Positions 1 through 64,000 of a DNA stretch of 64,000 bases are shown here, in pieces (within the stretch, counting starts at the first letter, position 1; the number at the start of each line of letters is the position of its first letter). The translations under genes were made by a program, and so were the position numbers. The notes below the pieces were generated by a model that made no database searches, was not told the origin of the DNA, and was given only the letters and a program-made list of their open reading frames with translations. Location: assembly GCF_014075995.1 (NCBI RefSeq), contig NZ_CP055153.1, positions 2,170,001-2,234,000 of the forward strand. Reading direction: 5' to 3'. The stretch comes from Adhaeribacter radiodurans. GTDB lineage: Bacteria > Bacteroidota > Bacteroidia > Cytophagales > Hymenobacteraceae.

Positions 1-689
1 TTATCTCCTGGGTGAAACCTCCAATTTCGGTTCAGTTCCACTACTTTTTTATTACGGAGAGAATTTAAATTAAATTTGATAGAATCAGAAGAATAGCCAA
101 AGCAAATGTTAGTTGAAAGAATTATAGAAAATAAAGAATTAAAAACTCTCTTTCTATATTGCGATAGAGGAATAACAAAGCTTCTAGGCCAACTGTAAAT
201 AGGAGAATTTATTAAGAAAGAATGTATAAAATATGCAAAGGAAAGGATTGAATAGCAATACGTTAAAAGTAGCTTTTTCATACCTTTATTGCCTTTTTAT
301 GTTTTGGTAAAAATTTAAGAATTATTTTACTTTTATCATATTATTTCTTTAAGGTTTATGAAATTTGCTAATAGCCCAATATTTACCCAGTATGCTATTT
401 TTGGATTGAATTAAAAAAAGAAGTGAAGTAACAGAATTATATGAATAATATCTGGCTATTTCTCTAGTAACGATGGTTATGGTAAATAACGTGAGTTCGA
501 AATAAGTGAGGGGATAAATAGTTGGTGGACTTGGTTAAAGAATTTAAGTTGGGGCTTTGGGGCAGGAAAGAATAAGCTACTAACCCAGAGGGTAAGTTCA
601 CCAGCCAGTTGGGTTTACTTCAGTGACGGGTATGCTAGATCTAACAGGTATTCTTCAAAAAATAAATTACTAATTCAATTAGGGCTCTT
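1..689. other. Non-coding stretch at left edge
   Basis: This AT-rich stretch has no convincing gene. Two short plus-strand frames are open from the window edge to stops at 66-68 and 71-73. One may be the tail of a gene lying outside the window, but two overlapping open frames of about 22 codons cannot be told apart by eye. Confidence 0.4.
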
Positions 690-845
690 TTACGCAGCAT
701 GTAAAGCCAGGTGCAGCCGCAAACGAGTGGTATCCTCCTTTGCTTTTTGCAAGGCTGTTTTCAGTGCCAGCACTGCTGTATCTTGACCGAGCGAAGTCAG
801 TTGGGAAAAGACAAAGACTAACAACAGCAAAAACACCTTTTTCAT
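690..845 (-). pseudogene. N-terminal remnant of a TPR-type sensor histidine kinase
   Basis: The fragment encodes about 51 residues. A good signal peptide (MKKVFLLLLVFVFSQLTSLG) is followed by the segment LALKTALQKAKEDTTRLRLH, and then a TAA stop. That segment is the typical opening of Bacteroidota sensor kinases and adenylate-cyclase-like proteins whose periplasmic part consists of tetratricopeptide repeats; such proteins normally run for 600 residues or more. No continuation of the frame is visible toward position 1, so this reads as the fossil of a deleted gene rather than a functional small secreted protein. The family assignment is by pattern memory. A genuine 51-residue secreted peptide remains possible. 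Confidence 0.5.
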
Positions 846-1273
846 AAACCGTTGGTTTTTGAAAGCTTGTACTCTTGGAGGAAGGTACAAAAATATATCC
901 TATAATCTTTAAAAAACCGGATGAAGCTTGACCCGAGCAGGTGCTTTGTGCAGCTATGGCCTATACCTAATGGGTGCCCAGCAGGACACGGTTAAATTTC
1001 TTCCAAAATGTACCCGAATAGCTAGTGATTGAGAATTCCTTAGTAGCGAGTTGGTACTGCCAATACATTAGGCCAGCTGCAAGCTGGTCCATCGGAAGAA
1101 GAAGGCAAAAAAGCTATAAAATGTTTTTTAGCTAATTAGTACTTTATTTATCTTTCCAAAATTAGTCCGTCGATGTAAGCCGAATGAGTTCGATTTTAGG
1201 TCAGCCTCACTTTTTACTAAGTGGTAAAAAAGCATTGACCTAAGCAGGCCTTTTAAAATCTTTAAAATAGTAA
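846..1273. other. Intergenic region upstream of the GH1-like gene
   Basis: This region separates the divergent kinase remnant from the glycosidase gene and presumably carries the promoter of the latter. I see no clear Bacteroidota promoter box, repeat or small gene. Confidence 0.4.
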
Positions 1274-2452
1274 ATGGTAGCAAGTAAGAAGCCGCATTTC
1301 AAATCCTTTCTGATGGGCGGATTTGAGGCCGCCTGTCATGTGAATGGGCAAGGTCGAAGGTTAGATATGATTCGGCAGACCCAGCACGATATTCAAGTGG
1401 AGCAAGATTATGCGCTGGTAAAAAGCCAGGGCTTTCAAACGGTAAGGGATGGTGTACGCTGGCCCCTAATTGAAAAAGAACCGGGCGTGTACGACTTTTC
1501 CTCCCTGGAACCTATGGCCGTAGCAGCCCAGAGACTAGGAATGCAAGTTATCTGGACCTTGTGCCATTACGGCTGGCCCGACGACCTGGATGTTTTTAGT
1601 CCCGAATTCATTACCCGCTTTGCTGCTTTCAGCCAAGCAGTTGCTACTTTTCTAAGCCAATATAGTGACGATACACCTTTCTTCACGCCGGTTAATGAAA
1701 TTTCGTACTTCTGCTGGGTGGGCGGGGAGGTAGGTACCGTTTACCCCTATGGTAAGGGTAGGGGGTACGAAATGAAGCTGCAACTAGTGCGGGCGGCTCT
1801 GGCCAGCATGGATGCCATTTGGGAAGTTTGCCCACAGGCGCGTTTCGTGCATGTGGAGCCCCTCATTCACGTGGCGGTACCGCCAGATCAACCGGAGCTG
1901 CGGGAGGCGGCTCATGCCGATCACGCCACCCAATTTGAAGCTTATGATATAATGGCGGGAATGCGGCATCCGGAATTAGGCGGCAATGCCAAATATCTGG
2001 ATATTATTGGCTGTAATTTCTACCACGACAACGAATGGTTTTATTACGGTGCCTATATCCCCTGGCACGAAGAAACACCGGATTCCAATTGGGTACCGCT
2101 GCATCAGTTAATTGAAAAAATTTATAAGCGTTACCGGCGACCAATTATCATCAGCGAGACCAGCCACTACGGTGGTAACCGGCCAGCCTGGATGCGCATG
2201 ATCATTCGCGAAATACAAAAAGTTTTAATCCAGGACATTCCTTTTTTGGGGGTATGCCTTTATCCGATCCTTGATCGCTCGGACTGGGAAAATGATGATC
2301 ATTGGCATAATAGCGGCTTGTGGGATTATAGTTTAGGACCAGAGGGACGTCACTTGCGGGTCTTAGCTCCCGACTATGCGGCCGAAATACAACGCGCCGT
2401 GCAACTTTTTTCATCTACTGCTACCAAGGAGCTATTTTCTACCTCAACCTAG
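1274..2452 (+). CDS. GH1-like TIM-barrel glycoside hydrolase
   Basis: This 392-residue protein resembles the beta-glucosidase (GH1, clan GH-A) fold. Near residue 142 it has TPVNE, matching the acid/base T-x-NE motif of clan A. Near residue 295 it has IIISETSHYG, where E295 fits the catalytic nucleophile at the end of strand 7. An aromatic CHYGWP segment follows strand 3. There is no signal peptide, so a cytoplasmic location is likely. The length is shorter than classical GH1 enzymes (about 450 residues), so the substrate may differ; similar short proteins are annotated only as family 1 glycosidase-like. The gene stands alone, with long gaps on both sides. The ATG at 1274 is the first in frame; a second at codon 14 is possible. 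Confidence is high for the fold and low for the substrate. Confidence 0.8.
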   Translation: MVASKKPHFKSFLMGGFEAACHVNGQGRRLDMIRQTQHDIQVEQDYALVKSQGFQTVRDGVRWPLIEKEPGVYDFSSLEPMAVAAQRLGMQVIWTLCHYGWPDDLDVFSPEFITRFAAFSQAVATFLSQYSDDTPFFTPVNEISYFCWVGGEVGTVYPYGKGRGYEMKLQLVRAALASMDAIWEVCPQARFVHVEPLIHVAVPPDQPELREAAHADHATQFEAYDIMAGMRHPELGGNAKYLDIIGCNFYHDNEWFYYGAYIPWHEETPDSNWVPLHQLIEKIYKRYRRPIIISETSHYGGNRPAWMRMIIREIQKVLIQDIPFLGVCLYPILDRSDWENDDHWHNSGLWDYSLGPEGRHLRVLAPDYAAEIQRAVQLFSSTATKELFSTST

Positions 2453-2794
2453 AATTATTTGAGATTTTGTTGAAGATTTAAGTTAACCTCCCTGAGAGGG
2501 ATGTTAATGAAAAGTAACTAAGATCACCAGGTATCATCCAGCTAATGACCAGCAAAATTTTAATTTTCTGACAGAAATTGGCGTGACAGTTAATAATAGT
2601 TGAGCAGTACTCAAAGGGGCATATTGCTAGTTATAAGTAGGAATTTTTTTCCTAACCTGCCCTTTATCCAATTAGTGATTAAGGAGTGAAATAACCTTTA
2701 TTAGGGGACAAATGAGCCATGCTACTAGCCGGACTTTATATCTAAGGGTTAAACTTTATGGTTGCTTAACGGTTTAGCCAATAAATTTTTGACT
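2453..2794. other. Intergenic region with an imperfect hairpin
   Basis: An imperfect inverted repeat lies at 2483-2507 (11-base arms, one mismatch, loop gag) just after the glycosidase stop. It lacks a clear T-tract, so terminator function is doubtful. Nothing else is recognised before the bestrophin gene. Confidence 0.35.
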
Positions 2795-3754
2795 ATGCTG
2801 ATCAGACGCAATCTAAAATTTAGCGTGATTTTTTATTATACCTGGAAGAGTATGCTCTATTACCTCTTACTCGCTGTTGCCGTCTATCTGCTTCACGATT
2901 ACTTTGCTATCTGGAAGTTGCATATTCCTTTTACCGCTATTTCGGCTTTAAGTACAGCCCTGGCGATCTTCCTGGGTTTTAAAACCAGCAATGCCTACGA
3001 GCGCTGGTGGGAAGCCCGGCAAATCTGGGGTTCGCTGGTCAACTATAGCCGCGCTTGGGCTCGGCAGGTCATCACCATGATTATTCCCGAAGGACAAGCA
3101 CAAGCGGCAGCGGTTAAAGACTTACAATATCGTATGGTCTACCGGCACATGGCATTTGTGCATGCCTTGCGAGTGTTTTTAAGAAAGAAACACACCTATA
3201 ATGAGCAGGGACAAGAAGAGATTTACGAGGAACCCAATGAATATTCCGATACGGCAGCTTTTCTGATTCCGGCTGAATACCATTTGTTTACCCGGAAGCA
3301 CAATCCACCTAACTACCTGCTCGAACTACAAGGCGAGGATCTGCGAAGGGCTTACGATCAAGGCTGGTTAACGGACTTCCGGTTTGTTAAACTGGAAGAA
3401 ACATTGGTTGAGTTTAACAACGTGCAAGGGCGCAGTGAACGCATTAAAAACACGCCCTTTCCCCGGCAGTATAGCTTCTTCTCGCGGGTATTTGTCTTTA
3501 TTCACGCGTCCTTATTGCCTTTTGTGTTTGTCGAAGAATTGGGTTGGGCCAGTATTCCCATTTCCATTACTATTTCCTTTGTTTTCCTTTGTTTAGATTT
3601 AATCGGCGAACGTTCCGAAGATCCGTTTGAAAACCGGCTAGAAGATGTGCCTCTAACGGCTCTGAGTCTTACAATTGAGACGAATTTGAAAGAACAATGG
3701 GGAGATCCAGATTTCCCTGCTAAAAAGCATGCGCCTGGCGGTATTGTTCTCTAA
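2795..3754 (+). CDS. Bestrophin-family membrane channel
   Basis: The 319-residue protein belongs to the bestrophin/UPF0187 family of pentameric ion channels of the inner membrane. The hallmark is FKTSNAYERWWEARQIWG near residues 70-90, following hydrophobic helices at about 20-40 and 45-65. Two more hydrophobic helices appear near residues 230-270 (FIHASLLPFVFVEELGW), and the tail has the conserved acidic stretch RSEDPFENRLEDVPL. I chose the ATG at 2795 because bestrophins usually begin with a short basic segment such as MLIRRNLKF. An in-frame TTG at 2762 would add 11 residues. The gene is monocistronic. The family is certain; ion selectivity cannot be read from sequence. Confidence 0.85.
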   Translation: MLIRRNLKFSVIFYYTWKSMLYYLLLAVAVYLLHDYFAIWKLHIPFTAISALSTALAIFLGFKTSNAYERWWEARQIWGSLVNYSRAWARQVITMIIPEGQAQAAAVKDLQYRMVYRHMAFVHALRVFLRKKHTYNEQGQEEIYEEPNEYSDTAAFLIPAEYHLFTRKHNPPNYLLELQGEDLRRAYDQGWLTDFRFVKLEETLVEFNNVQGRSERIKNTPFPRQYSFFSRVFVFIHASLLPFVFVEELGWASIPISITISFVFLCLDLIGERSEDPFENRLEDVPLTALSLTIETNLKEQWGDPDFPAKKHAPGGIVL

Positions 3755-4355
3755 TAACTTAGTTTTAAAGGAAACAAACATATAGGGAATGGATTCTCCT
3801 TAAATCATCCCAGCCATCAAAATTTTATTTATTTCCTGAGATGAATAGTTGCGAGGAGTATTCCGCCACAAATACTAAATGGAGCTATTTCCGATGTGAT
3901 CTCTTGTCTATATCGTTTGTTAAAATAATATTGATTTCAATTCGTCTTGAAAAAAGTTGATTTGTAAACTTGGTAATTCTTTTTTGGTCGTAGTGGTTGT
4001 CTATATTGATTACATGACCCAACATTACTTATACCAGGTTGAAGATGAGGTGTTCCTTCGTAACAGCTCTTCCTTCAGTATGCTGTTTACTTACTCCACC
4101 CTGCTTTTTCCAGTTAAGTATCGCTTTGCTTTATAAAATTCTGTAATAAATCCCATATCTATCAGCCACTTTTCCGAAAGCCATTTAAAGTATATTTCAC
4201 GGCAATAATTCTATAATAGCTTAAATCTTAACTTTTGGGTTAACACAAGATATATCTATAATAGTATTACTATTAATAATAATAATTTTTATGTATTAAT
4301 TGATAGTTTTAATATCATTTTAATCTTCCCTTTTTAGTTTTAAGGCAAAAACCAG
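3755..4355. other. Long AT-rich intergenic region upstream of the TetR-led operon
   Basis: About 600 bases without a gene, becoming extremely AT-rich from roughly 4240 to 4340. It is the likely promoter/operator region for the TetR-ABC-HlyD-TolC operon. No clear TetR palindrome or promoter box could be picked out by eye. Confidence 0.4.
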
Positions 4356-5042
4356 GTGAACGCCGTGTTGAAAATTAATTTAAATCATAAATCTTACCTC
4401 CGGAACCCAGAAGTAACCATTCTCGGACAGAAAATAGTAGCCGAAAGCATTCGCCTGATCGACTATTTAGGTTTTGAAGAATTTACCTTTAAAAAGTTAG
4501 CCCAGGAAATTAACTCCACGGAGGCTTCGGTGTATAGGTATTTTGAGAATAAACACAAATTGCTGATTTACCTGGTATCCTATTATTGGGTGTGGCTCGA
4601 CTATCAAATTAGCTTTCAGACCAATAACATTTCCGATCCGGCGCAGCGACTTGGCATTATCATTCGTATTCTAACGGAGGCCTCTTTAGATAATTTGCAA
4701 ACTACTTACATTGACGAAGCCGCCTTGCACCGGATTGTTATTGCCGATGCGGCAAAAGCTTACTTAACCAAAGGAGTGGATGAGGATAACAATGCCCAAT
4801 ATTTTCGGGAATATAAAACGCTATGCAGAAAAATTGCGGCGGTTCTTCTGGAGATTGCCCCGAATTACCCGTATCCGCATACGCTTATTAGCACAGTAAT
4901 GGAAGCTACTCACCAACAAACGTACTTTGTGCAACACCTGCCTTCCCTCACAGATATTAAATCCGGCGAAAATACAACGGGTAAAGTAGCTGATTTTTTA
5001 AAACATTTGGTTTTTGCGGCCATTGCCGCCTACAAAATTTAA
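4356..5042 (+). CDS. TetR/AcrR-family transcriptional regulator
   Basis: This 228-residue regulator has a TetR-type helix-turn-helix near residues 45-70 (FTFKKLAQEI, then TEASVYRYFENKHKLL), followed by an alpha-helical ligand domain with no recognisable ligand signature. It is the first gene of a tight operon with the exporter genes (10 bases to the next ATG), so it probably autoregulates and controls that exporter. The proposed start is GTG at 4356; another GTG nine bases downstream is equally possible, and no ATG is available before the conserved region. Assignment to TetR is firm; the signal it senses is unknown. Confidence 0.8.
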   Translation: MNAVLKINLNHKSYLRNPEVTILGQKIVAESIRLIDYLGFEEFTFKKLAQEINSTEASVYRYFENKHKLLIYLVSYYWVWLDYQISFQTNNISDPAQRLGIIIRILTEASLDNLQTTYIDEAALHRIVIADAAKAYLTKGVDEDNNAQYFREYKTLCRKIAAVLLEIAPNYPYPHTLISTVMEATHQQTYFVQHLPSLTDIKSGENTTGKVADFLKHLVFAAIAAYKI

Positions 5043-5052
5043 AGTTCAGACA

Positions 5053-7239
5053 ATGGATTTAACCCTTTTACCAGCCATAAACAAAATCGTAAGCCAATTG
5101 CAAGGGCTTTCTGCGGCTCCTACCCTGGCCAAAGAACCTGTAACTCTCCCGGCCGATAAACCGGCCAGCGTGCCTTCGTTTTTGGCTTACTTACAAGAAG
5201 CGGCCGTTAAAGAAAAACTAATATACATTTTATCGGAACCAACTACAGCAGAATTGCCAACCATTCTAGAACATAGCAAATCTCCCGTAATTTTGTGCCA
5301 GGTAATAGATTACCAGGTGGTACCAATAGTTATTCAGCGGCAGCATAATCACTATCACGTATATCGGTTTACCCAATCCAAGCCTGAAAAATTAATAGTA
5401 AATTCCGTAGATGAAATAAGCCGGAACTGCTACCAAATCCCAAATCGCCCGGAAAGTCAAACGTATTTGCTGACCAGTTTGGTGCACCAACCTCCCGGCT
5501 TTACCGATACGAACCAAGCTAAAAAGCCCTCGCACTTGGGGCGTTTATTTAAGTTTTTAGCCGTTGAAAAAAGCCAGATTGGGTACATATATATCTATGC
5601 CGCCATTGCGGGTATTATTAGTCTTTCTTTGCCTTTGGGTATTCAAAGCATTATCGGGTTTGTTTCGGGGGGGCAAATGTCTACCTCTATTGTGGTTCTT
5701 ATTGGCTTTATTGTAGTGGGCATTTTTGCGGTGGGTGGGCTGCAAATTATGCAGGTTTATTTGGTAGAACATTTACAGCAACGCTTATTTAGCCGCATGT
5801 CTTTTGATTTTGCCCACCGGGTGCCCCGGCTGCAACTCGAAAGTTTACAGTCGGAGCAACCGGTAGAGCTCATGAACCGCTTTTTTGAAACGCTAACTTT
5901 GCAAAAAGGCATTGCCAAAATTTTACTCGAATTTAACGCCGCCCTGCTGCAAATACTTTTTGGTTTAATCCTGCTGTCTTTGTACCATTCTTCATTTATC
6001 ATTTTCGGGATTTTTCTGGCGGCTACGCTTAGCCTAATTATTTATGCCACGGGTAATAAAGGGGTACAAACCAGTTTAGTAGAATCCAAATATAAATACC
6101 AGTTGGTAAGTTGGCTGCAGAGTATGGCCCGGGCAATCTATACCTTTAAAATGGCCAGCTACTCTAATCTGGGTATGCAACAAACCGATTACATTACCAG
6201 CCAGTACATATTAGCCCGTCGGCAGCATTTTAGCGTACTCATGACCCAGTACTGGGGCTTTATTTTTTTTAAATCGCTCATCACAGCCGGCTTACTTATA
6301 TTGGGTTGTTACCTGGTTTTACAGCGGCAAATCAACATCGGGCAATTTGTGGCCTCCGAAATCATCATCATCTTAACCATGAACTCGGTAGAGAAAATAA
6401 TTTTAAAATTAGATGTGGTGTATGATGTGTTAACCGGCTTAAAAAAGATTACCGCGGTAACGGATTTACCTTTAGAAGAAGCTCGGGGATTAAAAATTAC
6501 CGAAACAGAAACTGGCTCGGGCTTAAGCGTACAAGCCGGCCATCTGGCCTACCACAGTCCTTCTGAAGCGCAGATTAAATTACACAACGTTAACTTAAAA
6601 ATAAACGCTTCGGAAAAAGTTGCTTTAACGGGCATCAGCGATGCCGGGAAGTTTACATTATCGCAAATATTATTAGGCTTAACCTCGGGTTACGAAGGGC
6701 GATTGGCCTACAATAACTTATCGCTCCGCGATTTAGATGTGGTGAATTTGCGCAGCCAGATGGCCGCCATTATTGCCACCGACCAGATTTTTGAAGGTAC
6801 TCTGTTGCAAAACATTACCTGCGGCGAAAGCAACATTACCACTCAGGAGGTGCTCGAAGCATTAGAAATTTGTCAGCTCTCGGCTTACGTGCAAAATTTG
6901 CCTAAAGGATTACACACTTTTTTAACCGGCACCGATTGGCAATTACCCCGCAGTGTAGTTTCTAAAATTATGCTGGCCCGCTGCCTCGTACGCAAACCCA
7001 AATTGATTGTTCTGGACAATAACTTATTAGCTATTAACCGGGCCGAGAAACTTCCCATGTTACAAGCCTTACACCAGCGTTTAAATTGCACCTTGATTAT
7101 TATTTCGCACGATAAAAAAATTATGCAGTTCTGCGACCGTGTGTTGTTGATGCAAGAAGGAACCATTACCCACCAGGGTACTTACGCCGCTATTCAACCG
7201 CATTTACCTTTAACCGTGTTAACCGAAACTACTGTATAA
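5053..7239 (+). CDS. ABC exporter (TM-NBD fusion) with degenerate ATPase motifs
   Basis: A 728-residue half-transporter. Residues 1-160 form a soluble N-terminal region without the catalytic Cys/His of C39 peptidases. Residues about 165-440 are a six-helix type I exporter domain, and about 480-728 the nucleotide-binding domain. The ATPase motifs are abnormal. Walker A reads GISDAGKFT (lysine kept, glycines and Ser/Thr altered). The position of the LSGGQ signature holds PRSVV. Walker B is LIVLDN, with Asn at residue 656 where the catalytic Glu is expected. The switch histidine (IIISHD, residue 686) is kept. The start was set at ATG 5053 because an upstream in-frame ATG at 5014 overlaps the TetR gene. 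With HlyD and TolC downstream, this is a type I-secretion-like or drug exporter whose energetics are unclear. Confidence 0.8.
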   Translation: MDLTLLPAINKIVSQLQGLSAAPTLAKEPVTLPADKPASVPSFLAYLQEAAVKEKLIYILSEPTTAELPTILEHSKSPVILCQVIDYQVVPIVIQRQHNHYHVYRFTQSKPEKLIVNSVDEISRNCYQIPNRPESQTYLLTSLVHQPPGFTDTNQAKKPSHLGRLFKFLAVEKSQIGYIYIYAAIAGIISLSLPLGIQSIIGFVSGGQMSTSIVVLIGFIVVGIFAVGGLQIMQVYLVEHLQQRLFSRMSFDFAHRVPRLQLESLQSEQPVELMNRFFETLTLQKGIAKILLEFNAALLQILFGLILLSLYHSSFIIFGIFLAATLSLIIYATGNKGVQTSLVESKYKYQLVSWLQSMARAIYTFKMASYSNLGMQQTDYITSQYILARRQHFSVLMTQYWGFIFFKSLITAGLLILGCYLVLQRQINIGQFVASEIIIILTMNSVEKIILKLDVVYDVLTGLKKITAVTDLPLEEARGLKITETETGSGLSVQAGHLAYHSPSEAQIKLHNVNLKINASEKVALTGISDAGKFTLSQILLGLTSGYEGRLAYNNLSLRDLDVVNLRSQMAAIIATDQIFEGTLLQNITCGESNITTQEVLEALEICQLSAYVQNLPKGLHTFLTGTDWQLPRSVVSKIMLARCLVRKPKLIVLDNNLLAINRAEKLPMLQALHQRLNCTLIIISHDKKIMQFCDRVLLMQEGTITHQGTYAAIQPHLPLTVLTETTV

Positions 7240-7241
7240 TC

Positions 7242-8633
7242 ATGGCACCCGCTGTTAAAAATAAAGAATACCCCGTACAAACTCATCCGCATTACAGTAC
7301 TGCCGATTTGTTAAAAACGGCTCCTACCGGGCGTACGCTGGCGCTCTGGTGTGGTGGCATTTTTTTAGTTCTTTGCCTGGCCTTATTTCTTCCCTGGACG
7401 CAGAATATCCGTTCTAATGGTACGCTTACGGCTTTAAACCCTGCTGGCCGGCCGCAAACGCTGCAAAGTGTAATTTCTGGTCGGATTGAAAAATGGCATG
7501 TGCAAGAAGGACAAACCGTACAAAAAGGCGATACCCTGATTAGCATCTCGGAGGTAAAAGACAAGTACTTCGACCCGCAACTATTGCAGCGGTTAAATGA
7601 ACAAATTGAAGCCAAAAGATTGAGTTTACTGGCTACGCAACAAAAAGCCAAAGCCCTGGAAGATCAAATTGCTAATTTAAAAGGCGGCTTAACGTTTAGC
7701 TTAAATAAAGCCCGGAACAAAATAAACCAGGTAAAATTTAAACTGCAAAGTGACAGCGCCGAATTAGTAGCCGCCCAAGCCGATTACAAAATTGCCCAAG
7801 TGCAATTGGAACGCCAGGAAGCTTTGTATCAGCAAGGTCTTAAATCGTTGACTGAACTCGAAAGCCGCCGTTTGAAGTTTCAGGAAGTGCGGGCGAAATT
7901 GCAGGGTTACGAAAACAAAGTAGCCAGCACCCGCAACGAATTACAAAATGCCCGAATAGAGCTGAATTCTTTAACGGCCGAGTACGGCGAAAAAACCGCC
8001 AAAGCCGAATCGGAGTTAAGTTCCACCCGCGGCTACGCCTATACCACCGACGGCGAACTAGCTAAAATAAAAAACGAATACGCCAATACAAAAATCCGGA
8101 CGAGCTTTTACCACTTAAAGGCTCCGCAGAATGGCATTGTAGTTAAAGCCATGAAAGCCGGTATTGGCGAAACTGTAAAAGAAGGAGAAGCCGTGGCCAC
8201 CATTTTACCACGCGAAGCGCAGTTAGCCGTGGAGCTGTTCGTAAAATCCATGGACTTTCCATTGATCCGCAAAGGACAACACATTCGTTTGCAATTTGAT
8301 GGCTGGCCGGCCCTGGTTTTTTCGGGATGGCCCAATTCGGGTTTTGGTACCTTCGGCGGCCGGATTGCCGTGATTGATAACGTAGCTACCATGGGTAAAT
8401 ACCGCATTCTGGTAGTTCCAGATCCGCAAACCGAGCCCTGGCCGGAGGCCTTGCGCATTGGGTCCGGCGTTTATGGCTGGGCTTTATTAAACGACGTGCC
8501 CATCTGGTATGAACTGTGGCGGCAGCTAAACGGCTTCCCGGCCGATTATCCGACCCAGGAAACCGGGGCAACTTATGCCCCGAAAGATAAAAAAGAATTA
8601 AATGCTTTAACCGATGAAACCAGTGCTGAATAA
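7242..8633 (+). CDS. HlyD-family periplasmic adaptor (export operon)
   Basis: The 463-residue membrane-fusion protein links the inner-membrane ABC component to a TolC-type channel. One transmembrane helix lies near residues 33-52. A biotinyl-lipoyl half follows (RIEKWHVQEGQTVQKGDTL, residues 80-98), then a long coiled-coil hairpin (about 120-280) and the second lipoyl half (APQNGIVVKAMKAGIGETVK). A beta-barrel region occupies the C-terminus. It starts two bases after the ABC gene stop, and its 3' end overlaps the TolC gene, so translation is probably coupled. Adaptors are not substrate-diagnostic. Confidence 0.88.
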   Translation: MAPAVKNKEYPVQTHPHYSTADLLKTAPTGRTLALWCGGIFLVLCLALFLPWTQNIRSNGTLTALNPAGRPQTLQSVISGRIEKWHVQEGQTVQKGDTLISISEVKDKYFDPQLLQRLNEQIEAKRLSLLATQQKAKALEDQIANLKGGLTFSLNKARNKINQVKFKLQSDSAELVAAQADYKIAQVQLERQEALYQQGLKSLTELESRRLKFQEVRAKLQGYENKVASTRNELQNARIELNSLTAEYGEKTAKAESELSSTRGYAYTTDGELAKIKNEYANTKIRTSFYHLKAPQNGIVVKAMKAGIGETVKEGEAVATILPREAQLAVELFVKSMDFPLIRKGQHIRLQFDGWPALVFSGWPNSGFGTFGGRIAVIDNVATMGKYRILVVPDPQTEPWPEALRIGSGVYGWALLNDVPIWYELWRQLNGFPADYPTQETGATYAPKDKKELNALTDETSAE

Positions 8634-10134
8634 CTATATTACCCAACGGGCGCTATTAGTTTTTTCTCGGGTATTCTCCGGTCAACCACTTCGTGCCTTC
8701 TTAACAAAAATTAACCAGTGTAAATTGCTCTTGCTGCTAGGGCTGCTAATTACCGGTAACCCCATCCGCAGCCAGGCCGATACTATAAAAGTAGTAACCT
8801 TTGCGGCTTTTTACGATCAAATTAAAGCCAATCATCCGGTGGTGCGTCAGGCTGCTTTATTACCGAAACAGGCGCAGCAGGAACTTCGCATAGCCCGCGG
8901 TAATTTCGATCCCCAGGCCATTAGTTATTACGACCGCAAAAATTTTAAAAATCAATTGTACTACGAGAACTGGAATAGTATGGTAAAAGTACCCTTGTGG
9001 TTTGGTGCCGATTTAAAAGCCGGTTACGAGCGCAACAAAGGCGTAAACGTTAACCCAGAAGAAAAAACGCCTGCCTCGGGTTTAACTTACGCAGGTATTT
9101 CCCTGCCCATCGGCCAAGGATGGCTCATCGACCAACGGCGGGCCACCTTGCGCCAGGCGCAGTTGTTAATTAATGCCGCTGAAGCTGATAAAATTAAAAT
9201 TATCAACAAATTACTACTGGAAGCCTCTAAAGATTACTGGGATTGGGTGTTAGCGTACCAACGATGGCAATTATACCAAACTGCCTATAACTTATCGGAA
9301 GTACGCTACCGTGGAGTGTCCGAACGGGCCCGGTACGGCGATTTAGCTGCCATAGATACCGTAGAAGCCCGAGTTGATTTAATAAACCGGCAGCAATTGT
9401 TGCAGCAATCCTTAACCGAATTCCAGAATAGCGGCCTGATAGTTTCAAACTACCTCTGGACTCCGGATCAAAATCCTGTAGAATTAGTTTCATCAGCTGT
9501 ACCGGCGTTTAATGAATCTGACTTAACCCTGATACCCGCGGACACGCTGCAGCAACTTTTCCGGTTTGCCCAGGAGAACCATCCGGATTTAATAAAACTG
9601 GGTTATAAATATAAGCAACTCGAAATTGAGCGCCGGTTAGCCGCCGATAAATTTAAACCAAAATTAAACCTGGAATATAATTTTTTGCGCCAGGACTTTG
9701 GCTTACTCGTAGAACAGCTGAACTCTACTTATTTTTTAAATAATTACAAATTAGGAGTGAGTTTTAACTACCCTTTGCTGCTCCGGAGCGAACGCGGCAA
9801 ATGGCAGCTTACCCGGTACAAGTTAACTGAAACCGATTTAGCGCTAACCCAAACCCAACGCGATATAACCACCGCCCTGCAAACCACTTATAACGAATTG
9901 CAGATGTTAGCGGCCCAAATAAAAACCCAGGAAACCCTGGTTTCTCAAGCTGATATCTTGCGCCGGGGCGAACAAACCCGGTTCGAAAACGGCGAAAGTT
10001 CTTTGTTTTTAGTAAATACCCGGGAAATGAATGTAATTAACCAGAATGTAAAATTTTGGGAATTAAAAACCAAATACGTAAAATCAATCGCATTTTTATA
10101 TTGGTCAGCTGGCAATATGGACCATTTAGAATAA
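8614..10134 (+). CDS. TolC-family outer-membrane efflux protein
   Basis: The 506-residue protein has an extended N-terminus, a hydrophobic signal segment at about residues 34-50 (LLLLLGLLITGNPI), and the duplicated helical-barrel architecture of TolC proteins, with many Gln/Ala/Leu-rich heptads and beta segments such as YNFLRQDFGLL. The start overlaps the HlyD coding end by 20 bases, as expected in a coupled operon. It would form the outer-membrane duct for the ABC/HlyD pair. No other channel gene sits near the peptide-export genes at 18.8-22.6 kb, so it could serve both; that is inference. Confidence 0.85.
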   Translation: MKPVLNNYITQRALLVFSRVFSGQPLRAFLTKINQCKLLLLLGLLITGNPIRSQADTIKVVTFAAFYDQIKANHPVVRQAALLPKQAQQELRIARGNFDPQAISYYDRKNFKNQLYYENWNSMVKVPLWFGADLKAGYERNKGVNVNPEEKTPASGLTYAGISLPIGQGWLIDQRRATLRQAQLLINAAEADKIKIINKLLLEASKDYWDWVLAYQRWQLYQTAYNLSEVRYRGVSERARYGDLAAIDTVEARVDLINRQQLLQQSLTEFQNSGLIVSNYLWTPDQNPVELVSSAVPAFNESDLTLIPADTLQQLFRFAQENHPDLIKLGYKYKQLEIERRLAADKFKPKLNLEYNFLRQDFGLLVEQLNSTYFLNNYKLGVSFNYPLLLRSERGKWQLTRYKLTETDLALTQTQRDITTALQTTYNELQMLAAQIKTQETLVSQADILRRGEQTRFENGESSLFLVNTREMNVINQNVKFWELKTKYVKSIAFLYWSAGNMDHLE

Positions 10135-10717
10135 CTTGGTTATTTTGTGGGATTTTCAGATAAGTAAGATTATGTAATCCAGCCTTTTTTGGCGTTACTA
10201 CCATTATTTTTTAGTTCCTCCTAGCCGAATATGGATGCTGATGGTTAATACTGCGGGGTAAAAAGCCATTTTTTCGCCTGGTCAATATCGTTGAATTTGT
10301 TTTGCATTAGAGAAGAAATTAGCGTGCTTATTGTAATAGAAGCAGCAAGCCGTTAAAACCTCCATTATCGGGCAAAGGCATTTATAGCACTACTAAGGTG
10401 GGTACACTCTACGTCAAATACGCTGGTGATTATATTTTTTTTATCAATTCAAATAAAGCTCTTTGACACAATGGGAGTTTATCCTCTGGGCACATGCTGA
10501 ACTTGTTGCTTTTGCCTTTAGGATTTTTGATAGATAGATTTAGTAAATTTCGGCAGCAATTACCAGGAGCATGAGTACAAATTCGCTCTACCTTTTATTA
10601 ACGTTCTTCTTAGCCGACCAGCACATAAAGATTATCTCTGCTTAATAATAGGTGATGCTCAGCAGAAAATTTACCTGAGCAAATTTTTGTGTTTTCTATT
10701 AACTCTCGTTTTTTTCA
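10135..10717. other. Intergenic region with no recognised feature
   Basis: About 580 bases after the TolC gene. The only ORFs are under 30 codons and show no coding character. The lost 5' end of the flavin reductase pseudogene would be expected just upstream of 10718, but no matching residues could be recognised. Confidence 0.4.
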
Positions 10718-11233
10718 TTGCTTTCCGTACTTAGTGTAAAGCTATTTCAGGAGTTTACCCTTGCTCCTGAATCATTATCGCTTAACATTATAAGTATTGC
10801 AGGAATTCCCATGTTTAATGAAGACCTAGAAGCAACTCCCCCTCCGGAATGGCTAGAACTTCGGAAGAAAATTGTTGCTGCCGATGGCTTACTTTTCCTC
10901 ACCCCTGAATACAACCGTTCGGTACCTGGAGTATAAAAAAATGTTATTGATGTGGGTTCCCGTCCTTACGGAAAAAATTTCTGGGATGGAAAACCTGGCG
11001 GGGTAATAAGTGTATCCATTGGAAATATAAGTGGATTTGGTGCAAACCACCATTTACGCCAGTCACTAGTCTTTGTAAATGTGACTACAATGGCACAACC
11101 GAAAGCCTATATAGGAGGAGCTGCCAATTTATTTAATGATAACGGAAATCTTATCAACAAATCTACCAGAGATTTCTTAAAAAGCTTTATGGTGGCGTTT
11201 GAAAAATGGATTGCTATGCATGCAAAAAAGTAA
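10718..11233 (+). pseudogene. NADPH-dependent FMN reductase, 5'-truncated and interrupted
   Basis: The frame encodes most of a flavodoxin-fold FMN reductase of the ArsH/YieF kind. It shows GIPMFNEDLE, LLFLTPEYNRSVPGV, then DVGSRPYGKNFWDGKPGGVI and FGANHHLRQSLVF, all diagnostic of the family. A single TAA at 10934-10936 interrupts the same reading frame, in the place where homologues have a Leu codon (PGVLKN). The expected N-terminal phosphate-binding loop (GSLRxxSxN) is also missing; the frame is closed by a stop at 10700-10702. Both defects mark it as non-functional. Apart from the two defects the frame is well preserved, so inactivation looks recent. The terminator hairpin downstream is intact. 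Confidence 0.8.
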
Positions 11234-11238
11234 GCTGC

Positions 11239-11280
11239 AGAAATTAGGAAGGCACAGTTGCCTCCTTAATTTCTGTTTTT
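11239..11280 (+). terminator. Rho-independent terminator after the FMN reductase pseudogene
   Basis: A 16-base stem (agaaattaggaaggca against tgcctccttaatttct, with one wobble and one mismatch) closes a 4-base loop and is followed by gttttt. It lies 5 bases past the pseudogene stop. Confidence 0.7.
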
Positions 11281-11382
11281 AAAGAGGTGCTGGCATTCAT
11301 CTATTCCTTTTTATTTTTAGCAAACGTTAAAATAAACCTTTGGTAATTAAATTCAAATAAATAAAACTACCTGATGACTACA

Positions 11383-11874
11383 TCAACTTGCTTCTTTCAG
11401 CAAATCTTCCAGATCAAGGGGGTGCGTATACATGGTAAGGGAACCATTAGATTCTTTTGGCCAGCTATTTCTGGGTTTGTCCCAATACAGTTCCACACCA
11501 TTATTATCGGGGTCGCGTAAATATAGGGCTTCGGACACACCATGGTCAGAAGCTCCAATGTTAGGATAGTTGGCAGTGCGCAGCCTTTTGTAAATGTTTG
11601 CCAAATCTTTCCGGGTAGGATAAACAATCGCCGTGTGATATAGCCCCACTCCTTCCCGGGTAGCGGGAGGGGCATCTTTACTATTCCAGGTATTTAACCC
11701 AATGTGATGATGATAACCGCCGGCTGAAATAAAGGCAGCTGCATCACCGTAGTACATCATAAGTTCAAAGCCTAACAAGTCGCAATAAAAGGCCAGGGAA
11801 CGTTTTAAGTCCGATACTTTTAAATGAACGTGTCCAATTCTGGTTTCTGTCGGTATTTTATATTCGGTATCCAT
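11383..11874 (-). CDS. VOC-family (glyoxalase/dioxygenase-like) protein
   Basis: This 163-residue single vicinal-oxygen-chelate module has the opening beta-alpha motif IGHVHLKVSDLKRSLAFY (metal-ligand His about residue 15), a second-half strand GVGLYHTAIVYPTR (His about 79) and the terminal ligand in NGVELYWDKP (Glu about 128). The spacing suits a metal-dependent enzyme resembling the CatE or catechol 2,3-dioxygenase-like group. It is cytoplasmic, with no signal peptide. It stands alone on the minus strand between a pseudogene and a non-coding gap. The substrate cannot be inferred, and glyoxalase activity would be only a guess. Confidence 0.8.
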   Translation of the reverse strand: MDTEYKIPTETRIGHVHLKVSDLKRSLAFYCDLLGFELMMYYGDAAAFISAGGYHHHIGLNTWNSKDAPPATREGVGLYHTAIVYPTRKDLANIYKRLRTANYPNIGASDHGVSEALYLRDPDNNGVELYWDKPRNSWPKESNGSLTMYTHPLDLEDLLKEAS

Positions 11875-12389
11875 AAAAACGTTTAATTAATTTAAAAAAT
11901 ATTTTTTGTTAATGACGCACTATTTAGAAAGTGGCATTACTACTCTTGCTTATTAATCTCATTCTGATAGGATTATAAAGTTTTACTTCGAGATAAATAA
12001 TCCAGGTAATTTTTGCTGCTTTCAATTAATAATTGCATAAACCAGTTAAAGTGGTAAAGCTGGTTCATTAAAAATAAATGATTCTGGGGAATGAATAAAA
12101 AGAACCGCTACAACATTGTAAAAATTTAGGATAAGGCGGCTAACAAGGTAGCGAAACCAATTAAAATTAATTTAGAATCAACTACTTCGGTCTAGAATAG
12201 CCAATACCTAGATAAGTTCAACCCTAGATCAAATACCCTAAAGGGGTTGAAATCCTATTAAATCCCCTGCTTGGAGCATCCCGAATAAGTGATAACAAGC
12301 GTTAACTTTACTACTACTTTAGTTATTAACAAAGCCAATTTTTTATTTAGGTTTAAACATGGTTGATCTCTAATAAATAGTCTATTGAT
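11875..12389. other. Intergenic region, nothing recognised
   Basis: About 515 AT-rich bases separate two minus-strand genes. It holds the promoter region of the VOC gene (right of 11874) and the tail region of the M20 gene. No stable hairpin with a T-tract or small gene was seen. Confidence 0.35.
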
Positions 12390-13736
12390 TTAGTTATTTA
12401 AGTAGTCCAGAATAATTTGTACTTGAGCTTTTACTCCATTTTGTAAGGCGCTTTCATCCACATTAAATTTAGGGTTATGGTTGGCAGCACCTTCCCCAAT
12501 GCCCAAGGTAATAAAACCGACCGGTGCTATTTTTTTGTAATAGGCAAAATCTTCACTAGCGGTCATCATGGGAGCATTAAAAATTTGATCCTTCCCCAAG
12601 ATGGTAGCCGCACTGTTTCTAGCCAGAGTAGTAAGGGCAGCATCGTTTTGAATGGCCGGATAGGTAGGAATATATTCTAATTTGTAAGTAGCGCCATAGG
12701 CCTTGGTGGTGTTGTCAATGATAGTTTTTATTCTGTTTTCTACCATTTTCCTGGTTTCTTCTGACGTAGTACGAATGCTGGCAGCTAATTCCGCCTTGTC
12801 TGCAATCACATTGGGCGCATCCCCCGATTGAAATTTACCGATAGAAACTACCGTCATTTCTCCGGGTGTCACATTGCGGGATACAACAGTTTGTAAAGCG
12901 CTCACAACTGCCGCGCCTACCACTATCGGGTCAATTCCCAGATGGGGCATAGAACCATGCGATCCCTTTCCAATAATAGTTAGATTAAAGATGTCCTGAG
13001 CGGTCGAAGCGGCTCCTTCAGGCAAAATACCAACGTGGCCGGCTGGGAAATTAGGCAAAACATGCATTCCAAAAAAAGCATCTATTCCCTTTAAATCCCC
13101 GGAATTAACAATATCTAAAGCTCCTCCGGGTGGTTGTTCCTCAGCGTGCTGAAATATAAAGTAAACCGTACCTTTAATCTGATCCTGCATTTTGGATAAG
13201 GTAGTGGCAGTAGCTAGCAGCATAGCCGTATGCGCATCATGACCACAAGCGTGACTAACATTTTTCATTTTAGAGCTATAAGGCAACCCGGTTTCTTCCT
13301 GCAATGGCAAGGCATCCATGTCGGCTCTAGAAGCTACGGTTTTTCCCGGTTGGGCACCTTTTAGTACACCAATAACGCTGGTTTTAGCCGGTTTTATAAT
13401 TTCAATGTTGGAAAGGGATTTTAGTACATCTTCCACGTACTTACTGGTTTGCTCTTCTTTAAAAGATACTTCCGGATTTTGATGGATGTGCCTTCTCCAT
13501 TTTATAAGATCTTGGGTTGGTATGTTTTGCACCCAGGTAGCATTGTTATTATTGGGAGGAGTAGTTTTAGGTGGATTCATCTGAGGTTTAGAAGAGGATT
13601 CGGTTTCGGTTTGTTTTTCAGTTTTTGTTTCGGATCCAGGCCCTGTTTTAGTTTCATTTTCAGTCTTGGACTGACTGCAAGCCAGTACCATGGCAACCAT
13701 GACAGCCAAATAAAGGAACGTCAGAACTTTTTTCAT
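12390..13736 (-). CDS. Lipoprotein M20-family amidohydrolase (hippurate hydrolase/carboxypeptidase-like)
   Basis: The 448-residue protein starts with a lipoprotein signal (MVAMVLAC, lipid Cys about residue 20) and a Thr/Glu/Lys/Pro-rich tether to about residue 65. A complete M20D metallopeptidase follows. Zinc-site motifs visible are DMDALPLQEETG, SHACGHDAHTAML and the catalytic-Glu region HAEEQPPGGA. The dimerisation domain includes HGSMPHLGIDPIVV, and ASEDFAYY and ANHNPKF complete the active site. Members of this family cleave N-acyl or N-aminoacyl amides; most are cytoplasmic, so lipoprotein anchoring on a flexible tether is notable. It is encoded 51 bases downstream of a porin gene on the same strand, suggesting uptake and hydrolysis of an amide-linked nutrient. 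Confidence 0.87.
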   Translation of the reverse strand: MKKVLTFLYLAVMVAMVLACSQSKTENETKTGPGSETKTEKQTETESSSKPQMNPPKTTPPNNNNATWVQNIPTQDLIKWRRHIHQNPEVSFKEEQTSKYVEDVLKSLSNIEIIKPAKTSVIGVLKGAQPGKTVASRADMDALPLQEETGLPYSSKMKNVSHACGHDAHTAMLLATATTLSKMQDQIKGTVYFIFQHAEEQPPGGALDIVNSGDLKGIDAFFGMHVLPNFPAGHVGILPEGAASTAQDIFNLTIIGKGSHGSMPHLGIDPIVVGAAVVSALQTVVSRNVTPGEMTVVSIGKFQSGDAPNVIADKAELAASIRTTSEETRKMVENRIKTIIDNTTKAYGATYKLEYIPTYPAIQNDAALTTLARNSAATILGKDQIFNAPMMTASEDFAYYKKIAPVGFITLGIGEGAANHNPKFNVDESALQNGVKAQVQIILDYLNN

Positions 13737-13787
13737 GTTTTCATAATATCTAAAGTGGGAAATCCATATTACTCGAATTATATCGTC

Positions 13788-15020
13788 TTATTGATTTGTG
13801 TTCTCAAAAACTAAATGGGAGAAACTGTATTTAATTGAAAATTGCACTCTAACCACCGAGGAGCTAAAACCATCACTAAAATTATTCCTCTTTCCCCATT
13901 GCAGTTCAGCTCCCATCATAGCTTGTGAAAAGGGCTGGTAGAGTAAATTAAAAGTGGCATAATGCCCCTTTTTAAAAGCATTAGGCGCTTGAGCATCCGA
14001 GTTAGAAATTCGTACCTGGGAATACCCCAGCGTGCTGCTCCATTTGCTATTCCAGTTACGTTCCAGAAAGGCAAGGCCACCCATAACCGGCAATGCCATT
14101 CCTAAAACGGGTGTAGTAGGATCGCTTAAATTATTTTTAATGCCTACATCAGCACCAGCATCCGTTAAATGGTTCTCAATACCCTTGCCATAGACCAATT
14201 GTCCTCGGAAAAGAGTTTTACTATCTAATTGCTGGTTGGAGCTGATGTTAAAACCCCATCCGATTTCATTTCCACTTAAGTCAATAGGAGCATTACCGGT
14301 ATCTTCCCACCGAATCCATTTTAAAGCACCCGCCAACTCGATGTATCCCTTTCCGGTAATTCTGCGGTAATCCATGGCCAAGTCTGGTAATTTAAATTCG
14401 GGCCGCACGTTTTGCAGTTCTATTCGTTCGGCATAAATACCCGACTCGGTAACGGCACCTGGTTGTTCCAAGGCAATTCCCCATCTATCCTGTTCCCCAA
14501 CCTGCATATAACGCACCTGGATAGGCCGCAGAAAGGCTCTGCTGGGCGGGGCTCCGAAATCTAGGGTGTTGGGAGTTACATCAACATCGGTGAAAAGGCT
14601 TTCGGTTTGCCCAACAGTAAATCTTCCTAGTTCAACATAAGCCTTCCGGAAGCGGAAAGTGGTTTGGCCTACGTCCGGTCCGACACCAAAAAGGTCGAAT
14701 TCAAAATTAGCTTTGAGCTTGCCCAAAGGCGTTTGCGACAGGCTATTTAACCCCAATCTGGTTTGACGAACGCTGAAATATATTTTCCCATCCGGCGCAA
14801 ATTGGTCTTTATACTGGGGGAGTTTGGTAACGCGAAGTACATCAAACCAATTGGGATCAATTTGCTTGAAATTATAACCTACATCGGCCTTGATGTACCC
14901 ATATACTTCCAGGCTTTTTTCTTGTTCCTGCGCTTTCGCAGAATTGATGATTAACAGAAAAAGTAACAGGAACAAGACCTGTCGAAAATTTATACTGAGG
15001 GAATAATTGAAATGGCTCAT
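13788..15020 (-). CDS. DcaP-like outer-membrane porin
   Basis: The 410-residue protein has a signal peptide (cleavage near residue 31, INSAKAQ). A beta-barrel follows with the DcaP-type opening LEVYGYIKADVGYNF and the strand pattern VRQTRLGLNS and KANFEFDLFG. The sequence ends in aromatic-rich alternating strands (RVQFSIKYSFSHLVF), as in outer-membrane barrels. DcaP porins are trimeric channels for small, often anionic solutes. The start is ATG at 15020; the two ATGs are not ambiguous because MSHF precedes the signal directly. It probably forms an operon with the M20 lipoprotein gene 51 bases downstream. Confidence 0.75.
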   Translation of the reverse strand: MSHFNYSLSINFRQVLFLLLFLLIINSAKAQEQEKSLEVYGYIKADVGYNFKQIDPNWFDVLRVTKLPQYKDQFAPDGKIYFSVRQTRLGLNSLSQTPLGKLKANFEFDLFGVGPDVGQTTFRFRKAYVELGRFTVGQTESLFTDVDVTPNTLDFGAPPSRAFLRPIQVRYMQVGEQDRWGIALEQPGAVTESGIYAERIELQNVRPEFKLPDLAMDYRRITGKGYIELAGALKWIRWEDTGNAPIDLSGNEIGWGFNISSNQQLDSKTLFRGQLVYGKGIENHLTDAGADVGIKNNLSDPTTPVLGMALPVMGGLAFLERNWNSKWSSTLGYSQVRISNSDAQAPNAFKKGHYATFNLLYQPFSQAMMGAELQWGKRNNFSDGFSSSVVRVQFSIKYSFSHLVFENTNQ

Positions 15021-15414
15021 TTCATATTATTTTGGCAGGCTATACCTTTGTATACGAATGCCTTAAGAAATGAGCATGAATTTTTTATTTATATATAAAA
15101 TTATCTTTTATAAATAAATTCCTTGTAACCGCTTGAAATCATGTTTTTTTAATTTCTACTTTTAGCTGTTTTTCAGCCACCATTATCATGGTCTTTAAGG
15201 CAGTATTTTGCTGTTAAATTGTATTAGCTACGTTTGCGTTTAAGTTAATTATTGCTTAACCTGATCAGCAGGTGCTATGAAAGTTTCAGCGGAAAAGCTG
15301 ATTTTGGTCGATAATATCTGAACAACTTCGTTTTATTTTATAAGCCATTCCATTCTTTAATTTTAATCAGGAAACATAGTATTGTAAGCTTCCTTGAAAA
15401 TAGAACTATCTTAA

Positions 15415-15586
15415 ATGAGGGAAAACCTTAACTTCCCAAAAAAAATCCAAAGTTCTCCAAGAGCTTGAGGAATACAAAAGTGCGGGTGAAATTAGCCAAA
15501 GGTTCATAAGTGATGCTTTGCTGAATGGCGAAATGTTTCATTGTTTCCATGCGCTGGATGGTTACAAATGGTGGGCTTTCCAGTAA
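15415..15586 (+). pseudogene. Possible small gene split at an A8 tract
   Basis: ATG at 15415 opens a frame that stops after 17 codons. A second frame, continuous from the run of eight A residues near 15438-15445, encodes SKVLQELEEYKSAGEISQ and ends KWWAFQ-stop at 15584-15586. Dropping one A joins them into a 56-residue protein with believable amino-acid composition. I do not recognise a family. It may be a frameshifted relic, a slippage-dependent gene, a sequencing error, or chance. Confidence 0.25.
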
Positions 15587-16001
15587 TAATATCTTAAGTT
15601 GCCTTTATTTTATTACTTTGATAAGATTTTTTGAATAAGTAAATCAACTTACCTAGTTCCAGTTTCGTGAACTTCTCCTGATTCTCTGCTTACTTTATTT
15701 TAATTCTACCGGTTTAAATACCGTAATTCTGGACGGCACCAAATCTATTTAAATACAATATTTCTTTACGAGTAGCTTTACTTAACTCTTCCCGGATTTA
15801 GTAGAAATTACTTTTAAGGTAAGAATTTAACAGTTCCCAGACTTAAACAAACTTTATTCCAGCTGGTCAAGATCCTTCTTGCCTGCGTATTAAGTTTTAA
15901 TTCCAGTATCAGTTGGTATTTATTTTTTTTCTAAAAATTATGAACAACTGAAAAATTAACAGCAGCTCCACAAATACTTTATAAAATAATTTATTTTTTC
16001 T

Positions 16002-16140
16002 GTTAACCTTTTCTTCAAACAGCTACTAATCTGTACATCCGTCAGATGAAAGTTTAATTAACTATTTTTTCAATTTTCCCGGTTAACTTTTTTTATAAAT
16101 AGCTACTAAATTATAAATCTACTAATAGAAGTTTAAACAT
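16002..16140 (+). repeat. Two imperfect copies of an 80-base unit upstream of the precursor gene
   Basis: Two copies start gttaac at 16002 and 16082. The shared blocks are gttaac plus a T-rich run, agctactaa at 16021 and 16101 (offset exactly 80), and gaaagttta/agaagttta near the end (offset 79). The unit sits directly before the peptide precursor, so it could be a duplicated regulator-binding or untranslated-leader segment. Confidence 0.5.
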
Positions 16141-16216
16141 AATAATATCAAATAAACAATTTACGCGGAAGCCGAAAAGCGGGTAGAGTAGGCAACAATT
16201 AATCAATTATTATTTT

Positions 16217-16366
16217 ATGAAAAAGTTTAAGATCACCAAAAAAGGTAAAAATTTAGAAGCATCGAAATTAACGAAAGATCAAATGTTTCTAACATCCGGT
16301 GGGTTGCGCTCAACTTGTACTTGCAACACCTACAATGTTTGTCATATAGACGGAACAGATGATTAA
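16217..16366 (+). CDS. RiPP precursor peptide with GG leader (grasp-with-spasm type)
   Basis: This 49-residue peptide was read directly from the DNA because it is too short for usual ORF cut-offs. The basic leader (MKKFKITKKGKNLEASKLTK) continues DQMFLTSGG, a double-glycine site fitting the C39 peptidase exporter downstream. Cleavage after G29 would release a 20-residue core starting at L30, with cysteines at 34, 36 and 42, several Thr/Ser (32, 33, 35, 38, 47), Tyr39 and acidic residues 45, 48 and 49. Such hydroxyl plus carboxyl residues are what ATP-grasp graspetide enzymes join. The gene is followed by a stem-loop and then the two maturase genes. An AGG-type ribosome site is not obvious, as is usual in this phylum. 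Confidence 0.85.
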   Translation: MKKFKITKKGKNLEASKLTKDQMFLTSGGLRSTCTCNTYNVCHIDGTDD

Positions 16367-16372
16367 AAGACG

Positions 16373-16409
16373 AATAGTCTGTTGGTGTAATCTATACCAG
16401 CAGACTATT
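16373..16409 (+). terminator. Stem-loop (attenuator) between precursor and maturase genes
   Basis: The 14-base arms aatagtctgttggt and accagcagactatt (one G-T wobble) enclose a 9-base loop, starting 7 bases after the precursor stop. The following bases are only moderately T-rich, so partial termination or 3'-end protection of a short abundant precursor mRNA is likelier than full termination. The role is inference; the inverted repeat is plain. Confidence 0.7.
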
Positions 16410-16444
16410 TATTTCAATTGTATTAACTTGTAAATAGAGTAATT

Positions 16445-17449
16445 GTGATTTGTATATTTAGCACTTCCCTCGATCAATCCACAACTGAAGTAATCCGATG
16501 GCTTCATTATTTAGGCAAAAAAGATGTAATCAGAGTGAATTATAATGATAGGAACATTCGCATTTGTTTGGATATTACAGAAGGGCAATTTTCTTTTAAA
16601 TGGAATGAAAAACTTGTTTATTTAAATGATATTGAAGCTGTATGGTACCGAAAAGGAAAAAATTGGCTGTGCGATCAATTCTTTTCGGTTACTGTGGAAG
16701 ATCGTGCTTCTTTTACCTCCTATTTTAATAATAAATTAAAGAACGAAGAGGCGAGATTAACAGAGTACCTGCATTACATTATTGAAAACACGGTTCCTGC
16801 TCTGGGATCTTCAACAAAAGGTAATTTAAATAAGTTAGTGGTACTGGCTATGGCTAAAGCTACTGGGTTGCTGATTCCGGACTTTTACATTACTAATTAC
16901 AGAGAAGGAGTAGAAAAAGTATTTAGACAATTGCCGGATTTAATTACAAAGTCTATGTCCGATGGACTTTATTTATTTGATACTATAGAGAAATCAACCG
17001 GTTATTTTTCCTACACGGAAAAATTAAATAAAAACGGAACTACCCTTTTACCCGAACAAATATCGCCGTCTTTTCTGCAGAAAAATATACATAAGAAATA
17101 TGAAGTCAGAGTGTTTTTTTTAGAGAATACGTGCTATTCTATGGCCATACTTTCCCAGAACGATGAGCAAACCAAAACCGATTACCGGAAATACAATGAA
17201 AAAAAGCCTAACCGGTATGTTCCTTATAAACTTCCCCGGGAGCTTGATCAAAAGATCAAGCTGTTATTCAAAAAGCTTGATTTAAATACCGGTTCCGTTG
17301 ATTTGATGATTGATCAGCAAGATAATGCTTATTTTCTGGAAATAAATCCGGTTGGTCAATTTGGAATGTTATCTGATCCGTGTAATTATTTTTTAGAAAA
17401 ACAAGTGGCTTTACACCTCTTACATCATGCACGAACCAGAACAAATTAA
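16445..17449 (+). CDS. gwsG: ATP-grasp peptide maturase (GwsG-like)
   Basis: This 334-residue ATP-grasp ligase resembles the grasp-with-spasm and microviridin-type peptide cyclases. The N-terminus reads ICIFSTSLDQSTTEVIRWL, typical of the family, followed by the PreATP-grasp part with AVWYRKGKNW. The C-terminal half has YEVRVFFLENTCYSMAI, the Mg-ligand aspartates in GSVDLMID and the terminal LEINPVGQFG motif, then CNYFLEKQVALHLL. The enzyme activates Asp/Glu side chains as acyl phosphates and joins them to Ser/Thr or Lys of the precursor. The start is GTG at 16445; no ATG exists before the conserved motif. Base composition is clearly more AT-rich than in flanking operons. The gene symbol rests on family resemblance only. 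Confidence 0.87.
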   Translation: MICIFSTSLDQSTTEVIRWLHYLGKKDVIRVNYNDRNIRICLDITEGQFSFKWNEKLVYLNDIEAVWYRKGKNWLCDQFFSVTVEDRASFTSYFNNKLKNEEARLTEYLHYIIENTVPALGSSTKGNLNKLVVLAMAKATGLLIPDFYITNYREGVEKVFRQLPDLITKSMSDGLYLFDTIEKSTGYFSYTEKLNKNGTTLLPEQISPSFLQKNIHKKYEVRVFFLENTCYSMAILSQNDEQTKTDYRKYNEKKPNRYVPYKLPRELDQKIKLLFKKLDLNTGSVDLMIDQQDNAYFLEINPVGQFGMLSDPCNYFLEKQVALHLLHHARTRTN

Positions 17450-17621
17450 TCTTTGGAGTACCGCTGAATCACACCTTCCTCTTGGATTCAAAAGGATTCA
17501 TCTGGAGAAGATACCGCCTCTTCAAATAGAAAATAAACTTGTACTTTATAATAAAAAGTATTGTTTCAGCACCAAGCAGGTATCCGTGGCCAACAAACCC
17601 ATTTCAAAAATTTTGGAATAA
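17427..17621 (+). CDS. Small uncharacterised protein between the two maturase genes
   Basis: The 64-residue ORF begins with an ATG overlapping the end of the ATP-grasp gene by 23 bases and stops 13 bases before the SPASM gene start. It therefore fits exactly into the operon and would be translationally coupled. The product (starts MHEPEQINLWSTAESHLPLG, ends KPISKILE) is soluble and slightly basic, with one Cys and no GG leader or membrane helix. I do not recognise a family. It could be a precursor-binding helper or an accessory subunit of the neighbouring enzymes. Its tight spacing is the main support. The competing long 5' extension of the SPASM frame would overlap it and is less likely. Confidence 0.6.
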   Translation: MHEPEQINLWSTAESHLPLGFKRIHLEKIPPLQIENKLVLYNKKYCFSTKQVSVANKPISKILE

Positions 17622-17634
17622 AAGTAATTCAACT

Positions 17635-18804
17635 ATGAGCTTACAATTAAATATTAATCTAGATACTTATCTTCATCTGCATGCTGATTGTATTCCGGTA
17701 AAGGGAGCCACGCGGTTTGTAATTTGCGACTTAACCAGAAACGAATTACTATTTTTTCCAAGCGAATATTATGAAGTATTGGAATATTTGAGAAGCGATA
17801 AGATTGGTTTTCTTCTAAAAGATATAATCAGTGAAGAAGAAAAAACTTTGGTTGTGGAATTTATAGAATTCTTAAATCAACACGAATTTATTTCCTTTTT
17901 GCACGATCCTTCTTTGTTTCCGGCTATTGAAGAAAAATGGGATATACCAGCGATTATTCAAAATGCCATTATTGATGTAGATATTACTTATCACGACTTT
18001 GATAAAATTTTTCAGGAATTAGATGAACTGGGTTGTCAGTTTGTTCAGATAAGATCTTTTTCTGATATTCTATCACTAGATGGCTTGTACCAGGTGCTTT
18101 CATCTGCTCATCATAAATCTATTCAGAGCATTGAATTAATTTTAAAATATAACGCTCATATTTCGGATGAAGCTTATATAAAATTAATAGAAGATCATCC
18201 TATCATAGCGGGTTTAACAATTCATTCTTCGCCGGAAAAAAGAACCTTAATTGTGGATTATGGCTGTGATATAGAATCAATTCGCTACGTTGATAAACAC
18301 ATTCACCTGGTTACTCAACAAATTACTTCTCAAGCTCATTGCGGAATTATAAATGTAAAGAGTTTAAATGCACCTACCGTAAATAATTTTTTCGAAACCA
18401 AATTATTTAATGGCTGCTTAAACCGGAAAGTGTCGGTTGATACCAATGGCGAGATCAAAAACTGTCCATCCATGCTAACATCCTACGGCAATATTAAGGA
18501 TACAAGTTTAAGCGAAGCGATTAATAACTACGGATTTACAGATACATGGAAGATTACCAAAGACCAGATAGCCGTTTGTAAGGATTGTGAATTCAGGTAT
18601 GTCTGTTCGGATTGCCGGGCGTACGTAGAGAATCCAGAGGATATTTTTAGTAAACCTCTAAAGTGCGGCTATAATCCTTATACCTGTGAGTGGGAAGAGT
18701 GGAGCCAGAACCCTTTAAAGCAGAAAGCCATTGCCTTTTACTACTTAAATGATTCGATAATGGATCAAAATCGGACCAAGGTAACTTCCGCTCTTAGCGC
18801 GTAA
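17635..18804 (+). CDS. gwsS: SPASM-domain peptide maturase (GwsS-like)
   Basis: The 389-residue protein has a C-terminal SPASM domain. Cysteines are at about 261 and 277 (GEIKNC), then 315, 318, 324 and 327 (VCKDCEFRYVCSDC), 344 and 351, enough for two auxiliary Fe-S clusters. The N-terminal half looks like a small TIM-barrel remnant but has no CxxxCxxC radical-SAM motif, consistent with my memory of grasp-with-spasm partners; it may recognise or modify the precursor. The start was placed at ATG 17635 because the frame extends upstream to 17539 only by overlapping the 64-residue ORF. It lies between the ATP-grasp maturase and the exporter, five bases before the latter. The biochemical role is unknown. 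Confidence 0.85.
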   Translation: MSLQLNINLDTYLHLHADCIPVKGATRFVICDLTRNELLFFPSEYYEVLEYLRSDKIGFLLKDIISEEEKTLVVEFIEFLNQHEFISFLHDPSLFPAIEEKWDIPAIIQNAIIDVDITYHDFDKIFQELDELGCQFVQIRSFSDILSLDGLYQVLSSAHHKSIQSIELILKYNAHISDEAYIKLIEDHPIIAGLTIHSSPEKRTLIVDYGCDIESIRYVDKHIHLVTQQITSQAHCGIINVKSLNAPTVNNFFETKLFNGCLNRKVSVDTNGEIKNCPSMLTSYGNIKDTSLSEAINNYGFTDTWKITKDQIAVCKDCEFRYVCSDCRAYVENPEDIFSKPLKCGYNPYTCEWEEWSQNPLKQKAIAFYYLNDSIMDQNRTKVTSALSA

Positions 18805-18809
18805 ATTGA

Positions 18810-21014
18810 ATGAAAAAATTTACTTTTTACCGGCAACTAGATGAGATGGATTGTGGTCCTACTTGTTTGAAAATGATTGCTGCTTTTTATGGTAAAGTAT
18901 ACGCAACCGAGTATTTAAGGGAACTAAGCCATACTACCCGCGAAGGAGTTTCGCTAATGGGATTATCCGAGGCAGCAGAAGCTATTGCTATGAAATCTTT
19001 CGCGGTAAAAGTTGATTTTACTACCCTGCTAAACGATGTAACTTTACCTTGTATTATTCACTGGCAACAAAACCATTTTGTAGTAGTTTACCGGATTGGA
19101 AAGAATAAAATATGGGTAGCCGACCCGAGTTTTAATTTAATCACCTACTCCAAAGAAGAATTTTTAGCCGGTTGGCTATATAACAAGAAAAAAACCGCTA
19201 CCGACGAAGGCATTGTTTTTATAGTAGAACCTACAGTTCAATTTTTTGAAGAAGAAACCGGCACAGAGAATCGCCGGACTGGAATAAAAATATTATTTCC
19301 TTACCTGAAACCTTTTACCAAATATATTTTACAGTTGTTTGTCGGCTTAATCATAGCCAGTATTCTGCAACTTATTTTTCCTTTTCTTACCCAAGGGGTA
19401 GTCGATTACGGCATAAAAAACCAGAACATCCACTTTATTTACTTAATGCTATTTGCCCAGTTAATGCTGTTCTTTTCGCAATCTACGGTAGAGATAATTA
19501 GAAGCTGGATTTTATTGCACGTGGGTTCCAGAATGAGCATTTCCCTATTATCTGATTTTCTGGTTAAGGTAATGAAGCTCCCAATTGCTTTTTTTGATTC
19601 AAAAATGACCGGCGACCTGTTGCAACGGATAGAAGACCATAACCGCATCGAATCTTTATTATCATCTACTACCTTAAACGTTTTATTTTCGGTGGTTAAC
19701 TTATTTGTATTCGGAACCATCCTGGCATTTTATAACCTATCTATTTTGCTGATTTTTTTGCTAGGGGCCGTGCTATATTCGGGCTGGGTTTTATTTTTTA
19801 TGAAAAGAAGAGCCACCCTGGACTTCAAGCGTTATAGTTATGAATCGGAAAACCGCAACAGCCTCATTCAATTAATTCAGGGAATGCAGGAGATTAAATT
19901 AAATAATTCGGAGAAGAGAAGGCGCTGGGAATGGGAAACTACCCAGGTAAAATTATTTAAAATTTCCCTGAAAGGATTAACAGTAGCTCAATACCAGACT
20001 TTAGGTGCCAACTTTATAAATCAAATCAAGAATATTTTCATTACGTTTTTATCCGCCAAGGCAGTAATACAGGGAGATATGACATTAGGGATGATGCTGG
20101 CGGTACAATACATTATCGGACAATTAAATGAGCCTATCAATAATTTTATATCTTTTACCAGAACGGCCCAGGACGCTTCTTTAAGCCTACAAAGACTGGG
20201 TGAAATTCATGATAAAGAAGAGGAAGAAAAAAATAATTTAGCGCAAACTCCTTTTCTTGCTACTTATGCCAAAGATATTTTTATAAATAATGTAAGCTTT
20301 AGTTACAGTGGGCCCAATAGTCCGGCAATTTTAAAAGATCTTGATTTTTATATTCCGCAGGGTAAAGTTACCGCCATTGTGGGAGCCAGCGGCAGCGGTA
20401 AAACCACCTTGTTAAAACTCTTACTTAAATTTTATGCTCCTACCCAAGGCAAAATACAAGTGGGTAATATTAGCCTAAATACAATAAGTGCCCGAGCCTG
20501 GCGAGAAAAATGTGGAGTAGTAATGCAAGACGGTTTTATTTTTGCCGACACCATAGCCCGCAATATCACCGAATCAGATTCCCACACTTCCATCGATAGA
20601 AAAAGGTTGCTGCATGCGGTACGAGTAGCCAATATAGAAAATTTCATAGAATCTCTACCACAGGGGTACAACACTAATATTGGCGGTAATGGCATTGCTC
20701 TAAGCGGCGGCGAAAAACAACGCTTATTAATTGCCCGGGCAGTATATAAAAATCCGGAATTTTTGTTTTTCGACGAAGCTACCAGCGCGCTGGATGCCAA
20801 TAACGAAAAAATTATAATGAAGCGCTTAGAGGATTTTTATGCCGGCCGAACAGTAGTAGTGATTGCGCACCGGTTGAGCACCGTAAAAAATGCGGACCAG
20901 GTACTTATGATGGACCAGGGAAGAATTATTGAAAGCGGTTCTCACGACTATTTAACTCAGACTAAAGGAGCGTATTATACCCTGGTTAAAAATCAATTGG
21001 AACTAGGCAATTAA
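18810..21014 (+). CDS. C39-peptidase ABC exporter for the RiPP
   Basis: This 734-residue bacteriocin-type exporter combines leader cleavage and transport. The N-terminal C39 peptidase (residues 1-125) has QLDEMDCGPTCL with catalytic Cys15, His89 in WQQNHFVVV and Asp105 in VADP. Six membrane helices lie at about 160-450. The ATPase domain is intact: Walker A VGASGSGKTT (about 523-532), signature LSGGEKQR (about 631), Walker B FLFFDEATSALD and the switch His in VIAHRLS. It would cut the precursor after the double glycine and export the core. It starts five bases after the SPASM gene. The intact motifs contrast with the degenerate exporter ATPase encoded at 5.0-7.2 kb. Confidence 0.93.
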   Translation: MKKFTFYRQLDEMDCGPTCLKMIAAFYGKVYATEYLRELSHTTREGVSLMGLSEAAEAIAMKSFAVKVDFTTLLNDVTLPCIIHWQQNHFVVVYRIGKNKIWVADPSFNLITYSKEEFLAGWLYNKKKTATDEGIVFIVEPTVQFFEEETGTENRRTGIKILFPYLKPFTKYILQLFVGLIIASILQLIFPFLTQGVVDYGIKNQNIHFIYLMLFAQLMLFFSQSTVEIIRSWILLHVGSRMSISLLSDFLVKVMKLPIAFFDSKMTGDLLQRIEDHNRIESLLSSTTLNVLFSVVNLFVFGTILAFYNLSILLIFLLGAVLYSGWVLFFMKRRATLDFKRYSYESENRNSLIQLIQGMQEIKLNNSEKRRRWEWETTQVKLFKISLKGLTVAQYQTLGANFINQIKNIFITFLSAKAVIQGDMTLGMMLAVQYIIGQLNEPINNFISFTRTAQDASLSLQRLGEIHDKEEEEKNNLAQTPFLATYAKDIFINNVSFSYSGPNSPAILKDLDFYIPQGKVTAIVGASGSGKTTLLKLLLKFYAPTQGKIQVGNISLNTISARAWREKCGVVMQDGFIFADTIARNITESDSHTSIDRKRLLHAVRVANIENFIESLPQGYNTNIGGNGIALSGGEKQRLLIARAVYKNPEFLFFDEATSALDANNEKIIMKRLEDFYAGRTVVVIAHRLSTVKNADQVLMMDQGRIIESGSHDYLTQTKGAYYTLVKNQLELGN

Positions 21015-21323
21015 TATTTACTAAATAGTTGCTCGTTAGTAGTTGATCATTGTTAACTAAATAAATTTATCAGGACTTTCGCCTAACATGATAAAAGTCC
21101 TAATCTGGGCAAATCTATTAGTGCAGAAGGAAAAAGTAAGCGGAATAAAGAAGTTGAATCTGTAAGAGTAAAAAGTAGGCAAAAAGTCCCTCTTTGAAGG
21201 AGATAAGGGGAGGATAAAAAGCTTAGCCCATTCTATTTGCGGGAGCCCTGTTTATATTAACTATTCGAATAAAAATGTATATCAGTTTAACAACGAGCAA
21301 TCAATAATGAACAACGTAATAGT
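21015..21323. other. Gap between exporter and adaptor genes
   Basis: Just over 300 bases lie between two same-strand genes of the peptide locus. A small perfect inverted repeat (aggacttt/aaagtcct, 21072-21101) without a T-tract is the only structure seen. The adaptor may therefore have its own promoter here. Confidence 0.4.
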
Positions 21324-22622
21324 ATGGACAGGTACAGCAAAGTAGAGGATATCCTGGATAGAAGCGACGACATTACCGAGGTAATGACGCAAATTCCGCA
21401 TTGGATAGTGAGAGGAGGAATGACTTACTTATTTTTTTGCATTGTTTCGTTGTTAGGCATTGGTTGGTTTATCCGGTATCCGGATGTGATTAATTCGAAG
21501 CTGATACTTACTTCCTCTAATCCACCTGCTCGAATAGTAGCGCAAGCTAATGGTAAACTTCAGCATATTTTTTTTAAAGAAAACGACCAGGTAGAAACAG
21601 GAGCATTACTAGGCGTAATCGAAAACCCGGCGAATAGTTCAGAAGTATTGGATTTACTAAATTCATTACGTTCTACTCATTTTTCAACCCTACTTACTAA
21701 ACAAACCCTAAATTTACCCGATGAAAGTAACCTGGGCGAATTGCAGAAAGAATACGCAGCTTTTAACCGGGCTTACCAGGAATTAAAACTTTTCAACCAA
21801 ATAGATCCGGTTGCCAAAGAAATTTCAGCCACACGGCAGGAATTAAAGGAACATATAAACTTATTGGAAAAGCAGGCCAAGGAAAAGGAATTTTATAAAA
21901 CCGAAGTTAACTTAGTAAAAAAAGATTATGATCGAAATGCCTTTCTGTACAAAAATAAAGTTATTGCCGACAAGCAAATAGAAGATAATGAAAGGGAATT
22001 ACTCGGGGTTAAACGAAGCTTTGAACAACTAGAATCCAACATTGCCTCCACTAAAATTAAGTTAGTGCAATTGCAAAAAGCCCTAGTTTTATTAGTAATA
22101 CAAAATCAGGAAAAAAGAAATCAATATGAGTTAAGCTTTACGGAGTCTTATAAAAATTTATTAAGCGCACTATCAAACTGGGAGCAAAAATACCTGTTAA
22201 AATCTCCTATTTCGGGGAAAGTAACTTATTTAAAATACTGGAGCAATAATCAATATGTAACCACAGGGGATGAAGTAATGGTAATTGTACCGCATACGGC
22301 CCAGACAATCATTGGTAAAATAGCGTTGCCTATCCAAAACTCCGGCAAAGTAAAAGTGGGACAAAAAGTAAATATCTACTTGAAAAACTATCCTTACCAG
22401 GAGTTTGGAACTATACTTGGCCTGGTAAAATCCATATCATTGGTTCCGAAAGATAATTTGTATGTAATTGAAATTATACTTCCAAGTGGTCTAAAAACCA
22501 GTTATCATAAAAAGTTAGATTTTAAGCAGGAAATGCAGGGCAGTGCCGAAATTATTACAGAAGAATTAAGACTATTGGAACGAATATTTTATCAATTCCG
22601 GGTCTTGAGGCAGAATATATAA
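21324..22622 (+). CDS. HlyD-family adaptor of the RiPP exporter
   Basis: The 432-residue membrane-fusion protein has a short cytoplasmic N-terminus, one transmembrane helix at about residues 34-52 (YLFFCIVSLLGIGWFI), a lipoyl half-motif (ANGKLQHIFFKENDQVETGA), a long coiled coil (about 110-275) and the second lipoyl half (LKSPISGKVTYLKYW). The C-terminal beta-barrel ends in RIFYQFRVLRQNI. It follows the C39 exporter gene and is followed by a strong terminator, marking the end of the locus. This architecture is common for bacteriocin and microcin secretion adaptors of Bacteroidota. No outer-membrane channel gene accompanies it. Confidence 0.88.
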   Translation: MDRYSKVEDILDRSDDITEVMTQIPHWIVRGGMTYLFFCIVSLLGIGWFIRYPDVINSKLILTSSNPPARIVAQANGKLQHIFFKENDQVETGALLGVIENPANSSEVLDLLNSLRSTHFSTLLTKQTLNLPDESNLGELQKEYAAFNRAYQELKLFNQIDPVAKEISATRQELKEHINLLEKQAKEKEFYKTEVNLVKKDYDRNAFLYKNKVIADKQIEDNERELLGVKRSFEQLESNIASTKIKLVQLQKALVLLVIQNQEKRNQYELSFTESYKNLLSALSNWEQKYLLKSPISGKVTYLKYWSNNQYVTTGDEVMVIVPHTAQTIIGKIALPIQNSGKVKVGQKVNIYLKNYPYQEFGTILGLVKSISLVPKDNLYVIEIILPSGLKTSYHKKLDFKQEMQGSAEIITEELRLLERIFYQFRVLRQNI

Positions 22623-22966
22623 AAATATCTTTAAACTAAAAATAAACTGAGTCTGGACAAAGCACTTAATTCTTGGCCAGACTCAGTTTATTTATAAGAC
22701 ACAAAATAAAAGGTTTTAATAATTAAATAGTAGCCATAGTACAGATTAGGCATTTTTAAAAATATAACTATTTAGAATGGCACAAAGGAAAGATAGCTAA
22801 AAGGCTAAGGGAACAGAGGTACTCCCTTTTACATTTAATTTCCATTAAATGAATGGCTTACATTTTGAAGATTATTCGTTAAAACTTTTAACGTTTAGGT
22901 TTATACATCTCCTAGAAAGCAGGATGGTTAATTAAATCATGTAGGCCATTTGGTAATCTCTTTCTT
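22623..22966. other. Convergent intergenic region after the RiPP locus
   Basis: Apart from the hairpin at 22640-22693 this region is AT-rich and featureless; the minus-strand orphan gene ends at its right side. Confidence 0.4.
22640..22693 (+). terminator. Strong hairpin closing the RiPP locus
   Basis: A perfect 17-base stem (aaataaactgagtctgg with ccagactcagtttattt) encloses a 20-base loop, starting 18 bases after the HlyD stop. The 3' side of the stem is itself T-rich. It is a likely transcription terminator for the peptide locus. Confidence 0.75.
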
Positions 22967-23395
22967 TCATAACTGTTTATTTTCAACGTAATGCATTTCT
23001 AGCAGCCAATCCATGGCTTCATAATAATGGTTGAAATTTTGAAATTGGATACCCTTATTCTGCTGTAGCAAAGTAGTATATAGATTTGTGATTTTCTGGT
23101 CATAAGTTGTATTATTTGTAACGATACGCGCAATTTTTTCCAGATAAGGTAGAGCCAAAGTTTGCCTAAAATATTGGTGAATACTATAATCATCAATATC
23201 CGGACTGTTTTGAGTATGAACAAAGGTAGTATCCAGTAAAATAAATCTGATCTGATGTTTAGTGGCTAAGATTAATACTTGTTGCCAAATAATGGCAAAG
23301 TCATCTTGTTTTAAAGGTCCAATCCAGCGCACCGTCAAAATGCTGCTTTCGGTATTAAACTCTAGTTCTATATCATTTAAGGTAAATAAAATCAT
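22967..23395 (-). CDS. STAS/SpoIIAA-like hypothetical protein
   Basis: The 142-residue product from ATG 23395 has the alternating pattern of a small alpha/beta STAS-like domain. Strand FNTESSILTVRWIGPL leads to a helix (FAIIWQQVLILATKH), a strand (IRFILLDTT) and a later helix, with the C-terminal YYEAMDWLLE helix. Short proteins of this kind are frequent in Hymenobacteraceae and annotated as hypothetical. An earlier in-frame start at 23461 adds a 22-residue stretch of poor quality, so I prefer the later ATG. It is a lone cytoplasmic gene in an AT-rich group of minus-strand orphans next to the RiPP locus. The function is unknown. Confidence 0.65.
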   Translation of the reverse strand: MILFTLNDIELEFNTESSILTVRWIGPLKQDDFAIIWQQVLILATKHQIRFILLDTTFVHTQNSPDIDDYSIHQYFRQTLALPYLEKIARIVTNNTTYDQKITNLYTTLLQQNKGIQFQNFNHYYEAMDWLLEMHYVENKQL

Positions 23396-23584
23396 GAGCA
23401 AGCAAATTTTTATTATTCTATTTCTAATTGGGTTGTATAAGCCTGGCAAGAGTAGGGGCACAAGTTTTTTCGCTTACTCTTATCAGGCTTACTTAACTAC
23501 CAACTTTATTTATTCTATTAAACTTTTTATATTCTTTTAACCTTTAACTCAACAATTTATCGTAAAAGAGAGCCCTTATAAGTT

Positions 23585-23836
23585 TTAGGAGAGATTCAGG
23601 TCCGATAGATTTATGGAATCCAGATATGGTTCAAAACAGGCATGATCACGATAGGAAACCAACCGAACCACTCTAGGAAAATTGGAAGAAAGCCATATCT
23701 CCACGAAAAAATACTCCAAAAAATGCAAGCTAATATCGTGGGAACCAAGCGAACGGTCCAACAATTTAATGCCGAATTGTCCTATAAGAGAAACTTGCTG
23801 ATTAATTGATTTTCGTCTAAATTCATATAAATCCAT
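23585..23836 (-). CDS. Small hypothetical protein
   Basis: The 83-residue product begins MDLYEFRRKSINQQVSLIGQ and contains HFLEYFFVEIWLSS followed by CFEPYLDSINLSDL. The pattern of aromatic strands and the terminal PYLDxIxLSDL is one I associate with short orphan proteins of Hymenobacter-type genomes, so it is probably real. There is no signal peptide, membrane helix or catalytic motif. It lies between two other short minus-strand genes. The function is unknown; the family link is from memory only. Confidence 0.55.
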   Translation of the reverse strand: MDLYEFRRKSINQQVSLIGQFGIKLLDRSLGSHDISLHFLEYFFVEIWLSSNFPRVVRLVSYRDHACFEPYLDSINLSDLNLS

Positions 23837-23972
23837 AATGCTTCAGTTTAGATGGATTGTTAATTATTTGTTTAAATAGCCAATACTTAAAAGATTATTT
23901 TATAAAATCCCATATAGAAAACATCCTATAGAGGGCAGATAATGGTAGATTTAATAAGAAGGTATATGGGGG

Positions 23973-24167
23973 CTAAATGCAGTATTTAATCAGGAAAGTA
24001 TCTTCCCGGAATAATTCCAAGCCCTTTCTGCTAGCTTCCCACCAAGAGTTGCAAACACCAAAAACTTTTTCATGGTGAATAATTAAATACTTTCCAGCAT
24101 AAATTTTTTTGAGCTGTTCTTTATGCCGGGTATAAAAAGAAATATTATTTAACATAAGCTTTTTCAT
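23973..24167 (-). CDS. Small DUF5678-like protein
   Basis: The 64-residue product has the short beta-strand plus helix arrangement LKKIYAGKYLIIHHEKVFGV, then a Trp-Trp helix and EDTFLIKYCI. This is close to DUF5678-type modules (YxGKYVAI ... EA ... FLIK) found across many bacteria with no known role. The start at 24167 is the first ATG; another at codon 5 is possible. It belongs to the AT-rich minus-strand orphan cluster. Given its size, confidence depends mainly on the recognisable pattern. Confidence 0.55.
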   Translation of the reverse strand: MKKLMLNNISFYTRHKEQLKKIYAGKYLIIHHEKVFGVCNSWWEASRKGLELFREDTFLIKYCI

Positions 24168-24365
24168 GGACAGATTAATTGATTAAAAATGGAAATAAGG
24201 ACAATAGAGCGAAAAGAATTACAAACCACTTGGAGGCATAGCTTTACCTTTGAACTAGAGTAAAAAGTATGACTGCTATCCAGGAATATTAAGTTATTCC
24301 TGTTCAGAGTTAATTTTATACTCTTTTGCTCAAACCTGTTCTTAATAGGTTTTACCAGGTAAGGT

Positions 24366-25322
24366 CTAAGTGGTGGCTACCATTTGAATAACCTCCCAAA
24401 TAGCATCAGCAGTAGGTTGCCAACTAGCTTCTACCTTTTCTTGAATAAATAAATGCATATTAGCTTTATTTACAGCTGATTTATTTAAGGAGGCACTCTT
24501 TAAATTAGCTGGTTGCTGCTCACCTGTTGCATGTAGGCTTTTAAGAAGTTGGTTCTTTTCTATTTCTATAGATTCGAGTTTAGCAGGAGAAATACCATAA
24601 TCCTTTACTAAAGTAACAGCCATATCACCTGTACTGGTAAGGATATAATCACACTTTCGGAAGGCTTGTTTTTCCAGTTCATACATCCACCCTTTACTAT
24701 CCGGTTGGCAATGTTCATAACTTAAAGAGTCTACCTGGAGTATTAGTTTTTTTCCGGTCAATAATTTTAATTCTGTTCCAGCCAAAAAGGTTCTGTAGTT
24801 ATATGCATAAATAATATCAAAATTTCGCTGAAGTGCCCAACGACTAGTATATCGGGCATATTCAATTACTTGCGCATCTAAACTTAAAGCATCGAACTCT
24901 TTATACCCAAAAATGTTAGCAGGTCCTGTATTCTTTTCCTGAATTTTACTGGAATTACTTTGCGAACCTGTTCCGGATGTACTTATTCTTTTGAACGCTT
25001 CTGGTCTTACATAGCCTTCTGGTGGCGTTACATAATTACTGGTACCATAAAGAGGAATATTATTTTTAATATAAGGTTCATTCGCAAATGGCAACGGACG
25101 CGGCTTAGTGGAACTAGTTTGGATTCCTTGCAAATCTAACTGATCCAAGCCTGTGAGTTCGGCGTTGTTGAGAATAAAATTCGGATCCGTATGGGGCAAA
25201 AGCACCGATAAATCTACCCGTTGAGATAAGGCTTTAGCAATATAGTAACAACTAGTCTCCTGCTCTTCACGAATAGCAGTAGAAAATTCCCAACCAAGAA
25301 GTAATACATTCAGTTTGCTCAT
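24366..25322 (-). CDS. Glycosyltransferase-4-like protein lacking the donor-binding domain
   Basis: The 318-residue protein opens like the GT-B N-terminal domain of large Bacteroidota glycosyltransferases (VLLLGWEFSTAIREEQETSC, then YIAKALSQRVDLSVLLP) and keeps FDIIYAYNYRTFLAGTELK, LILQVDSLSYEH and the KCDYILTSTGDMAV segment at about residues 170-235. In full-length relatives a second Rossmann domain with the EX7E donor site follows. Here only about 80 residues remain, Ser/Asn/Ala-rich, ending WEVIQMVATT. The usual glycine-rich GGLGTA loop and HATEFDR motif are replaced. It is probably a catalytically inactive or degenerate relative; a regulatory or binding role is possible. The frame itself is intact. 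Confidence 0.6.
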   Translation of the reverse strand: MSKLNVLLLGWEFSTAIREEQETSCYYIAKALSQRVDLSVLLPHTDPNFILNNAELTGLDQLDLQGIQTSSTKPRPLPFANEPYIKNNIPLYGTSNYVTPPEGYVRPEAFKRISTSGTGSQSNSSKIQEKNTGPANIFGYKEFDALSLDAQVIEYARYTSRWALQRNFDIIYAYNYRTFLAGTELKLLTGKKLILQVDSLSYEHCQPDSKGWMYELEKQAFRKCDYILTSTGDMAVTLVKDYGISPAKLESIEIEKNQLLKSLHATGEQQPANLKSASLNKSAVNKANMHLFIQEKVEASWQPTADAIWEVIQMVATT

Positions 25323-26123
25323 AATAAATTAATTTGATTAAACATTTAAATAATCAAGGAAACCAAGTCCAATAATTTATTGGCATTTCCCAATTTGTAA
25401 AATAGGTATAGCTCATTCTTAAATCCGGATAGCTGTTAAACTTCATTTTATCCAATATCAATATAGGTTTTATAAATAAATATAACTTTATATATAATAA
25501 AATGCAATATTTACAGTTTTAGTAATTTGCTATAATATCCCTAAAAAAGGAAGTTATACGTAATAAATTTTTAAAATTTAAGTATTTATACGGATAGAGC
25601 AACTACAATAATGCCTTTTAAAGTGGGTCTTGCAGTTTTTTAAATGTAACCTAATGTTATAAAGCAGATGAAGATTTAGAACAAAATGATTATGAGACTA
25701 GATTTCTTCATACCAGTAAAGTTAAATCTATAATTGGGCGAAACGTAGCTCTAGGCAACTAGTTTCTGATAATGAAGCAATTAAAATGTAATACTTTATA
25801 TTAAAAAATAACTTGACCCGCCAGTAATATTACATCAGGATAATGCACTTATATAAATTAACTATTTTGGATAACAGTATATTTAATACTATTTCATAGT
25901 GATTACAAAAATGCCTTATCTATTTTACAGTATCAGATTAAGGATCTTGATTACAACTATTGAGCAGTAATCAATAAGTAAACTGCTAAGTGAGAAAAGA
26001 ATTAAGGTATAAAGCTGACTCTTGCTTTTATTTATTTTTAATTTTCTTCAAATCCTCTACTGTTCAGTTGTAACCTTTCACCTGTTTAGTTACTCCATAT
26101 AGATAGAACTAAACTAATAGGAT
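25323..26123. other. 800-base divergent AT-rich region
   Basis: This stretch separates the minus-strand glycosyltransferase-like gene from the plus-strand DUF4142 operon and must hold both promoters. Very AT-rich from about 25440 to 25560. No gene, repeat or clear promoter motif was recognised. Confidence 0.4.
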
Positions 26124-26666
26124 ATGAAAACGCTTTCAGAATTTAGAAAATTAGCACTAGCGGGGTATTTTTCCATTCTTGTTTTTCCCGTCATTGCCCA
26201 AAACAACCCTAAACTTTCCGATGCAGAAGTAGCAGCAGTAGCGGTTACGGCTAATCAGATTGACATTGATAAAGCCAAACTCGCAAAAGATAAATCTAAG
26301 AATCCAGAAGTTCTTCAATTTGCCGAAACTATGGCAAACGATCACCAGGGAGTAATTCAACAAGCATCGGCCCTCGTGAAAAAGTTAGGAGTTACTCCAA
26401 AGGATAATGCCGTTAATCAACAATTATTAGCTGAAGCGAATAAAACAGAAAAATCTTTACAGGCAAAAAATGGTAAAGACTTTGATAAAGCCTATATTGA
26501 TAATGAAGTTACGTATCACCAGGCCGTAATCTCAGCTGTGAGTGATCTTTTAATTCCTGAAACCGACAACCAAGAGCTGAAAGGATTACTGCAAAATATT
26601 ATACCCGCCTTAAAGGCACATCTGCAGCACGCCCAAATGTTGCAAAAGCAATTTAGTTCTAAGTAA
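26124..26666 (+). CDS. DUF4142 secreted protein
   Basis: The 180-residue product has a signal peptide (cleavage about residue 25, PVIAQ) followed by a DUF4142 domain, a ferritin-like four-helix bundle. The typical segments are LSDAEVAAVAVTANQIDIDK, FAETMANDHQGVIQQ and DKAYIDNEVTYHQAVI, with conserved His residues in each. It is presumably periplasmic. Family members accompany stress-response genes, but the activity is unknown. It starts an operon with a cupredoxin six bases downstream and an ECF sigma factor after that. Confidence 0.85.
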   Translation: MKTLSEFRKLALAGYFSILVFPVIAQNNPKLSDAEVAAVAVTANQIDIDKAKLAKDKSKNPEVLQFAETMANDHQGVIQQASALVKKLGVTPKDNAVNQQLLAEANKTEKSLQAKNGKDFDKAYIDNEVTYHQAVISAVSDLLIPETDNQELKGLLQNIIPALKAHLQHAQMLQKQFSSK

Positions 26667-26672
26667 AAGAAT

Positions 26673-26999
26673 ATGCTTAATATTTGGATTTTGGGATTAT
26701 GTCTTAACCTGATTACAGGTTATTTCTTCGAACATTCGGAAAGCTTCCCGCCGAAAGTTTATACAGTAGAGATAAAAGGTATGGAGTTTCTGCCCGCTCA
26801 GATTAAAGTAAAAAAAGGAGATACTATTGTTTGGATAAATAAAGATATAGTGGTTCATACTGTTACAGAAGAAAAAAGAAAAGCCTGGACCTCCTCTCTA
26901 ATTCCTATTGGGAAATCCTGGAAAATGGTAGTAAAAGAAAGTTCGTTATATTACTGTACGCTACACCCGGTAATGAAAGGGCAAATACAGGTACAATAA
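26673..26999 (+). CDS. Cupredoxin (plastocyanin/azurin-like) protein
   Basis: This 108-residue small blue-copper-type protein has a short hydrophobic N-terminus that could be a signal or anchor (MLNIWILGLCLNLITGYF). The cupredoxin fold shows EIKGMEFLPAQIKVKKGDTI, the first ligand His in VVHTVTEE, and the C-terminal ligand loop YYCTLHPVMKG supplying Cys, His and Met. All four type-1 copper ligands are therefore present. It lies six bases after the DUF4142 gene and 45 before the sigma factor gene. A role in periplasmic electron transfer or redox sensing is plausible, not shown. Confidence 0.85.
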   Translation: MLNIWILGLCLNLITGYFFEHSESFPPKVYTVEIKGMEFLPAQIKVKKGDTIVWINKDIVVHTVTEEKRKAWTSSLIPIGKSWKMVVKESSLYYCTLHPVMKGQIQVQ

Positions 27000-27044
27000 T
27001 TTTTTAATAATATCAGAGAGAAAAGCACTTAAAAATTATTTGCT

Positions 27045-27704
27045 ATGGTACAAAACACCGAAGAGGAAATTATTCAAAGAATTTTGGAGGGACAATTAGA
27101 GCTTTTTGAGATTCTAATTAGAAGAAATAATCCTTTTCTTTATAAAGTAGGCAAGTCGTATGGCTACCAGCACCAGGATGTCGAAGATTTGATGCAGGAA
27201 ACTTTTATTAGCGCCTATAAAAGTTTAGGCAGCTTTCAACACCGGTCGTCTTTTAAAACCTGGATTATTAAAATTATGCTGAGCCATTGTTACCAGAAAA
27301 ATCATAAGTTTAGTTTTAAATACGAAAAAGCCGGTTATAGAGAAATAGTAGATAAAAATGTTCCGTTGTTTTCGGGTAGCCCTTCAGATATGGAGAAAAG
27401 AATTTTTAACCAGGAGCTCAAGGCTGTAATGGAAAAAGCCGTCAATAAAATTCCCCTTGATTACCGGATGGTATTTTCGTTAAGGGAGTTAAACGGATTA
27501 AGTGTGGCGGAAACTGCCGAAGCATTAGCTATAACGGAGGTAAACGTAAAGGTACGGCTAAACCGGGCTAAAAATATGCTGCGCAAAGAGATCGAAAAAT
27601 ATTATTCGCCCGAAGAAATATTTGAATTTAATCTTATCCATTGCGACCGGATAGTGGATAAGGTGATGAATGCAATAGCCAAAGAAAATTTTACTACTTC
27701 TTAA
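27045..27704 (+). CDS. ECF-type RNA polymerase sigma factor
   Basis: The 219-residue sigma-70-family factor has region 2 with DVEDLMQETFISAYKSL and SSFKTWIIKIMLSHCY (about residues 45-85), and region 4 with IPLDYRMVFSLRELNG followed by the helix-turn-helix VAETAEALAITEVNVKVRLN (about 140-175). A roughly 35-residue C-terminal tail follows region 4. No anti-sigma gene is adjacent; instead the operon encodes periplasmic DUF4142 and cupredoxin proteins upstream. It ends at a convergent terminator. Control could be transcriptional or through an unlinked anti-sigma. Confidence 0.88.
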   Translation: MVQNTEEEIIQRILEGQLELFEILIRRNNPFLYKVGKSYGYQHQDVEDLMQETFISAYKSLGSFQHRSSFKTWIIKIMLSHCYQKNHKFSFKYEKAGYREIVDKNVPLFSGSPSDMEKRIFNQELKAVMEKAVNKIPLDYRMVFSLRELNGLSVAETAEALAITEVNVKVRLNRAKNMLRKEIEKYYSPEEIFEFNLIHCDRIVDKVMNAIAKENFTTS

Positions 27705-27746
27705 TTCCTAATATATTCTCCAAATTTGTGTTTTTTACCTTTAACC

Positions 27747-27785
27747 AAAATGCTTCAGTATTTTCCTCTGGAGCATTTTCTTTTT
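27747..27785 (+). terminator. Terminator after the sigma factor gene
   Basis: Arms aaaatgcttc and ggagcatttt (one wobble) enclose a 13-base loop, followed by cttttta. It lies 42 bases after the sigma factor stop and precedes a convergent gene. Confidence 0.7.
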
Positions 27786-27806
27786 AGTCTATTGAAACGA
27801 ATTATT

Positions 27807-28472
27807 TCATTTTTCAAAAACGACTGTTTCCGGGCAAGCTCCCAGCTTTGCTAAAATACTCTGCAAATCTTCTACCATTGGGGGAGGTCCGCATACATAA
27901 AAATGTTGGCTAAAATCCTGCACGTACGTTTTCAAAAATGATTCATTTATATAGCCTGAATAATAGTTGTTCGAAGATTCGCTGGTAATAGCGTAAATAA
28001 CATTGTTATCGAGCATTGCTGTTAGTTCTGGTTGGAGTATAATGTCGTGCTCGGTTTTATTAGAGAAGAAAAGCCTATTACCAGCTAGCTTTTGTTCCTG
28101 ATGTAGTTGCCGCAGGATGGCAATAAATGGAGTAATACCAGCCCCACCTGCAATAAAATAACCCGACCCTTGGTAGCTGATAGCTCCCCATGCATCATCC
28201 ACTATCAATTCATCCCCAATTTTAAGCGAATCAAGTTCATGGGTTACTCCCGGATGGTCTTTGTACAGTTTTATAATAAATTCAAGTTCCGGAGATTCAT
28301 TTAGTGAGGTAAAAGTAAAAGGTCTTTTTTCTTTTTCCCAACCCTTTTTATTGATTGCTACTTCAGTGGCCTGACCCGGTAGAAAGGTGTACCCGTGAGG
28401 CTTTTCGCATCTAAATTTTTTTACGTTGTGCGTTAGCGTTTCAATGGCTTTAATTTTGACTACGGTTTCCAT
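27807..28472 (-). CDS. FAD/NAD(P)H oxidoreductase of the ferredoxin reductase type
   Basis: This 221-residue flavin reductase has an FAD-binding barrel (FLPGQATEV and the flavin motif KRPFTFTS, about residues 30-55) and a pyridine-nucleotide domain starting at GSGYFIAGGAGITPFIAI (about 100-120) and ending HFYVCGPPPMVEDL. No iron-sulfur domain is fused, so it likely passes electrons from NAD(P)H to an unlinked partner. It follows folE on the same strand with a 39-base gap, which suggests co-transcription. The exact partner is unknown. Length is typical for stand-alone members. Confidence 0.83.
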   Translation of the reverse strand: METVVKIKAIETLTHNVKKFRCEKPHGYTFLPGQATEVAINKKGWEKEKRPFTFTSLNESPELEFIIKLYKDHPGVTHELDSLKIGDELIVDDAWGAISYQGSGYFIAGGAGITPFIAILRQLHQEQKLAGNRLFFSNKTEHDIILQPELTAMLDNNVIYAITSESSNNYYSGYINESFLKTYVQDFSQHFYVCGPPPMVEDLQSILAKLGACPETVVFEK

Positions 28473-28511
28473 GTTTTAACAAATAAGAAAGATTTAAGGC
28501 TTTAGAATAAA

Positions 28512-29177
28512 TTACTGGAGATGAGAAAACAATTCTCTTCTGGTTTGTTCGGTTTGGAACTTGCCTGAATAATGGCTGGTGAAAGTGGCACTGGAAACAT
28601 CACTTACTCCCCGGGAAGCTACGCAGAGGTGAGTCGCCTCCATTATTACAGCCACATCTTCTGTTTGTAAGGCTTCTTTCAGGGCTTGGGCAATTTCCTC
28701 GGTGAGTCTTTCCTGCACTTGCGGACGTTTGCTGTAATATTGTACCAACCGGTTTATTTTAGACAAGCCAATTACTTTACCCGAAGAAAAATAAGCCACG
28801 TGCGCTTTGCCAATAATTGGTGCAAAATGATGCTCACAGTAGGAATAAATTGTTATATTTTTCTCTACCAGCATTTCTTTATAATTGTATTTATTTTCGA
28901 AAAGTGTGATATGGGGTTTGTTTTGGGGATTCAGACCGCGGAAAATTTCTTGGACGTACATTTTAGCCACTCGTTCTGGGGTTCCCTGCAGGCTATCATC
29001 TTCTAAATCTAAGCCAAGAGTTAGCATAATATGTTTAAAATAATGGCTAATAACTTTAATTTTGGCCTTTTCGTCCAGAAGAAGTACTTCTGAATTAGGC
29101 AGCATTTCAGGAAAAGGAGAATAATGTTTGCCGTTCAATTCCTTCACCGTTGCTTTGGTATTATTTAGTGTAATCAT
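28512..29177 (-). CDS. folE: GTP cyclohydrolase I
   Basis: The 221-residue enzyme converts GTP to 7,8-dihydroneopterin triphosphate, the first step of tetrahydrofolate and pterin synthesis. Diagnostic motifs are YSYCEHHFAPIIGKAHVAYF (zinc-ligand Cys and the catalytic His pair), VIGLSKINRLV, RPQVQERLTEEIA and the second zinc-ligand Cys in ATHLCVASRGV. The N-terminal 45 residues vary among homologues. Start at ATG 29177 with a short upstream region. A co-oriented flavin oxidoreductase follows after 39 bases. The identification is secure. Confidence 0.95.
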   Translation of the reverse strand: MITLNNTKATVKELNGKHYSPFPEMLPNSEVLLLDEKAKIKVISHYFKHIMLTLGLDLEDDSLQGTPERVAKMYVQEIFRGLNPQNKPHITLFENKYNYKEMLVEKNITIYSYCEHHFAPIIGKAHVAYFSSGKVIGLSKINRLVQYYSKRPQVQERLTEEIAQALKEALQTEDVAVIMEATHLCVASRGVSDVSSATFTSHYSGKFQTEQTRRELFSHLQ

Positions 29178-29529
29178 GGTTGTGAATTAGATTATGCTTG
29201 TTACTAATTGTAAGAAGAGTTTAATTTCTAGGATTATCTCCTTTACCTTATTAGAGTAAATGGCAGGTTAAAGAGTTACAAAGAGCTTGTAAAAAACTAA
29301 TAAAAGGGAAAGACTATGGCTGGCAAAAGTCATGTGTGTAGGTTCGCTACCGTCTATCCAAAAATGTTTGGGTTTGTACCTGCGAGATCATCCGCTTTAA
29401 AAATAAAAAGCCTCCTGTTTATAAATCAGGAGGCTTTTTATTTTTAAAATTTACTTTTTAGTAAATTAATAATCAATCTATTATTAATCGGGCAAGTTTT
29501 ATTTGGAAATTAATTTAGATCTTTCAATT
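29178..29529. other. Intergenic region with a bidirectional terminator
   Basis: It holds the folE promoter region on the left and a perfect terminator hairpin at 29401-29443. A stretch around 29280-29390 has no ORF or motif that I recognise. Confidence 0.5.
29401..29449 (-). terminator. Perfect 17-bp terminator hairpin
   Basis: Arms aaataaaaagcctcctg and caggaggctttttattt are perfectly complementary with a 9-base loop. A and T tracts on both sides suit termination in either direction; the minus-strand SDR gene ends 80 bases to the right. Confidence 0.88.
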
Positions 29530-30429
29530 TTATATGGTAGGATAACCTCCCGTTACTTGCACAGTAGAACCAGTCATATAACTGGAGTCTTGCGAGGCTA
29601 ATAACACAAAAATAGGAGCCAGTTCCGCTGGCTGACCTGCCCTTTTCATGGGTACACTTTCGCCAAAATTTTTCACGTGGTCCTGCGACATGGTAGAAGG
29701 AATCAGTGGGGTCCAGATGGGACCTGGGGCTACACAATTTACCCGAATACCTTTATCTGCCCAAAGCTGAGCTGTACTTACCGTAAAGTTTTGAATAGCT
29801 GCTTTAGTAGCCGAATATGCAATTAATTTGGGCGGAGCCTTATACGCGTTTACGGAAGTAGTATTCACAATGGTGCTGCCGGGTTTTAGGTGCGGTTCGG
29901 CGGCTTTGCACAAGTAAAACATTGAGTAAATATTTGTTTTAAAGGTGCGGTCCCATTCTTCCGTCGAAACTTCCTGCAAAGACTCCCGCTCCATCTGGAA
30001 AGCCGCATTATTTACTAAAATATCCACGCCGCCGAGCTCCTCTACTGCCCGCTGAATTATTTGCTTACAATGAGTCTCCTCGCTAATATCGCCTGGCACC
30101 AGAACCGCTTTTCGTCCGGCTTCCTCTACGTACTTGGCAGTTTCCCGGGCATCTTCGTCTTCATTCAGGTAAGAAATTAATACATCTGCTCCTTCGCGGG
30201 CAAAAGCAATAGCTACTGCCCGGCCAATGCCGGAATCTCCGCCCGTAATAATGGCTTTGCGCCCACTTAATTTACCGCTTCCCCGATAAGTTTCTTCACC
30301 ATGATCGGGCTTTAGTTGCATCTCGGATTCGGTACCAGGTATCGATTGTTCTTTCTCTGAATAGGGAGGTTGCGGATATTGCTTCTGCGGATCCTGCATA
30401 GACGATTGGGTTTTCTCGTTTTCAGCCAT
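29530..30429 (-). CDS. Short-chain dehydrogenase/reductase (YdaD/YghA-like)
   Basis: The 299-residue classical SDR has the cofactor loop IITGGDSGIGRAVA (about residues 60-73), NNAA, and a catalytic Ser-Tyr-Lys set in VNTTSVNAY and YSATKAA. A C-terminal GGYPTI and a long Gln/Pro-rich N-terminal extension (about 50 residues) match the general-stress dehydrogenases YdaD and YghA. It is NAD(P)-dependent and soluble. It is transcribed alone toward the strong terminator at 29401. The physiological substrate is unknown. Start at ATG 30429 is the only plausible choice because the extension is typical. Confidence 0.88.
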   Translation of the reverse strand: MAENEKTQSSMQDPQKQYPQPPYSEKEQSIPGTESEMQLKPDHGEETYRGSGKLSGRKAIITGGDSGIGRAVAIAFAREGADVLISYLNEDEDARETAKYVEEAGRKAVLVPGDISEETHCKQIIQRAVEELGGVDILVNNAAFQMERESLQEVSTEEWDRTFKTNIYSMFYLCKAAEPHLKPGSTIVNTTSVNAYKAPPKLIAYSATKAAIQNFTVSTAQLWADKGIRVNCVAPGPIWTPLIPSTMSQDHVKNFGESVPMKRAGQPAELAPIFVLLASQDSSYMTGSTVQVTGGYPTI

Positions 30430-30663
30430 AATATTATATATAAAATATTGGTTATTAATAGGTTATAATTAGAATAAAATCATCAAACGAAGCAGGCAGG
30501 ATTTCGTTTCAGCAATAATTTAAGCACTTGAAAATCAGCAGCTATAGTTTTTCAGGGTTTACAATCCATACCAGCAAAGCACTCGTCGATACAAAAATCC
30601 TATTTACCAATACATTATTGATATAGGTGACTGTCAGAAAATGAATTATTCGTTGCAGCATAA

Positions 30664-30840
30664 AAAATCTACCTGCTTTATTTTTGTGCTTACCGCGGGG
30701 CCTTTGAGGTACAAGGCCGTTTGTTGCACGAGAAAGATAGTTTGGCTTTATGGGATACCGAAGAAGTAGAATTAGAAGCCTTAAGCAACCACATTCGAAT
30801 ACTGATAATGGAATTAAATGTGTTCGGTAATTTGCATTAA
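30664..30840 (+). pseudogene. C-terminal fossil of a pirin-family gene
   Basis: A plus-strand frame open from 30664 encodes AYRGAFEVQGRLLHEKDSLA, then LWDTEEVELEALSN and a short hydrophobic end, with stop at 30838-30840. This matches the C-terminal cupin of pirin-family proteins. The frame is closed upstream by TAA at 30661-30663, no start codon or N-terminal cupin precedes it, and the sequence is too short to be functional. A minus-strand ORF covering the same DNA is a shadow. A complete pirin is encoded at 54260-55174. Confidence 0.65.
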
Positions 30841-30911
30841 TTGGTCGGATATTTGCAATTTGATAAAGTAGAAAATTTATAATCATAATAAATTTTTAGA
30901 CGAACTTTAAT

Positions 30912-31289
30912 ATGAAAAAAATAATACTTTCTGTAAGTGTGTGGCTGTTGGCTTTTAATGTTTTTGCCCAGAGCCAAATATATGAATATGCCGCTCCAAT
31001 TAAACTACCTGGTTCCAACTTTTATACCCATAATGTTGCTCCAGAGATAGGAGTGTACCCTAATCCCAGCACGGGTAAAGTATTTTTGTCTTTAGCCGGG
31101 TTTAAAGGAAAGCGCATTCAGGTACGGGTAACTAATGTTATTGGCAATTTAGTATTGCAGGAAAGCTTTAACGAAATGAACGATGAGGCTACTAAGGTGC
31201 TGAATTTTAGTAATTTTAACAAAGGATTATATTACGTGAAGGTAGATGCCGAAAAGTACAGCGAAATGCGTAAAGTATATATTATATAA
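30912..31289 (+). CDS. Small secreted protein with type IX secretion C-terminal domain
   Basis: The 125-residue product has a signal peptide (VWLLAFNVFAQ, cleavage about residue 19) and a short linker, then a T9SS type A sorting domain starting at about residue 47: IGVYPNPSTGKVFLSLAG, VRVTNVIGNLVLQ and FNKGLYYVKVDAEKYSEMRK. Essentially the whole mature protein is the sorting domain, with only about 25 residues of cargo. Such minimal T9SS proteins recur in Bacteroidota with unknown role. The start is well placed before the signal peptide. Confidence 0.8.
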   Translation: MKKIILSVSVWLLAFNVFAQSQIYEYAAPIKLPGSNFYTHNVAPEIGVYPNPSTGKVFLSLAGFKGKRIQVRVTNVIGNLVLQESFNEMNDEATKVLNFSNFNKGLYYVKVDAEKYSEMRKVYII

Positions 31290-32043
31290 CCTTGTCTAGT
31301 TTATATATTCTGTACGTAAAACATACCCGAAAATCCTTGGAAGAATATCCCTTTGTAAATTTTACTTCTTTTAAACTATAAGAATCTTATTGGGCATTGG
31401 TTTGCGATCATTCCTGAATAAAGCTGGCATACGAGTCGCTGATAGATAATTACCCATAAGGCTTTGCGGTTCTGAATGGCAACTACTTTAGCCTTTGTCA
31501 CAATAAAACTCGGATGAATTTTTTAAATTTTTTGGCGGGCTATTTCTCTAAAACTTTTTTCCGTGGCAAAAAGATGAGGTGCTTATTTCGGGGCTACTCC
31601 ACTTTCTTATCTAGCTATTCAATCGGGTGAGTACTCGCTGAGTGTTTTTCGGACTAATGGAATTAACGTTAGTTAAATGCTAAAAGAATATATTTACTTT
31701 TTCTGCATAAATAGATTGTTAAAAGCAACTAACACCAGTTTAGCTATTTAGCACCTGCTAGTTTGCCGGTACTGCTCAGCAGTATTCCACAGATGCAGTC
31801 GAGGAAAGGAAGGATAGCAAGTGCGAAAGAGTTAAACGAGGCCCGCCGGCCTTGAGGCAAAACTTAGTCGGTTCAAACAAGTTAGCACTTATACCTAGAG
31901 CTTCGAAAAGACCCCACAGTGTAAATCCAATAGAAATCATTATATAAAGCTCTACTAGACTAAAACAAAAACTAACCCTACTGATAATAAAAGAAAAAAG
32001 TAAGCTGCTTAGCTTACTTTTTTCTTTTATTATCAAACTTAAA
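31290..32043. other. Convergent intergenic region, mostly non-coding
   Basis: About 750 bases. It includes an odd palindrome tactgctcagcagta at 31770-31784 and the long hairpin at 31983-32034. A 54-codon minus-strand ORF near 31776-31940 lacks recognisable features and is not called. Confidence 0.45.
31983..32034 (-). terminator. Perfect 24-bp terminator hairpin
   Basis: Two 24-base arms beginning gataataaaagaaaaaagta are perfectly complementary around the 4-base loop gctt. It sits 9 bases past the stop of the minus-strand gene at 32044 and has T-rich arms, so it should end that transcript. Confidence 0.85.
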
Positions 32044-32553
32044 TTATCCATTAGCTGGTCTTCTGAACTGGGCATTGTTATCGTCTTTTCCGAAACGCTT
32101 GCCACGATTAGCTTGCATTTGCTTTCGTTCGGCTTCGTATTTAGCGTATTGTTTTTTACCTACGATGTGCTTAAAATCTTTATCCCAATTGGCCTGGATT
32201 TGTTGCCTTTGCTCGCGTTGTTTATTGTTCCACACGCGACCTTGCACGAACTGACCATGTAAGCTTTCTAGTTCCTGAGCTTGTTTTAAATTAAGAGCCT
32301 GCAATTTCTTTTTCTGACTTTTGCTTAAATCTAATTTTTGGCTCAACATTTCTGTATGCTTTGCGGCTCGTTCTTCCAAAGATATTCGGGAACGACCATC
32401 GCGATCCCGGCGAAACTTATTTCTTTCTCTTTTGCCATCTTTTTCCGGACTGAAAGATTTATCTGATGGATTAGGGCGATCGGGAGTATTTTGAGCGAAC
32501 GAAGTTCCGGTTATTACCAAACCTAAGGCGAGCATTATTACTAATTTTTTCAT
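32044..32553 (-). CDS. Periplasmic helical protein, Spy/DUF4890-like
   Basis: The 169-residue secreted protein has a signal peptide (LVITGTSFAQ, cleavage about residue 21), a Pro/Asp/Lys/Arg-rich linker, and long charged helices containing HTEMLSQKLDLSKSQKKKLQ and repeated KQREQ and YEAERKQMQ. This is the pattern of Spy-like or DUF4890 periplasmic chaperone-type proteins, which respond to envelope stress. The LTxxQ motif typical of Spy is only loosely preserved (LDLSKSQ). The function is inferred from composition. Confidence 0.7.
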   Translation of the reverse strand: MKKLVIMLALGLVITGTSFAQNTPDRPNPSDKSFSPEKDGKRERNKFRRDRDGRSRISLEERAAKHTEMLSQKLDLSKSQKKKLQALNLKQAQELESLHGQFVQGRVWNNKQREQRQQIQANWDKDFKHIVGKKQYAKYEAERKQMQANRGKRFGKDDNNAQFRRPANG

Positions 32554-32854
32554 TTTATCTTCATTTTTAGGGTTAAGTTATTTTACATCCAGATTTAAGA
32601 CCCTGGTACTAATAATATTTCAAACCAAGTGCCGGTATTAGGAAAATAGAGGTGCTAAAAGGATTTTAGAAGAATGTACCGACCAACAGCCGATTTTGAC
32701 CGATGGTTTACTGCTTTAAATAGATAATTTTCTTCTGGAATTGGTTTAAGCGTAAGTATTATAATGAAATAAAAAAGCCTTCCAGTTTCCAAAGTAAGAT
32801 TTGAAGCTTGGAATGCTTAGTTTAAAACTTAAAAGAGGTAGTTAACCTAGATTT
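32554..32854. other. Intergenic region, nothing recognised
   Basis: About 300 bases between two minus-strand secreted-protein genes; promoter of the Spy-like gene lies at its left end. No structure stands out. Confidence 0.35.
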
Positions 32855-33259
32855 CTAAAGCAGGGTAAGGTTTTGGTAAGCAGAGGTAGTAGGAACTACG
32901 GTATTTAGGGCAAATTTCTTTACCTGGGTACTTATACCATCCATTACTTTAACCTGGTAAACACCATCTTCTAAAGGAGTTAAGTCAAAGTTTAGGCGTA
33001 CTCCAGATTCTAGGTTAGATAAAGTTCTGGAGGCTAAATAGTTCCCAAAAGAATCGTAAAGACTTACCGTTAATTTAGGATTAGGCGCATTTTTAATTAC
33101 TACTTCCAATGTTGATTTTTTAGTTTGGTTTAAAGTTACGGTAGCAGCCGCATCTGACTTAGTATGTTCTGTGCGGATTACCGGGGAAGAGTTTGCAAAG
33201 CTGGAAGAGGTAGTACTTACAGTTATGGCTAATAAAGCAGCAACAAATAAATTTTTCAT
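32855..33259 (-). CDS. Small secreted beta-sandwich protein (DUF3244-like)
   Basis: The 134-residue product has a signal peptide (LLAITVSTTSSSFA, cleavage about residue 23) and a single beta-sandwich domain: LEVVIKNAPNPKLTVSLYDS, then SNLESGVRLNFDLTPLEDGV and YQVKVMDG. The arrangement is like a T9SS tail or DUF3244 module but lacks the typical YPNP start, so it is probably a stand-alone periplasmic or surface protein. Several homologous tiny secreted proteins exist per genome in Cytophagales. The function is unknown. Confidence 0.7.
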   Translation of the reverse strand: MKNLFVAALLAITVSTTSSSFANSSPVIRTEHTKSDAAATVTLNQTKKSTLEVVIKNAPNPKLTVSLYDSFGNYLASRTLSNLESGVRLNFDLTPLEDGVYQVKVMDGISTQVKKFALNTVVPTTSAYQNLTLL

Positions 33260-34325
33260 AATTTCTGTTTTTTTAATTTTAAATAATTGATTTCGAACTA
33301 ACTAGCGGCTTTCCTGTGCCGTTCAGTGATTCAAAGGGAGCATTATTTGGTTTAAGAAAAAAACAGAATCGATGGATGAGTCAAGAACACCGACCGGTCG
33401 GGAAAGAAAAGCTACAAATTGGAAAATAACTGATAATCAGGAGTAAATATCTATTTGGGAGATGAAAAAGGTGGGTTTAGTCGATGGAAATACTTGTTTA
33501 ATAGATAAAAAAAGTAGTTTATTAGAAAGTGGGGCTGGTTTAAATAATGGCCAAGTTAAATTTTCCATTAATAGGGTACAAATCCAATTAGGAAAATAAA
33601 TCCTTTACAATTCTTCATTAGTAGTAGAAAGAAGAATCCATTTTTGTCTTAAAGCAGCAAAACGCTCATCTATATATAAGTGTAAGGAAGTCGCTTTTTG
33701 CGTAAATTAAAATTGACCTGAAATAAGAGTAATGACATTGCCTTGTTAAATCCCTTCGGCTAGCAGGTTTACTTTATCGAGGTATGTACCCACCCTCCAC
33801 AATTGAAGAATATTGAACTACGCTTATACAGTTAACCCAAAATTAGGGTAAGGCTAAGCTAACCTTATGTAATTTTAAGAATCCAACCGACTTTCCTTAA
33901 TTGAAATATGGAGCGAGCCTTATTTCTGAAATTTCTACCTGTAATTCACCCGTAATCACCGACTTTAAGGGAGCAGTTACCTTTACCCTGTTGGCAGCTC
34001 CAAAAGGTGCTACTACTTTTCAGGAATATAATAAACAGAGAGGTCGTTTTGGCAAACCTAAACCCAAGTTAGAGTTATTCCCAGTATACAATTTGCTAAA
34101 GCGGTTTCTTTAACAGCTTGGTTTTTCGGGTTAATGGTTTTAAGGATGATTTAGTAAATCTACAGTGTCTTATAGGATTTAGTCGGTAAAATAGACCAAT
34201 TCTGTCTAGAAAAAGAGGGCTTTCATCTATTTACCAAAAGATTTTGACTGGCTTGAACTAAGTTTGTATCGTCCATCAGGCCACTTAACCTGATTAATTC
34301 TTGAATTTTTTAACTTACCATAAAC
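33260..34325. other. 1-kb region upstream of the TonB receptor
   Basis: It contains a perfect 12-base palindrome ccgaccggtcgg at 33390-33401 and a candidate promoter box near 34259. A 70-codon TTG-started ORF at 33901-34113 shows no recognisable features and is not called. The rest appears non-coding. Confidence 0.45.
34259..34266 (+). promoter_or_regulatory. Candidate Bacteroidota -7 box for the TonB receptor gene
   Basis: TAAGTTTG matches the phylum-specific TAnnTTTG -7 element and lies 59 bases before the receptor ATG. No convincing -33 TTTG at the right distance was found, so this is a weak call. Confidence 0.3.
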
Positions 34326-37300
34326 ATGAAAGTATTCTTACCATTATTATTACTGGCCTTTAGTAGCCCGTTTGCAATGGCCCAAAGCCCGGGTGGGCCT
34401 ACCAAAAATCAAAATTTAACGGCTGCCGTTACCAGCGGAGCTTCTATCATTCCAAAAGGCGATGCCAATATTACAGGTACCATTCTCGATGCGGCTAACC
34501 AGCAAGGAGTAGGTTTTGCGACCATTACTTTAAACGACCCGGCTTCGGGCAAAGCCGTAGATGGAACCCTGGCCGATGATAAAGGTAAATTCACGATTCC
34601 GAAAGTAGGAGCTGGTACTTACCAGGTAGTGATTACCTTTATCGGCTACGAAACCCGCACCATTGATAACGTGAAGGTAGGAGATAAAGATATAAACGTA
34701 GATCTCGGCGAATTAAAAATTAACTCCAGTGCCATTGCTTTAAAAGCAGTAGAAATCCAGACCCAGCGGGCCATAGTAGAAGAAAAAGTAGACCGTACGG
34801 TTTATAACGCTGAAAACGATGCCTCTAACCGAGGTGGTGATGCCTCCGATGTATTACGCAAAGTGCCGATGTTGTCCGTGGATTTAGATGGTAACGTTTC
34901 CCTGCGTGGTAACCAGAATATTAAAGTTTTAATTAACAACCGCCCGTCTACCATTACTGCGGGAAGTGTGGGCGATGCGCTAAAACAAATTCCTTCGGAT
35001 TTAATAAAATCAGTAGAAGTAATCACGTCGCCTTCGGCAAAATACGATGCTGAAGGTTCGGCGGGTATTGTAAATATCATCCTGAAGAAAAATAACTTAC
35101 AAGGTGGTAGTTTAGGAATTGATACCGGCATTGGTTTACGCGGCATAAACTTAGGTTTAAATGGTTCTTACCGGGTAGGCAAAATGGGCTTTTCTTTGGG
35201 TGGCTTTGGCCGGACCGGTTATAATACGCCCGGTAGTTTCGAAAATACTCAAACCACTATAAATGGAGCCGGGGACCAAATGGCTACCCAGCAAAATGCC
35301 GATACCCGTACCAACAACTTAATGGGCCGGTATACTTTAGGCTGGGATTATGATATTAACGAGAAGAATTATTTAAATTCTTCGATCATGTTCGGCACCT
35401 TCAACGGGCGTTCTTATCAGGATGATTTACTTACTCAGAGTTTCCGGAATGGAACGCCACTTAGTACTTTAAACCAGGAGGCAGAAAATAAAAATAATTC
35501 TGGCCAGGTAGATGTAAATGTGAACTATACCCACTTATTTGCCAAGCCGCAGCAGGAACTTAGTATATTAACGCAGTTTAGCCGGAATAACCGCACGAAC
35601 GACTTCCTGAATAGTACTTTAAACCCGGATGCATTTACTCCGGCCCGGTTAAAGAACCTGAACGAGAGTTCGAACCAGGAAAGCACTGTACAGGTCGATT
35701 ACCAGAACCCAATCGGTAAAAACCAGATGGTAGAAGCAGGAGTAAAAGGTATTATGCGGCAGGTTTCCAGCGATTTCCAACGTTTTACTGCCGAATCAAC
35801 CGGCGATTTTGTCCGGAGCACCAATGCGCAGCTCAACAACGTTTTTAACTACAACCAAAATGTAATGGGTAGTTATTTATCATATACTTTAACAACGCCT
35901 AAACAATACAGCTTAAAAGTGGGTGGCCGTTATGAATACACGAATATAGACGCCGATTTTAAAAATAATCAGGAAACTACGAGAGACATTCCTTCTTATG
36001 GGGTGTTGGTTCCCAGCGTTAATTTATCAAAAAAATTGAAAGGCGGTAACACAGTAAAAGCTTCGTACACCCGCCGGATTCAGCGGCCTTCGTTGCAGTT
36101 TCTGAACCCGGCTATTCAAATTGCCGGCTCTAACTTTGGCGCGAGTGGTAGTACCAAAAATATTACGCAAGGTAATCCTAACCTAGACCCGGAATACACC
36201 AATAATATGGAGTTAGGTTACAGTGCTTTTATTAAACGCACTTCGCTCAACTTCTCCGTTTTTGCCCGCAATACGAATAATTCTATTCAAAGCATCCGGG
36301 ATGTGGTTGGATTAGATACCGTACGTACAACTTATGCTAATATCGGTCAGGAAAATGCCTATGGTTTTAGTATTAACGGCAACGTGAATGTGGGTAAACT
36401 GATGTTGATGGGGGGTACTGATACCTATTATTCTGTAATTGATAATAACGTGGCCGACCCGATTTACAATGCCAGTAACAAAGGCTGGGTGTACAACTTA
36501 CGGGCTTTTGGTTCTTATAACTTAGGCCAGGGCTGGGGATTGCAAGGTTTTGGTTTTTACCGGGGCCGGCAAGTGCAGTTACAAGGGTACCAAGGCGGTT
36601 TTGGTATTTATAGCTTAAACGTTAAGAAAGATATTAACGAGAAAAAAGGCAGCATTGGCTTTGGCGCCGAAAACTTTTTTACTACTACTATTAAAGTAAG
36701 AAGCGAGCAAAACTCGCCTATCTTTAGTCAAAAAAGCACAAATGTTTTCCATAACCTTAACCTGAAAGTAAACTTTAGCTATCGGATTGGTAAAATGAGC
36801 AACGATAATGCGCCGCGTAGAAGCAGAAAATCAGTTTCGAATGATGATTTAAAAGGTGGCGAAAGTGGTGGTCAGGATGCCGGAGGTACTACTGGTGGCG
36901 CTCCAGCACAGGGTGGTGCTCCAGGCGGTGCCCCTGCTGGTGGCCGGCCAGGTGGAATGCCAGCAGGTTTGCCAGCCGGCGGACAAAGACCAGCCGGTGC
37001 GCCTGCTCCAACAACCGGAACCATACCGGGCCAAACGCAAGTTACCAATTCTGTGGCAAGCGATACCTCCGCTATTGCCAGGCAACCAGCTAACATAAAC
37101 GGTAACTGGCAAGGAAAAATTGAGGATTTTGAATTGAATTTACAATTAAAAGCCGAAGGAGAAACTTTAACCGGTTCCATGCAAACGGCTATGGGAGCAA
37201 CTCCAATCTCTAACGGCAAAATAATTAACAATGAAGTTAGCTTTAACCTGAATATTATGGGCACCGACGTGCCGCACCAGGGAAAAGTAGAAGGCGATAC

Positions 37301-37364
37301 CCTTACCTTAACTTCTACCTTCCAGGGTCAGGAACGAGTTATTACCTTTACCCGAATGAAGTAA
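34326..37364 (+). CDS. TonB-dependent outer-membrane receptor with extra C-terminal domain
   Basis: This 1012-residue protein has a signal peptide (about residues 1-20) and a carboxypeptidase-regulatory-like domain (about 47-125, ITGTILDAANQQGVGFATI). The plug follows (SDVLRKVPMLSVDLDGNVSL, about 178-197), then a barrel of the outer-membrane beta-barrel-3 type up to about residue 835 (NLNLKVNFSYRIGK). After the barrel comes an 80-residue Gly/Ala/Pro-rich linker (about 843-922) and a 90-residue lipocalin-like domain (NINGNWQGKIEDFELNLQ ... GKVEGDTLTL). The barrel's C-terminal end faces the periplasm, so the extra domain probably does too. No SusD partner gene is adjacent, so the ligand is unknown. 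Confidence 0.88.
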   Translation: MKVFLPLLLLAFSSPFAMAQSPGGPTKNQNLTAAVTSGASIIPKGDANITGTILDAANQQGVGFATITLNDPASGKAVDGTLADDKGKFTIPKVGAGTYQVVITFIGYETRTIDNVKVGDKDINVDLGELKINSSAIALKAVEIQTQRAIVEEKVDRTVYNAENDASNRGGDASDVLRKVPMLSVDLDGNVSLRGNQNIKVLINNRPSTITAGSVGDALKQIPSDLIKSVEVITSPSAKYDAEGSAGIVNIILKKNNLQGGSLGIDTGIGLRGINLGLNGSYRVGKMGFSLGGFGRTGYNTPGSFENTQTTINGAGDQMATQQNADTRTNNLMGRYTLGWDYDINEKNYLNSSIMFGTFNGRSYQDDLLTQSFRNGTPLSTLNQEAENKNNSGQVDVNVNYTHLFAKPQQELSILTQFSRNNRTNDFLNSTLNPDAFTPARLKNLNESSNQESTVQVDYQNPIGKNQMVEAGVKGIMRQVSSDFQRFTAESTGDFVRSTNAQLNNVFNYNQNVMGSYLSYTLTTPKQYSLKVGGRYEYTNIDADFKNNQETTRDIPSYGVLVPSVNLSKKLKGGNTVKASYTRRIQRPSLQFLNPAIQIAGSNFGASGSTKNITQGNPNLDPEYTNNMELGYSAFIKRTSLNFSVFARNTNNSIQSIRDVVGLDTVRTTYANIGQENAYGFSINGNVNVGKLMLMGGTDTYYSVIDNNVADPIYNASNKGWVYNLRAFGSYNLGQGWGLQGFGFYRGRQVQLQGYQGGFGIYSLNVKKDINEKKGSIGFGAENFFTTTIKVRSEQNSPIFSQKSTNVFHNLNLKVNFSYRIGKMSNDNAPRRSRKSVSNDDLKGGESGGQDAGGTTGGAPAQGGAPGGAPAGGRPGGMPAGLPAGGQRPAGAPAPTTGTIPGQTQVTNSVASDTSAIARQPANINGNWQGKIEDFELNLQLKAEGETLTGSMQTAMGATPISNGKIINNEVSFNLNIMGTDVPHQGKVEGDTLTLTSTFQGQERVITFTRMK

Positions 37365-37387
37365 GTTGATTTTGAAATTTGTTTTTC

Positions 37388-37418
37388 AAAAGACCTGGTA
37401 AATCCAGGTCTTTTTTTT
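37388..37418 (+). terminator. Terminator after the TonB receptor gene
   Basis: Stem agacctgg/ccaggtct (extended by A and T pairs) with a 5-base loop, followed by a run of eight T, 24 bases after the stop codon. Confidence 0.85.
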
Positions 37419-37826
37419 AGGCATAAGATTTAGATACGTAAAGGCGCATTCGTTACAACAACTGAAGATAAGTACCTTGACAAAAATAAATATTCATTCA
37501 CAGACGTAGCTTAAATAGGAAAACAACCACCCCTACCCCTCCTAAACTTAGGAGGGAAGCTTTTTTCCTAACTTATTATCTACCATTTAATTGGCCTTTT
37601 TACTTGAAAGGCTTTACAAACCATAAAATTTATCTTCTTTCCATTTCAAAGGATTATTGATAATGTATTCCGAGATGGTCTAGTACGCTTGTTCGTTCCG
37701 GTTGATATGTTCGTAGTACTTACGTTGCCAAACCAGTGTGCCGCGATTTAGTAAATTTATTTGTTTAGTTACCGCCGATTTATATCCCCGCACAATAGCC
37801 CCAATGGTATTCGATGGTGATCGTAG

Positions 37827-37845
37827 GGGCGAATCTCATTCGCCC
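37827..37845. repeat. REP-like palindrome 1 (gggcgaat arms)
   Basis: Perfect 8-base arms gggcgaat and attcgccc around a 3-base spacer ctc. It lies inside the RAYT remnant and covers its first in-frame stop. Confidence 0.75.
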
Positions 37846-37929
37846 GAATTCGTTGCATAGGTAATATCCGGCGGATCATGCATTACAGGTACATCCGATA
37901 CAGGCAGAGGCAAATCAGGAGGAGGCAAT

Positions 37930-37952
37930 AAGGGCGAATGCAATTCGCCCTT
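37930..37952. repeat. REP-like palindrome 2 (aagggcgaat arms)
   Basis: Perfect 10-base arms aagggcgaat and attcgccctt around spacer gca. The core is identical to palindrome 1. It lies in the RAYT frame, where it encodes the KGELHSPL segment. Confidence 0.78.
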
Positions 37953-38171
37953 ACGGATGATGAGGATGCCGTGCAGATGATTAGGCATGATAACAAAAAC
38001 ATCTAATGCAACGTTGGGCCGAACGGTTGGGGTTTCCAGCCATTCTTTGTAGGCAATTTGTCCGAAGGGATTTAACTTCATCTCGCCGCTGGCAGGCAGC
38101 GCACCGGATTTCAGCGGTATTAGTTTTTTTAAGAATAAACCTTTAGCTTTTGGGTTACGGTTGGTTGTTAT

Positions 38172-38188
38172 GGCGTATGCCATACGCC
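38172..38188. repeat. REP-like palindrome 3 (ggcgtat arms)
   Basis: Arms ggcgtat and atacgcc around spacer gcc, the same architecture as the two palindromes above but with a variant arm. It lies at the truncated 5' end of the RAYT remnant, 31 bases before the GntP start codon. Confidence 0.6.
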
Positions 38189-38218
38189 CCAACTGACCAT
38201 AAAGTAAAACTTAGTTGC

Positions 38219-39565
38219 ATGACAAACACCTACTACTTACTTTTTCTTCTGGTTACGAGTATTGGCTTTATTATTTGGGTTACGGCTTACAAAAAAGTAA
38301 ATGCATTTTTCGCTTTAACGTTGGCTGCTTTGGGAGTGGGTTTACTCAGCGGTTTACCTTTGGCCGAAATTGTAACCGTACTGAAAACCGGTTTTGGCCA
38401 TACCATGGAAAAAATTGGCTTGCTTATTATTTTAGGCACTACGCTGGGAGTAATTCTGGAAAAAACCGGCGCTACCTTAAGTATGGCCAACGCTATTTTA
38501 AGAATGGTACAAGAAGAAAATGCCCCCACGGCCATTGCTTTAACCGGTTTTCTGATTGGTATTCCTATATTTTGCGATAGCGGATTTATTATTTTAAGCG
38601 GTTTAAATCATTCTTTAGTAAAAAAATCGCACCACAAAATGCCGGTAATGGCGGCCGCCTTAGCCACTTCGTTATACGCTGTTCATTGCCTTATGCCCCC
38701 GCACCCTGGTATTACGGCGGCCGTGGGTACCGCCGGCGGAGATTTAGGTAAGGTAATGCTCTATGGTTTGGTACTGGCTATACCAGCAGCACTCGTAGGT
38801 TTTGGATGGAGTGTATGGCGCGGTAGTAAAATAACGCACGAGTACATTGATTCTGAATTAGAAATAATGCCGGAGTCCGAAAAACAATTACCACCCGCCT
38901 TGCTTTCCTTTCTGCCGGTATTGCTACCCATTGCTTTGATTGCACTAAAATCTATTGTTTTACTTTATGCCGCTAAGCAAACAGTAGCCGAAAGTATTCT
39001 CCTGCAGCTCATTTCCTTTGTGGGGGAACCGGTAATTGCCTTAGGTATTGGTATTATTTTATCCTTAACCCTGATTCAAAAGCAAAATAAAAAAGAATTA
39101 TCGCATTGGTTAACGGATGGAGTAGATAAGGCCGGAATGATACTAGCCATTATTGCGGCAGGCGGTATGTTCGGGGAAATGTTGCAGGCTACGGGTATGG
39201 GTAAAAACTTAGGCGATTTGCTTAGTGGCCTTTCGCTGGGTATTTTCTTTCCTTTTTTGATTGCTACTATTTTAAAAACGGCACAGGGTTCTTCTACGGT
39301 GGCAGTTATTACGGCTGCCTCGCTGGTTACCCCCATGCTGGGCAGTTTAGGTTTGCAATCGCCTATAGGTTTAACGTTAGCGCTTTTAAGCATGGGTGCC
39401 GGCAGCATGATGATCAGCCATGCCAATGATGCTTACTTTTGGGTAATTAGTCGTTTTTCTAATTTAACGACCGAGGCTACTTTAAAAGTGTACAGCGTGG
39501 CTACTTTATGGATGGGAATAACCGTGCAACTTATTATTTGGGTATTGTTCATGACCTTAAACTAA
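38219..39565 (+). CDS. GntP-family gluconate/organic acid permease
   Basis: The 448-residue inner-membrane transporter has about 12-14 hydrophobic helices. GntP signatures include GHTMEKIGLLIILGTTLGVI, LIGIPIFCDSGFIIL, the loop SLYAVHCLMPPHPGITAA and ILKTAQGSSTVAVITAAS. The family imports gluconate, 2-keto-sugar acids or glycerate by proton symport. I placed the start at ATG 38219, since the in-frame upstream extension runs through REP palindrome 3 and non-coding DNA. No gluconate kinase gene is nearby, so the substrate is uncertain. Gene orientation is divergent from the RAYT remnant. Confidence 0.88.
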   Translation: MTNTYYLLFLLVTSIGFIIWVTAYKKVNAFFALTLAALGVGLLSGLPLAEIVTVLKTGFGHTMEKIGLLIILGTTLGVILEKTGATLSMANAILRMVQEENAPTAIALTGFLIGIPIFCDSGFIILSGLNHSLVKKSHHKMPVMAAALATSLYAVHCLMPPHPGITAAVGTAGGDLGKVMLYGLVLAIPAALVGFGWSVWRGSKITHEYIDSELEIMPESEKQLPPALLSFLPVLLPIALIALKSIVLLYAAKQTVAESILLQLISFVGEPVIALGIGIILSLTLIQKQNKKELSHWLTDGVDKAGMILAIIAAGGMFGEMLQATGMGKNLGDLLSGLSLGIFFPFLIATILKTAQGSSTVAVITAASLVTPMLGSLGLQSPIGLTLALLSMGAGSMMISHANDAYFWVISRFSNLTTEATLKVYSVATLWMGITVQLIIWVLFMTLN

Positions 39566-40140
39566 CCCGAGCTATAGAGTTTATCCTTCTATTTTAATTA
39601 ACTACGTATATTTTAATTAAACATGAAACTGTGGTTATGGCGGTTTTGGATTTGCTAGATTAAAGAAAGTTGCATCGTAGTTACTTTTGGCTGGTTTACC
39701 TTGCTTATAATATATAACAAACTTGGTTAGTTTTGATAGCAGTATTGTCTGCAGCCTACTTATATTAGGTAATATTAATAATGACCATAAGGGAATATTA
39801 AAAAGAAGCCAACCCGGAAGGTATTGAAAACAGGTTATCGAAAACTTGCCTGAGCAATAGTTTGATGGTAGCTACTTCTTTCACTTTTGTCCTCCTGGAA
39901 GGAACTAACCGGCAGAAAAGAAGAACGGATTGTTGATAGTAAAGGAGATTACTTATTGAATGTAATGTATAACTTTCCAGACCTCCCTGCAGCAGTCACT
40001 CTAAATTAGTTTGATCCTTTCAGGATCACGGGGGTAAGTAGAAAAATTGTTTTAAACTTCTAATTCCGACACTGCTGTTTTTAGCAACTTGTGGGTTTGC
40101 AGTAGCTACTATATAAAGGAAATGTAAATTGGTTTAACCC
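39566..40140. other. Convergent intergenic region, nothing recognised
   Basis: About 575 bases between convergent genes. No stable terminator hairpin with T-tract, repeat or small gene was seen. Confidence 0.35.
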
Positions 40141-40365
40141 TTAGCGGAATTTATTCTTGTAAATGAATATGGTAGCCACTATCCAAACGAACAATAGCAA
40201 AGGGTTTAATACAGTATCGTACCAGGCAGCTCCTTTTAACCAGGCTATGGTATTGGTAATTAATACCGCTACCAGAAATAAGAAAGGTAATAAACGGACA
40301 AGACGTACCAGTTCTTGTTTTTCTTTGAATTTTTGAACCAGCCGGGCCGTGTATCTTTTTACCAT
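40141..40365 (-). CDS. Small two-helix membrane protein
   Basis: From ATG 40365 the product has 74 residues: a basic amphipathic start (MVKRYTARLVQKFKEKQELV), a first membrane helix LLPFLFLVAVLITNTIAWL and a second LNPLLLFVWIVATIFIYK, ending basic. The ORF can be extended upstream to 40551, but the added sequence is low-complexity and Lys-rich, so it is probably untranslated. No family is recognised. The positive termini suggest both ends are cytoplasmic. It is monocistronic. Confidence 0.55.
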   Translation of the reverse strand: MVKRYTARLVQKFKEKQELVRLVRLLPFLFLVAVLITNTIAWLKGAAWYDTVLNPLLLFVWIVATIFIYKNKFR

Positions 40366-40660
40366 TAGTATTTTTACGTTTCTGCCTAAAGCACTAGCTA
40401 AACTAAAGGGCTTACCCCCGAAAAGTGAGCTTTTAAAATAACAATTTAAGACGAGCTTTTTACTTTTTATTTTAATTTTTACTCTCTTATTTATTTTACT
40501 TTGGATTAAATTAGTAATTAAGTAACCAGCCCAACTTAATTTACTATACATGTATCGATCGTAGTAAAAAGGAATTAATAATTAGTTATTTATGCACACA
40601 CAAAAAAAAGTCTAACATCTAATATCCTGATACTTGTGTCTTTTTACTTAGTAGCTGGTT

Positions 40661-41278
40661 TTATTCTAAAGTAAAAGAAAGTTCGGCCCAGCCTTCTGTT
40701 TCCAGGGGGTAATGCGTAACCACCAAACATGTAGTTTGCAGCTCAATTAATAATGGTTTTAGGTCGGTAAGCAAGCTCTTTTTTAAGGTGTAATCCAAAG
40801 CGGAAAAAGGCTCATCCATTAGTAATATTTGGGGTTTAATGGCGAGTGCCCGTAAGATGGCCAAGCGTTGCTGCTGCCCCCCCGATAGTTGTTTGGGTTT
40901 GTGTTGGTGAAAAGCCTGCATTTGACCAATTGCTAATAAACGCGCTACATATTCCTTATCCGGAGTGCCGTACAATAAATGTTGTTCTACCGTTAAATGC
41001 GGAAAAAGGGCGTAATCCTGAAACACAAAACCAACTTTTCTTTGCTGGGGGAGCCAATTAATCTGTTTTTGCGTATGTAACCAAACTTCGTTATTCACCC
41101 GGATAAAACCTTGCTCGGGTTGCACCAGGCCAGCCAGAATTTTAAGCAAAGTAGTTTTTCCAATTCCGGACGGGCCAAAGATCTGCGTAATTTTATTAGT
41201 AGCAAACGTAGTTTTTATGCGAAGCGGATGGTGGCCGTTATACGTTTTGATATTTTTTAAAATATCTACCTCTATCAT
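40661..41278 (-). CDS. modC: Molybdate ABC transporter ATP-binding protein, short form
   Basis: This 205-residue ATPase has Walker A FGPSGIGKTT (about residues 34-43), the Q-loop GFVFQDYALFPHL, signature QLSGGQQQRLAI, Walker B ILLMDEPFSALD and the switch His in VVTHYPLE. It lacks the C-terminal Mop/TOBE domain found in standard ModC proteins (about 350 residues), so molybdate-dependent regulation through that domain is absent. Its start overlaps the modB stop by 4 bases. The neighbouring permease and binding protein support molybdate, though tungstate is not excluded. Confidence 0.88.
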   Translation of the reverse strand: MIEVDILKNIKTYNGHHPLRIKTTFATNKITQIFGPSGIGKTTLLKILAGLVQPEQGFIRVNNEVWLHTQKQINWLPQQRKVGFVFQDYALFPHLTVEQHLLYGTPDKEYVARLLAIGQMQAFHQHKPKQLSGGQQQRLAILRALAIKPQILLMDEPFSALDYTLKKSLLTDLKPLLIELQTTCLVVTHYPLETEGWAELSFTLE

Positions 41279-41946
41279 TCCAAAGGACTTTTAGCCGATT
41301 TCCGGTTTAAAACAAAAACAGTTACTACAATTACAAAGGTAATAGTAAATAACAGCAACGAATAATAATTGGCGTTAGCATAATCCATACTCTCCACCGA
41401 ATCATAAATGGCAATAGAAGCCACTTTCGTAATACCTGGTATATTGCCGCCAATCATAAGCACTACGCCAAACTCGCCTAGGGTATGCGCAAAAGTGAGC
41501 ACGGCGGCAGTTAAAATAGAAGCTTTAATGTTGGGTAATAAAATAAGAAAAAAAGTTTCGGTGCGGGATTTTCCCATGGTATAAGAAGCCTCGGTCATGG
41601 ACTTGGGCAAATGATCGAACGCCGATTTTACCGGACTAATCATAAATGGCAAACTGTATATAACCGAGGCTAAAACCAATCCTTTAAAAGAAAAAACCAA
41701 TTGCAGCGCAAAAGTATCCTGCAGCCATTTACCCAAAGCATTCTGCGGACTAAAAGTTAGCAGTAAATAAAATCCTAAAACCGAAGGCGGTAAAACCAGC
41801 GGCATGGTAATAATAGCTTCCAGAATAATTTTAAGAATAGAATGGCTTCCGGATAGCCAGTATGCCACCGGCAATCCAATAAAAAGTAAAATTAATGTGG
41901 TAATAAACGAAAGTTTTAAACTCAGCAGGATGGGAGTCCAATCCAT
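41275..41946 (-). CDS. modB: Molybdate ABC transporter permease
   Basis: The 223-residue inner-membrane permease has five to six helices and the coupling EAA-type loop MTEASYTMGKSRTETFFLIL (about residues 136-155). LPLVLPPSVLGFYLL and TLGEFGVVLMIGGNIPG are diagnostic of ModB and CysT permeases. It is encoded between the binding protein (18-base gap) and the ATPase (4-base overlap), so the three genes form one minus-strand operon. It would move molybdate from the periplasm to the cytoplasm for molybdenum cofactor synthesis. Confidence 0.92.
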   Translation of the reverse strand: MDWTPILLSLKLSFITTLILLFIGLPVAYWLSGSHSILKIILEAIITMPLVLPPSVLGFYLLLTFSPQNALGKWLQDTFALQLVFSFKGLVLASVIYSLPFMISPVKSAFDHLPKSMTEASYTMGKSRTETFFLILLPNIKASILTAAVLTFAHTLGEFGVVLMIGGNIPGITKVASIAIYDSVESMDYANANYYSLLLFTITFVIVVTVFVLNRKSAKSPLE

Positions 41947-41964
41947 AGTATTCTGATTTACCCG

Positions 41965-42735
41965 TTACAGCACCCGGTATCCGTTTTGCCGGAGTATTTG
42001 TTTAGCAGCCGGGCTCGAAAGATAATGGTAAAATTGCATAGCCTTACTATAATTTCCTTTTTTAGCGTGGCTCAGTACCACCATACCTTGTTCAATCGTA
42101 GAATATGCTTTCGGATCTATCCGGGCCCATTTAAATTTATGTTTAGTTGAATTTTCGTAAATTAAAGCTTCACTGGTAAAGCCTAACTTTACGGCTCCGG
42201 TAGTAATATACGTATTTACCTGGGCAATACTTTCGCCGAAAATTAGTTTGGGATGTACTTTGTCCCACAAGCCATACTGTCGCATGGCTTCCTGAGTTGC
42301 CCGCCCGTAAGGTGCCAGCTCCGGATTAGCCAGCGCAATTTTAGTAATAGAAGGGGAGAGGAGCAATTGCTGCCAGTTTTGTATTGCTACTTCAGAAGTG
42401 CTGCACACAATTAAACTACCCAAGGCATATACTTTAGGAGCACTCAAGCCGAACCCTGCTTTAAAAAGGTTAGTTGGGTATTCCATGTCAGCTGATAAAA
42501 ATACGTCATAGGGTGCACCGTTTTTAATTTGAGCGGTGAGCTTACCCGATGAACCTGTAATTATTTCTATTTGAAGCTTGGTTTTTTTTTGAAAATCTTT
42601 CTGCAAGGGTTTTATTACAAACTGAGCATTTGCCGCCACAGCTACCCGTAATGGTTGGGCAAAACCAGCCAGATGGAAACCTAAAAGCAAGAAAAAGCAG
42701 GAAATTAGAAAGCGCATAAAAGGGGCGGTAATCAA
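41965..42735 (-). CDS. modA: Molybdate-binding periplasmic protein
   Basis: The 256-residue substrate-binding protein has a signal peptide (FLLLGFHLAGFAQ, cleavage about residue 26) and the ModA fold. LRVAVAANAQFVIKPLQKDF opens the mature part, then ITGSSGKLTAQIKNGAPYDV with the Ser residues that bind the oxyanion, FLSADMEYP, ALANPELAPYGRATQEAM, and VKLGFTSEALIY near the hinge. The C-terminal region ends PAAKQILRQNGYRVL. It starts the transporter operon, downstream of a lipoprotein gene 33 bases away. Confidence 0.92.
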   Translation of the reverse strand: MITAPFMRFLISCFFLLLGFHLAGFAQPLRVAVAANAQFVIKPLQKDFQKKTKLQIEIITGSSGKLTAQIKNGAPYDVFLSADMEYPTNLFKAGFGLSAPKVYALGSLIVCSTSEVAIQNWQQLLLSPSITKIALANPELAPYGRATQEAMRQYGLWDKVHPKLIFGESIAQVNTYITTGAVKLGFTSEALIYENSTKHKFKWARIDPKAYSTIEQGMVVLSHAKKGNYSKAMQFYHYLSSPAAKQILRQNGYRVL

Positions 42736-42768
42736 TTCTGTTACCCGTGAAACGGGGTGCTAACTACT

Positions 42769-43212
42769 TTATTTTTGAAATTGAATGGTAATAATGGATT
42801 TCGCATCTTTTCTTACGCCGGTGGTTGTCTGATAAGTGTCGTTCTGGGTTTCCCGCTGCCAGGTCATGTTATTGGGCGTGAGTTGCGCCAATTCAAAAGT
42901 AGCGTTTAAACCAAAGCCGGCTACGTGAATGTACTTTTTATTTTGTTGTTCGCTTAAAGTGTAGGTAGCCCAGGGATCGGTAGTAGTGCCATCGGAAATG
43001 CTAATGTTTTGTCCGGATATTATGTAAATAGAAGTATTTTGGGTAGTGTTGGTGTACACTTTAAGGTTAGAGGCATCGTAACCGTCGTAAGTATGAGAAG
43101 CTACTTTCCAGGAACCCTGCAAAAGTTCCGTCGTGGATTTAGGAATTACCTCATCCTTTTGACATCCAGTCACGAAAAACAAGACCCAGGCAAGTAGTAG
43201 TAGTATTTTCAT
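42769..43212 (-). CDS. Lipocalin-like lipoprotein upstream of modABC
   Basis: From ATG 43212 the product has 147 residues. The lipoprotein signal has its lipid Cys near residue 17 (WVLFFVTGCQKDE), and a beta-rich domain follows starting ELLQGSWKVASHTYDG and ending TGVRKDAKSIITIQFQK, similar to Bacteroidota lipocalin-like DUFs. The upstream in-frame ATG at 43296 would add 28 residues before the signal, which is unlikely. It probably shares the promoter of modABC (33-base gap), so a link with molybdate uptake is possible. Its ligand is unknown. Confidence 0.72.
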   Translation of the reverse strand: MKILLLLAWVLFFVTGCQKDEVIPKSTTELLQGSWKVASHTYDGYDASNLKVYTNTTQNTSIYIISGQNISISDGTTTDPWATYTLSEQQNKKYIHVAGFGLNATFELAQLTPNNMTWQRETQNDTYQTTTGVRKDAKSIITIQFQK

Positions 43213-43613
43213 ATTCCAATTTACACTTTTTAAGAATCTTCTTTTCGGAACCCTCATTCTTTTATTTACGGCGCTTTTAAAAAGTAATTCAGCCAAGCGT
43301 TTTAAAATGCAGGAATCTTTAACCCGGATAAAATTTAAAATCTTATTTATACCTCCTGACTCAAGAGAACGTTAAATAAAGAAACAACTACCCTTTATTA
43401 ATATTTAGGTAAGGAAGAAAAATCAACAAATTAATTTTAAAGGTGTTTTGTAAGCCACTGCCTACTCCTTACAAAGTTGCGTAATAAACCGGTCATGCAA
43501 ATTGTGTTAATTTTTTACTAAATTATATAAAGCTTGTAACCTAATCGTTTGTTATTTTTGTTATAAATAAAAAGTTTACACCTTTGTAAATAATTTTTTT
43601 CTTAATCCTTTAC
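43213..43613. other. Divergent intergenic region between mod operon and metal-efflux locus
   Basis: About 400 AT-rich bases that must carry promoters for both directions. No clear operator or promoter box was identified by eye. Confidence 0.4.
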
Positions 43614-44012
43614 ATGAAAGCAATTCAGAAAATCATGCACTTCTTGATAATCCTGGCGGTAAGCTTAGCTTCTTCCGGATTTCGTGTGCCTGTATCGGAT
43701 TGCTTCAACGAAAAAACAACAACTAATTCTGCTCATTCTGGTTGCTGCTGCAGCAAGCCAGAGCAAAATTCTAAAACTTCCGATGAAAGTTGCGGAATTG
43801 GGTCGTGTGTATTGCCTGCCTCTGTTTACTGGTCGTTTAATTCCCGGCAGAACTATGAGCAAGTAGCAAAATTACTACAACCTGCTCCCTCTTACCGAGC
43901 TTACACCGAAGTTATTTCTTTAACTTTACAGGCAGCTCAGCCTTATTTTTCTTTGCCACCGCCTCACTCCGGTAGATTTAAAGGTATTTTGCATCAAATA
44001 TTTATTATTTAA
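43614..44012 (+). CDS. Cys-rich secreted protein upstream of the metal-efflux genes
   Basis: The 132-residue product has a signal peptide-like start (IMHFLIILAVSLASSGFRV) and a Cys-rich segment at about residues 30-66: DCFNEKTTT, then SGCCCSKPEQ and ESCGIGSC. The C-terminal part is Pro/Ser-rich (YFSLPPPHSGRFKG). Position and cysteine content resemble short metal-related proteins next to Bacteroidota copper-efflux systems, so a periplasmic metal-binding or sensing role is plausible. No named family is recognised. It probably has its own promoter, since a 347-base gap follows. Confidence 0.65.
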   Translation: MKAIQKIMHFLIILAVSLASSGFRVPVSDCFNEKTTTNSAHSGCCCSKPEQNSKTSDESCGIGSCVLPASVYWSFNSRQNYEQVAKLLQPAPSYRAYTEVISLTLQAAQPYFSLPPPHSGRFKGILHQIFII

Positions 44013-44359
44013 TTTCCTTTCTCTTAGCAGAAGTTGTCCGGCTATTTTCTCCTTTTAGCCTGGCTTCGCCGCAGCTGTATTCATTTTAACATTTTGGTTG
44101 AGTTTTACTTAGGCTTTCATCTGCCCAACGGGTGGTTCTAAGTCAAAGGTAATCTGCGTCTGAACAGATGCTTTTAATTCTGCCATCCTTTTTCAGAAGT
44201 TAAAAACTTTTCAGCAAAATTCATTTAAGCTTGGCTGGCACAGCTCTTATGTAATCTTTTTTATATTCTACTTCTTAAATGGCGCAAAAGCTTTTTTGGA
44301 AGAGGCTGCCTTTTAGATAGAAAATTTACTAAATCTTAAAAATTTATATCGCTCACATC
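44013..44359. other. Intergenic region before the HMBD lipoprotein
   Basis: About 350 bases with no gene. It is the likely promoter region of the efflux operon proper; no operator was recognised. Confidence 0.35.
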
Positions 44360-44638
44360 ATGAAAGTAATTCTTTTTAATATCTGCTTTGTCCTGATTGG
44401 ATTAACTGCTTTTACCGCCTGTAACAACGGTGGCTCTACTCAAAATACCACGGAACAAACTACTGTAAAGGCTGACTCCAGTCAGCAAACTGGTTCCGAT
44501 TTAGCGGCGGCGGAGTATTCCTGCCCTATGCACCCCGAAGTTACCAGCAACGAACCCGGTAAATGCTCCAAGTGCGGCATGAACCTCGAAAAAGTAGCCG
44601 CCGCCGACCACGAGCACACGGACGGAGATCAGCACTAA
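44360..44638 (+). CDS. Heavy-metal-binding-domain lipoprotein
   Basis: The 92-residue lipoprotein has its lipid Cys at about residue 21 (GLTAFTACNNGG), a Ser/Thr/Gln-rich linker, and one heavy-metal-binding domain: YSCPMHPEVTSNEPGKCSKC followed by GMNLE, then a His-rich tail HEHTDGDQH. The CPMHP...CxxCGM motif is also found in both adaptors encoded downstream. It is presumably a periplasmic copper or other soft-metal binder feeding the pump. A hairpin with T-tract follows, then the pump gene. Confidence 0.85.
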   Translation: MKVILFNICFVLIGLTAFTACNNGGSTQNTTEQTTVKADSSQQTGSDLAAAEYSCPMHPEVTSNEPGKCSKCGMNLEKVAAADHEHTDGDQH

Positions 44639-44647
44639 ATTTTAAAT

Positions 44648-44682
44648 TTCTCCCGGGAAACAGCCGGGAGAACTAATTTTTT
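44648..44682 (+). terminator. Hairpin between HMBD lipoprotein and pump gene
   Basis: Perfect stem ttctcccgg/ccgggagaa with a 7-base loop, followed by ctaatttttt. It lies 9 bases after the lipoprotein stop and ends just before the pump start. It could reduce pump expression relative to the lipoprotein. Confidence 0.6.
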
Positions 44683-44687
44683 CGGCT

Positions 44688-45983
44688 ATGATTGGTAGTT
44701 TAATTTCTTTTTCTCTCCGCAACCGGCTGGTGGTTTTGCTGCTGGCAACTGGGTTATTTGGTTGGGGCGTATATTCCATTAGCATAAACAAAGTGGATGC
44801 TATTCCGGATTTATCTGAAAACCAGGTAATTGTTTTTACCGAGTGGATGGGCCGGAGCCCCCAGATTATCGAAGACCAGGTTACCTATCCCTTGGTTACA
44901 AACCTCCAGGGAATGCCTCAGGTAAAGTATGTACGCGGGGTTTCTATGTTTGGGATGAGTTTTATCTACATCATTTTTGACGATAAAACGGATGTGTACT
45001 GGGCGCGGGAACGAGTGCTGGAGCGCCTCAACTACGCTAACCGCTTACTGCCCGAAGGCGCCGTTCCTACCTTAGGACCGGATGGAACCGGAGTGGGCCA
45101 TATTCTTTGGTACACCTTAGATGCCCCCGGTATGGATTTAGGCGAACAGCGAGCCATTCAGGATTGGTACGTGAAATTCTCGTTGCAAAATGTTGCGGGA
45201 GTCAGCGAAATTGCTTCGTTCGGTGGCTTCCAGAAACAATACCAGATCACCTTAGACCCTAACAAATTAACTTATTTTAATCTATCAGTACCACAGGTAA
45301 TTGGCGCGGTGCGGGCGAACAACAACGAGAGCGGGGGGCGCAAGTTCGAACTAAGTGATATTGGGTATATTATTAAAACTACCGGTTACCTGCAATCCAC
45401 GGAGCAAATCGAAGATATTCCGGTGGTAACCACCAATACTATTCCGGTACGGGTAAAAGATGTTGCTACTGTGCAAATGACCGGTGAATCCCGATTGGGA
45501 ATTTTTGATCTGAACGGAGAGGGCGAAGCGGTGGGGGGAATTGTAGTAATGCGCTACGGTGAAAACGCCGCTGAAGTAATTGCCAACGTAAAGGCCAAAA
45601 TGAAAGAGGTTGCCGTTGGTTTACCTAAAGGGGTAAAATTTAATATTGTTTACGACCGCAGCGGTTTAATTAAAGAATCGGTAGACTCGGTAAAAGCCAC
45701 TTTGATAGAAGAAATGCTGGTGGCTTCTGTTTTAGTTTTTATTTTTCTCTTTCACTGGCGCAGTGCCCTTATCATTATTATTCAACTCCCGCTCTCGGTT
45801 GCCATTGGATTTATTTTATTAAATGCCTTTGATATTTCTTCTAACATAATGTCGCTTACCGGAATTGCTCTGGCCATTGGGGTGATTGTAGATGATGCTA
45901 TAGTAATGGTAGAGAATGCGTACCGGCATTTAGCAGATGCGCAAAGTAGGGAAGATGCTTTTAACAAAGAAAATTATGGATAA
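44688..45983 (+). pseudogene. CusA/CzcA-type RND metal pump, N-terminal part (frameshifted)
   Basis: This 431-residue frame is the first 40% of a heavy-metal efflux RND transporter. Helix 1 is followed by SINKVDAIPDLSENQVIVFT and EWMGRSPQIIEDQVTYPL, both characteristic, then the porter domain. Helix 4 carries the proton-relay region IGVIVDDAIVMVENAYRHL. The frame then runs into TAA at 45981-45983 just where homologues continue (DRLAIIERASKQV). The rest of the pump is in another frame from about 45976, so one base too many is present around 45968-45978. It is either an inactivating mutation, a read error or an unusual recoding site. Confidence 0.85.
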
Positions 45984-47868
45984 TAAGAAACGCTTAGCAA
46001 TCATCGAAAAAGCTTCGAAGCAAGTTGGGCCTAGCGTGTTTTGGAGTACCATTATCACCATTGCTTCTTTTTTACCGGTGTTTTTATTATCTGGACAGGA
46101 AGGCCGTTTGTTTAGCCCGTTGGCCTGGACTAAAACCTTTATATTACTTGTAGATGCATTTATAGCCATAACCGTTACCCCCGTGCTACTTTCCCTTTTT
46201 CTGAAAGGTAAGTTTAAACCCGAAAACACCAATCCTATTAATCGCGGCTTGGAAAGGGTATACGGGCCTATTTTGCGCTGGTGTTTGGAGTGGCGTAAAA
46301 CAACTATTGGCATTAACATTATTGCCTTGCTTATTGCCATTCCGATGATATTACGGTTAGGTTCGGAGTTTATGCCGCCTCTGGACGAAAGCTCCATTTT
46401 ATTTATGCCCATCACACTGCCGGATATTTCTAACTCCGAGGCCAAGCGCATTTTACAAGTGCAGGATAAAATTATTAAATCGGTGCCGGAAGTAGCGCAG
46501 GTTTTAGGTAAAGCGGGCCGGGCGAGTACCGCTACGGATAATTCGCCTATCAGCATGATTGAAACCATTATTCAATTAAAGCCCGAAACGGAATGGCGGG
46601 AAGGCATGACCAAAGCTAAAATTATAGCCGAACTCGACCAAAAGCTGCAAATTCCTGGGGTGATAAACGGCTGGACACAACCTATTATTAACCGGATTAA
46701 TATGTTGGCTACCGGTATTCGTACGGATGTAGGAGTGAAAGTATATGGGCAAAGTCTCGATTCCATTGCTTTGGTTTCGGAAAGAGTAAGAAACGCACTT
46801 CAGAAAATTCCGGGGGTGAAGGATTTATACATTGAGCCGGTTACCGGTGGTAAATATTTAGAAATTCAGACAAAACGGGAAGAACTGGGCCGGTACGGAT
46901 TGTCGGTGAATGATGTAAATGCGGTTGTCGAATCTGCTTTGGGTGGCACACCCATTGGGAATACCGTAGAAGGGCGCCAGCGATTTTCTATTAACGTAAG
47001 ATTAGCCCAGGAATACCGCAATAGTCTAGACCGCATCCGACGCATTCCTATCCAATCCGTTTCTTTGGGTTCCGTACCCTTATCGGCAGTGGCAGAAGTA
47101 AAATTCGTGGAAGGGCCGCCCATGATTGCGTCTGAAAATGCCCAGTTACGTGGAGCCGTGCTTTTTAATGTGCGCGACCGGGATTTGGGAAGTACCGTAC
47201 AGGAGTCTATTCAGAAAATAAACCAGGAAGTAACCAGGATACCCACTGGCTACCACCTGGAATGGAGCGGGCAATGGGAAAATCAAATTCGGGCCAACCA
47301 AACCCTGAAAATCATTATTCCTCTGGTACTTATCATTATTTTCCTGATTCTCTATTTCTCCTTTAAATCCTTAAAAGAAGCTTTACTCAATTTAATAACT
47401 ATTCCCTTTGCCATGATTGGGGGGGTATTTATTGTGTACTTCTACGGCATTAACTTATCGGTAGCGGTAGCAGTTGGTTTTATTGCTCTGTTTGGTTTAG
47501 CCGTAGAAACGGCCATGGTGATGGTAGTTTACCTCAACGAGGCCATGAACCAGTTAGTAGCAGAAAAAGGCAATTCCAGTCAAACCATTACCAAGCAGGA
47601 CATTCGGGAATATGTTTTTAGAGGAGCAGCCAAACGCTTGCGACCCAAAATAATGACGGTTTCAGTTTCTTTGTTTGGTTTAATTCCGGTGTTGTGGGCT
47701 ACGGGAGTTGGTACAGATGTAATGTTGCCTATTGTGTTGCCCTTGATTGGTGGTGTATTTACTTCTTCTATCCATATTTTGCTGGTTACGCCGGTGGTTT
47801 TTGAAATGACAAAAGAGTACGAACTCAGAAAACACGGCAAAATTGAAATTTACGATGTTAAACATTAA
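45976..47868 (+). pseudogene. CusA/CzcA-type RND metal pump, C-terminal part (frameshifted)
   Basis: This is the remaining 630 residues of the pump, starting DNKKRLAIIEKASKQVGPSV (ATG at 45976). It includes the helix cluster with FLPVFLLSGQEGRLF, the second porter half, TDNSPISMIETIIQLKPETE, MLATGIRTDVGVKVYG, and the C-terminal membrane part with IALFGLAVETAMVMVVYLNE and PIVLPLIGGVFTSSIHILLV. The two parts together give about 1060 residues, the normal CusA length, with no other gap. The next gene starts within its last 14 bases, so the operon order is intact. The ATG is probably not a real initiation site. Confidence 0.85.
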
Positions 47869-49111
47869 TTATATAAAACACCTGGTAAGCGTGTTTTTAT
47901 TACTGGCTGTTTTACCTCTACAAGCGCAGAACCGGGTATTGAACCTGGATAGTGTACTACTCTATATTCATCATAATAATCAAATGTTGCAGGAACACGA
48001 CTTGCAAACCCAAGCCCTAAAAAAATATGCTGAAGGAGCCAAAAGCTGGATGCCGCCCATGGTAGGAGCCGGAGTGTTTATGTATCCTTATCCGGGGCAA
48101 AGGATTATGGAAGACCGGGATAAAGGTATGATTATGGCCGCGGCCCAGCAGGAAATTCCTAATCCGGCGAAACTGAAAGCTAAAGAAAAATACATGCAAT
48201 CGCAGGCAGAAGTTGAAGATGCTGGTCATGAAGTAATGTACAATCAGTTTCGGACCCAGGCTAAAACTGCTTATTACCAATGGGTAGTTTTAGAGAAAAA
48301 AAAATCTGTCCTCCGCGAAAATCAACGCATAATGGAGTTTATGCTCAAGCTTGCCAAGGTAAGATATCCTTATAACCAAAGCAGCTTAGGCAGTATTTAC
48401 AAAGCCGAAGGAAGATTGCACGAGGTGGAAAACATGCAGCTGATGAATGAAAGTGAGATTGAAATGAGGAACATCCAGTTGAACATTCTGATGAACCTGC
48501 CCAAAGAAACCCGTTTTACAATAGATACGGTGGTAAATACCCCAGATGTTACTATGTCTTTGGATACTGCTTATTTCAGCTCGGCCCGGAGCGATGTACG
48601 GCAGTTAGATAAAAAAATTGAATCGATGCGGCTGAACCTGCGCCTCGAAAATATAATGCGTAAGCCAGATTTTAATGTCCGGTTTGAAAACATGCTGCCC
48701 CGCGACCGGATGATGCCGCAGGTATTTACCGCTATGGGTATGGTATCTATCCCGATTGCGCCGTGGTCGAACCGAATGTTTAAAGCCAATTCCAAGGCCA
48801 TGAGCCTGGAAATAAAAGCCATGCAAATTGGTCGGGAAAACCTGCTAAAAGAGGCCCAAGGTATGGCAGCCAATATGGCTTTGGAGTTAAAAACAAAGAA
48901 GACGCAGGTTCAAAATTACCAAACCAAAATTATTCCGGCTCTAAGGCGAAATTACGAAACCACTTTACTTAGCTACGAGCAAAATACCGGACAATTACCC
49001 TTAGTTATTGATGCCTGGGAAGCTCTGAACATGGCCCAAATGGAATACCTGAATAACCTGGAACAACTCTACTTGATTGGAGTCAATTATGAGAAAGAAC
49101 TTGAAAAATAA
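47855..49111 (+). CDS. TolC-family outer-membrane channel of the metal-efflux system
   Basis: The 418-residue protein has a signal peptide ([17 protein letters not shown], cleavage about residue 25) and the long helical-barrel pattern of CusC-like proteins. It carries a Met-rich surface segment ([20 protein letters not shown] and [17 protein letters not shown]), which suits a copper or silver exporter. Start was set at ATG 47855, overlapping the pump's last codons; an in-frame TTG at 47843 is less likely. It would form the outer-membrane duct of the tripartite pump. Confidence 0.85.
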
Positions 49112-50504
49112 TTTATTAAAAACTTTTGCGAATCCATGGTCTCCTTTAGAGGAGGTAGGGGGAAGATTATTTTTATTCAAAATTCCAATTGTTATCATTT
49201 CTCTACTACTAGCCATTACCACTACTGCTTGCCGCAAAAACCATAACCATGCTGCTGAAAATGCCACTGAGGTGCAATATACCTGCCCCATGCACCCGCA
49301 GATTGTGCGCGACCAGCCCGGTGATTGCCCGGTTTGCGGCATGACCTTGGTAGCTAAACAAACTGCGAATACGCCTGCCGTAACCACTACATCCGACTTA
49401 AATTATCTTTTGCAACCAGTGAACCAAACCATTGTGGCTGACTTAAAAACTATTCGGCCGGTACAAAAACAGGTGCAAAATGAAATAATAATGAGTGGAA
49501 TAGTAACCTATGATACCCGGCAACAATTTATTATTCCAGCTAGGTTTAGCGGACGGCTTGAAAAATTATACGTGCAGTTTAATTACCAGCCGGTACGCAA
49601 AGGGCAGAAGTTGTTTGATATTTATAGCCCTGAATTGGTAACGGCGCAAAAAGAATTGCTTTACCTGTTGCAAAATGATCCTACCAATACGGCCTTAATC
49701 AACGGTGCCCGACAAAAATTAAAATTTTTAGGTGCTACCGAGGCGCAATTAAATGTTTTAGCCGAAAATGGAAAAGAATCCTATATTTTCTCGGTGTACA
49801 GTCCTTATACCGGGTATGTACTCGACCCAGCAGTCACTGCAGCTCCGTCTGTAGTTCCTGCCTCTTCAATCGCAACCGCCGGAGGAGATAACATGGCAAC
49901 AATGGGTAATTCAGGTAATACGGGTAGTAGTGCTGGGGCGAGTACTCCTACACCAACAACTAGTAATGGATTTGCTATCCGGGAAGGAATGTACGTAACC
50001 ACCGGGCAGGCATTGCTAAAAGTAGTGGATGCTTCGCAGGTATGGGCGCAATTTAAGGTGCCCAGTCACCAAACTAATCCATTATTACCGGGAACAACTA
50101 TCTCTATTTATTTTAATCAAATACCCGGCGACTCCGTACGCACCCGAGTTAGCCTGGTAGAACCGGTTTATGCCGCAGGAGAAAATTTTGCCCAAGTCCG
50201 CGCTTCACTTCCAACTAAAAATAAATCAACCCAAATTGGTCAATTAATTACCGGAAAAGCTACTTACAACACCGGAGTAGCACTTTGGGTACCAAAAGAA
50301 GCCGTTCTGGATATTGGTACGCAAGCTGTAGCTTTTCAAAAATCTAATAATGTTTTTAAACCGGTTCTGGTTCAGGTGGGGCAGCGGGCAAATAGTCAGG
50401 TAGAAATAGTATCGGGATTAACGGCCAAAGATGTAGTAGCAGCCAACGCTCAATTTTTAGTGGATAGCGAAAGCTTTATTAAGGTGGAGGATAATATGCA
50501 ATGA
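49089..50504 (+). CDS. CusB-type efflux adaptor with N-terminal metal-binding domain, copy 1
   Basis: The 471-residue adaptor has an N-terminal hydrophobic helix ([17 protein letters not shown], possible lipid Cys) and a heavy-metal-binding domain [25 protein letters not shown]. The adaptor body contains [20 protein letters not shown], a helical hairpin, and the lipoyl second half split by a Ser/Thr/Gly-rich insertion of about 50 residues ([19 protein letters not shown]) before [17 protein letters not shown]. Start at ATG 49089 overlaps the channel gene by 23 bases; a TTG at 49077 is also in frame. It is followed by a second adaptor with a 4-base overlap. Confidence 0.85.
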
Positions 50505-51730
50505 AAAAAAAAATTAGTAAATTTTTCTTGTTAGGAATGGTCGGGGTATTCGTTTCTTGTCTTGAAAAAGACAAACACGTGCACCACGAAGCCGAAAATG
50601 CATCTAGCCAAGCAGCTTCCAACATTACTTATACTTGCCCGATGCACCCGCAAATTGTGGAGAGCGAACCCGGTTCCTGCCCCATCTGTGGTATGAATCT
50701 GGAACCGGTAACGAAACAGGTTTCTCAGGATAATACAACCAGTATCATGTTGAGTGATACCCAGATTAAGCTGGGTAATATAACGGCACGGACGGTGCAA
50801 ACAGGTCAGGTGGGGAGTAATACTATTTTAACGGGTCGGTTAGTTTTTGACGAAACCCAGGTAGATTTAATAAGCAGCCGGGCCGCTGGCCGAATTGAAA
50901 AGTTATATGTGAAGGAAACTGGCCGGCCAATCCGGAAAGGACAGCCCCTTTACGAATTGTACAGCGAATCCTTGCTCACCATGGAGCAGGAATATTTGCT
51001 GGCACTGGATCAGGTAAAAGCTTTTCCGGGGCAAAAGCAGTTTGTTTCGATTCTGGAAGCTGCCGAACGCAAATTGCAGTTGGTAGGCTTAACGAATGCG
51101 CAGATAAACAAAATAGCCAATGCCCGCCAATTAGATGCCCGTATTACTTTTCTGGCTCCCACTTCCGGTACGGTAACCGAAATTGCCGCAGCAGAAGGAA
51201 TTTATGTAGCCGAAGGAAGTTTACTTTACCGCCTTAACCAATTTTCTACAATTTGGGTGGAAGCCGAATTATACACCTCGGAAGCCAACCAGTTAAAAAT
51301 AGGTACACCTATAGAAGTAAGAATAGCAGGGACTTCTAAACCGATAAATACGAAAATAGCTTTTATCAATCCGGAGTTCCGGCAAAATACTCAGGTATTA
51401 ATTGCCCGGGCAGAACTGCCCAATCCAAAAGGACAGTTTATTGCCGGCACGCAAGCTACTATTACTCTTCCAGGTGCAACCAATCAGGCTCTTGTTGTGC
51501 CATTAGATGCTGTTATTCGCGATTCCCGCGGAGCCTATGTGTGGCTACAAACTGCCAAAAATACTTTTTTGCCAAAAATGGTTACTCTGGGAGAGGAAAG
51601 TGCTAACCAGGTAGCTATAACTAGTGGGTTGAATGCCAACGATACTGTGGTTGTAACCGGAGCTTACCTGCTTCACAGCGAATCTGTTTTAAAAAATGGA
51701 TCCGACCAGATGGCTGGTCACAATCATTAA
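50501..51730 (+). CDS. CusB-type efflux adaptor with N-terminal metal-binding domain, copy 2
   Basis: The 409-residue adaptor begins with a lipoprotein-like signal ([17 protein letters not shown]), a His-rich stretch (KHVHHEAEN) and a heavy-metal-binding domain [27 protein letters not shown]. The adaptor core has [20 protein letters not shown], a helical hairpin, and [20 protein letters not shown] without the long insertion seen in copy 1. It ends HNH. The 4-base overlap with copy 1 indicates coupled translation. Two non-identical adaptors in one operon suggest mixed adaptor rings or a division of labour. Confidence 0.87.
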
Positions 51731-52057
51731 TCCTATGAAATCCTGTTGCCAAAACGAACCTACTAAAAAGAAAAAGTCTTACTTCCGGATTGCTGGTATA
51801 TCCTGCTGAGCTGTTTAAATGCTTTCGTTTTATTCCAACAACACTGGCAATGCAAAAAAGATAGGCTCTTAAGTTTTATTATCCTGAAAAAGCAACCGAA
51901 CAATTGAAGAGTAATTAATAAAAAATTACAAGGGTAAAAATTCAATTCTCCTGATTATTGATTCAAAAATATAAAATTGATATATTAGTTGGCCTAATTT
52001 GCTGATTTTAAGATGTAAAATTGGTATTTTCTTCCTTTTAAGCCCAAACTAATAACT
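51731..52057. other. Intergenic region after the metal-efflux operon
   Basis: A 24-codon ORF with two adjacent Cys (MKSCCQNEPTKKKKS) begins at 51735, four bases after the last adaptor, and stops at 51809. It may be the relic of a small metal-related membrane protein. No terminator was recognised. The rest lies upstream of the large lipoprotein gene. Confidence 0.35.
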
Positions 52058-54241
52058 ATGAAACACACCTTAAATAGTATCAGTAACAGGAAAGAATCTA
52101 TTTTAAGTAAGCTTATTTACCTCTTTTGCCTTACTTTTTTAGCGGCATTAAACGCTTGTAACTCCAGTAATTCTGGTACGAAAAACATTCAAGTGGGGGA
52201 GGGCGATCTGGGTGGAGTAGTTACCGGCCCTAATGGTCCGGAAGCCGGAGTATGGATAATTGCCGAAACGCATGATTTGCCTACCCGATTTGCCAAAATT
52301 GTTGTGACTGACGACAAAGGCCGTTATGTACTACCTGATCTGCCCAAAGCTAACTACTCGGTTTGGGTACGGGGTTATGGGCTGGTTGATTCTCCTAAAA
52401 AGCAAGTTAAACCCGGGCAAAATCTGGACTTAACGGCGGTAGTAGCACCCACTCCGCAAGCTGCCGCTGAATATTACCCGGCTGGTTATTGGTTTTCTAT
52501 GTTACATGTGCCCGAAAAAAGTAAATTTCCGGGGACCGGTCCCGATGGTAACGGCATTTTATCGAATGTTAAAACCCAGGCCAACTTTCTGTCTAGCATT
52601 AAATCAGGAACTTGTCTCGCTTGTCATCAATTAGGCAGTAAGGGCACCCGGGAATTTCAGAAATCCTTAGGTACTTTTAATAATTCGGTAGATGCGTGGG
52701 AGCGCCGTTTGCGTTCGGGGCAGGCTGGACCTATTATGACTTCGGCCTTGCACCAAATCGGAAAAGATGAAGTACTCCGTATGTTTGCCGACTGGACCGA
52801 CCGGATTAAAGCGGGTGAATTGCCCCCGGCTCCACCCCGGCCAGAAGGAATTGAACGGAATGTAGTGATTACCCAATGGGACTGGGCTGATCCAAAGGTT
52901 TATCTGCACGATTTGGTTTCTACGGATAGAAGGAACCCCACTGTAAACGCGAACGGACCTTTGTATGGTGCCCTGGAAGCAAGTGCCGATTACCTACCGG
53001 TACTGGACCCCATAACTCATACTACCAGCCAAATACCGCTTACTGTACGGGACCCGAATACTCCCGTTATTTCCGGAGAAGTACTCGAACCTTCGCCTTA
53101 CTGGGGTACGGAGGCCATCTGGAACAGCAAAACTAACGTGCATAATCCCATGATGGATGGGGAGGGCAATGTTTGGATTACTGCCGCCGTACGGCCCACC
53201 GATAATCTCGATAACTTTAAAGATCATCCCTCGGCCAAGCTTTTTCCGCTGAAAAGGTCCGGTCGCCATTTAGGTGTATATAATCCGAAAACCAAAAAAT
53301 ATACTCCAATCAGTACCAATTTTAGTACTCACCATTTAATGTTTGCGGAGGATAATAAAAATACGCTTTGGACCAGCGGCGGGGGAGAAGTTATTGGGTG
53401 GTTTGATACAAAAAAATACCAGGAAACCGGTGATGAAAAAGTAGCTCAGGGATGGACGGCTCTTATTCTGGATACCAATGGCAACGGCAAGCGCGATGCG
53501 TATGTGGAACCAGACCAACCGGTAGATCCCAAAAAAGACAAACGGATTACTAAAGGTCTTTACTCGGTAGCTCCAGCTCCGGATGGTTCGGTTTGGGGAT
53601 CAACGTTGGGTTATCCGGGCGGAATAGTACGGTTAGTTCCGGGTACCAATCCATCTGAAACAGCTTTGGTAGAATACTACGAATTACCCATAGATGACAA
53701 AGGGGAACCCGTTGAAGGCTTCTCTCCTAGGGGGATGGACATTGACCGGAACGGCGTAGCTTGGGTGGCATTAGCCAGCGGACATTTGGCCAGCTTTGAT
53801 CGGCGTAAAGTTAAAAATCCGCTCAATGGTCCTAATGCCACCGGCCAGCACGGTGGTGATGGCTGGACATTTTACACCGAACCTTTGCCGCAACTAAAAG
53901 GCGTAAATTACAAAGGAAGCGCTGAATCCAGTTATTATACCTGGGTAGACCAGTTTAATACGTTTGGCTTGGGCGAGAATATTCCCATTAATACCGGCAA
54001 TGAATCCGAAGCTTTGTTGGTGCTTAAAGATGGGAAATGGGTGAAACTACGGGTTCCTTACCCAATGGGCTTTTACACTAAATGGCTGGATGGTCGGATT
54101 GATGATCCGAAAGGCGGTTGGAAGGGCAGAGGACTCTGGGCTACCATTAGCACCCGGGCTCCTTTCCATATGGAAGGCGGCAAAGGTACTACCAGCAAAG
54201 TATTTAAATTCCAAATGCGTCCGGACCCTTTAGCCAGGTAA
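52058..54241 (+). CDS. Lipoprotein with carboxypeptidase-like, c-type heme and propeller regions
   Basis: The 727-residue protein is a likely lipoprotein (LTFLAALNACNSS, lipid Cys about residue 34). It has a carboxypeptidase-regulatory-like beta-sandwich (about 52-120, GVVTGPNGPEAGVWIIAET and DKGRYVLPDLPKANYSVW), a single c-type heme site CLACHQ (Cys186, Cys189, His190), and a streptogramin-lyase-like beta-propeller (NVWITAAVRP, NTLWTSGGGEVIGW, GVAWVALASGHLASF). Similar proteins occur in Acidobacteria and Proteobacteria as uncharacterised heme-containing propellers. It is probably periplasmic or surface-exposed. Substrate and electron partner are unknown. Confidence 0.75.
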   Translation: MKHTLNSISNRKESILSKLIYLFCLTFLAALNACNSSNSGTKNIQVGEGDLGGVVTGPNGPEAGVWIIAETHDLPTRFAKIVVTDDKGRYVLPDLPKANYSVWVRGYGLVDSPKKQVKPGQNLDLTAVVAPTPQAAAEYYPAGYWFSMLHVPEKSKFPGTGPDGNGILSNVKTQANFLSSIKSGTCLACHQLGSKGTREFQKSLGTFNNSVDAWERRLRSGQAGPIMTSALHQIGKDEVLRMFADWTDRIKAGELPPAPPRPEGIERNVVITQWDWADPKVYLHDLVSTDRRNPTVNANGPLYGALEASADYLPVLDPITHTTSQIPLTVRDPNTPVISGEVLEPSPYWGTEAIWNSKTNVHNPMMDGEGNVWITAAVRPTDNLDNFKDHPSAKLFPLKRSGRHLGVYNPKTKKYTPISTNFSTHHLMFAEDNKNTLWTSGGGEVIGWFDTKKYQETGDEKVAQGWTALILDTNGNGKRDAYVEPDQPVDPKKDKRITKGLYSVAPAPDGSVWGSTLGYPGGIVRLVPGTNPSETALVEYYELPIDDKGEPVEGFSPRGMDIDRNGVAWVALASGHLASFDRRKVKNPLNGPNATGQHGGDGWTFYTEPLPQLKGVNYKGSAESSYYTWVDQFNTFGLGENIPINTGNESEALLVLKDGKWVKLRVPYPMGFYTKWLDGRIDDPKGGWKGRGLWATISTRAPFHMEGGKGTTSKVFKFQMRPDPLAR

Positions 54242-54259
54242 TAAGAATACATTATATTT

Positions 54260-55174
54260 TTAGGAAAGAGCTTCGGGAGCGGGACTGCTGGCTGGTCTGG
54301 ATTTATCTTCAGGTAGGGGAATAAATTCTAGGTTATCAGTTGGAGGGAGAAGAATCCGGCCTTCTTTCCAATCGGCTTTAGCTTGTTCAATCCGGTCTTT
54401 TCGGGAGGAAACAAAATTCCACCAGATAAAACGCTGGCCCAGAGGTTCGCCGCCTAGCAACATTAAAGTAGAAGTTTCTTTGGCGACAATTACCGGATCT
54501 ACCCCTTTGTTGAAGACCAGCATTTGCCCAATTGAATATGACCTGCCCAAGATTTCAACGCTACCTTTGGCTATATAAACGCCCCTTTCGGAATGCTCCC
54601 GCGGCAAACCGAATCGGGCTCCTTGCTGTAATACCACATGCAGGTAAAATAATGGTGAGTGTGTTTTTACATTATTCTTTAAACCAAAAGCATCACCAGC
54701 TATAAGGCGCATCCATACGCCGGTATCGGTAAAAACAGGCAACTGCTCGGGTTTGTAGTTATCAAAAGTAGGAGCTAATTCTTCCTCGTTTTCCGGTAAA
54801 GCTACCCAGGTTTGAATCATTTCTAATTGGCCACCGGCTAAAGCTGCCGGATCTTCAAACCGTTCTGAATGGGCAATGCCGCTGCCAGCCGTCATCCAAT
54901 TCACTTCTCCCGGACGAATTACTTGTTGCACACCCAAACTGTCGCGGTGCGTAACTTGTCCGCCAAACAAGTAACTTACCGTAGATAAACCAATATGCGG
55001 ATGCGGCAAAACATCCATATTAGTGGGTTGTTGGGGAGCTAATTCTATTGGACCGGCATGATCCATAAAAATAAAAGGACCAACCATCCGGCGCAACCGG
55101 AAAGGAAGTATCCGGCGAACGTCCATTCCCGGACCAATGGACGCTTTACGAGCTTCTATTACAATATCCAGCAT
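54260..55174 (-). CDS. Pirin-family protein
   Basis: The 304-residue protein has two cupin domains. The N-terminal metal site shows FMDHAGPIELAPQQPTNMDV and PHPHIGLSTVSYLFGG, providing the His ligands, and VNWMTAGSGIAHSERF the Glu/His region. The C-terminal half has RGVYIAKGSVEILGRSYSIG. Pirins are iron-binding cupins, some with quercetin dioxygenase activity. The C-terminus has a Pro/Ser-rich extension. It converges on the gene at 52058 (18-base gap). Cellular role undetermined; a cytoplasmic location is likely. Confidence 0.9.
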   Translation of the reverse strand: MLDIVIEARKASIGPGMDVRRILPFRLRRMVGPFIFMDHAGPIELAPQQPTNMDVLPHPHIGLSTVSYLFGGQVTHRDSLGVQQVIRPGEVNWMTAGSGIAHSERFEDPAALAGGQLEMIQTWVALPENEEELAPTFDNYKPEQLPVFTDTGVWMRLIAGDAFGLKNNVKTHSPLFYLHVVLQQGARFGLPREHSERGVYIAKGSVEILGRSYSIGQMLVFNKGVDPVIVAKETSTLMLLGGEPLGQRFIWWNFVSSRKDRIEQAKADWKEGRILLPPTDNLEFIPLPEDKSRPASSPAPEALS

Positions 55175-55594
55175 ACCTTTTCAATTAATTTGTTGCCCTT
55201 AAAAACGCAAATACCCGGTAAAAAGACAAAATAATTAAGTAAAACCAAGCAAAAAGGAGAAAGTTAAGGTTAAGGCAGTTAGTACTTTTATTTGTAGGTT
55301 ATGCTACTACATTACACCCCACCCCTGAATTATCCCTTATAACAGAGTGATGCATCATTTTAGAAATGGGCCAAAGAAAAAGCTGCCTGAAGTTTTATAA
55401 TATGAAAAGATAGAACCTGTTTCCTAAATTCTATACCTGATTCTGGCATTATGAAGTTTGTGTTATCCTGGATTACTCAAAGTCCAATTTTGGAATAATT
55501 AGTAAAACTAAATTTAAGCACTTTTGCCTTAAACATCCGTTATTATTACTTGTTTTACTTTATTTACAAAATAAACAATGTAGCTACATATATT
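55175..55594. other. Divergent intergenic region, nothing recognised
   Basis: About 420 bases between divergent pirin and luciferase-like oxidoreductase genes, containing both promoters. The beginning of the second gene's frame runs upstream to 55550, but only the later ATG fits the family. Confidence 0.4.
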
Positions 55595-56650
55595 ATGGAA
55601 ATAGGCATTACCACCTTCGTTGAAAATACTCCTGATCCATCTACCGGCAAGCTTTTAGCTCCCTATGAAAGAATGAGTAACCTGATGGAAGAAATTGAAT
55701 TAGCCGACCAGGTTGGCTTGGATGTTTTTTCCATTGGGGAGCATCATCGGCCCGATTTTCTAGTATCGGCTCCGGCGGTAGTTTTGGGAGCAGCGGCAGT
55801 GAAAACCAAACAAATAAAGCTATCCAGCGCCGTAACTGTGTTGAGTTCGGATGATCCGGTTCGGGTATTTCAGGATTTTGCCCACGTAGATTTACTATCC
55901 AAAGGAAGGGCCGAAATTATGGCTGGTAGGGGTTCTTTTATTGAATCTTTCCCGCTTTTTGGCAACGACTTAAAAGACTACAATTCTCTTTTCTCCGAGA
56001 AATTAGAATTATTAATTAAATTAAATAAAGGTGAAAAAATAACTTGGGAGGGACATCACCGACCTTCCATCGACAACCGCGGCGTTTACCCCCGGCCCTA
56101 CCAAACGGAATTGCCCATTTGGGTAGCCGTTGGCGGTACGCCGGAATCGGTGGTGCGGGCAGCTGATTATGGTTTACCAATGGCCCTGGCTATTATTGGC
56201 GGCATGCCCGAGCGGTTTGTACCTTTTACTGATTTATATAAAACTACCTATAAAAAAGCCGGACACGATGAAAGCAAATTTCAATTAGGAATTAACTCAC
56301 ACGGGTATATCGCCGATGATTCAAAAAAAGCTGCCGATGAATTTTACGGACCTTATGCTTTAGTAATGAGCCGGATCGGGCAGGAGCGAGGCTGGTCTCC
56401 GATGAACCGGCAACAATACGAATGGATGCGCTCGCCGGAAGGTTCTTTACTGGTAGGCAGCCCGCACCAGGTTATTGATAAAATTTTGTTTAATTACGAG
56501 CTTTTTGGAAATACCCGCTTTTTGCTGCATATAAGTGTGGGTACTTTACCGCACGCCAAAGTTTTACGGGCGATAGAATTACTAGGTACAGTGGTAGCTC
56601 CGGCCGTGAAAAAAGAAGTAGAAAAGCAGAAACAGGTAAGCGCAAAGTAG
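55595..56650 (+). CDS. LLM-class flavin-dependent oxidoreductase
   Basis: This 351-residue bacterial luciferase-like monooxygenase is a TIM barrel using reduced FMN. It begins [14 protein letters not shown] and has [20 protein letters not shown], the [20 protein letters not shown] strand, [11 protein letters not shown], and [20 protein letters not shown]. The family often covers F420- or FMN-dependent oxidation of alkanes, amines or sulfonates; no specific subfamily motif is evident. Start at ATG 55595; an upstream in-frame ATG at 55550 gives an AT-rich non-conserved extension. It stands alone and is followed by a palindrome and a terminator. Confidence 0.88.
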
Positions 56651-56706
56651 GCTTTGCCAAATTAACAATTAAACTTACTATCTAATCGTTTCTAATGTTA
56701 TGGAAA

Positions 56707-56729
56707 GGCACGGAAGAAACTTCCGCGCC
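56707..56729. repeat. REP-like palindrome 4 (ggcacggaag arms)
   Basis: Arms ggcacggaag and cttccgcgcc (one mismatch) flank the 3-base spacer aaa. Architecture matches the palindromes around the RAYT remnant at 37.8-38.2 kb, although the arm sequence differs. Confidence 0.5.
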
Positions 56730-56760
56730 ATTGTGTGGCATAAGGTTTTAAGGAAAGCTT

Positions 56761-56806
56761 AAAACTAAAAAACCGCTGAATGCAAATTCATCGGCTTTTT
56801 AGTTTT
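56761..56806 (+). terminator. Bidirectional terminator between convergent genes
   Basis: Arms of about 21 bases with two mismatches close a gcaa loop: the left arm begins aaaactaaaaaaccg and the right arm ends cggctttttagtttt. It lies 110 bases past the oxidoreductase stop and 44 bases from the end of the convergent gene. Confidence 0.7.
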
Positions 56807-56849
56807 ATCCTGAGCCTGAAGAAAACTTATTCAAGTATAGATTTATAGG

Positions 56850-59726
56850 TTATTTACTTTCCAGAGCCTTCTTTAACAAAGCTTGTAATTCATGGCCTTG
56901 ATGAGAATGATCGTTGGCATCCAAGCGTTGCTGGAAACCTTGTAAAGTTTTTAAAGACTCCGCCGACTTCATGTCGCTGATTCTTTTTACGGTATACGGT
57001 AAAATACTCGACACTTTGGCTTTTTGCGCTACTTCTAAAGCTTTGTTCATATCGGTTGGTACAGTTGGTTCAAAAGCATACCATAACATCAAGGGTAGAT
57101 TATGGTCTTCTTTGTCTTCTTCGTGCTGCATTAAAGCAGTTAAAGTTTCCCATCTTTTCTCAGGAGTGGTTCTTTGAATAGCAGAAGCTAAATACAACCT
57201 TACTACCGCCGATTTATCGTTTTTAGCCAGGTCGGCAAAACGCTTCAAAGCCGCATCCGATAAGTTTTTGTCTTCGGCTAATAGCTGAATGGCCCAGCTT
57301 CTTACGTGTTCGTTCTCGTTATCTAATAAAGCTAATAGTTCTTTCTCGCTTAAACCTTTGGTAACGTGTAGTGCCCACATAGCCCGTAATTTACGGGTAG
57401 GATCAGCATTATCATTCAGGATTTTCTTTAATGCTTTGTGTACTTTTTTATTTGGGCCACGTTCCTGCAAAATTAAACGGGCATTGCGGACGTACCATTC
57501 ATTTGGATTCAGTTGGTAATTAACTAATTCCATATCCGAAGCTTTAGTTAAATCTACTTTCACAAACTTATCCGACTCGTGGCTGATCTTAAAAATCCGG
57601 CCCATGGTTTTTTGATGCACATCAGGGTTAGAGCTATGGCATTGGTTTTTGTCGTACCAATCAATAGCGAATACCGAACCGCTGGCATCGTACCGGAAAT
57701 TTAACCACTGCGACCAGGTATCATTGGTAACCAGAAAATCTTTGCCGTGGCTTACCTGATAACCAGAACCCTTCGGATTTAGTAAATCCATGTTTACCCG
57801 GCTGCCATGAATGTTGTTCATAAAAATCTGATTACGCAGTTCTTTGGGCCAGTTTTCGTTGCCTAAATAAATCATGGCTCCGGCATGGGCATGACCGCCA
57901 CCTTTGGAGTTGGATCTAAAATTACCGGCGTGCGGGCCGCGATCGCCAATCCAGTGCACGTGGTCGCCGGATTGTTTAATATCATCGTAGGTGTATTTGT
58001 TAAAGTGCTCACCGGCCTGCCGTTGGTAGCGGGCGCCCTGAATAACATGGAACATGTGCGGAATAACGCAAACGGTGATAAACGAATGGCCATAATCGTT
58101 CCAATCAATTCCCCAGGGGTTACTGGTTCCTTCGGCAAATAATTCAAATTTTTTGGTAGTAGGGTGGAAACGCCATACCCCGGCATTTAATTTAGTTCTT
58201 TCTGAATCAGGGGAACCTGGTTTGCCTACATTCGAATGGGTAAATACGCCATGTGTGCCGTATAACCAGCCATCGGGTCCCCACCGGAAGTTGTTCAGCA
58301 TTTCGTGGGTATCTTCGTAGCCCCAACCATCCAATAATATCTGCGGCGGCCCTGCCGGTTTGTCACCGGATTTGTCAATTGGAATAAATAATAAATGCGG
58401 CGCAGAACCTAGCCAAACACCACCCATACCTATTTCAATGGCACTAATTAAATTTAAACCTTCGGTAAATACTTTCCGGCTGTCGAGCGTTCCATCCCCG
58501 TTGGTATCTTCAAAAATCAGAATCCGGTCTTTACCTTGTCCTTCGGGAGCTCTTACCGGGTAAGTATGGGCTTCGGCTACCCACAATCTTCCCTTAGCAT
58601 CAATGGTAAAACTAATCGGACGAATAATTTCGGGCTCGGAGGCAGCTAATTTAACTGAAAAACCCGGTGCCATGGTCATAGCTTTGGCGGCTTCTACTCC
58701 GGAAAGCCCGGAATGCGTTACCGGATCTAATGGGGGAAGAATGATAATATCGCTTTGCTTCAGCTCATTCGTAAAATTCGGACGGGTGGCATGGAACTGA
58801 AAATCATCAAAGTTAATGTGCGCCCAGATATCGTCTTTAATGTAAGGAATAGTAGAAATCCCGGTTTCATTGTCTACCAGACGAATAAATATTTCCTTAT
58901 TCATTACCGGCGATAAATCTACTACTACAGGTTGCAACGTTGCGCGACCGGTGCCGGTAATCTGAAAAAATACTTCTTTGTTATCGGCCCGTACCAGTTC
59001 TACCCGGGTGTCCTGCAAGGCACCACCGGAAACTTTAAAAGAAGCAAATTGTTGGGTTACGGTAAAAGGTACGGAAGTAAGAGTACCTGTACGTTTATAA
59101 TTTTTGGTGCCACCGCTACTTACAAAATACTTACCGGTTTTGTTAATGGGCATGTCTTTTTCGTGCATCGGGGAAGGATCACCAGAAACCAACGGATTAG
59201 TAAAGGCATCGCCTTCGCCGGTCCAGTCTTGCAGACTGCCCTTTTCAAAATTTAAGTTTAAGGCTTTGCCGGCTTTCTTAGGGATTAAACCTACAATTGA
59301 TTCTTCGGTAGAGGCAATTTCGGCTACTACCTCAAATTTGCCCACCATACCGGCCGCCCGGTGTCCTGGAATGGTACAAAAGTACGTATCGCTTTGCGTA
59401 GCTTTAAATACCACGCTGGCGGTATCGCCTTTTTCAACGAGTACTTTGCTTTTAACCCCAATTTTCTCCAGCGCTATATCGTGGGTCATTAGTTCGCCGT
59501 TCACAATTTTTATGCGTACGGTTTCTCCTTTTTTTGCTTGTAGTACCGGGTTCCGTTTTCCGTCGGTGCTGTAATAACCTAAAATGGTGGTTTGCAAGGT
59601 ATAATCGCGATCGTATTTCGCTGCTTTTTTCACCTGCGGTAGAGCAGGCATGGGTTTGGCTTCCAGGATAGGGGCACTTAATAATAAAGTAAAAACAATT
59701 AAAATAAACGACCGGGGTAGGTTCAT
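56850..59726 (-). CDS. Secreted cupredoxin/propeller/HEAT-repeat membrane-bound-dehydrogenase-like protein
   Basis: This 958-residue exported protein has a signal peptide (LIVFTLLLSAPILEAK) and an N-terminal cupredoxin (about 40-135) with ligand loops GELMTHDIAL and FCTIPGHRAAGM. A beta-sandwich follows (about 150-315), then a dehydrogenase-type beta-propeller (about 345-720: GFSVKLAASEPEIIRPISFT, GRLWVAEAHTYPV, FRWGPDGWLYGTHGVFTHSN). HEAT-like helical repeats close the protein (about 740-955). Members of this PVC/Bacteroidota membrane-bound-dehydrogenase family often end in cytochrome c; no CxxCH is present here. The azurin-like domain may be its electron partner. The substrate is unknown, possibly a sugar or polyol. 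Confidence 0.83.
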   Translation of the reverse strand: MNLPRSFILIVFTLLLSAPILEAKPMPALPQVKKAAKYDRDYTLQTTILGYYSTDGKRNPVLQAKKGETVRIKIVNGELMTHDIALEKIGVKSKVLVEKGDTASVVFKATQSDTYFCTIPGHRAAGMVGKFEVVAEIASTEESIVGLIPKKAGKALNLNFEKGSLQDWTGEGDAFTNPLVSGDPSPMHEKDMPINKTGKYFVSSGGTKNYKRTGTLTSVPFTVTQQFASFKVSGGALQDTRVELVRADNKEVFFQITGTGRATLQPVVVDLSPVMNKEIFIRLVDNETGISTIPYIKDDIWAHINFDDFQFHATRPNFTNELKQSDIIILPPLDPVTHSGLSGVEAAKAMTMAPGFSVKLAASEPEIIRPISFTIDAKGRLWVAEAHTYPVRAPEGQGKDRILIFEDTNGDGTLDSRKVFTEGLNLISAIEIGMGGVWLGSAPHLLFIPIDKSGDKPAGPPQILLDGWGYEDTHEMLNNFRWGPDGWLYGTHGVFTHSNVGKPGSPDSERTKLNAGVWRFHPTTKKFELFAEGTSNPWGIDWNDYGHSFITVCVIPHMFHVIQGARYQRQAGEHFNKYTYDDIKQSGDHVHWIGDRGPHAGNFRSNSKGGGHAHAGAMIYLGNENWPKELRNQIFMNNIHGSRVNMDLLNPKGSGYQVSHGKDFLVTNDTWSQWLNFRYDASGSVFAIDWYDKNQCHSSNPDVHQKTMGRIFKISHESDKFVKVDLTKASDMELVNYQLNPNEWYVRNARLILQERGPNKKVHKALKKILNDNADPTRKLRAMWALHVTKGLSEKELLALLDNENEHVRSWAIQLLAEDKNLSDAALKRFADLAKNDKSAVVRLYLASAIQRTTPEKRWETLTALMQHEEDKEDHNLPLMLWYAFEPTVPTDMNKALEVAQKAKVSSILPYTVKRISDMKSAESLKTLQGFQQRLDANDHSHQGHELQALLKKALESK

Positions 59727-60124
59727 GATAACGGTATTGTTTTAAGTTAATATAAAAATGAAAAGTACATCCTTTGAGCAATTACCTTGGGCAAGCAGAA
59801 GCAAATAGTAAATAGCATTTTTATCTTAGTAAAAAGTTTTTTTACCAGCTTACAATGACCAAGATTAAAAATTTAAAAATTTATATCAGGAAGTTAAGGA
59901 TAAACCGATAAAAAAAATAGATGCATTCAGATTTAATATAAGAATCTGATTAGAATTTTAAAGTTTACTAATTAAAAGCACTGGCTGGGTGTTTGCCCCG
60001 GTAAGTATATGAATGAAGGATTATAATAGACGGTGAGAACACCACTATTGGCCATATTTTTTAATTTTATTCGTAATACAAAACAATTTTAATTGAAGAG
60101 TGGATATTTTTGGTAAAGTTCTTT
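59727..60124. other. Intergenic region, nothing recognised
   Basis: About 400 very AT-rich bases between two minus-strand genes. The promoter of the large dehydrogenase-like gene should lie at its left end. Confidence 0.35.
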
Positions 60125-60781
60125 TTAATTACTGTACTTTTTTTTAGGTATTTCCGTCAGTTGAATATCCTTATAGTACACTTCTACTTTTCCACCGCCG
60201 TGGGTTTGTAAAGCTATCAAACCTGCCTGAGGAATAGAGGCATCTTCTTCGGCATAATTAACCGTTTGTTTGCCGTTTAAAAATATTTGAATTTGCTTTC
60301 CTTGGGTTCTTACTTCGTAGTCGTTCCAGTCATTTAGCCGGAGCACTTGTTTTACCAGCATAGAGTCGGCGGTAGCAAGTAATTTATCACGCCGCGATTC
60401 GTCGTATAAACTTGCCCAAAAACCTTTACCTAAGTCAGCCTGGTAGCCAGTCATTTCATAAGGTGGATTGGCAATACGTTGGCTGTGAAACTGAACCCCC
60501 CCGTTGATAAAGCCTTCTGAACCGGTAAGCTTAAACTTTAACTTTAAAATATAATTAGAATAGCTCTTAGTGGTGCTGAGAAATTCGTTATGGGGTACTT
60601 TCTCGGTGAGTGATCCTCCTACAAAAGCGCCATCCTGGATGCGCCAGGTATGCAGGGTATCGCCCTGCCAACCCTTAAAGTTTTTACCATTAAATAATTG
60701 AATCGTTTTAGGCTTAGGCGGAGTTAAGGAGAGACAAAAATAACCAGTAAAAAGAACGAGCGGTAAAAATAATTTTTTCAT
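60125..60781 (-). CDS. DUF1080 / 3-keto-disaccharide hydrolase-type secreted protein
   Basis: The 218-residue protein has a signal peptide (MKKLFLPLVLFTGYFCLSL) and a DUF1080 concanavalin-like domain: IQLFNGKNFKGWQGD, WRIQDGAFVGGSL, EFLSTTKSYSNYILKLKFKL, GGVQFHSQRI, and the end KVEYYKDIQL-type strand. The family was named 3-keto-disaccharide hydrolase for one studied member and is abundant in Bacteroidota and Planctomycetes. It is probably a periplasmic glycan-active or glycan-binding protein. The large propeller dehydrogenase lies 400 bases downstream on the same strand. Specific activity is not predictable. Confidence 0.85.
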   Translation of the reverse strand: MKKLFLPLVLFTGYFCLSLTPPKPKTIQLFNGKNFKGWQGDTLHTWRIQDGAFVGGSLTEKVPHNEFLSTTKSYSNYILKLKFKLTGSEGFINGGVQFHSQRIANPPYEMTGYQADLGKGFWASLYDESRRDKLLATADSMLVKQVLRLNDWNDYEVRTQGKQIQIFLNGKQTVNYAEEDASIPQAGLIALQTHGGGKVEVYYKDIQLTEIPKKKYSN

Positions 60782-61241
60782 AACAGATTGGTTAAGGCGA
60801 TTTACCCAGAATACTTACTTTATTTTAAAACCTTCGAAATTATAATATTCTGGATTAAATTTCTTTTATCTGTTAAAAGAAAAATTTATTGTTAATCCTT
60901 ATTATAATTATTGAAGATTTATAGGTAAGCCTTGATGGCAGCCGGAACCTAATATACTGTGCAAGTTACTATGGCGCAAGGTTTACTATAAAAACTGGAA
61001 CGTATTACTTTTAAATTTAGGATTATGAGTAGACCACTCCTAACCAACGGTACGTACCACCCATTCCAAACTTAGGTATTGCCATTAATAAGGTACCCTT
61101 AACATTAAAATGGCACGCAAGTAAATCCGTGCCATAGTGGTTCTATATTAAAGCACTTTTTCTTTAGAATAGTATCAAATCCGCACCAATCCGCACCAAA
61201 GAAAAAAATCTATTCTCTTTTCTCCGGAAAAATAGAATTAC
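60782..61241. other. Intergenic region with a hairpin and a 10-base tandem repeat
   Basis: It contains an inverted repeat atggcacg/cgtgccat with a 10-base loop at 61110-61135 and a perfect tandem duplication of aatccgcacc at 61179-61198. No gene was found. Confidence 0.5.
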
Positions 61242-61892
61242 TTAATATCCAACCGTAAACCGCTGGCGAATATGTTTGGGATTTTCCAAGTCATCCACAA
61301 TAGCAATAGCCATGTCTTCTACTGAAATAATGCTGCGATTATTTTCGTCATAAACCGGATTTTCTAAACCCAGGCGGTACGTGCCTCTGCGCTCGCCCGA
61401 TGTTCCCTGGTGCATTTCAATGGCGGGGCTTAAAAACGTCCATTCTAACTCTTGTTCTTTTTTTAAGATATCTAGGTAATCGCGGGCAGCAGATGCCCCG
61501 GCTTTAAAACTGGCGGGGAAATGCGGCGTATCGATTAATTGAGTATCTGGAGAAACATATAAACTACCCGCGCCACCTACTACGAACAACCGTTTTACGT
61601 CCGATTTTTTTACTCCGTTTTGAATGGCCTGCGAACCTTGTAAAGCTTCTTCGTAGATATTCGGATTTGTCCAGCCCGGATTAAAGGCATTTACCACTAC
61701 ATCATGTTCTTTAACAGCTTTGGCCACTTCGTTCTCATCTAAAACATTAGCTTTAACCGCGGTAACGTTTTCGGCAGGTTTTACTTTTTCTGGGTTCCGG
61801 ACAATAGCCGTAACCTGATGTCCTCGTTGAACCAGTTCCTGTAAAACGGCCGAGCCTACAAAGCCGGATGCTCCAATTAGTGCTACTTTCAT
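61242..61892 (-). CDS. NmrA-like NAD(P)-binding reductase
   Basis: The 216-residue atypical short-chain dehydrogenase has the dinucleotide loop IGASGFVGSAVLQELVQRGH (residues 5-24), VTAIVRNPEKVK and VVVNAFNPGW. SPAIEMHQGTSGERRGTYRL lies in the active-site region, and the C-terminal ISVEDMAIAIVDDLENPKHI is typical of NAD(P)H-binding family PF13460-like proteins. No catalytic YxxxK is obvious, so it may be a sensor or a reductase with a different mechanism. It is monocistronic. Confidence is high for fold, low for reaction. Confidence 0.85.
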   Translation of the reverse strand: MKVALIGASGFVGSAVLQELVQRGHQVTAIVRNPEKVKPAENVTAVKANVLDENEVAKAVKEHDVVVNAFNPGWTNPNIYEEALQGSQAIQNGVKKSDVKRLFVVGGAGSLYVSPDTQLIDTPHFPASFKAGASAARDYLDILKKEQELEWTFLSPAIEMHQGTSGERRGTYRLGLENPVYDENNRSIISVEDMAIAIVDDLENPKHIRQRFTVGY

Positions 61893-62068
61893 AATTAACT
61901 ACTTATAATATAATTTAAAACGGTTGAGGTACTAACCAGATTTTCTTAAGAAGGTTGTACATTTACGTCAAAATACAATGTTTAAACTATTAGCTTTCGT
62001 TTACAATATGTTGTATCAGTATTTTAGTAAATCACAATTGTAATTTTAAATTTTAACCGTTCAGCGGT

Positions 62069-62770
62069 TTACCTCTCCTGATTAGAATCTTTTACCACCT
62101 CATATCGAATCCATAGAAAGTCTTCGTAAATCTGGTTTACCGATTTTATTTTGAATTGAGTTGCTTTCCGGGAGCCGTAGCCTTCTTCTGCTTCGAAAAC
62201 GGTAGGAGAGCCAATGGTGCCGTCAGCAACGGGAGCCAACACCAAGCTGAATTCATCTATTAATCCTGCCTTTAGGAATGAACCATTTACCTGGCCGCCG
62301 CCATCAATGCGCACCGTACGAATGTTAAAAAGGTCATATAATTTATTTAATACTAATTCCAGATTTAGTTCTTCTTTCCCACCAAAAATATAAGATACGT
62401 TTTTGCTTCGAAGATGCTTAAGATAACTATTTGGTACTTTTTCAGTGAGTACTTCAATAACATGTTCCGTAGAAACCATATTGGAATCCCAGAAACATTT
62501 TCCGGAGGGATCAATTACTACAGCAAAAGATTTAACCGGCTGATTGGCCACAAAGTCTTCTTTGGGAATGTCTTCTTGGGGCGGTTCTAATTCATACCGT
62601 TGTTTACTCGAAAATTCCTGCATCGTTACCCGACCAACTAACCAGGCGTCTGCTTCTATTTTCTCGGCAGTTTCTTCAAAATACTTGTGGTGGTCTTTAA
62701 ATCCCCAAATATCCTGTTTTATCCGACCATCCACCGATCCCAGCATGTGACAAATAACATAAGGCTTCAT
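62069..62770 (-). CDS. RibD C-terminal/dihydrofolate-reductase-family protein
   Basis: From ATG 62770 the product has 233 residues. It shows the reductase-domain pattern YVICHMLGSVDGRIKQD, ADAWLVGRVTMQEFSSK, FAVVIDPSGKCFWDS, SYIFGGKEELNLELVLNKL and VRIDGGGQVNGSFLKAGLID. This is the RibD C-terminal domain fold that reduces pyrimidine intermediates in riboflavin synthesis, but stand-alone members are usually uncharacterised NADPH reductases. An upstream ATG at 62800 adds ten residues that are not conserved-looking. No deaminase domain is fused. It is monocistronic. Confidence 0.85.
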   Translation of the reverse strand: MKPYVICHMLGSVDGRIKQDIWGFKDHHKYFEETAEKIEADAWLVGRVTMQEFSSKQRYELEPPQEDIPKEDFVANQPVKSFAVVIDPSGKCFWDSNMVSTEHVIEVLTEKVPNSYLKHLRSKNVSYIFGGKEELNLELVLNKLYDLFNIRTVRIDGGGQVNGSFLKAGLIDEFSLVLAPVADGTIGSPTVFEAEEGYGSRKATQFKIKSVNQIYEDFLWIRYEVVKDSNQER

Positions 62771-63203
62771 GTTGTATAAGGTTTTAGTTAAAAATGACAA
62801 ACTTTCTCAAATAATTATCTAACCAGGAAGAACGAATGAATAATCTTTTAAGCTGAAAATTGTTGCCTAAATTATTTACTAAATATTCGGTTTATTGACT
62901 TTCAGGAAGTTAAATAATTAATCAGTAACTATTTGCCAGATGGTTAATGTTATCTAATTTAAATAGGAAGAGTCTAATTCTACCAAGAGGATGCAACCGC
63001 TTACATTTACTTTTTACGCCAAGAATTGAGCTACTAAGAATGTTTAACATTTTCCAGAACTGCCTGAAGAGCAAAGCCATTTTCTCAAACGAAGATTTTT
63101 ATAAAATTTAAGCCATTTGTATTTTTAGATGAAAGTATGCATTCTTCGTAACAAGTTTAATTGGTTTTAGTTTAGCTAAGACACCATCTAACCCCAATGA
63201 TTT
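62771..63203. other. Divergent intergenic region, nothing recognised
   Basis: About 430 AT-rich bases between divergent reductase and uvsE genes, presumably with both promoters. No repeat or recognisable box. Confidence 0.35.
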
Positions 63204-64000
63204 ATGCGCTTTGGCTATGCTTCCATTAATTTAACTTTGGCTGCTCAAAAAATTCAGGTAAACCGTTCCATGATGAAACGGACTTACCAGGAGAAAGGAG
63301 TTTCCTATGCTTCGTCGCTGGCCCTGGCAAATTTTACTGATTTTGAAAAGGTTTTAGATTGGAATATAGAGCATAAAATTTTGTTTTTCCGGATGAGTTC
63401 GGATATGCTCCCTTGGATGAGTCAGTACCAGGTAGTGGATTTACCAGATTTCGAACAAATTAGTAAAATTTTACAGCGTTGCGGTGAAAAGGCTGCCCAA
63501 AGCGGACTTCGTTTGACCTACCATCCCGGACCGTTTAACGTTTTGGCGGCTCAGTCTCCTAATGTATTAAGTAAAACTTTGCACGAACTCGACCAGCACG
63601 CCGTGGTTATGGATTTACTAAACTTGCCGCAATCGCATTATGCCAAAATAAATATTCACGTGGGCGGCGCTTTTGGCGATAAAACCTCGGCCTTAGTCCG
63701 GTTTGCAGATAACTATATGCGCCTACCCGATAACGTCCGGAAAAGACTGGCCGTTGAAAACGACGACAAAGCCAATATGTTCAGTGTGAAGGATCTAATT
63801 TGGCTGCACGAACAAACTACTATTCCCATAACCTTTGATTATTTCCATCACCAATTTTGCACGGGTGGTTTAAGCGAAGAAGAAGCCTTATTAGCAGCCG
63901 TAAGTACATGGCCAAAAGATATAACTCCCGTTGTACATTATTCCAGCTCCAAGAAAAAGTACGAAGATCCCGCTTCCGTACAAACAGCGCATGCCGACTA
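63204..64000 (+). CDS. uvsE: UV-damage DNA endonuclease UvsE, partial at window end
   Basis: The frame starts at ATG 63204 and is open to the last base (about 265 residues, C-terminus outside the window). It encodes MRFGYASINLTLAAQKIQVN, FFRMSSDMLPWMSQYQ, LRLTYHPGPFNVLAAQSPN, NIHVGGAFGDKTSALVRF, LAVENDDKANMFSVKDLIWL and PITFDYFHHQFC, the signature blocks of UVDE. This enzyme nicks DNA 5' to UV photoproducts and other lesions. The metal-ligand His, Glu and Asp residues in these blocks are present. No signs of decay are visible. Confidence 0.92.
   Translation, partial: MRFGYASINLTLAAQKIQVNRSMMKRTYQEKGVSYASSLALANFTDFEKVLDWNIEHKILFFRMSSDMLPWMSQYQVVDLPDFEQISKILQRCGEKAAQSGLRLTYHPGPFNVLAAQSPNVLSKTLHELDQHAVVMDLLNLPQSHYAKINIHVGGAFGDKTSALVRFADNYMRLPDNVRKRLAVENDDKANMFSVKDLIWLHEQTTIPITFDYFHHQFCTGGLSEEEALLAAVSTWPKDITPVVHYSSSKKKYEDPASVQTAHAD

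What the first reader, a model, noticed from the sequence alone, without database searches (positions are those of the whole stretch)
16217..22622. Compact AT-rich grasp-with-spasm RiPP locus
Seen: a GG-leader peptide, ATP-grasp ligase, unknown 64-residue protein, SPASM protein without radical-SAM motif, C39 exporter and HlyD adaptor in one direction, closed by a perfect hairpin. Known: ATP-grasp plus SPASM pairs define the grasp-with-spasm class, with few characterised products. Inference: the locus makes and exports a 20-residue modified peptide, and its low GC suggests transfer.
Basis: partly seen in the sequence, partly recalled or inferred. Interest (0 to 1): 0.78.

Follow-up and report, generated by a model that had tools for sequence, protein, structure and literature searches.

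The report
Ring-peptide gene cluster with pseudoknot leader
This is a complete but previously described type of bacterial gene cluster that should make and export a small ester-ringed peptide; less expected are that its iron-sulphur partner protein looks like a peptide-holding relic of a radical enzyme, and that the peptide gene carries a small knotted RNA element in front of it.

Summary
In detail: 16217-22622 is a one-direction RiPP operon of precursor, ATP-grasp ligase (TIGR04192, 327.5 bits), 64-aa protein, SPASM protein (TIGR04193, 352.5 bits), C39 exporter and HlyD adaptor. It is a new member of a known kind, the Bacteroidota ATP-grasp/SPASM graspetides (branch 5 of PMC8939145); the 'unknown' 64-aa protein fits that paper's LPL family. 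Three additions. (1) The SPASM protein is not a radical-SAM enzyme: 0 of 45 have CX3CX2C, 6 of 45 also lack the SPASM cysteine patterns, and its model resembles CteB/SuiB and, weakly, a leader-binding RRE; I read it as a partner of the ligase. (2) A hairpin follows the precursor gene here and in 11 of 11 testable relatives. (3) An Rfam DUF805b RNA lies 22 nt before the precursor. In 67 copies its loop pairs with its tail, an H-type pseudoknot with strong covariation, absent from the Rfam structure line shown; a two-helix pattern finds it in 6 of 49 such loci. Low GC is weak evidence of transfer. Chemistry and regulation are inferred, not measured.

The parts
16162..16194 (+). DUF805b RNA (RF02914) upstream of the precursor; stem CGC/GCG plus loop-tail helix GCC/GGC (H-type pseudoknot)
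   Evidence: Rfam 37.2 bits, gathering 35.6; only above-cut-off match found in the genome, with 150 of 5,338 first-look candidates scored; covariation in other copies
16217..16366 (+). GwsP precursor peptide, 49 aa, GG leader 1-29
   Evidence: ORF; upstream of GwsG as in relatives; TIGR04149 only 15.7 bits, cut-off 25; one match in the genome
16304..16363 (+). predicted 20-residue core LRSTCTCNTYNVCHIDGTDD: hydroxyl donors S32 T33 T35 T38 T47, acceptors D45 D48 D49, no Lys
   Evidence: sequence; masses
16372..16410 (+). intercistronic stem-loop between precursor and ligase
   Evidence: -24.3 kcal/mol, z -8.15; gap z <= -3.7 in 12 of 12 loci testable, the window included, against 5 of 35 control gaps (Fisher)
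16445..17449 (+). GwsG ATP-grasp graspetide synthetase
   Evidence: TIGR04192 327.5 bits; related to solved ATP-grasp ligases 5ig9, 7m4s, 7mgv (CdnC), 5ig8; R222, D286, E299, N301 invariant in 18 aligned sequences, the window's included
17427..17621 (+). LPL-family small protein (SHLPLGF ... NKPISKI), 64 aa
   Evidence: same position in relatives; motif counts; held-out profile test
17635..18804 (+). GwsS: RRE-like N-terminal domain, partial barrel without SAM motif, SPASM domain with 7-Cys pattern
   Evidence: TIGR04193 352.5 bits; model and fold search; Cys patterns
18810..21014 (+). C39 peptidase-containing ABC exporter
   Evidence: Peptidase_C39, ABC_membrane, ABC_tran; DCGPTC, NHFVVVY and VADP present (that they hold the catalytic residues is recalled)
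21324..22622 (+). HlyD-family adaptor
   Evidence: HlyD_3 37.9 bits; TIGR01843 102.1 bits, below its cut-off 208.65
22637..22696 (.). closing hairpin, folds on both strands
   Evidence: z -6.80 on +, -6.76 on -

Best explanation
The locus makes a graspetide. The precursor has a pseudoknot-bearing element in front and a hairpin behind it that probably lets it be made in excess over the enzymes (inferred). The GG leader is bound by the RRE-like N-terminal domain of GwsS, a former radical-SAM/SPASM protein that has lost the SAM motif and part of the barrel and now acts as partner and scaffold (inferred). With the LPL protein as a further partner, GwsG uses ATP to form one to three esters between Ser/Thr and the C-terminal Asp residues of the core (inferred from the family). 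The C39 exporter cuts after Gly29 and exports the 20-mer with HlyD and an outer-membrane channel encoded elsewhere (inferred). Shown here: gene content and families, absence of the SAM motif, an RRE-like model, motif and hairpin conservation, RNA covariation.
For: Families above cut-off; ligase related to solved ATP-grasp ligases, key residues conserved. GwsS: of 45 proteins of 300 aa or more, the window's included, 0 have CX3CX2C, 31 the full 7-Cys SPASM pattern, 8 only CX2CX5C, 6 neither; the 6 form one side of a branch (100/99) and sit beside GwsG and a small ORF in the LPL position. AF2 model: residues 1-90 at block means 70-93 pLDDT with four strands, three helices, one strand. Foldseek best hits are CteB 5wgg/5why (E 6.7e-5 to 9.1e-4), then SuiB (1.6e-3 to 1.2e-2); the RRE-leader complex chain TbiB1 5v1v_A is rank 19 (E 0.08, probability 0.99, target TM 0.62, 83 columns of 88). 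A core Cys is not required: 4 of 22 loci with 7-Cys GwsS and candidate precursors have only Cys-free candidates, and relative L079 has two near-identical cores that differ by Ser/Cys at one site. A precedent: MirB needs partner MirC, whose N-domain weakly resembles an RRE (PMC13097080, passages).
Against: Overall pTM is 0.48 and the SPASM part of the model is unreliable; whole-chain TM-scores to CteB/SuiB are only 0.16-0.27, and TIM-barrel enzymes of other families fill most ranks from 7 on. Pfam finds no RRE/PqqD model in any of 19 GwsS, and sequence searches of solved structures find neither CteB nor SuiB. The 7-Cys clade keeps its cysteines, so the clusters probably do something there. The 6 proteins without the patterns still have 2-5 Cys in their last 150 residues, so some metal binding is not excluded, and they lie below the TIGR04193 cut-off. 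Only 2 of those loci gave GG precursors in the script search. No chemistry was measured.
Confidence: 0.6

Rival explanations
1. GwsS is a second modifying enzyme: its SPASM iron-sulphur clusters do redox or sulphur chemistry on the core cysteines, for instance thioethers, as PMC8939145 suggests for branch 5.
For: 7-Cys SPASM pattern in the window and in 31 of 45 in all; three core cysteines here; conserved cysteines in many branch 5 precursors (PMC8939145 passages).
Against: No SAM motif in 45 of 45, so radical-SAM chemistry is unlikely; the cysteine patterns are lost in 6 that keep ligase and a small ORF in the LPL position, though 2-5 Cys remain; Cys-free cores beside 7-Cys GwsS in 4 of 22 loci and a Ser/Cys swap in L079.
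Confidence: 0.24
2. The LPL protein, not GwsS, is the PqqD-like leader-binding chaperone (a suggestion of PMC8939145).
For: Encoded between ligase and SPASM gene, directly upstream of the latter, in the loci examined and in that paper.
Against: Its own AF2 model has pLDDT 68.4, pTM 0.26 and no RRE-like order of elements, while an RRE-like domain is already in GwsS. A role on the ligase is as likely (its LPL motif recalls the leader motif Phhx(1,2)h, PMC8939145); neither was tested.
Confidence: 0.15
3. The locus is a decayed or silent remnant.
For: Patchy: 1 of 8 held genomes of the genus; one match each for the maturases and precursor.
Against: Frames intact, key ligase residues conserved, hairpins and RNA element intact.
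Confidence: 0.08
4. DUF805b acts as DNA (promoter or protein site), not as RNA.
For: Fixed distance to start codons (72 of 79 at 15-28 nt); transcription starts are unknown.
Against: Two crossing helices covary (91.7% of cells paired; slid controls 14.1-48.3%); TAnnTTTG boxes upstream are few (8 in 81 sequences) and scattered.
Confidence: 0.12

Closest known systems
Branch 5 graspetide loci, PMC8939145 (passages read)
   Same: Bacteroidota; GG precursor, ATP-grasp ligase, small LPL protein directly upstream of the TIGR04193 SPASM protein; C39 exporter and HlyD are among that paper's frequent neighbours
   Different: Cluster-23 proteins, said to be in almost all branch 5 loci, were not searched for here and none was recognised; the paper calls the SPASM protein a radical SAM enzyme, which the sequences do not bear out
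Group 14 graspetides, PMC13097080 (parts 1-2 of 6 and passages read)
   Different: That this locus belongs to group 14 was not tested; no group 14 product is described in what I read
Microviridin/chryseoviridin ligases (solved 5ig8, 5ig9, 7m4s, 7mgv; MdnB/MdnC as names of the first two are recalled)
   Same: ATP-grasp ligase family
   Different: No SPASM or LPL partner (recalled); leader motif PFFARFL (recalled) absent from GwsP
Rosaritide MirB/MirC (PMC13097080)
   Same: Ligase dependent on a partner whose N-domain weakly resembles an RRE
   Different: MirC is a divergent PpiC-type protein, not a SPASM protein
CteB and SuiB, radical SAM/SPASM RiPP enzymes
   Same: Best fold matches; RRE, barrel, SPASM order (recalled for CteB/SuiB)
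   Different: GwsS lacks the SAM cluster motif; its model has four strands of a barrel, fewer than the six strand-helix units usual for radical SAM (recalled)
TIGR04150 pseudo-rSAM protein (NCBIfam)
   Same: The idea of a radical-SAM-like protein without the SAM motif beside GG peptides is in its name; weak match in the C-terminal part (18.7 bits, cut-off 250)
   Different: Far below its cut-off
DUF805b RNA, RF02914
   Same: 37.2 bits, above gathering 35.6
   Different: The Rfam structure line printed shows one helix; a second, crossing helix is supported here

Membership tests
Grasp-with-spasm graspetides (TIGR04192/TIGR04193, branch 5) | GwsG equivalog above cut-off | tested here: met
   327.5 bits, cut-off 230
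Grasp-with-spasm graspetides (TIGR04192/TIGR04193, branch 5) | GwsS equivalog above cut-off | tested here: met
   352.5 bits, cut-off 175
Grasp-with-spasm graspetides (TIGR04192/TIGR04193, branch 5) | GG precursor with Ser/Thr donors and Asp/Glu acceptors in the core | tested here: met
   sequence; similar candidates in relatives
Grasp-with-spasm graspetides (TIGR04192/TIGR04193, branch 5) | LPL protein directly upstream of the SPASM gene | tested here: met
   SHLPLGF and KPISKI in the 64-aa ORF; the paper's own alignment was not available
Grasp-with-spasm graspetides (TIGR04192/TIGR04193, branch 5) | cluster-23 protein in the locus (almost all branch 5 loci) | not tested
   no model at hand; none recognised
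Grasp-with-spasm graspetides (TIGR04192/TIGR04193, branch 5) | ester or amide cross-links in the product | not testable with these tools
   needs mass spectrometry
Radical SAM/SPASM maturases | CX3CX2C SAM cluster motif | tested here: not met
   0 of 45 GwsS, the window's included
Radical SAM/SPASM maturases | SPASM 7-Cys pattern | tested here: met
   window; 31 of 45 in all
RRE (PqqD-like) leader-binding domain in GwsS | fold: small sheet followed by three helices | tested here: inconclusive
   order of elements fits; 5v1v_A TM 0.62 but rank 19, E 0.08; no Pfam hit in 19
RRE (PqqD-like) leader-binding domain in GwsS | binds the precursor leader | not testable with these tools
   needs binding assay
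TIGR04149 GG precursor | score above 25 bits | tested here: not met
   15.7 bits
DUF805b RNA (RF02914) | score above gathering 35.6 | tested here: met
   37.2 bits

The most novel reading that the evidence does not exclude
DUF805b is an H-type pseudoknot RNA that controls translation of secreted peptides and effectors across Bacteroidota, RiPP precursors among them, so that this graspetide belongs to a peptide regulon; and GwsS is an RRE-bearing relic of a radical-SAM enzyme that serves the ATP-grasp ligase as leader-binding partner, with its iron-sulphur clusters dispensable.
Probability: 0.37. Interest if true: 0.68.

Novelty: new member of a known kind. Interest (0 to 1): 0.5.

Why it matters
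The locus itself adds one more member to a large class with little chemistry known. Two by-products matter more. If GwsS is a leader-binding partner and not a second enzyme, co-expression attempts need precursor, ligase, LPL and GwsS together, and searches for radical-SAM thioethers in this class are misdirected. If DUF805b is a pseudoknot in front of peptide and other genes, it offers a handle on when Bacteroidota make such peptides and a way to find precursor genes that gene callers miss.

Tried and rejected
Sequence searches for an RRE in GwsS found nothing (Pfam on 19 members; solved structures); only the fold comparison did. Fusions of the ligase with LPL were looked for and not seen: open frames of matches over the cut-off reach 365 aa at most. 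A read-through alignment of ligase and LPL of two loci was made to test docking, but MAFFT placed the other LPL rows wrongly and nothing was folded from it. Synteny with congener G415: only the M20 peptidase and porin stretches match in 39 kb fetched, no empty site. A Bacteroidota -7 box (recalled as TAnnTTTG) at a fixed place upstream of DUF805b: none. A link between core cysteines and the SPASM cysteine state: none evident, but precursors of the 6-member clade are few. DUF805b is not universal in these loci: Rfam scans of whole loci found it above gathering in 1 of 11 and 0 of 10; the pattern scan found it in 6 of 49.

Mended on the second reading: the window was counted among the 45 GwsS and the 12 hairpin loci and is now named as such; the 6-member GwsS clade lacks the SPASM cysteine patterns but keeps 2-5 cysteines, for which I lowered the best explanation from 0.62 to 0.60, raised the rival enzyme from 0.22 to 0.24 and lowered the novel case from 0.40 to 0.37; the genome-wide RNA searches scored only part of their first-look candidates. 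An earlier count said 15 of 21 held-out LPL ORFs; recounted it is 14 of 21.
Full report
Observation. The six genes are as described. GwsG and GwsS pass their equivalog cut-offs; the exporter has C39, membrane and ATPase domains, and the last gene is a HlyD adaptor. The 20-residue core has five Ser/Thr, three Asp and no Lys, so at most three links, all esters, are possible if only Ser/Thr/Lys and Asp/Glu side chains take part. Searches of the 6.94-Mb genome gave one match each for GwsS, GwsG and GwsP.

Distribution. TIGR04193 is above cut-off in 12 of 395 Bacteroidota genomes sampled and in 4 of 200 of the same family, where the window genome is the only one of 8 held genomes of its genus with a match (one of the 8 is 78% complete). 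TIGR04192 is above cut-off in 29 of 395 genomes of the class. In a tree of 45 GwsS the window pairs with L079, a locus of another genus of the same family (98/99; the bootstrap had not settled), and the highest identity to any row is 42%. The GC of the six genes is 0.34-0.384 against 0.422 (sd 0.037) for 37 other window ORFs that I picked, but the five of these that follow (22967-27704) have 0.333-0.385. A congener with the flanking porin at 80% identity shares, in 39 kb fetched, only the M20 peptidase and porin stretches. Transfer is possible, not shown.

The 64-aa protein. PMC8939145 (passages only) describes branch 5 graspetide loci of Bacteroidota with a small 'LPL' protein directly upstream of the SPASM gene, and says that where LPL was not identified 'unrelated small proteins' take its place. 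The window protein has SHLPLGF. Among 46 loci (45 from the script plus L076 added by hand; 45 distinct proteins) 26 have LP plus a hydrophobic residue in the first 45 residues (3.5 expected from shuffles) and 18 a strict K[PK][IVY][ST][KR] near the C-terminus (0.14 expected); both patterns are my own. Of the 20 without the first, 8 have the second, so at least some of the small proteins without LPL are kin. Held-out test: 29 further ligase loci were fetched and 7 dropped as genomes already used; of 22 examined 21 qualified, and 14 of 21 small ORFs score 13.9 bits or more with a profile from the first set, against 2 of 2,100 shuffles at 13.8 or more. On its own the window protein gives a poor model (pLDDT 68.4, pTM 0.26).

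GwsS. Of 45 proteins of at least 300 aa, the window's included (shorter, broken or partial ones dropped), none has CX3CX2C; 31 have the whole 7-Cys SPASM pattern, 8 keep CX2CX5C only, 6 have neither. The 6 form one side of a branch (100/99); the three groups need 3 changes on the tree, shuffled mean 13.2. The 6 still have 2-5 Cys in the last 150 residues, score 105.8-151.3 bits for TIGR04193 (cut-off 175) and match no other NCBIfam model at 0.01, and sit beside a ligase and a small ORF in the LPL position. PMC8939145 calls the family radical SAM enzymes; the sequences do not bear that out. The AF2 model from 19 sequences (mean pLDDT 67.5, pTM 0.48; 122 of 389 residues below 50, the SPASM part among them) has block means of 70-93 in the first 90 residues, in the order four strands, three helices, one strand, then four strands alternating with three helices. 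Foldseek against the PDB puts CteB first (5wgg 6.7e-5, 5why), then SuiB, then mostly TIM-barrel enzymes; the RRE chain 5v1v_A is rank 19 with E 0.08, probability 0.99 and target TM 0.62 over 83 columns of 88. That CteB and SuiB combine an RRE, a barrel and SPASM is recalled. Which model residues align to 5v1v was not printed; that they are the N-terminal ones is inferred. Pfam and sequence searches of solved structures see no such relation.

Precursors. A script search upstream of the ligase gave candidates in 28 loci. Of the 22 with 7-Cys GwsS, 4 have only Cys-free candidates and 7 at least one; L079 has two near-identical cores, one with Ser and one with Cys at the same site. Some candidates may be wrong. 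So a core Cys does not seem to be what the SPASM clusters require.

Hairpins. The gap after the precursor folds with z -8.15. In the 12 loci, the window included, where the nearest candidate precursor ends 25-300 nt before the ligase, all 12 gaps have z <= -3.7 (100 shuffles each), against 5 of 35 co-directional control gaps of the same loci (60 shuffles each; Fisher p 1.2e-7). Such hairpins behind RiPP precursor genes are familiar (recalled).

DUF805b RNA. Rfam finds one RNA in the window: RF02914 at 16162-16194, 37.2 bits, gathering 35.6, 22 nt before the GwsP start. It is the only above-cut-off match found in the genome; 150 of 5,338 first-look candidates were scored. Of 24 genomes with TIGR04193 matches, 15 have copies above cut-off (scored likewise in part), among them copies before both gws precursors of G099, and before one (with a sub-threshold one before the other) of G146. 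In the sample of 395 Bacteroidota 76 have it above cut-off, including all 12 that have TIGR04193 above cut-off; that comparison is confounded by kinship. I chose 81 sites (69 above cut-off, 12 weaker ones mostly near gws loci or in tandem) and fetched 80. Of the 69, 65 have an ORF that starts 15-28 nt after the element (random positions: 285 of 4,000), and in 26 it is a short ORF with a GG or GA site (33 of 4,000); among positions with an ORF that is 26 of 65 against 33 of 285. Some of the 26 look like signal peptides rather than GG leaders. Most of the rest, 34 of 69, are longer ORFs, so the element is not specific to RiPPs. In 49 gws loci a pattern with both helices gives 12 hits: 11 stand 17-41 nt before short peptide ORFs in 6 loci, 1 (L038) is spurious; 5 shuffled sets gave 1 hit. 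The pattern was written after seeing the window, G146 and G099 copies, so these are not independent of it.

Pseudoknot. In an alignment of 67 elements (66 above cut-off outside gws precursors, plus the window) I counted stem 1 (columns 3-6 with 19-22) and a second helix between loop and tail (11-13 with 39-41): 91.7% of cells pair, against 66.0% in shuffles and 14.1-48.3% when slid. Helix 2 alone has 98.0%: one position GC 25, UA 25, CG 9, AU 3, GU 1, other 4; one CG 61, UA 5, UG 1; one invariant CG. The outermost pair of stem 1 is weak (30 of 67 unpaired). Parsed separately, 73 of 77 elements have all three tail pairs, shuffled mean 30.0, maximum 44 of 10,000; 4 of 81 were not parsed. Shuffles do not allow for relatedness of the copies. 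The helix crosses stem 1, so it is an H-type pseudoknot. The structure line printed for RF02914 has one helix. Function is unknown; the fixed distance to the start codon suggests an effect on translation initiation, which is inference.

What is known. Searches of the held library: 'grasp-with-spasm' 0 papers, graspetide + SPASM 3, graspetide 37, 30 listed, 'TIGR04193' 1, RRE-Finder + SPASM + ATP-grasp 0, RRE-Finder + SPASM 3, a five-term search on SPASM without radical SAM 1, ATP-grasp + SPASM 6, 'DUF805 RNA' 0, DUF805 + 'RNA motif' 0. The library holds only openly licensed papers, so the original descriptions of these families may be outside it, and the pseudoknot may be known there. Of PMC13097080 I read parts 1 and 2 of 6 and passages; of PMC8939145 passages; of the others the listing only. 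MirC of PMC13097080 is the nearest precedent that I saw for a partner-dependent graspetide synthetase.

Verdict. The reading of GwsS as a leader-binding relic and the pseudoknot leader are the parts worth following.

Noticed in passing
L131 (G530), about 6251-8034 on the reverse complement: Ten tandem near-identical GG precursor genes before a ligase whose GwsS lacks the SPASM cysteine patterns.
   Followed up: no
L228, L232 (G470), L235, L236 (G539), L233, L234 (G551), L231 (G550): Small ORFs with NGLFVxELEERLEM, ending SCCLD in G470, G539 and G550, each behind a DUF805b-like element below the Rfam cut-off; about 3 kb upstream of GwsG in G470 and G539, about 6 kb in G551. They may be the missing precursors of the cluster-less GwsS clade or another RiPP.
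   Followed up: partly
L161, L163, L164, L169, L184, L199, L224: DUF805b elements also precede long ORFs that by eye look like phage-tail-collar, caspase-like and other proteins; impressions from memory, not searched (the attempt failed).
   Followed up: no
L039 and L040: Nearly identical gws loci in MAGs labelled Chitinophagaceae and Phycisphaerales; probably a binning error.
   Followed up: no
44688-47868: An AcrB-type efflux pump gene is split into two overlapping frames that match profile positions 2-417 and 414-1019 of PF00873; sequencing error or real break not decided.
   Followed up: partly
5014-10134: A second export set about 6 kb upstream: an ABC transporter with no C39 match and, by eye, an adaptor and a TolC-like gene; it could supply the outer-membrane channel that the gws operon lacks.
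   Followed up: partly
21015-21323: A 309-base gap without a + strand ORF over 25 aa between exporter and adaptor genes, unusual in an otherwise tight operon.
   Followed up: no
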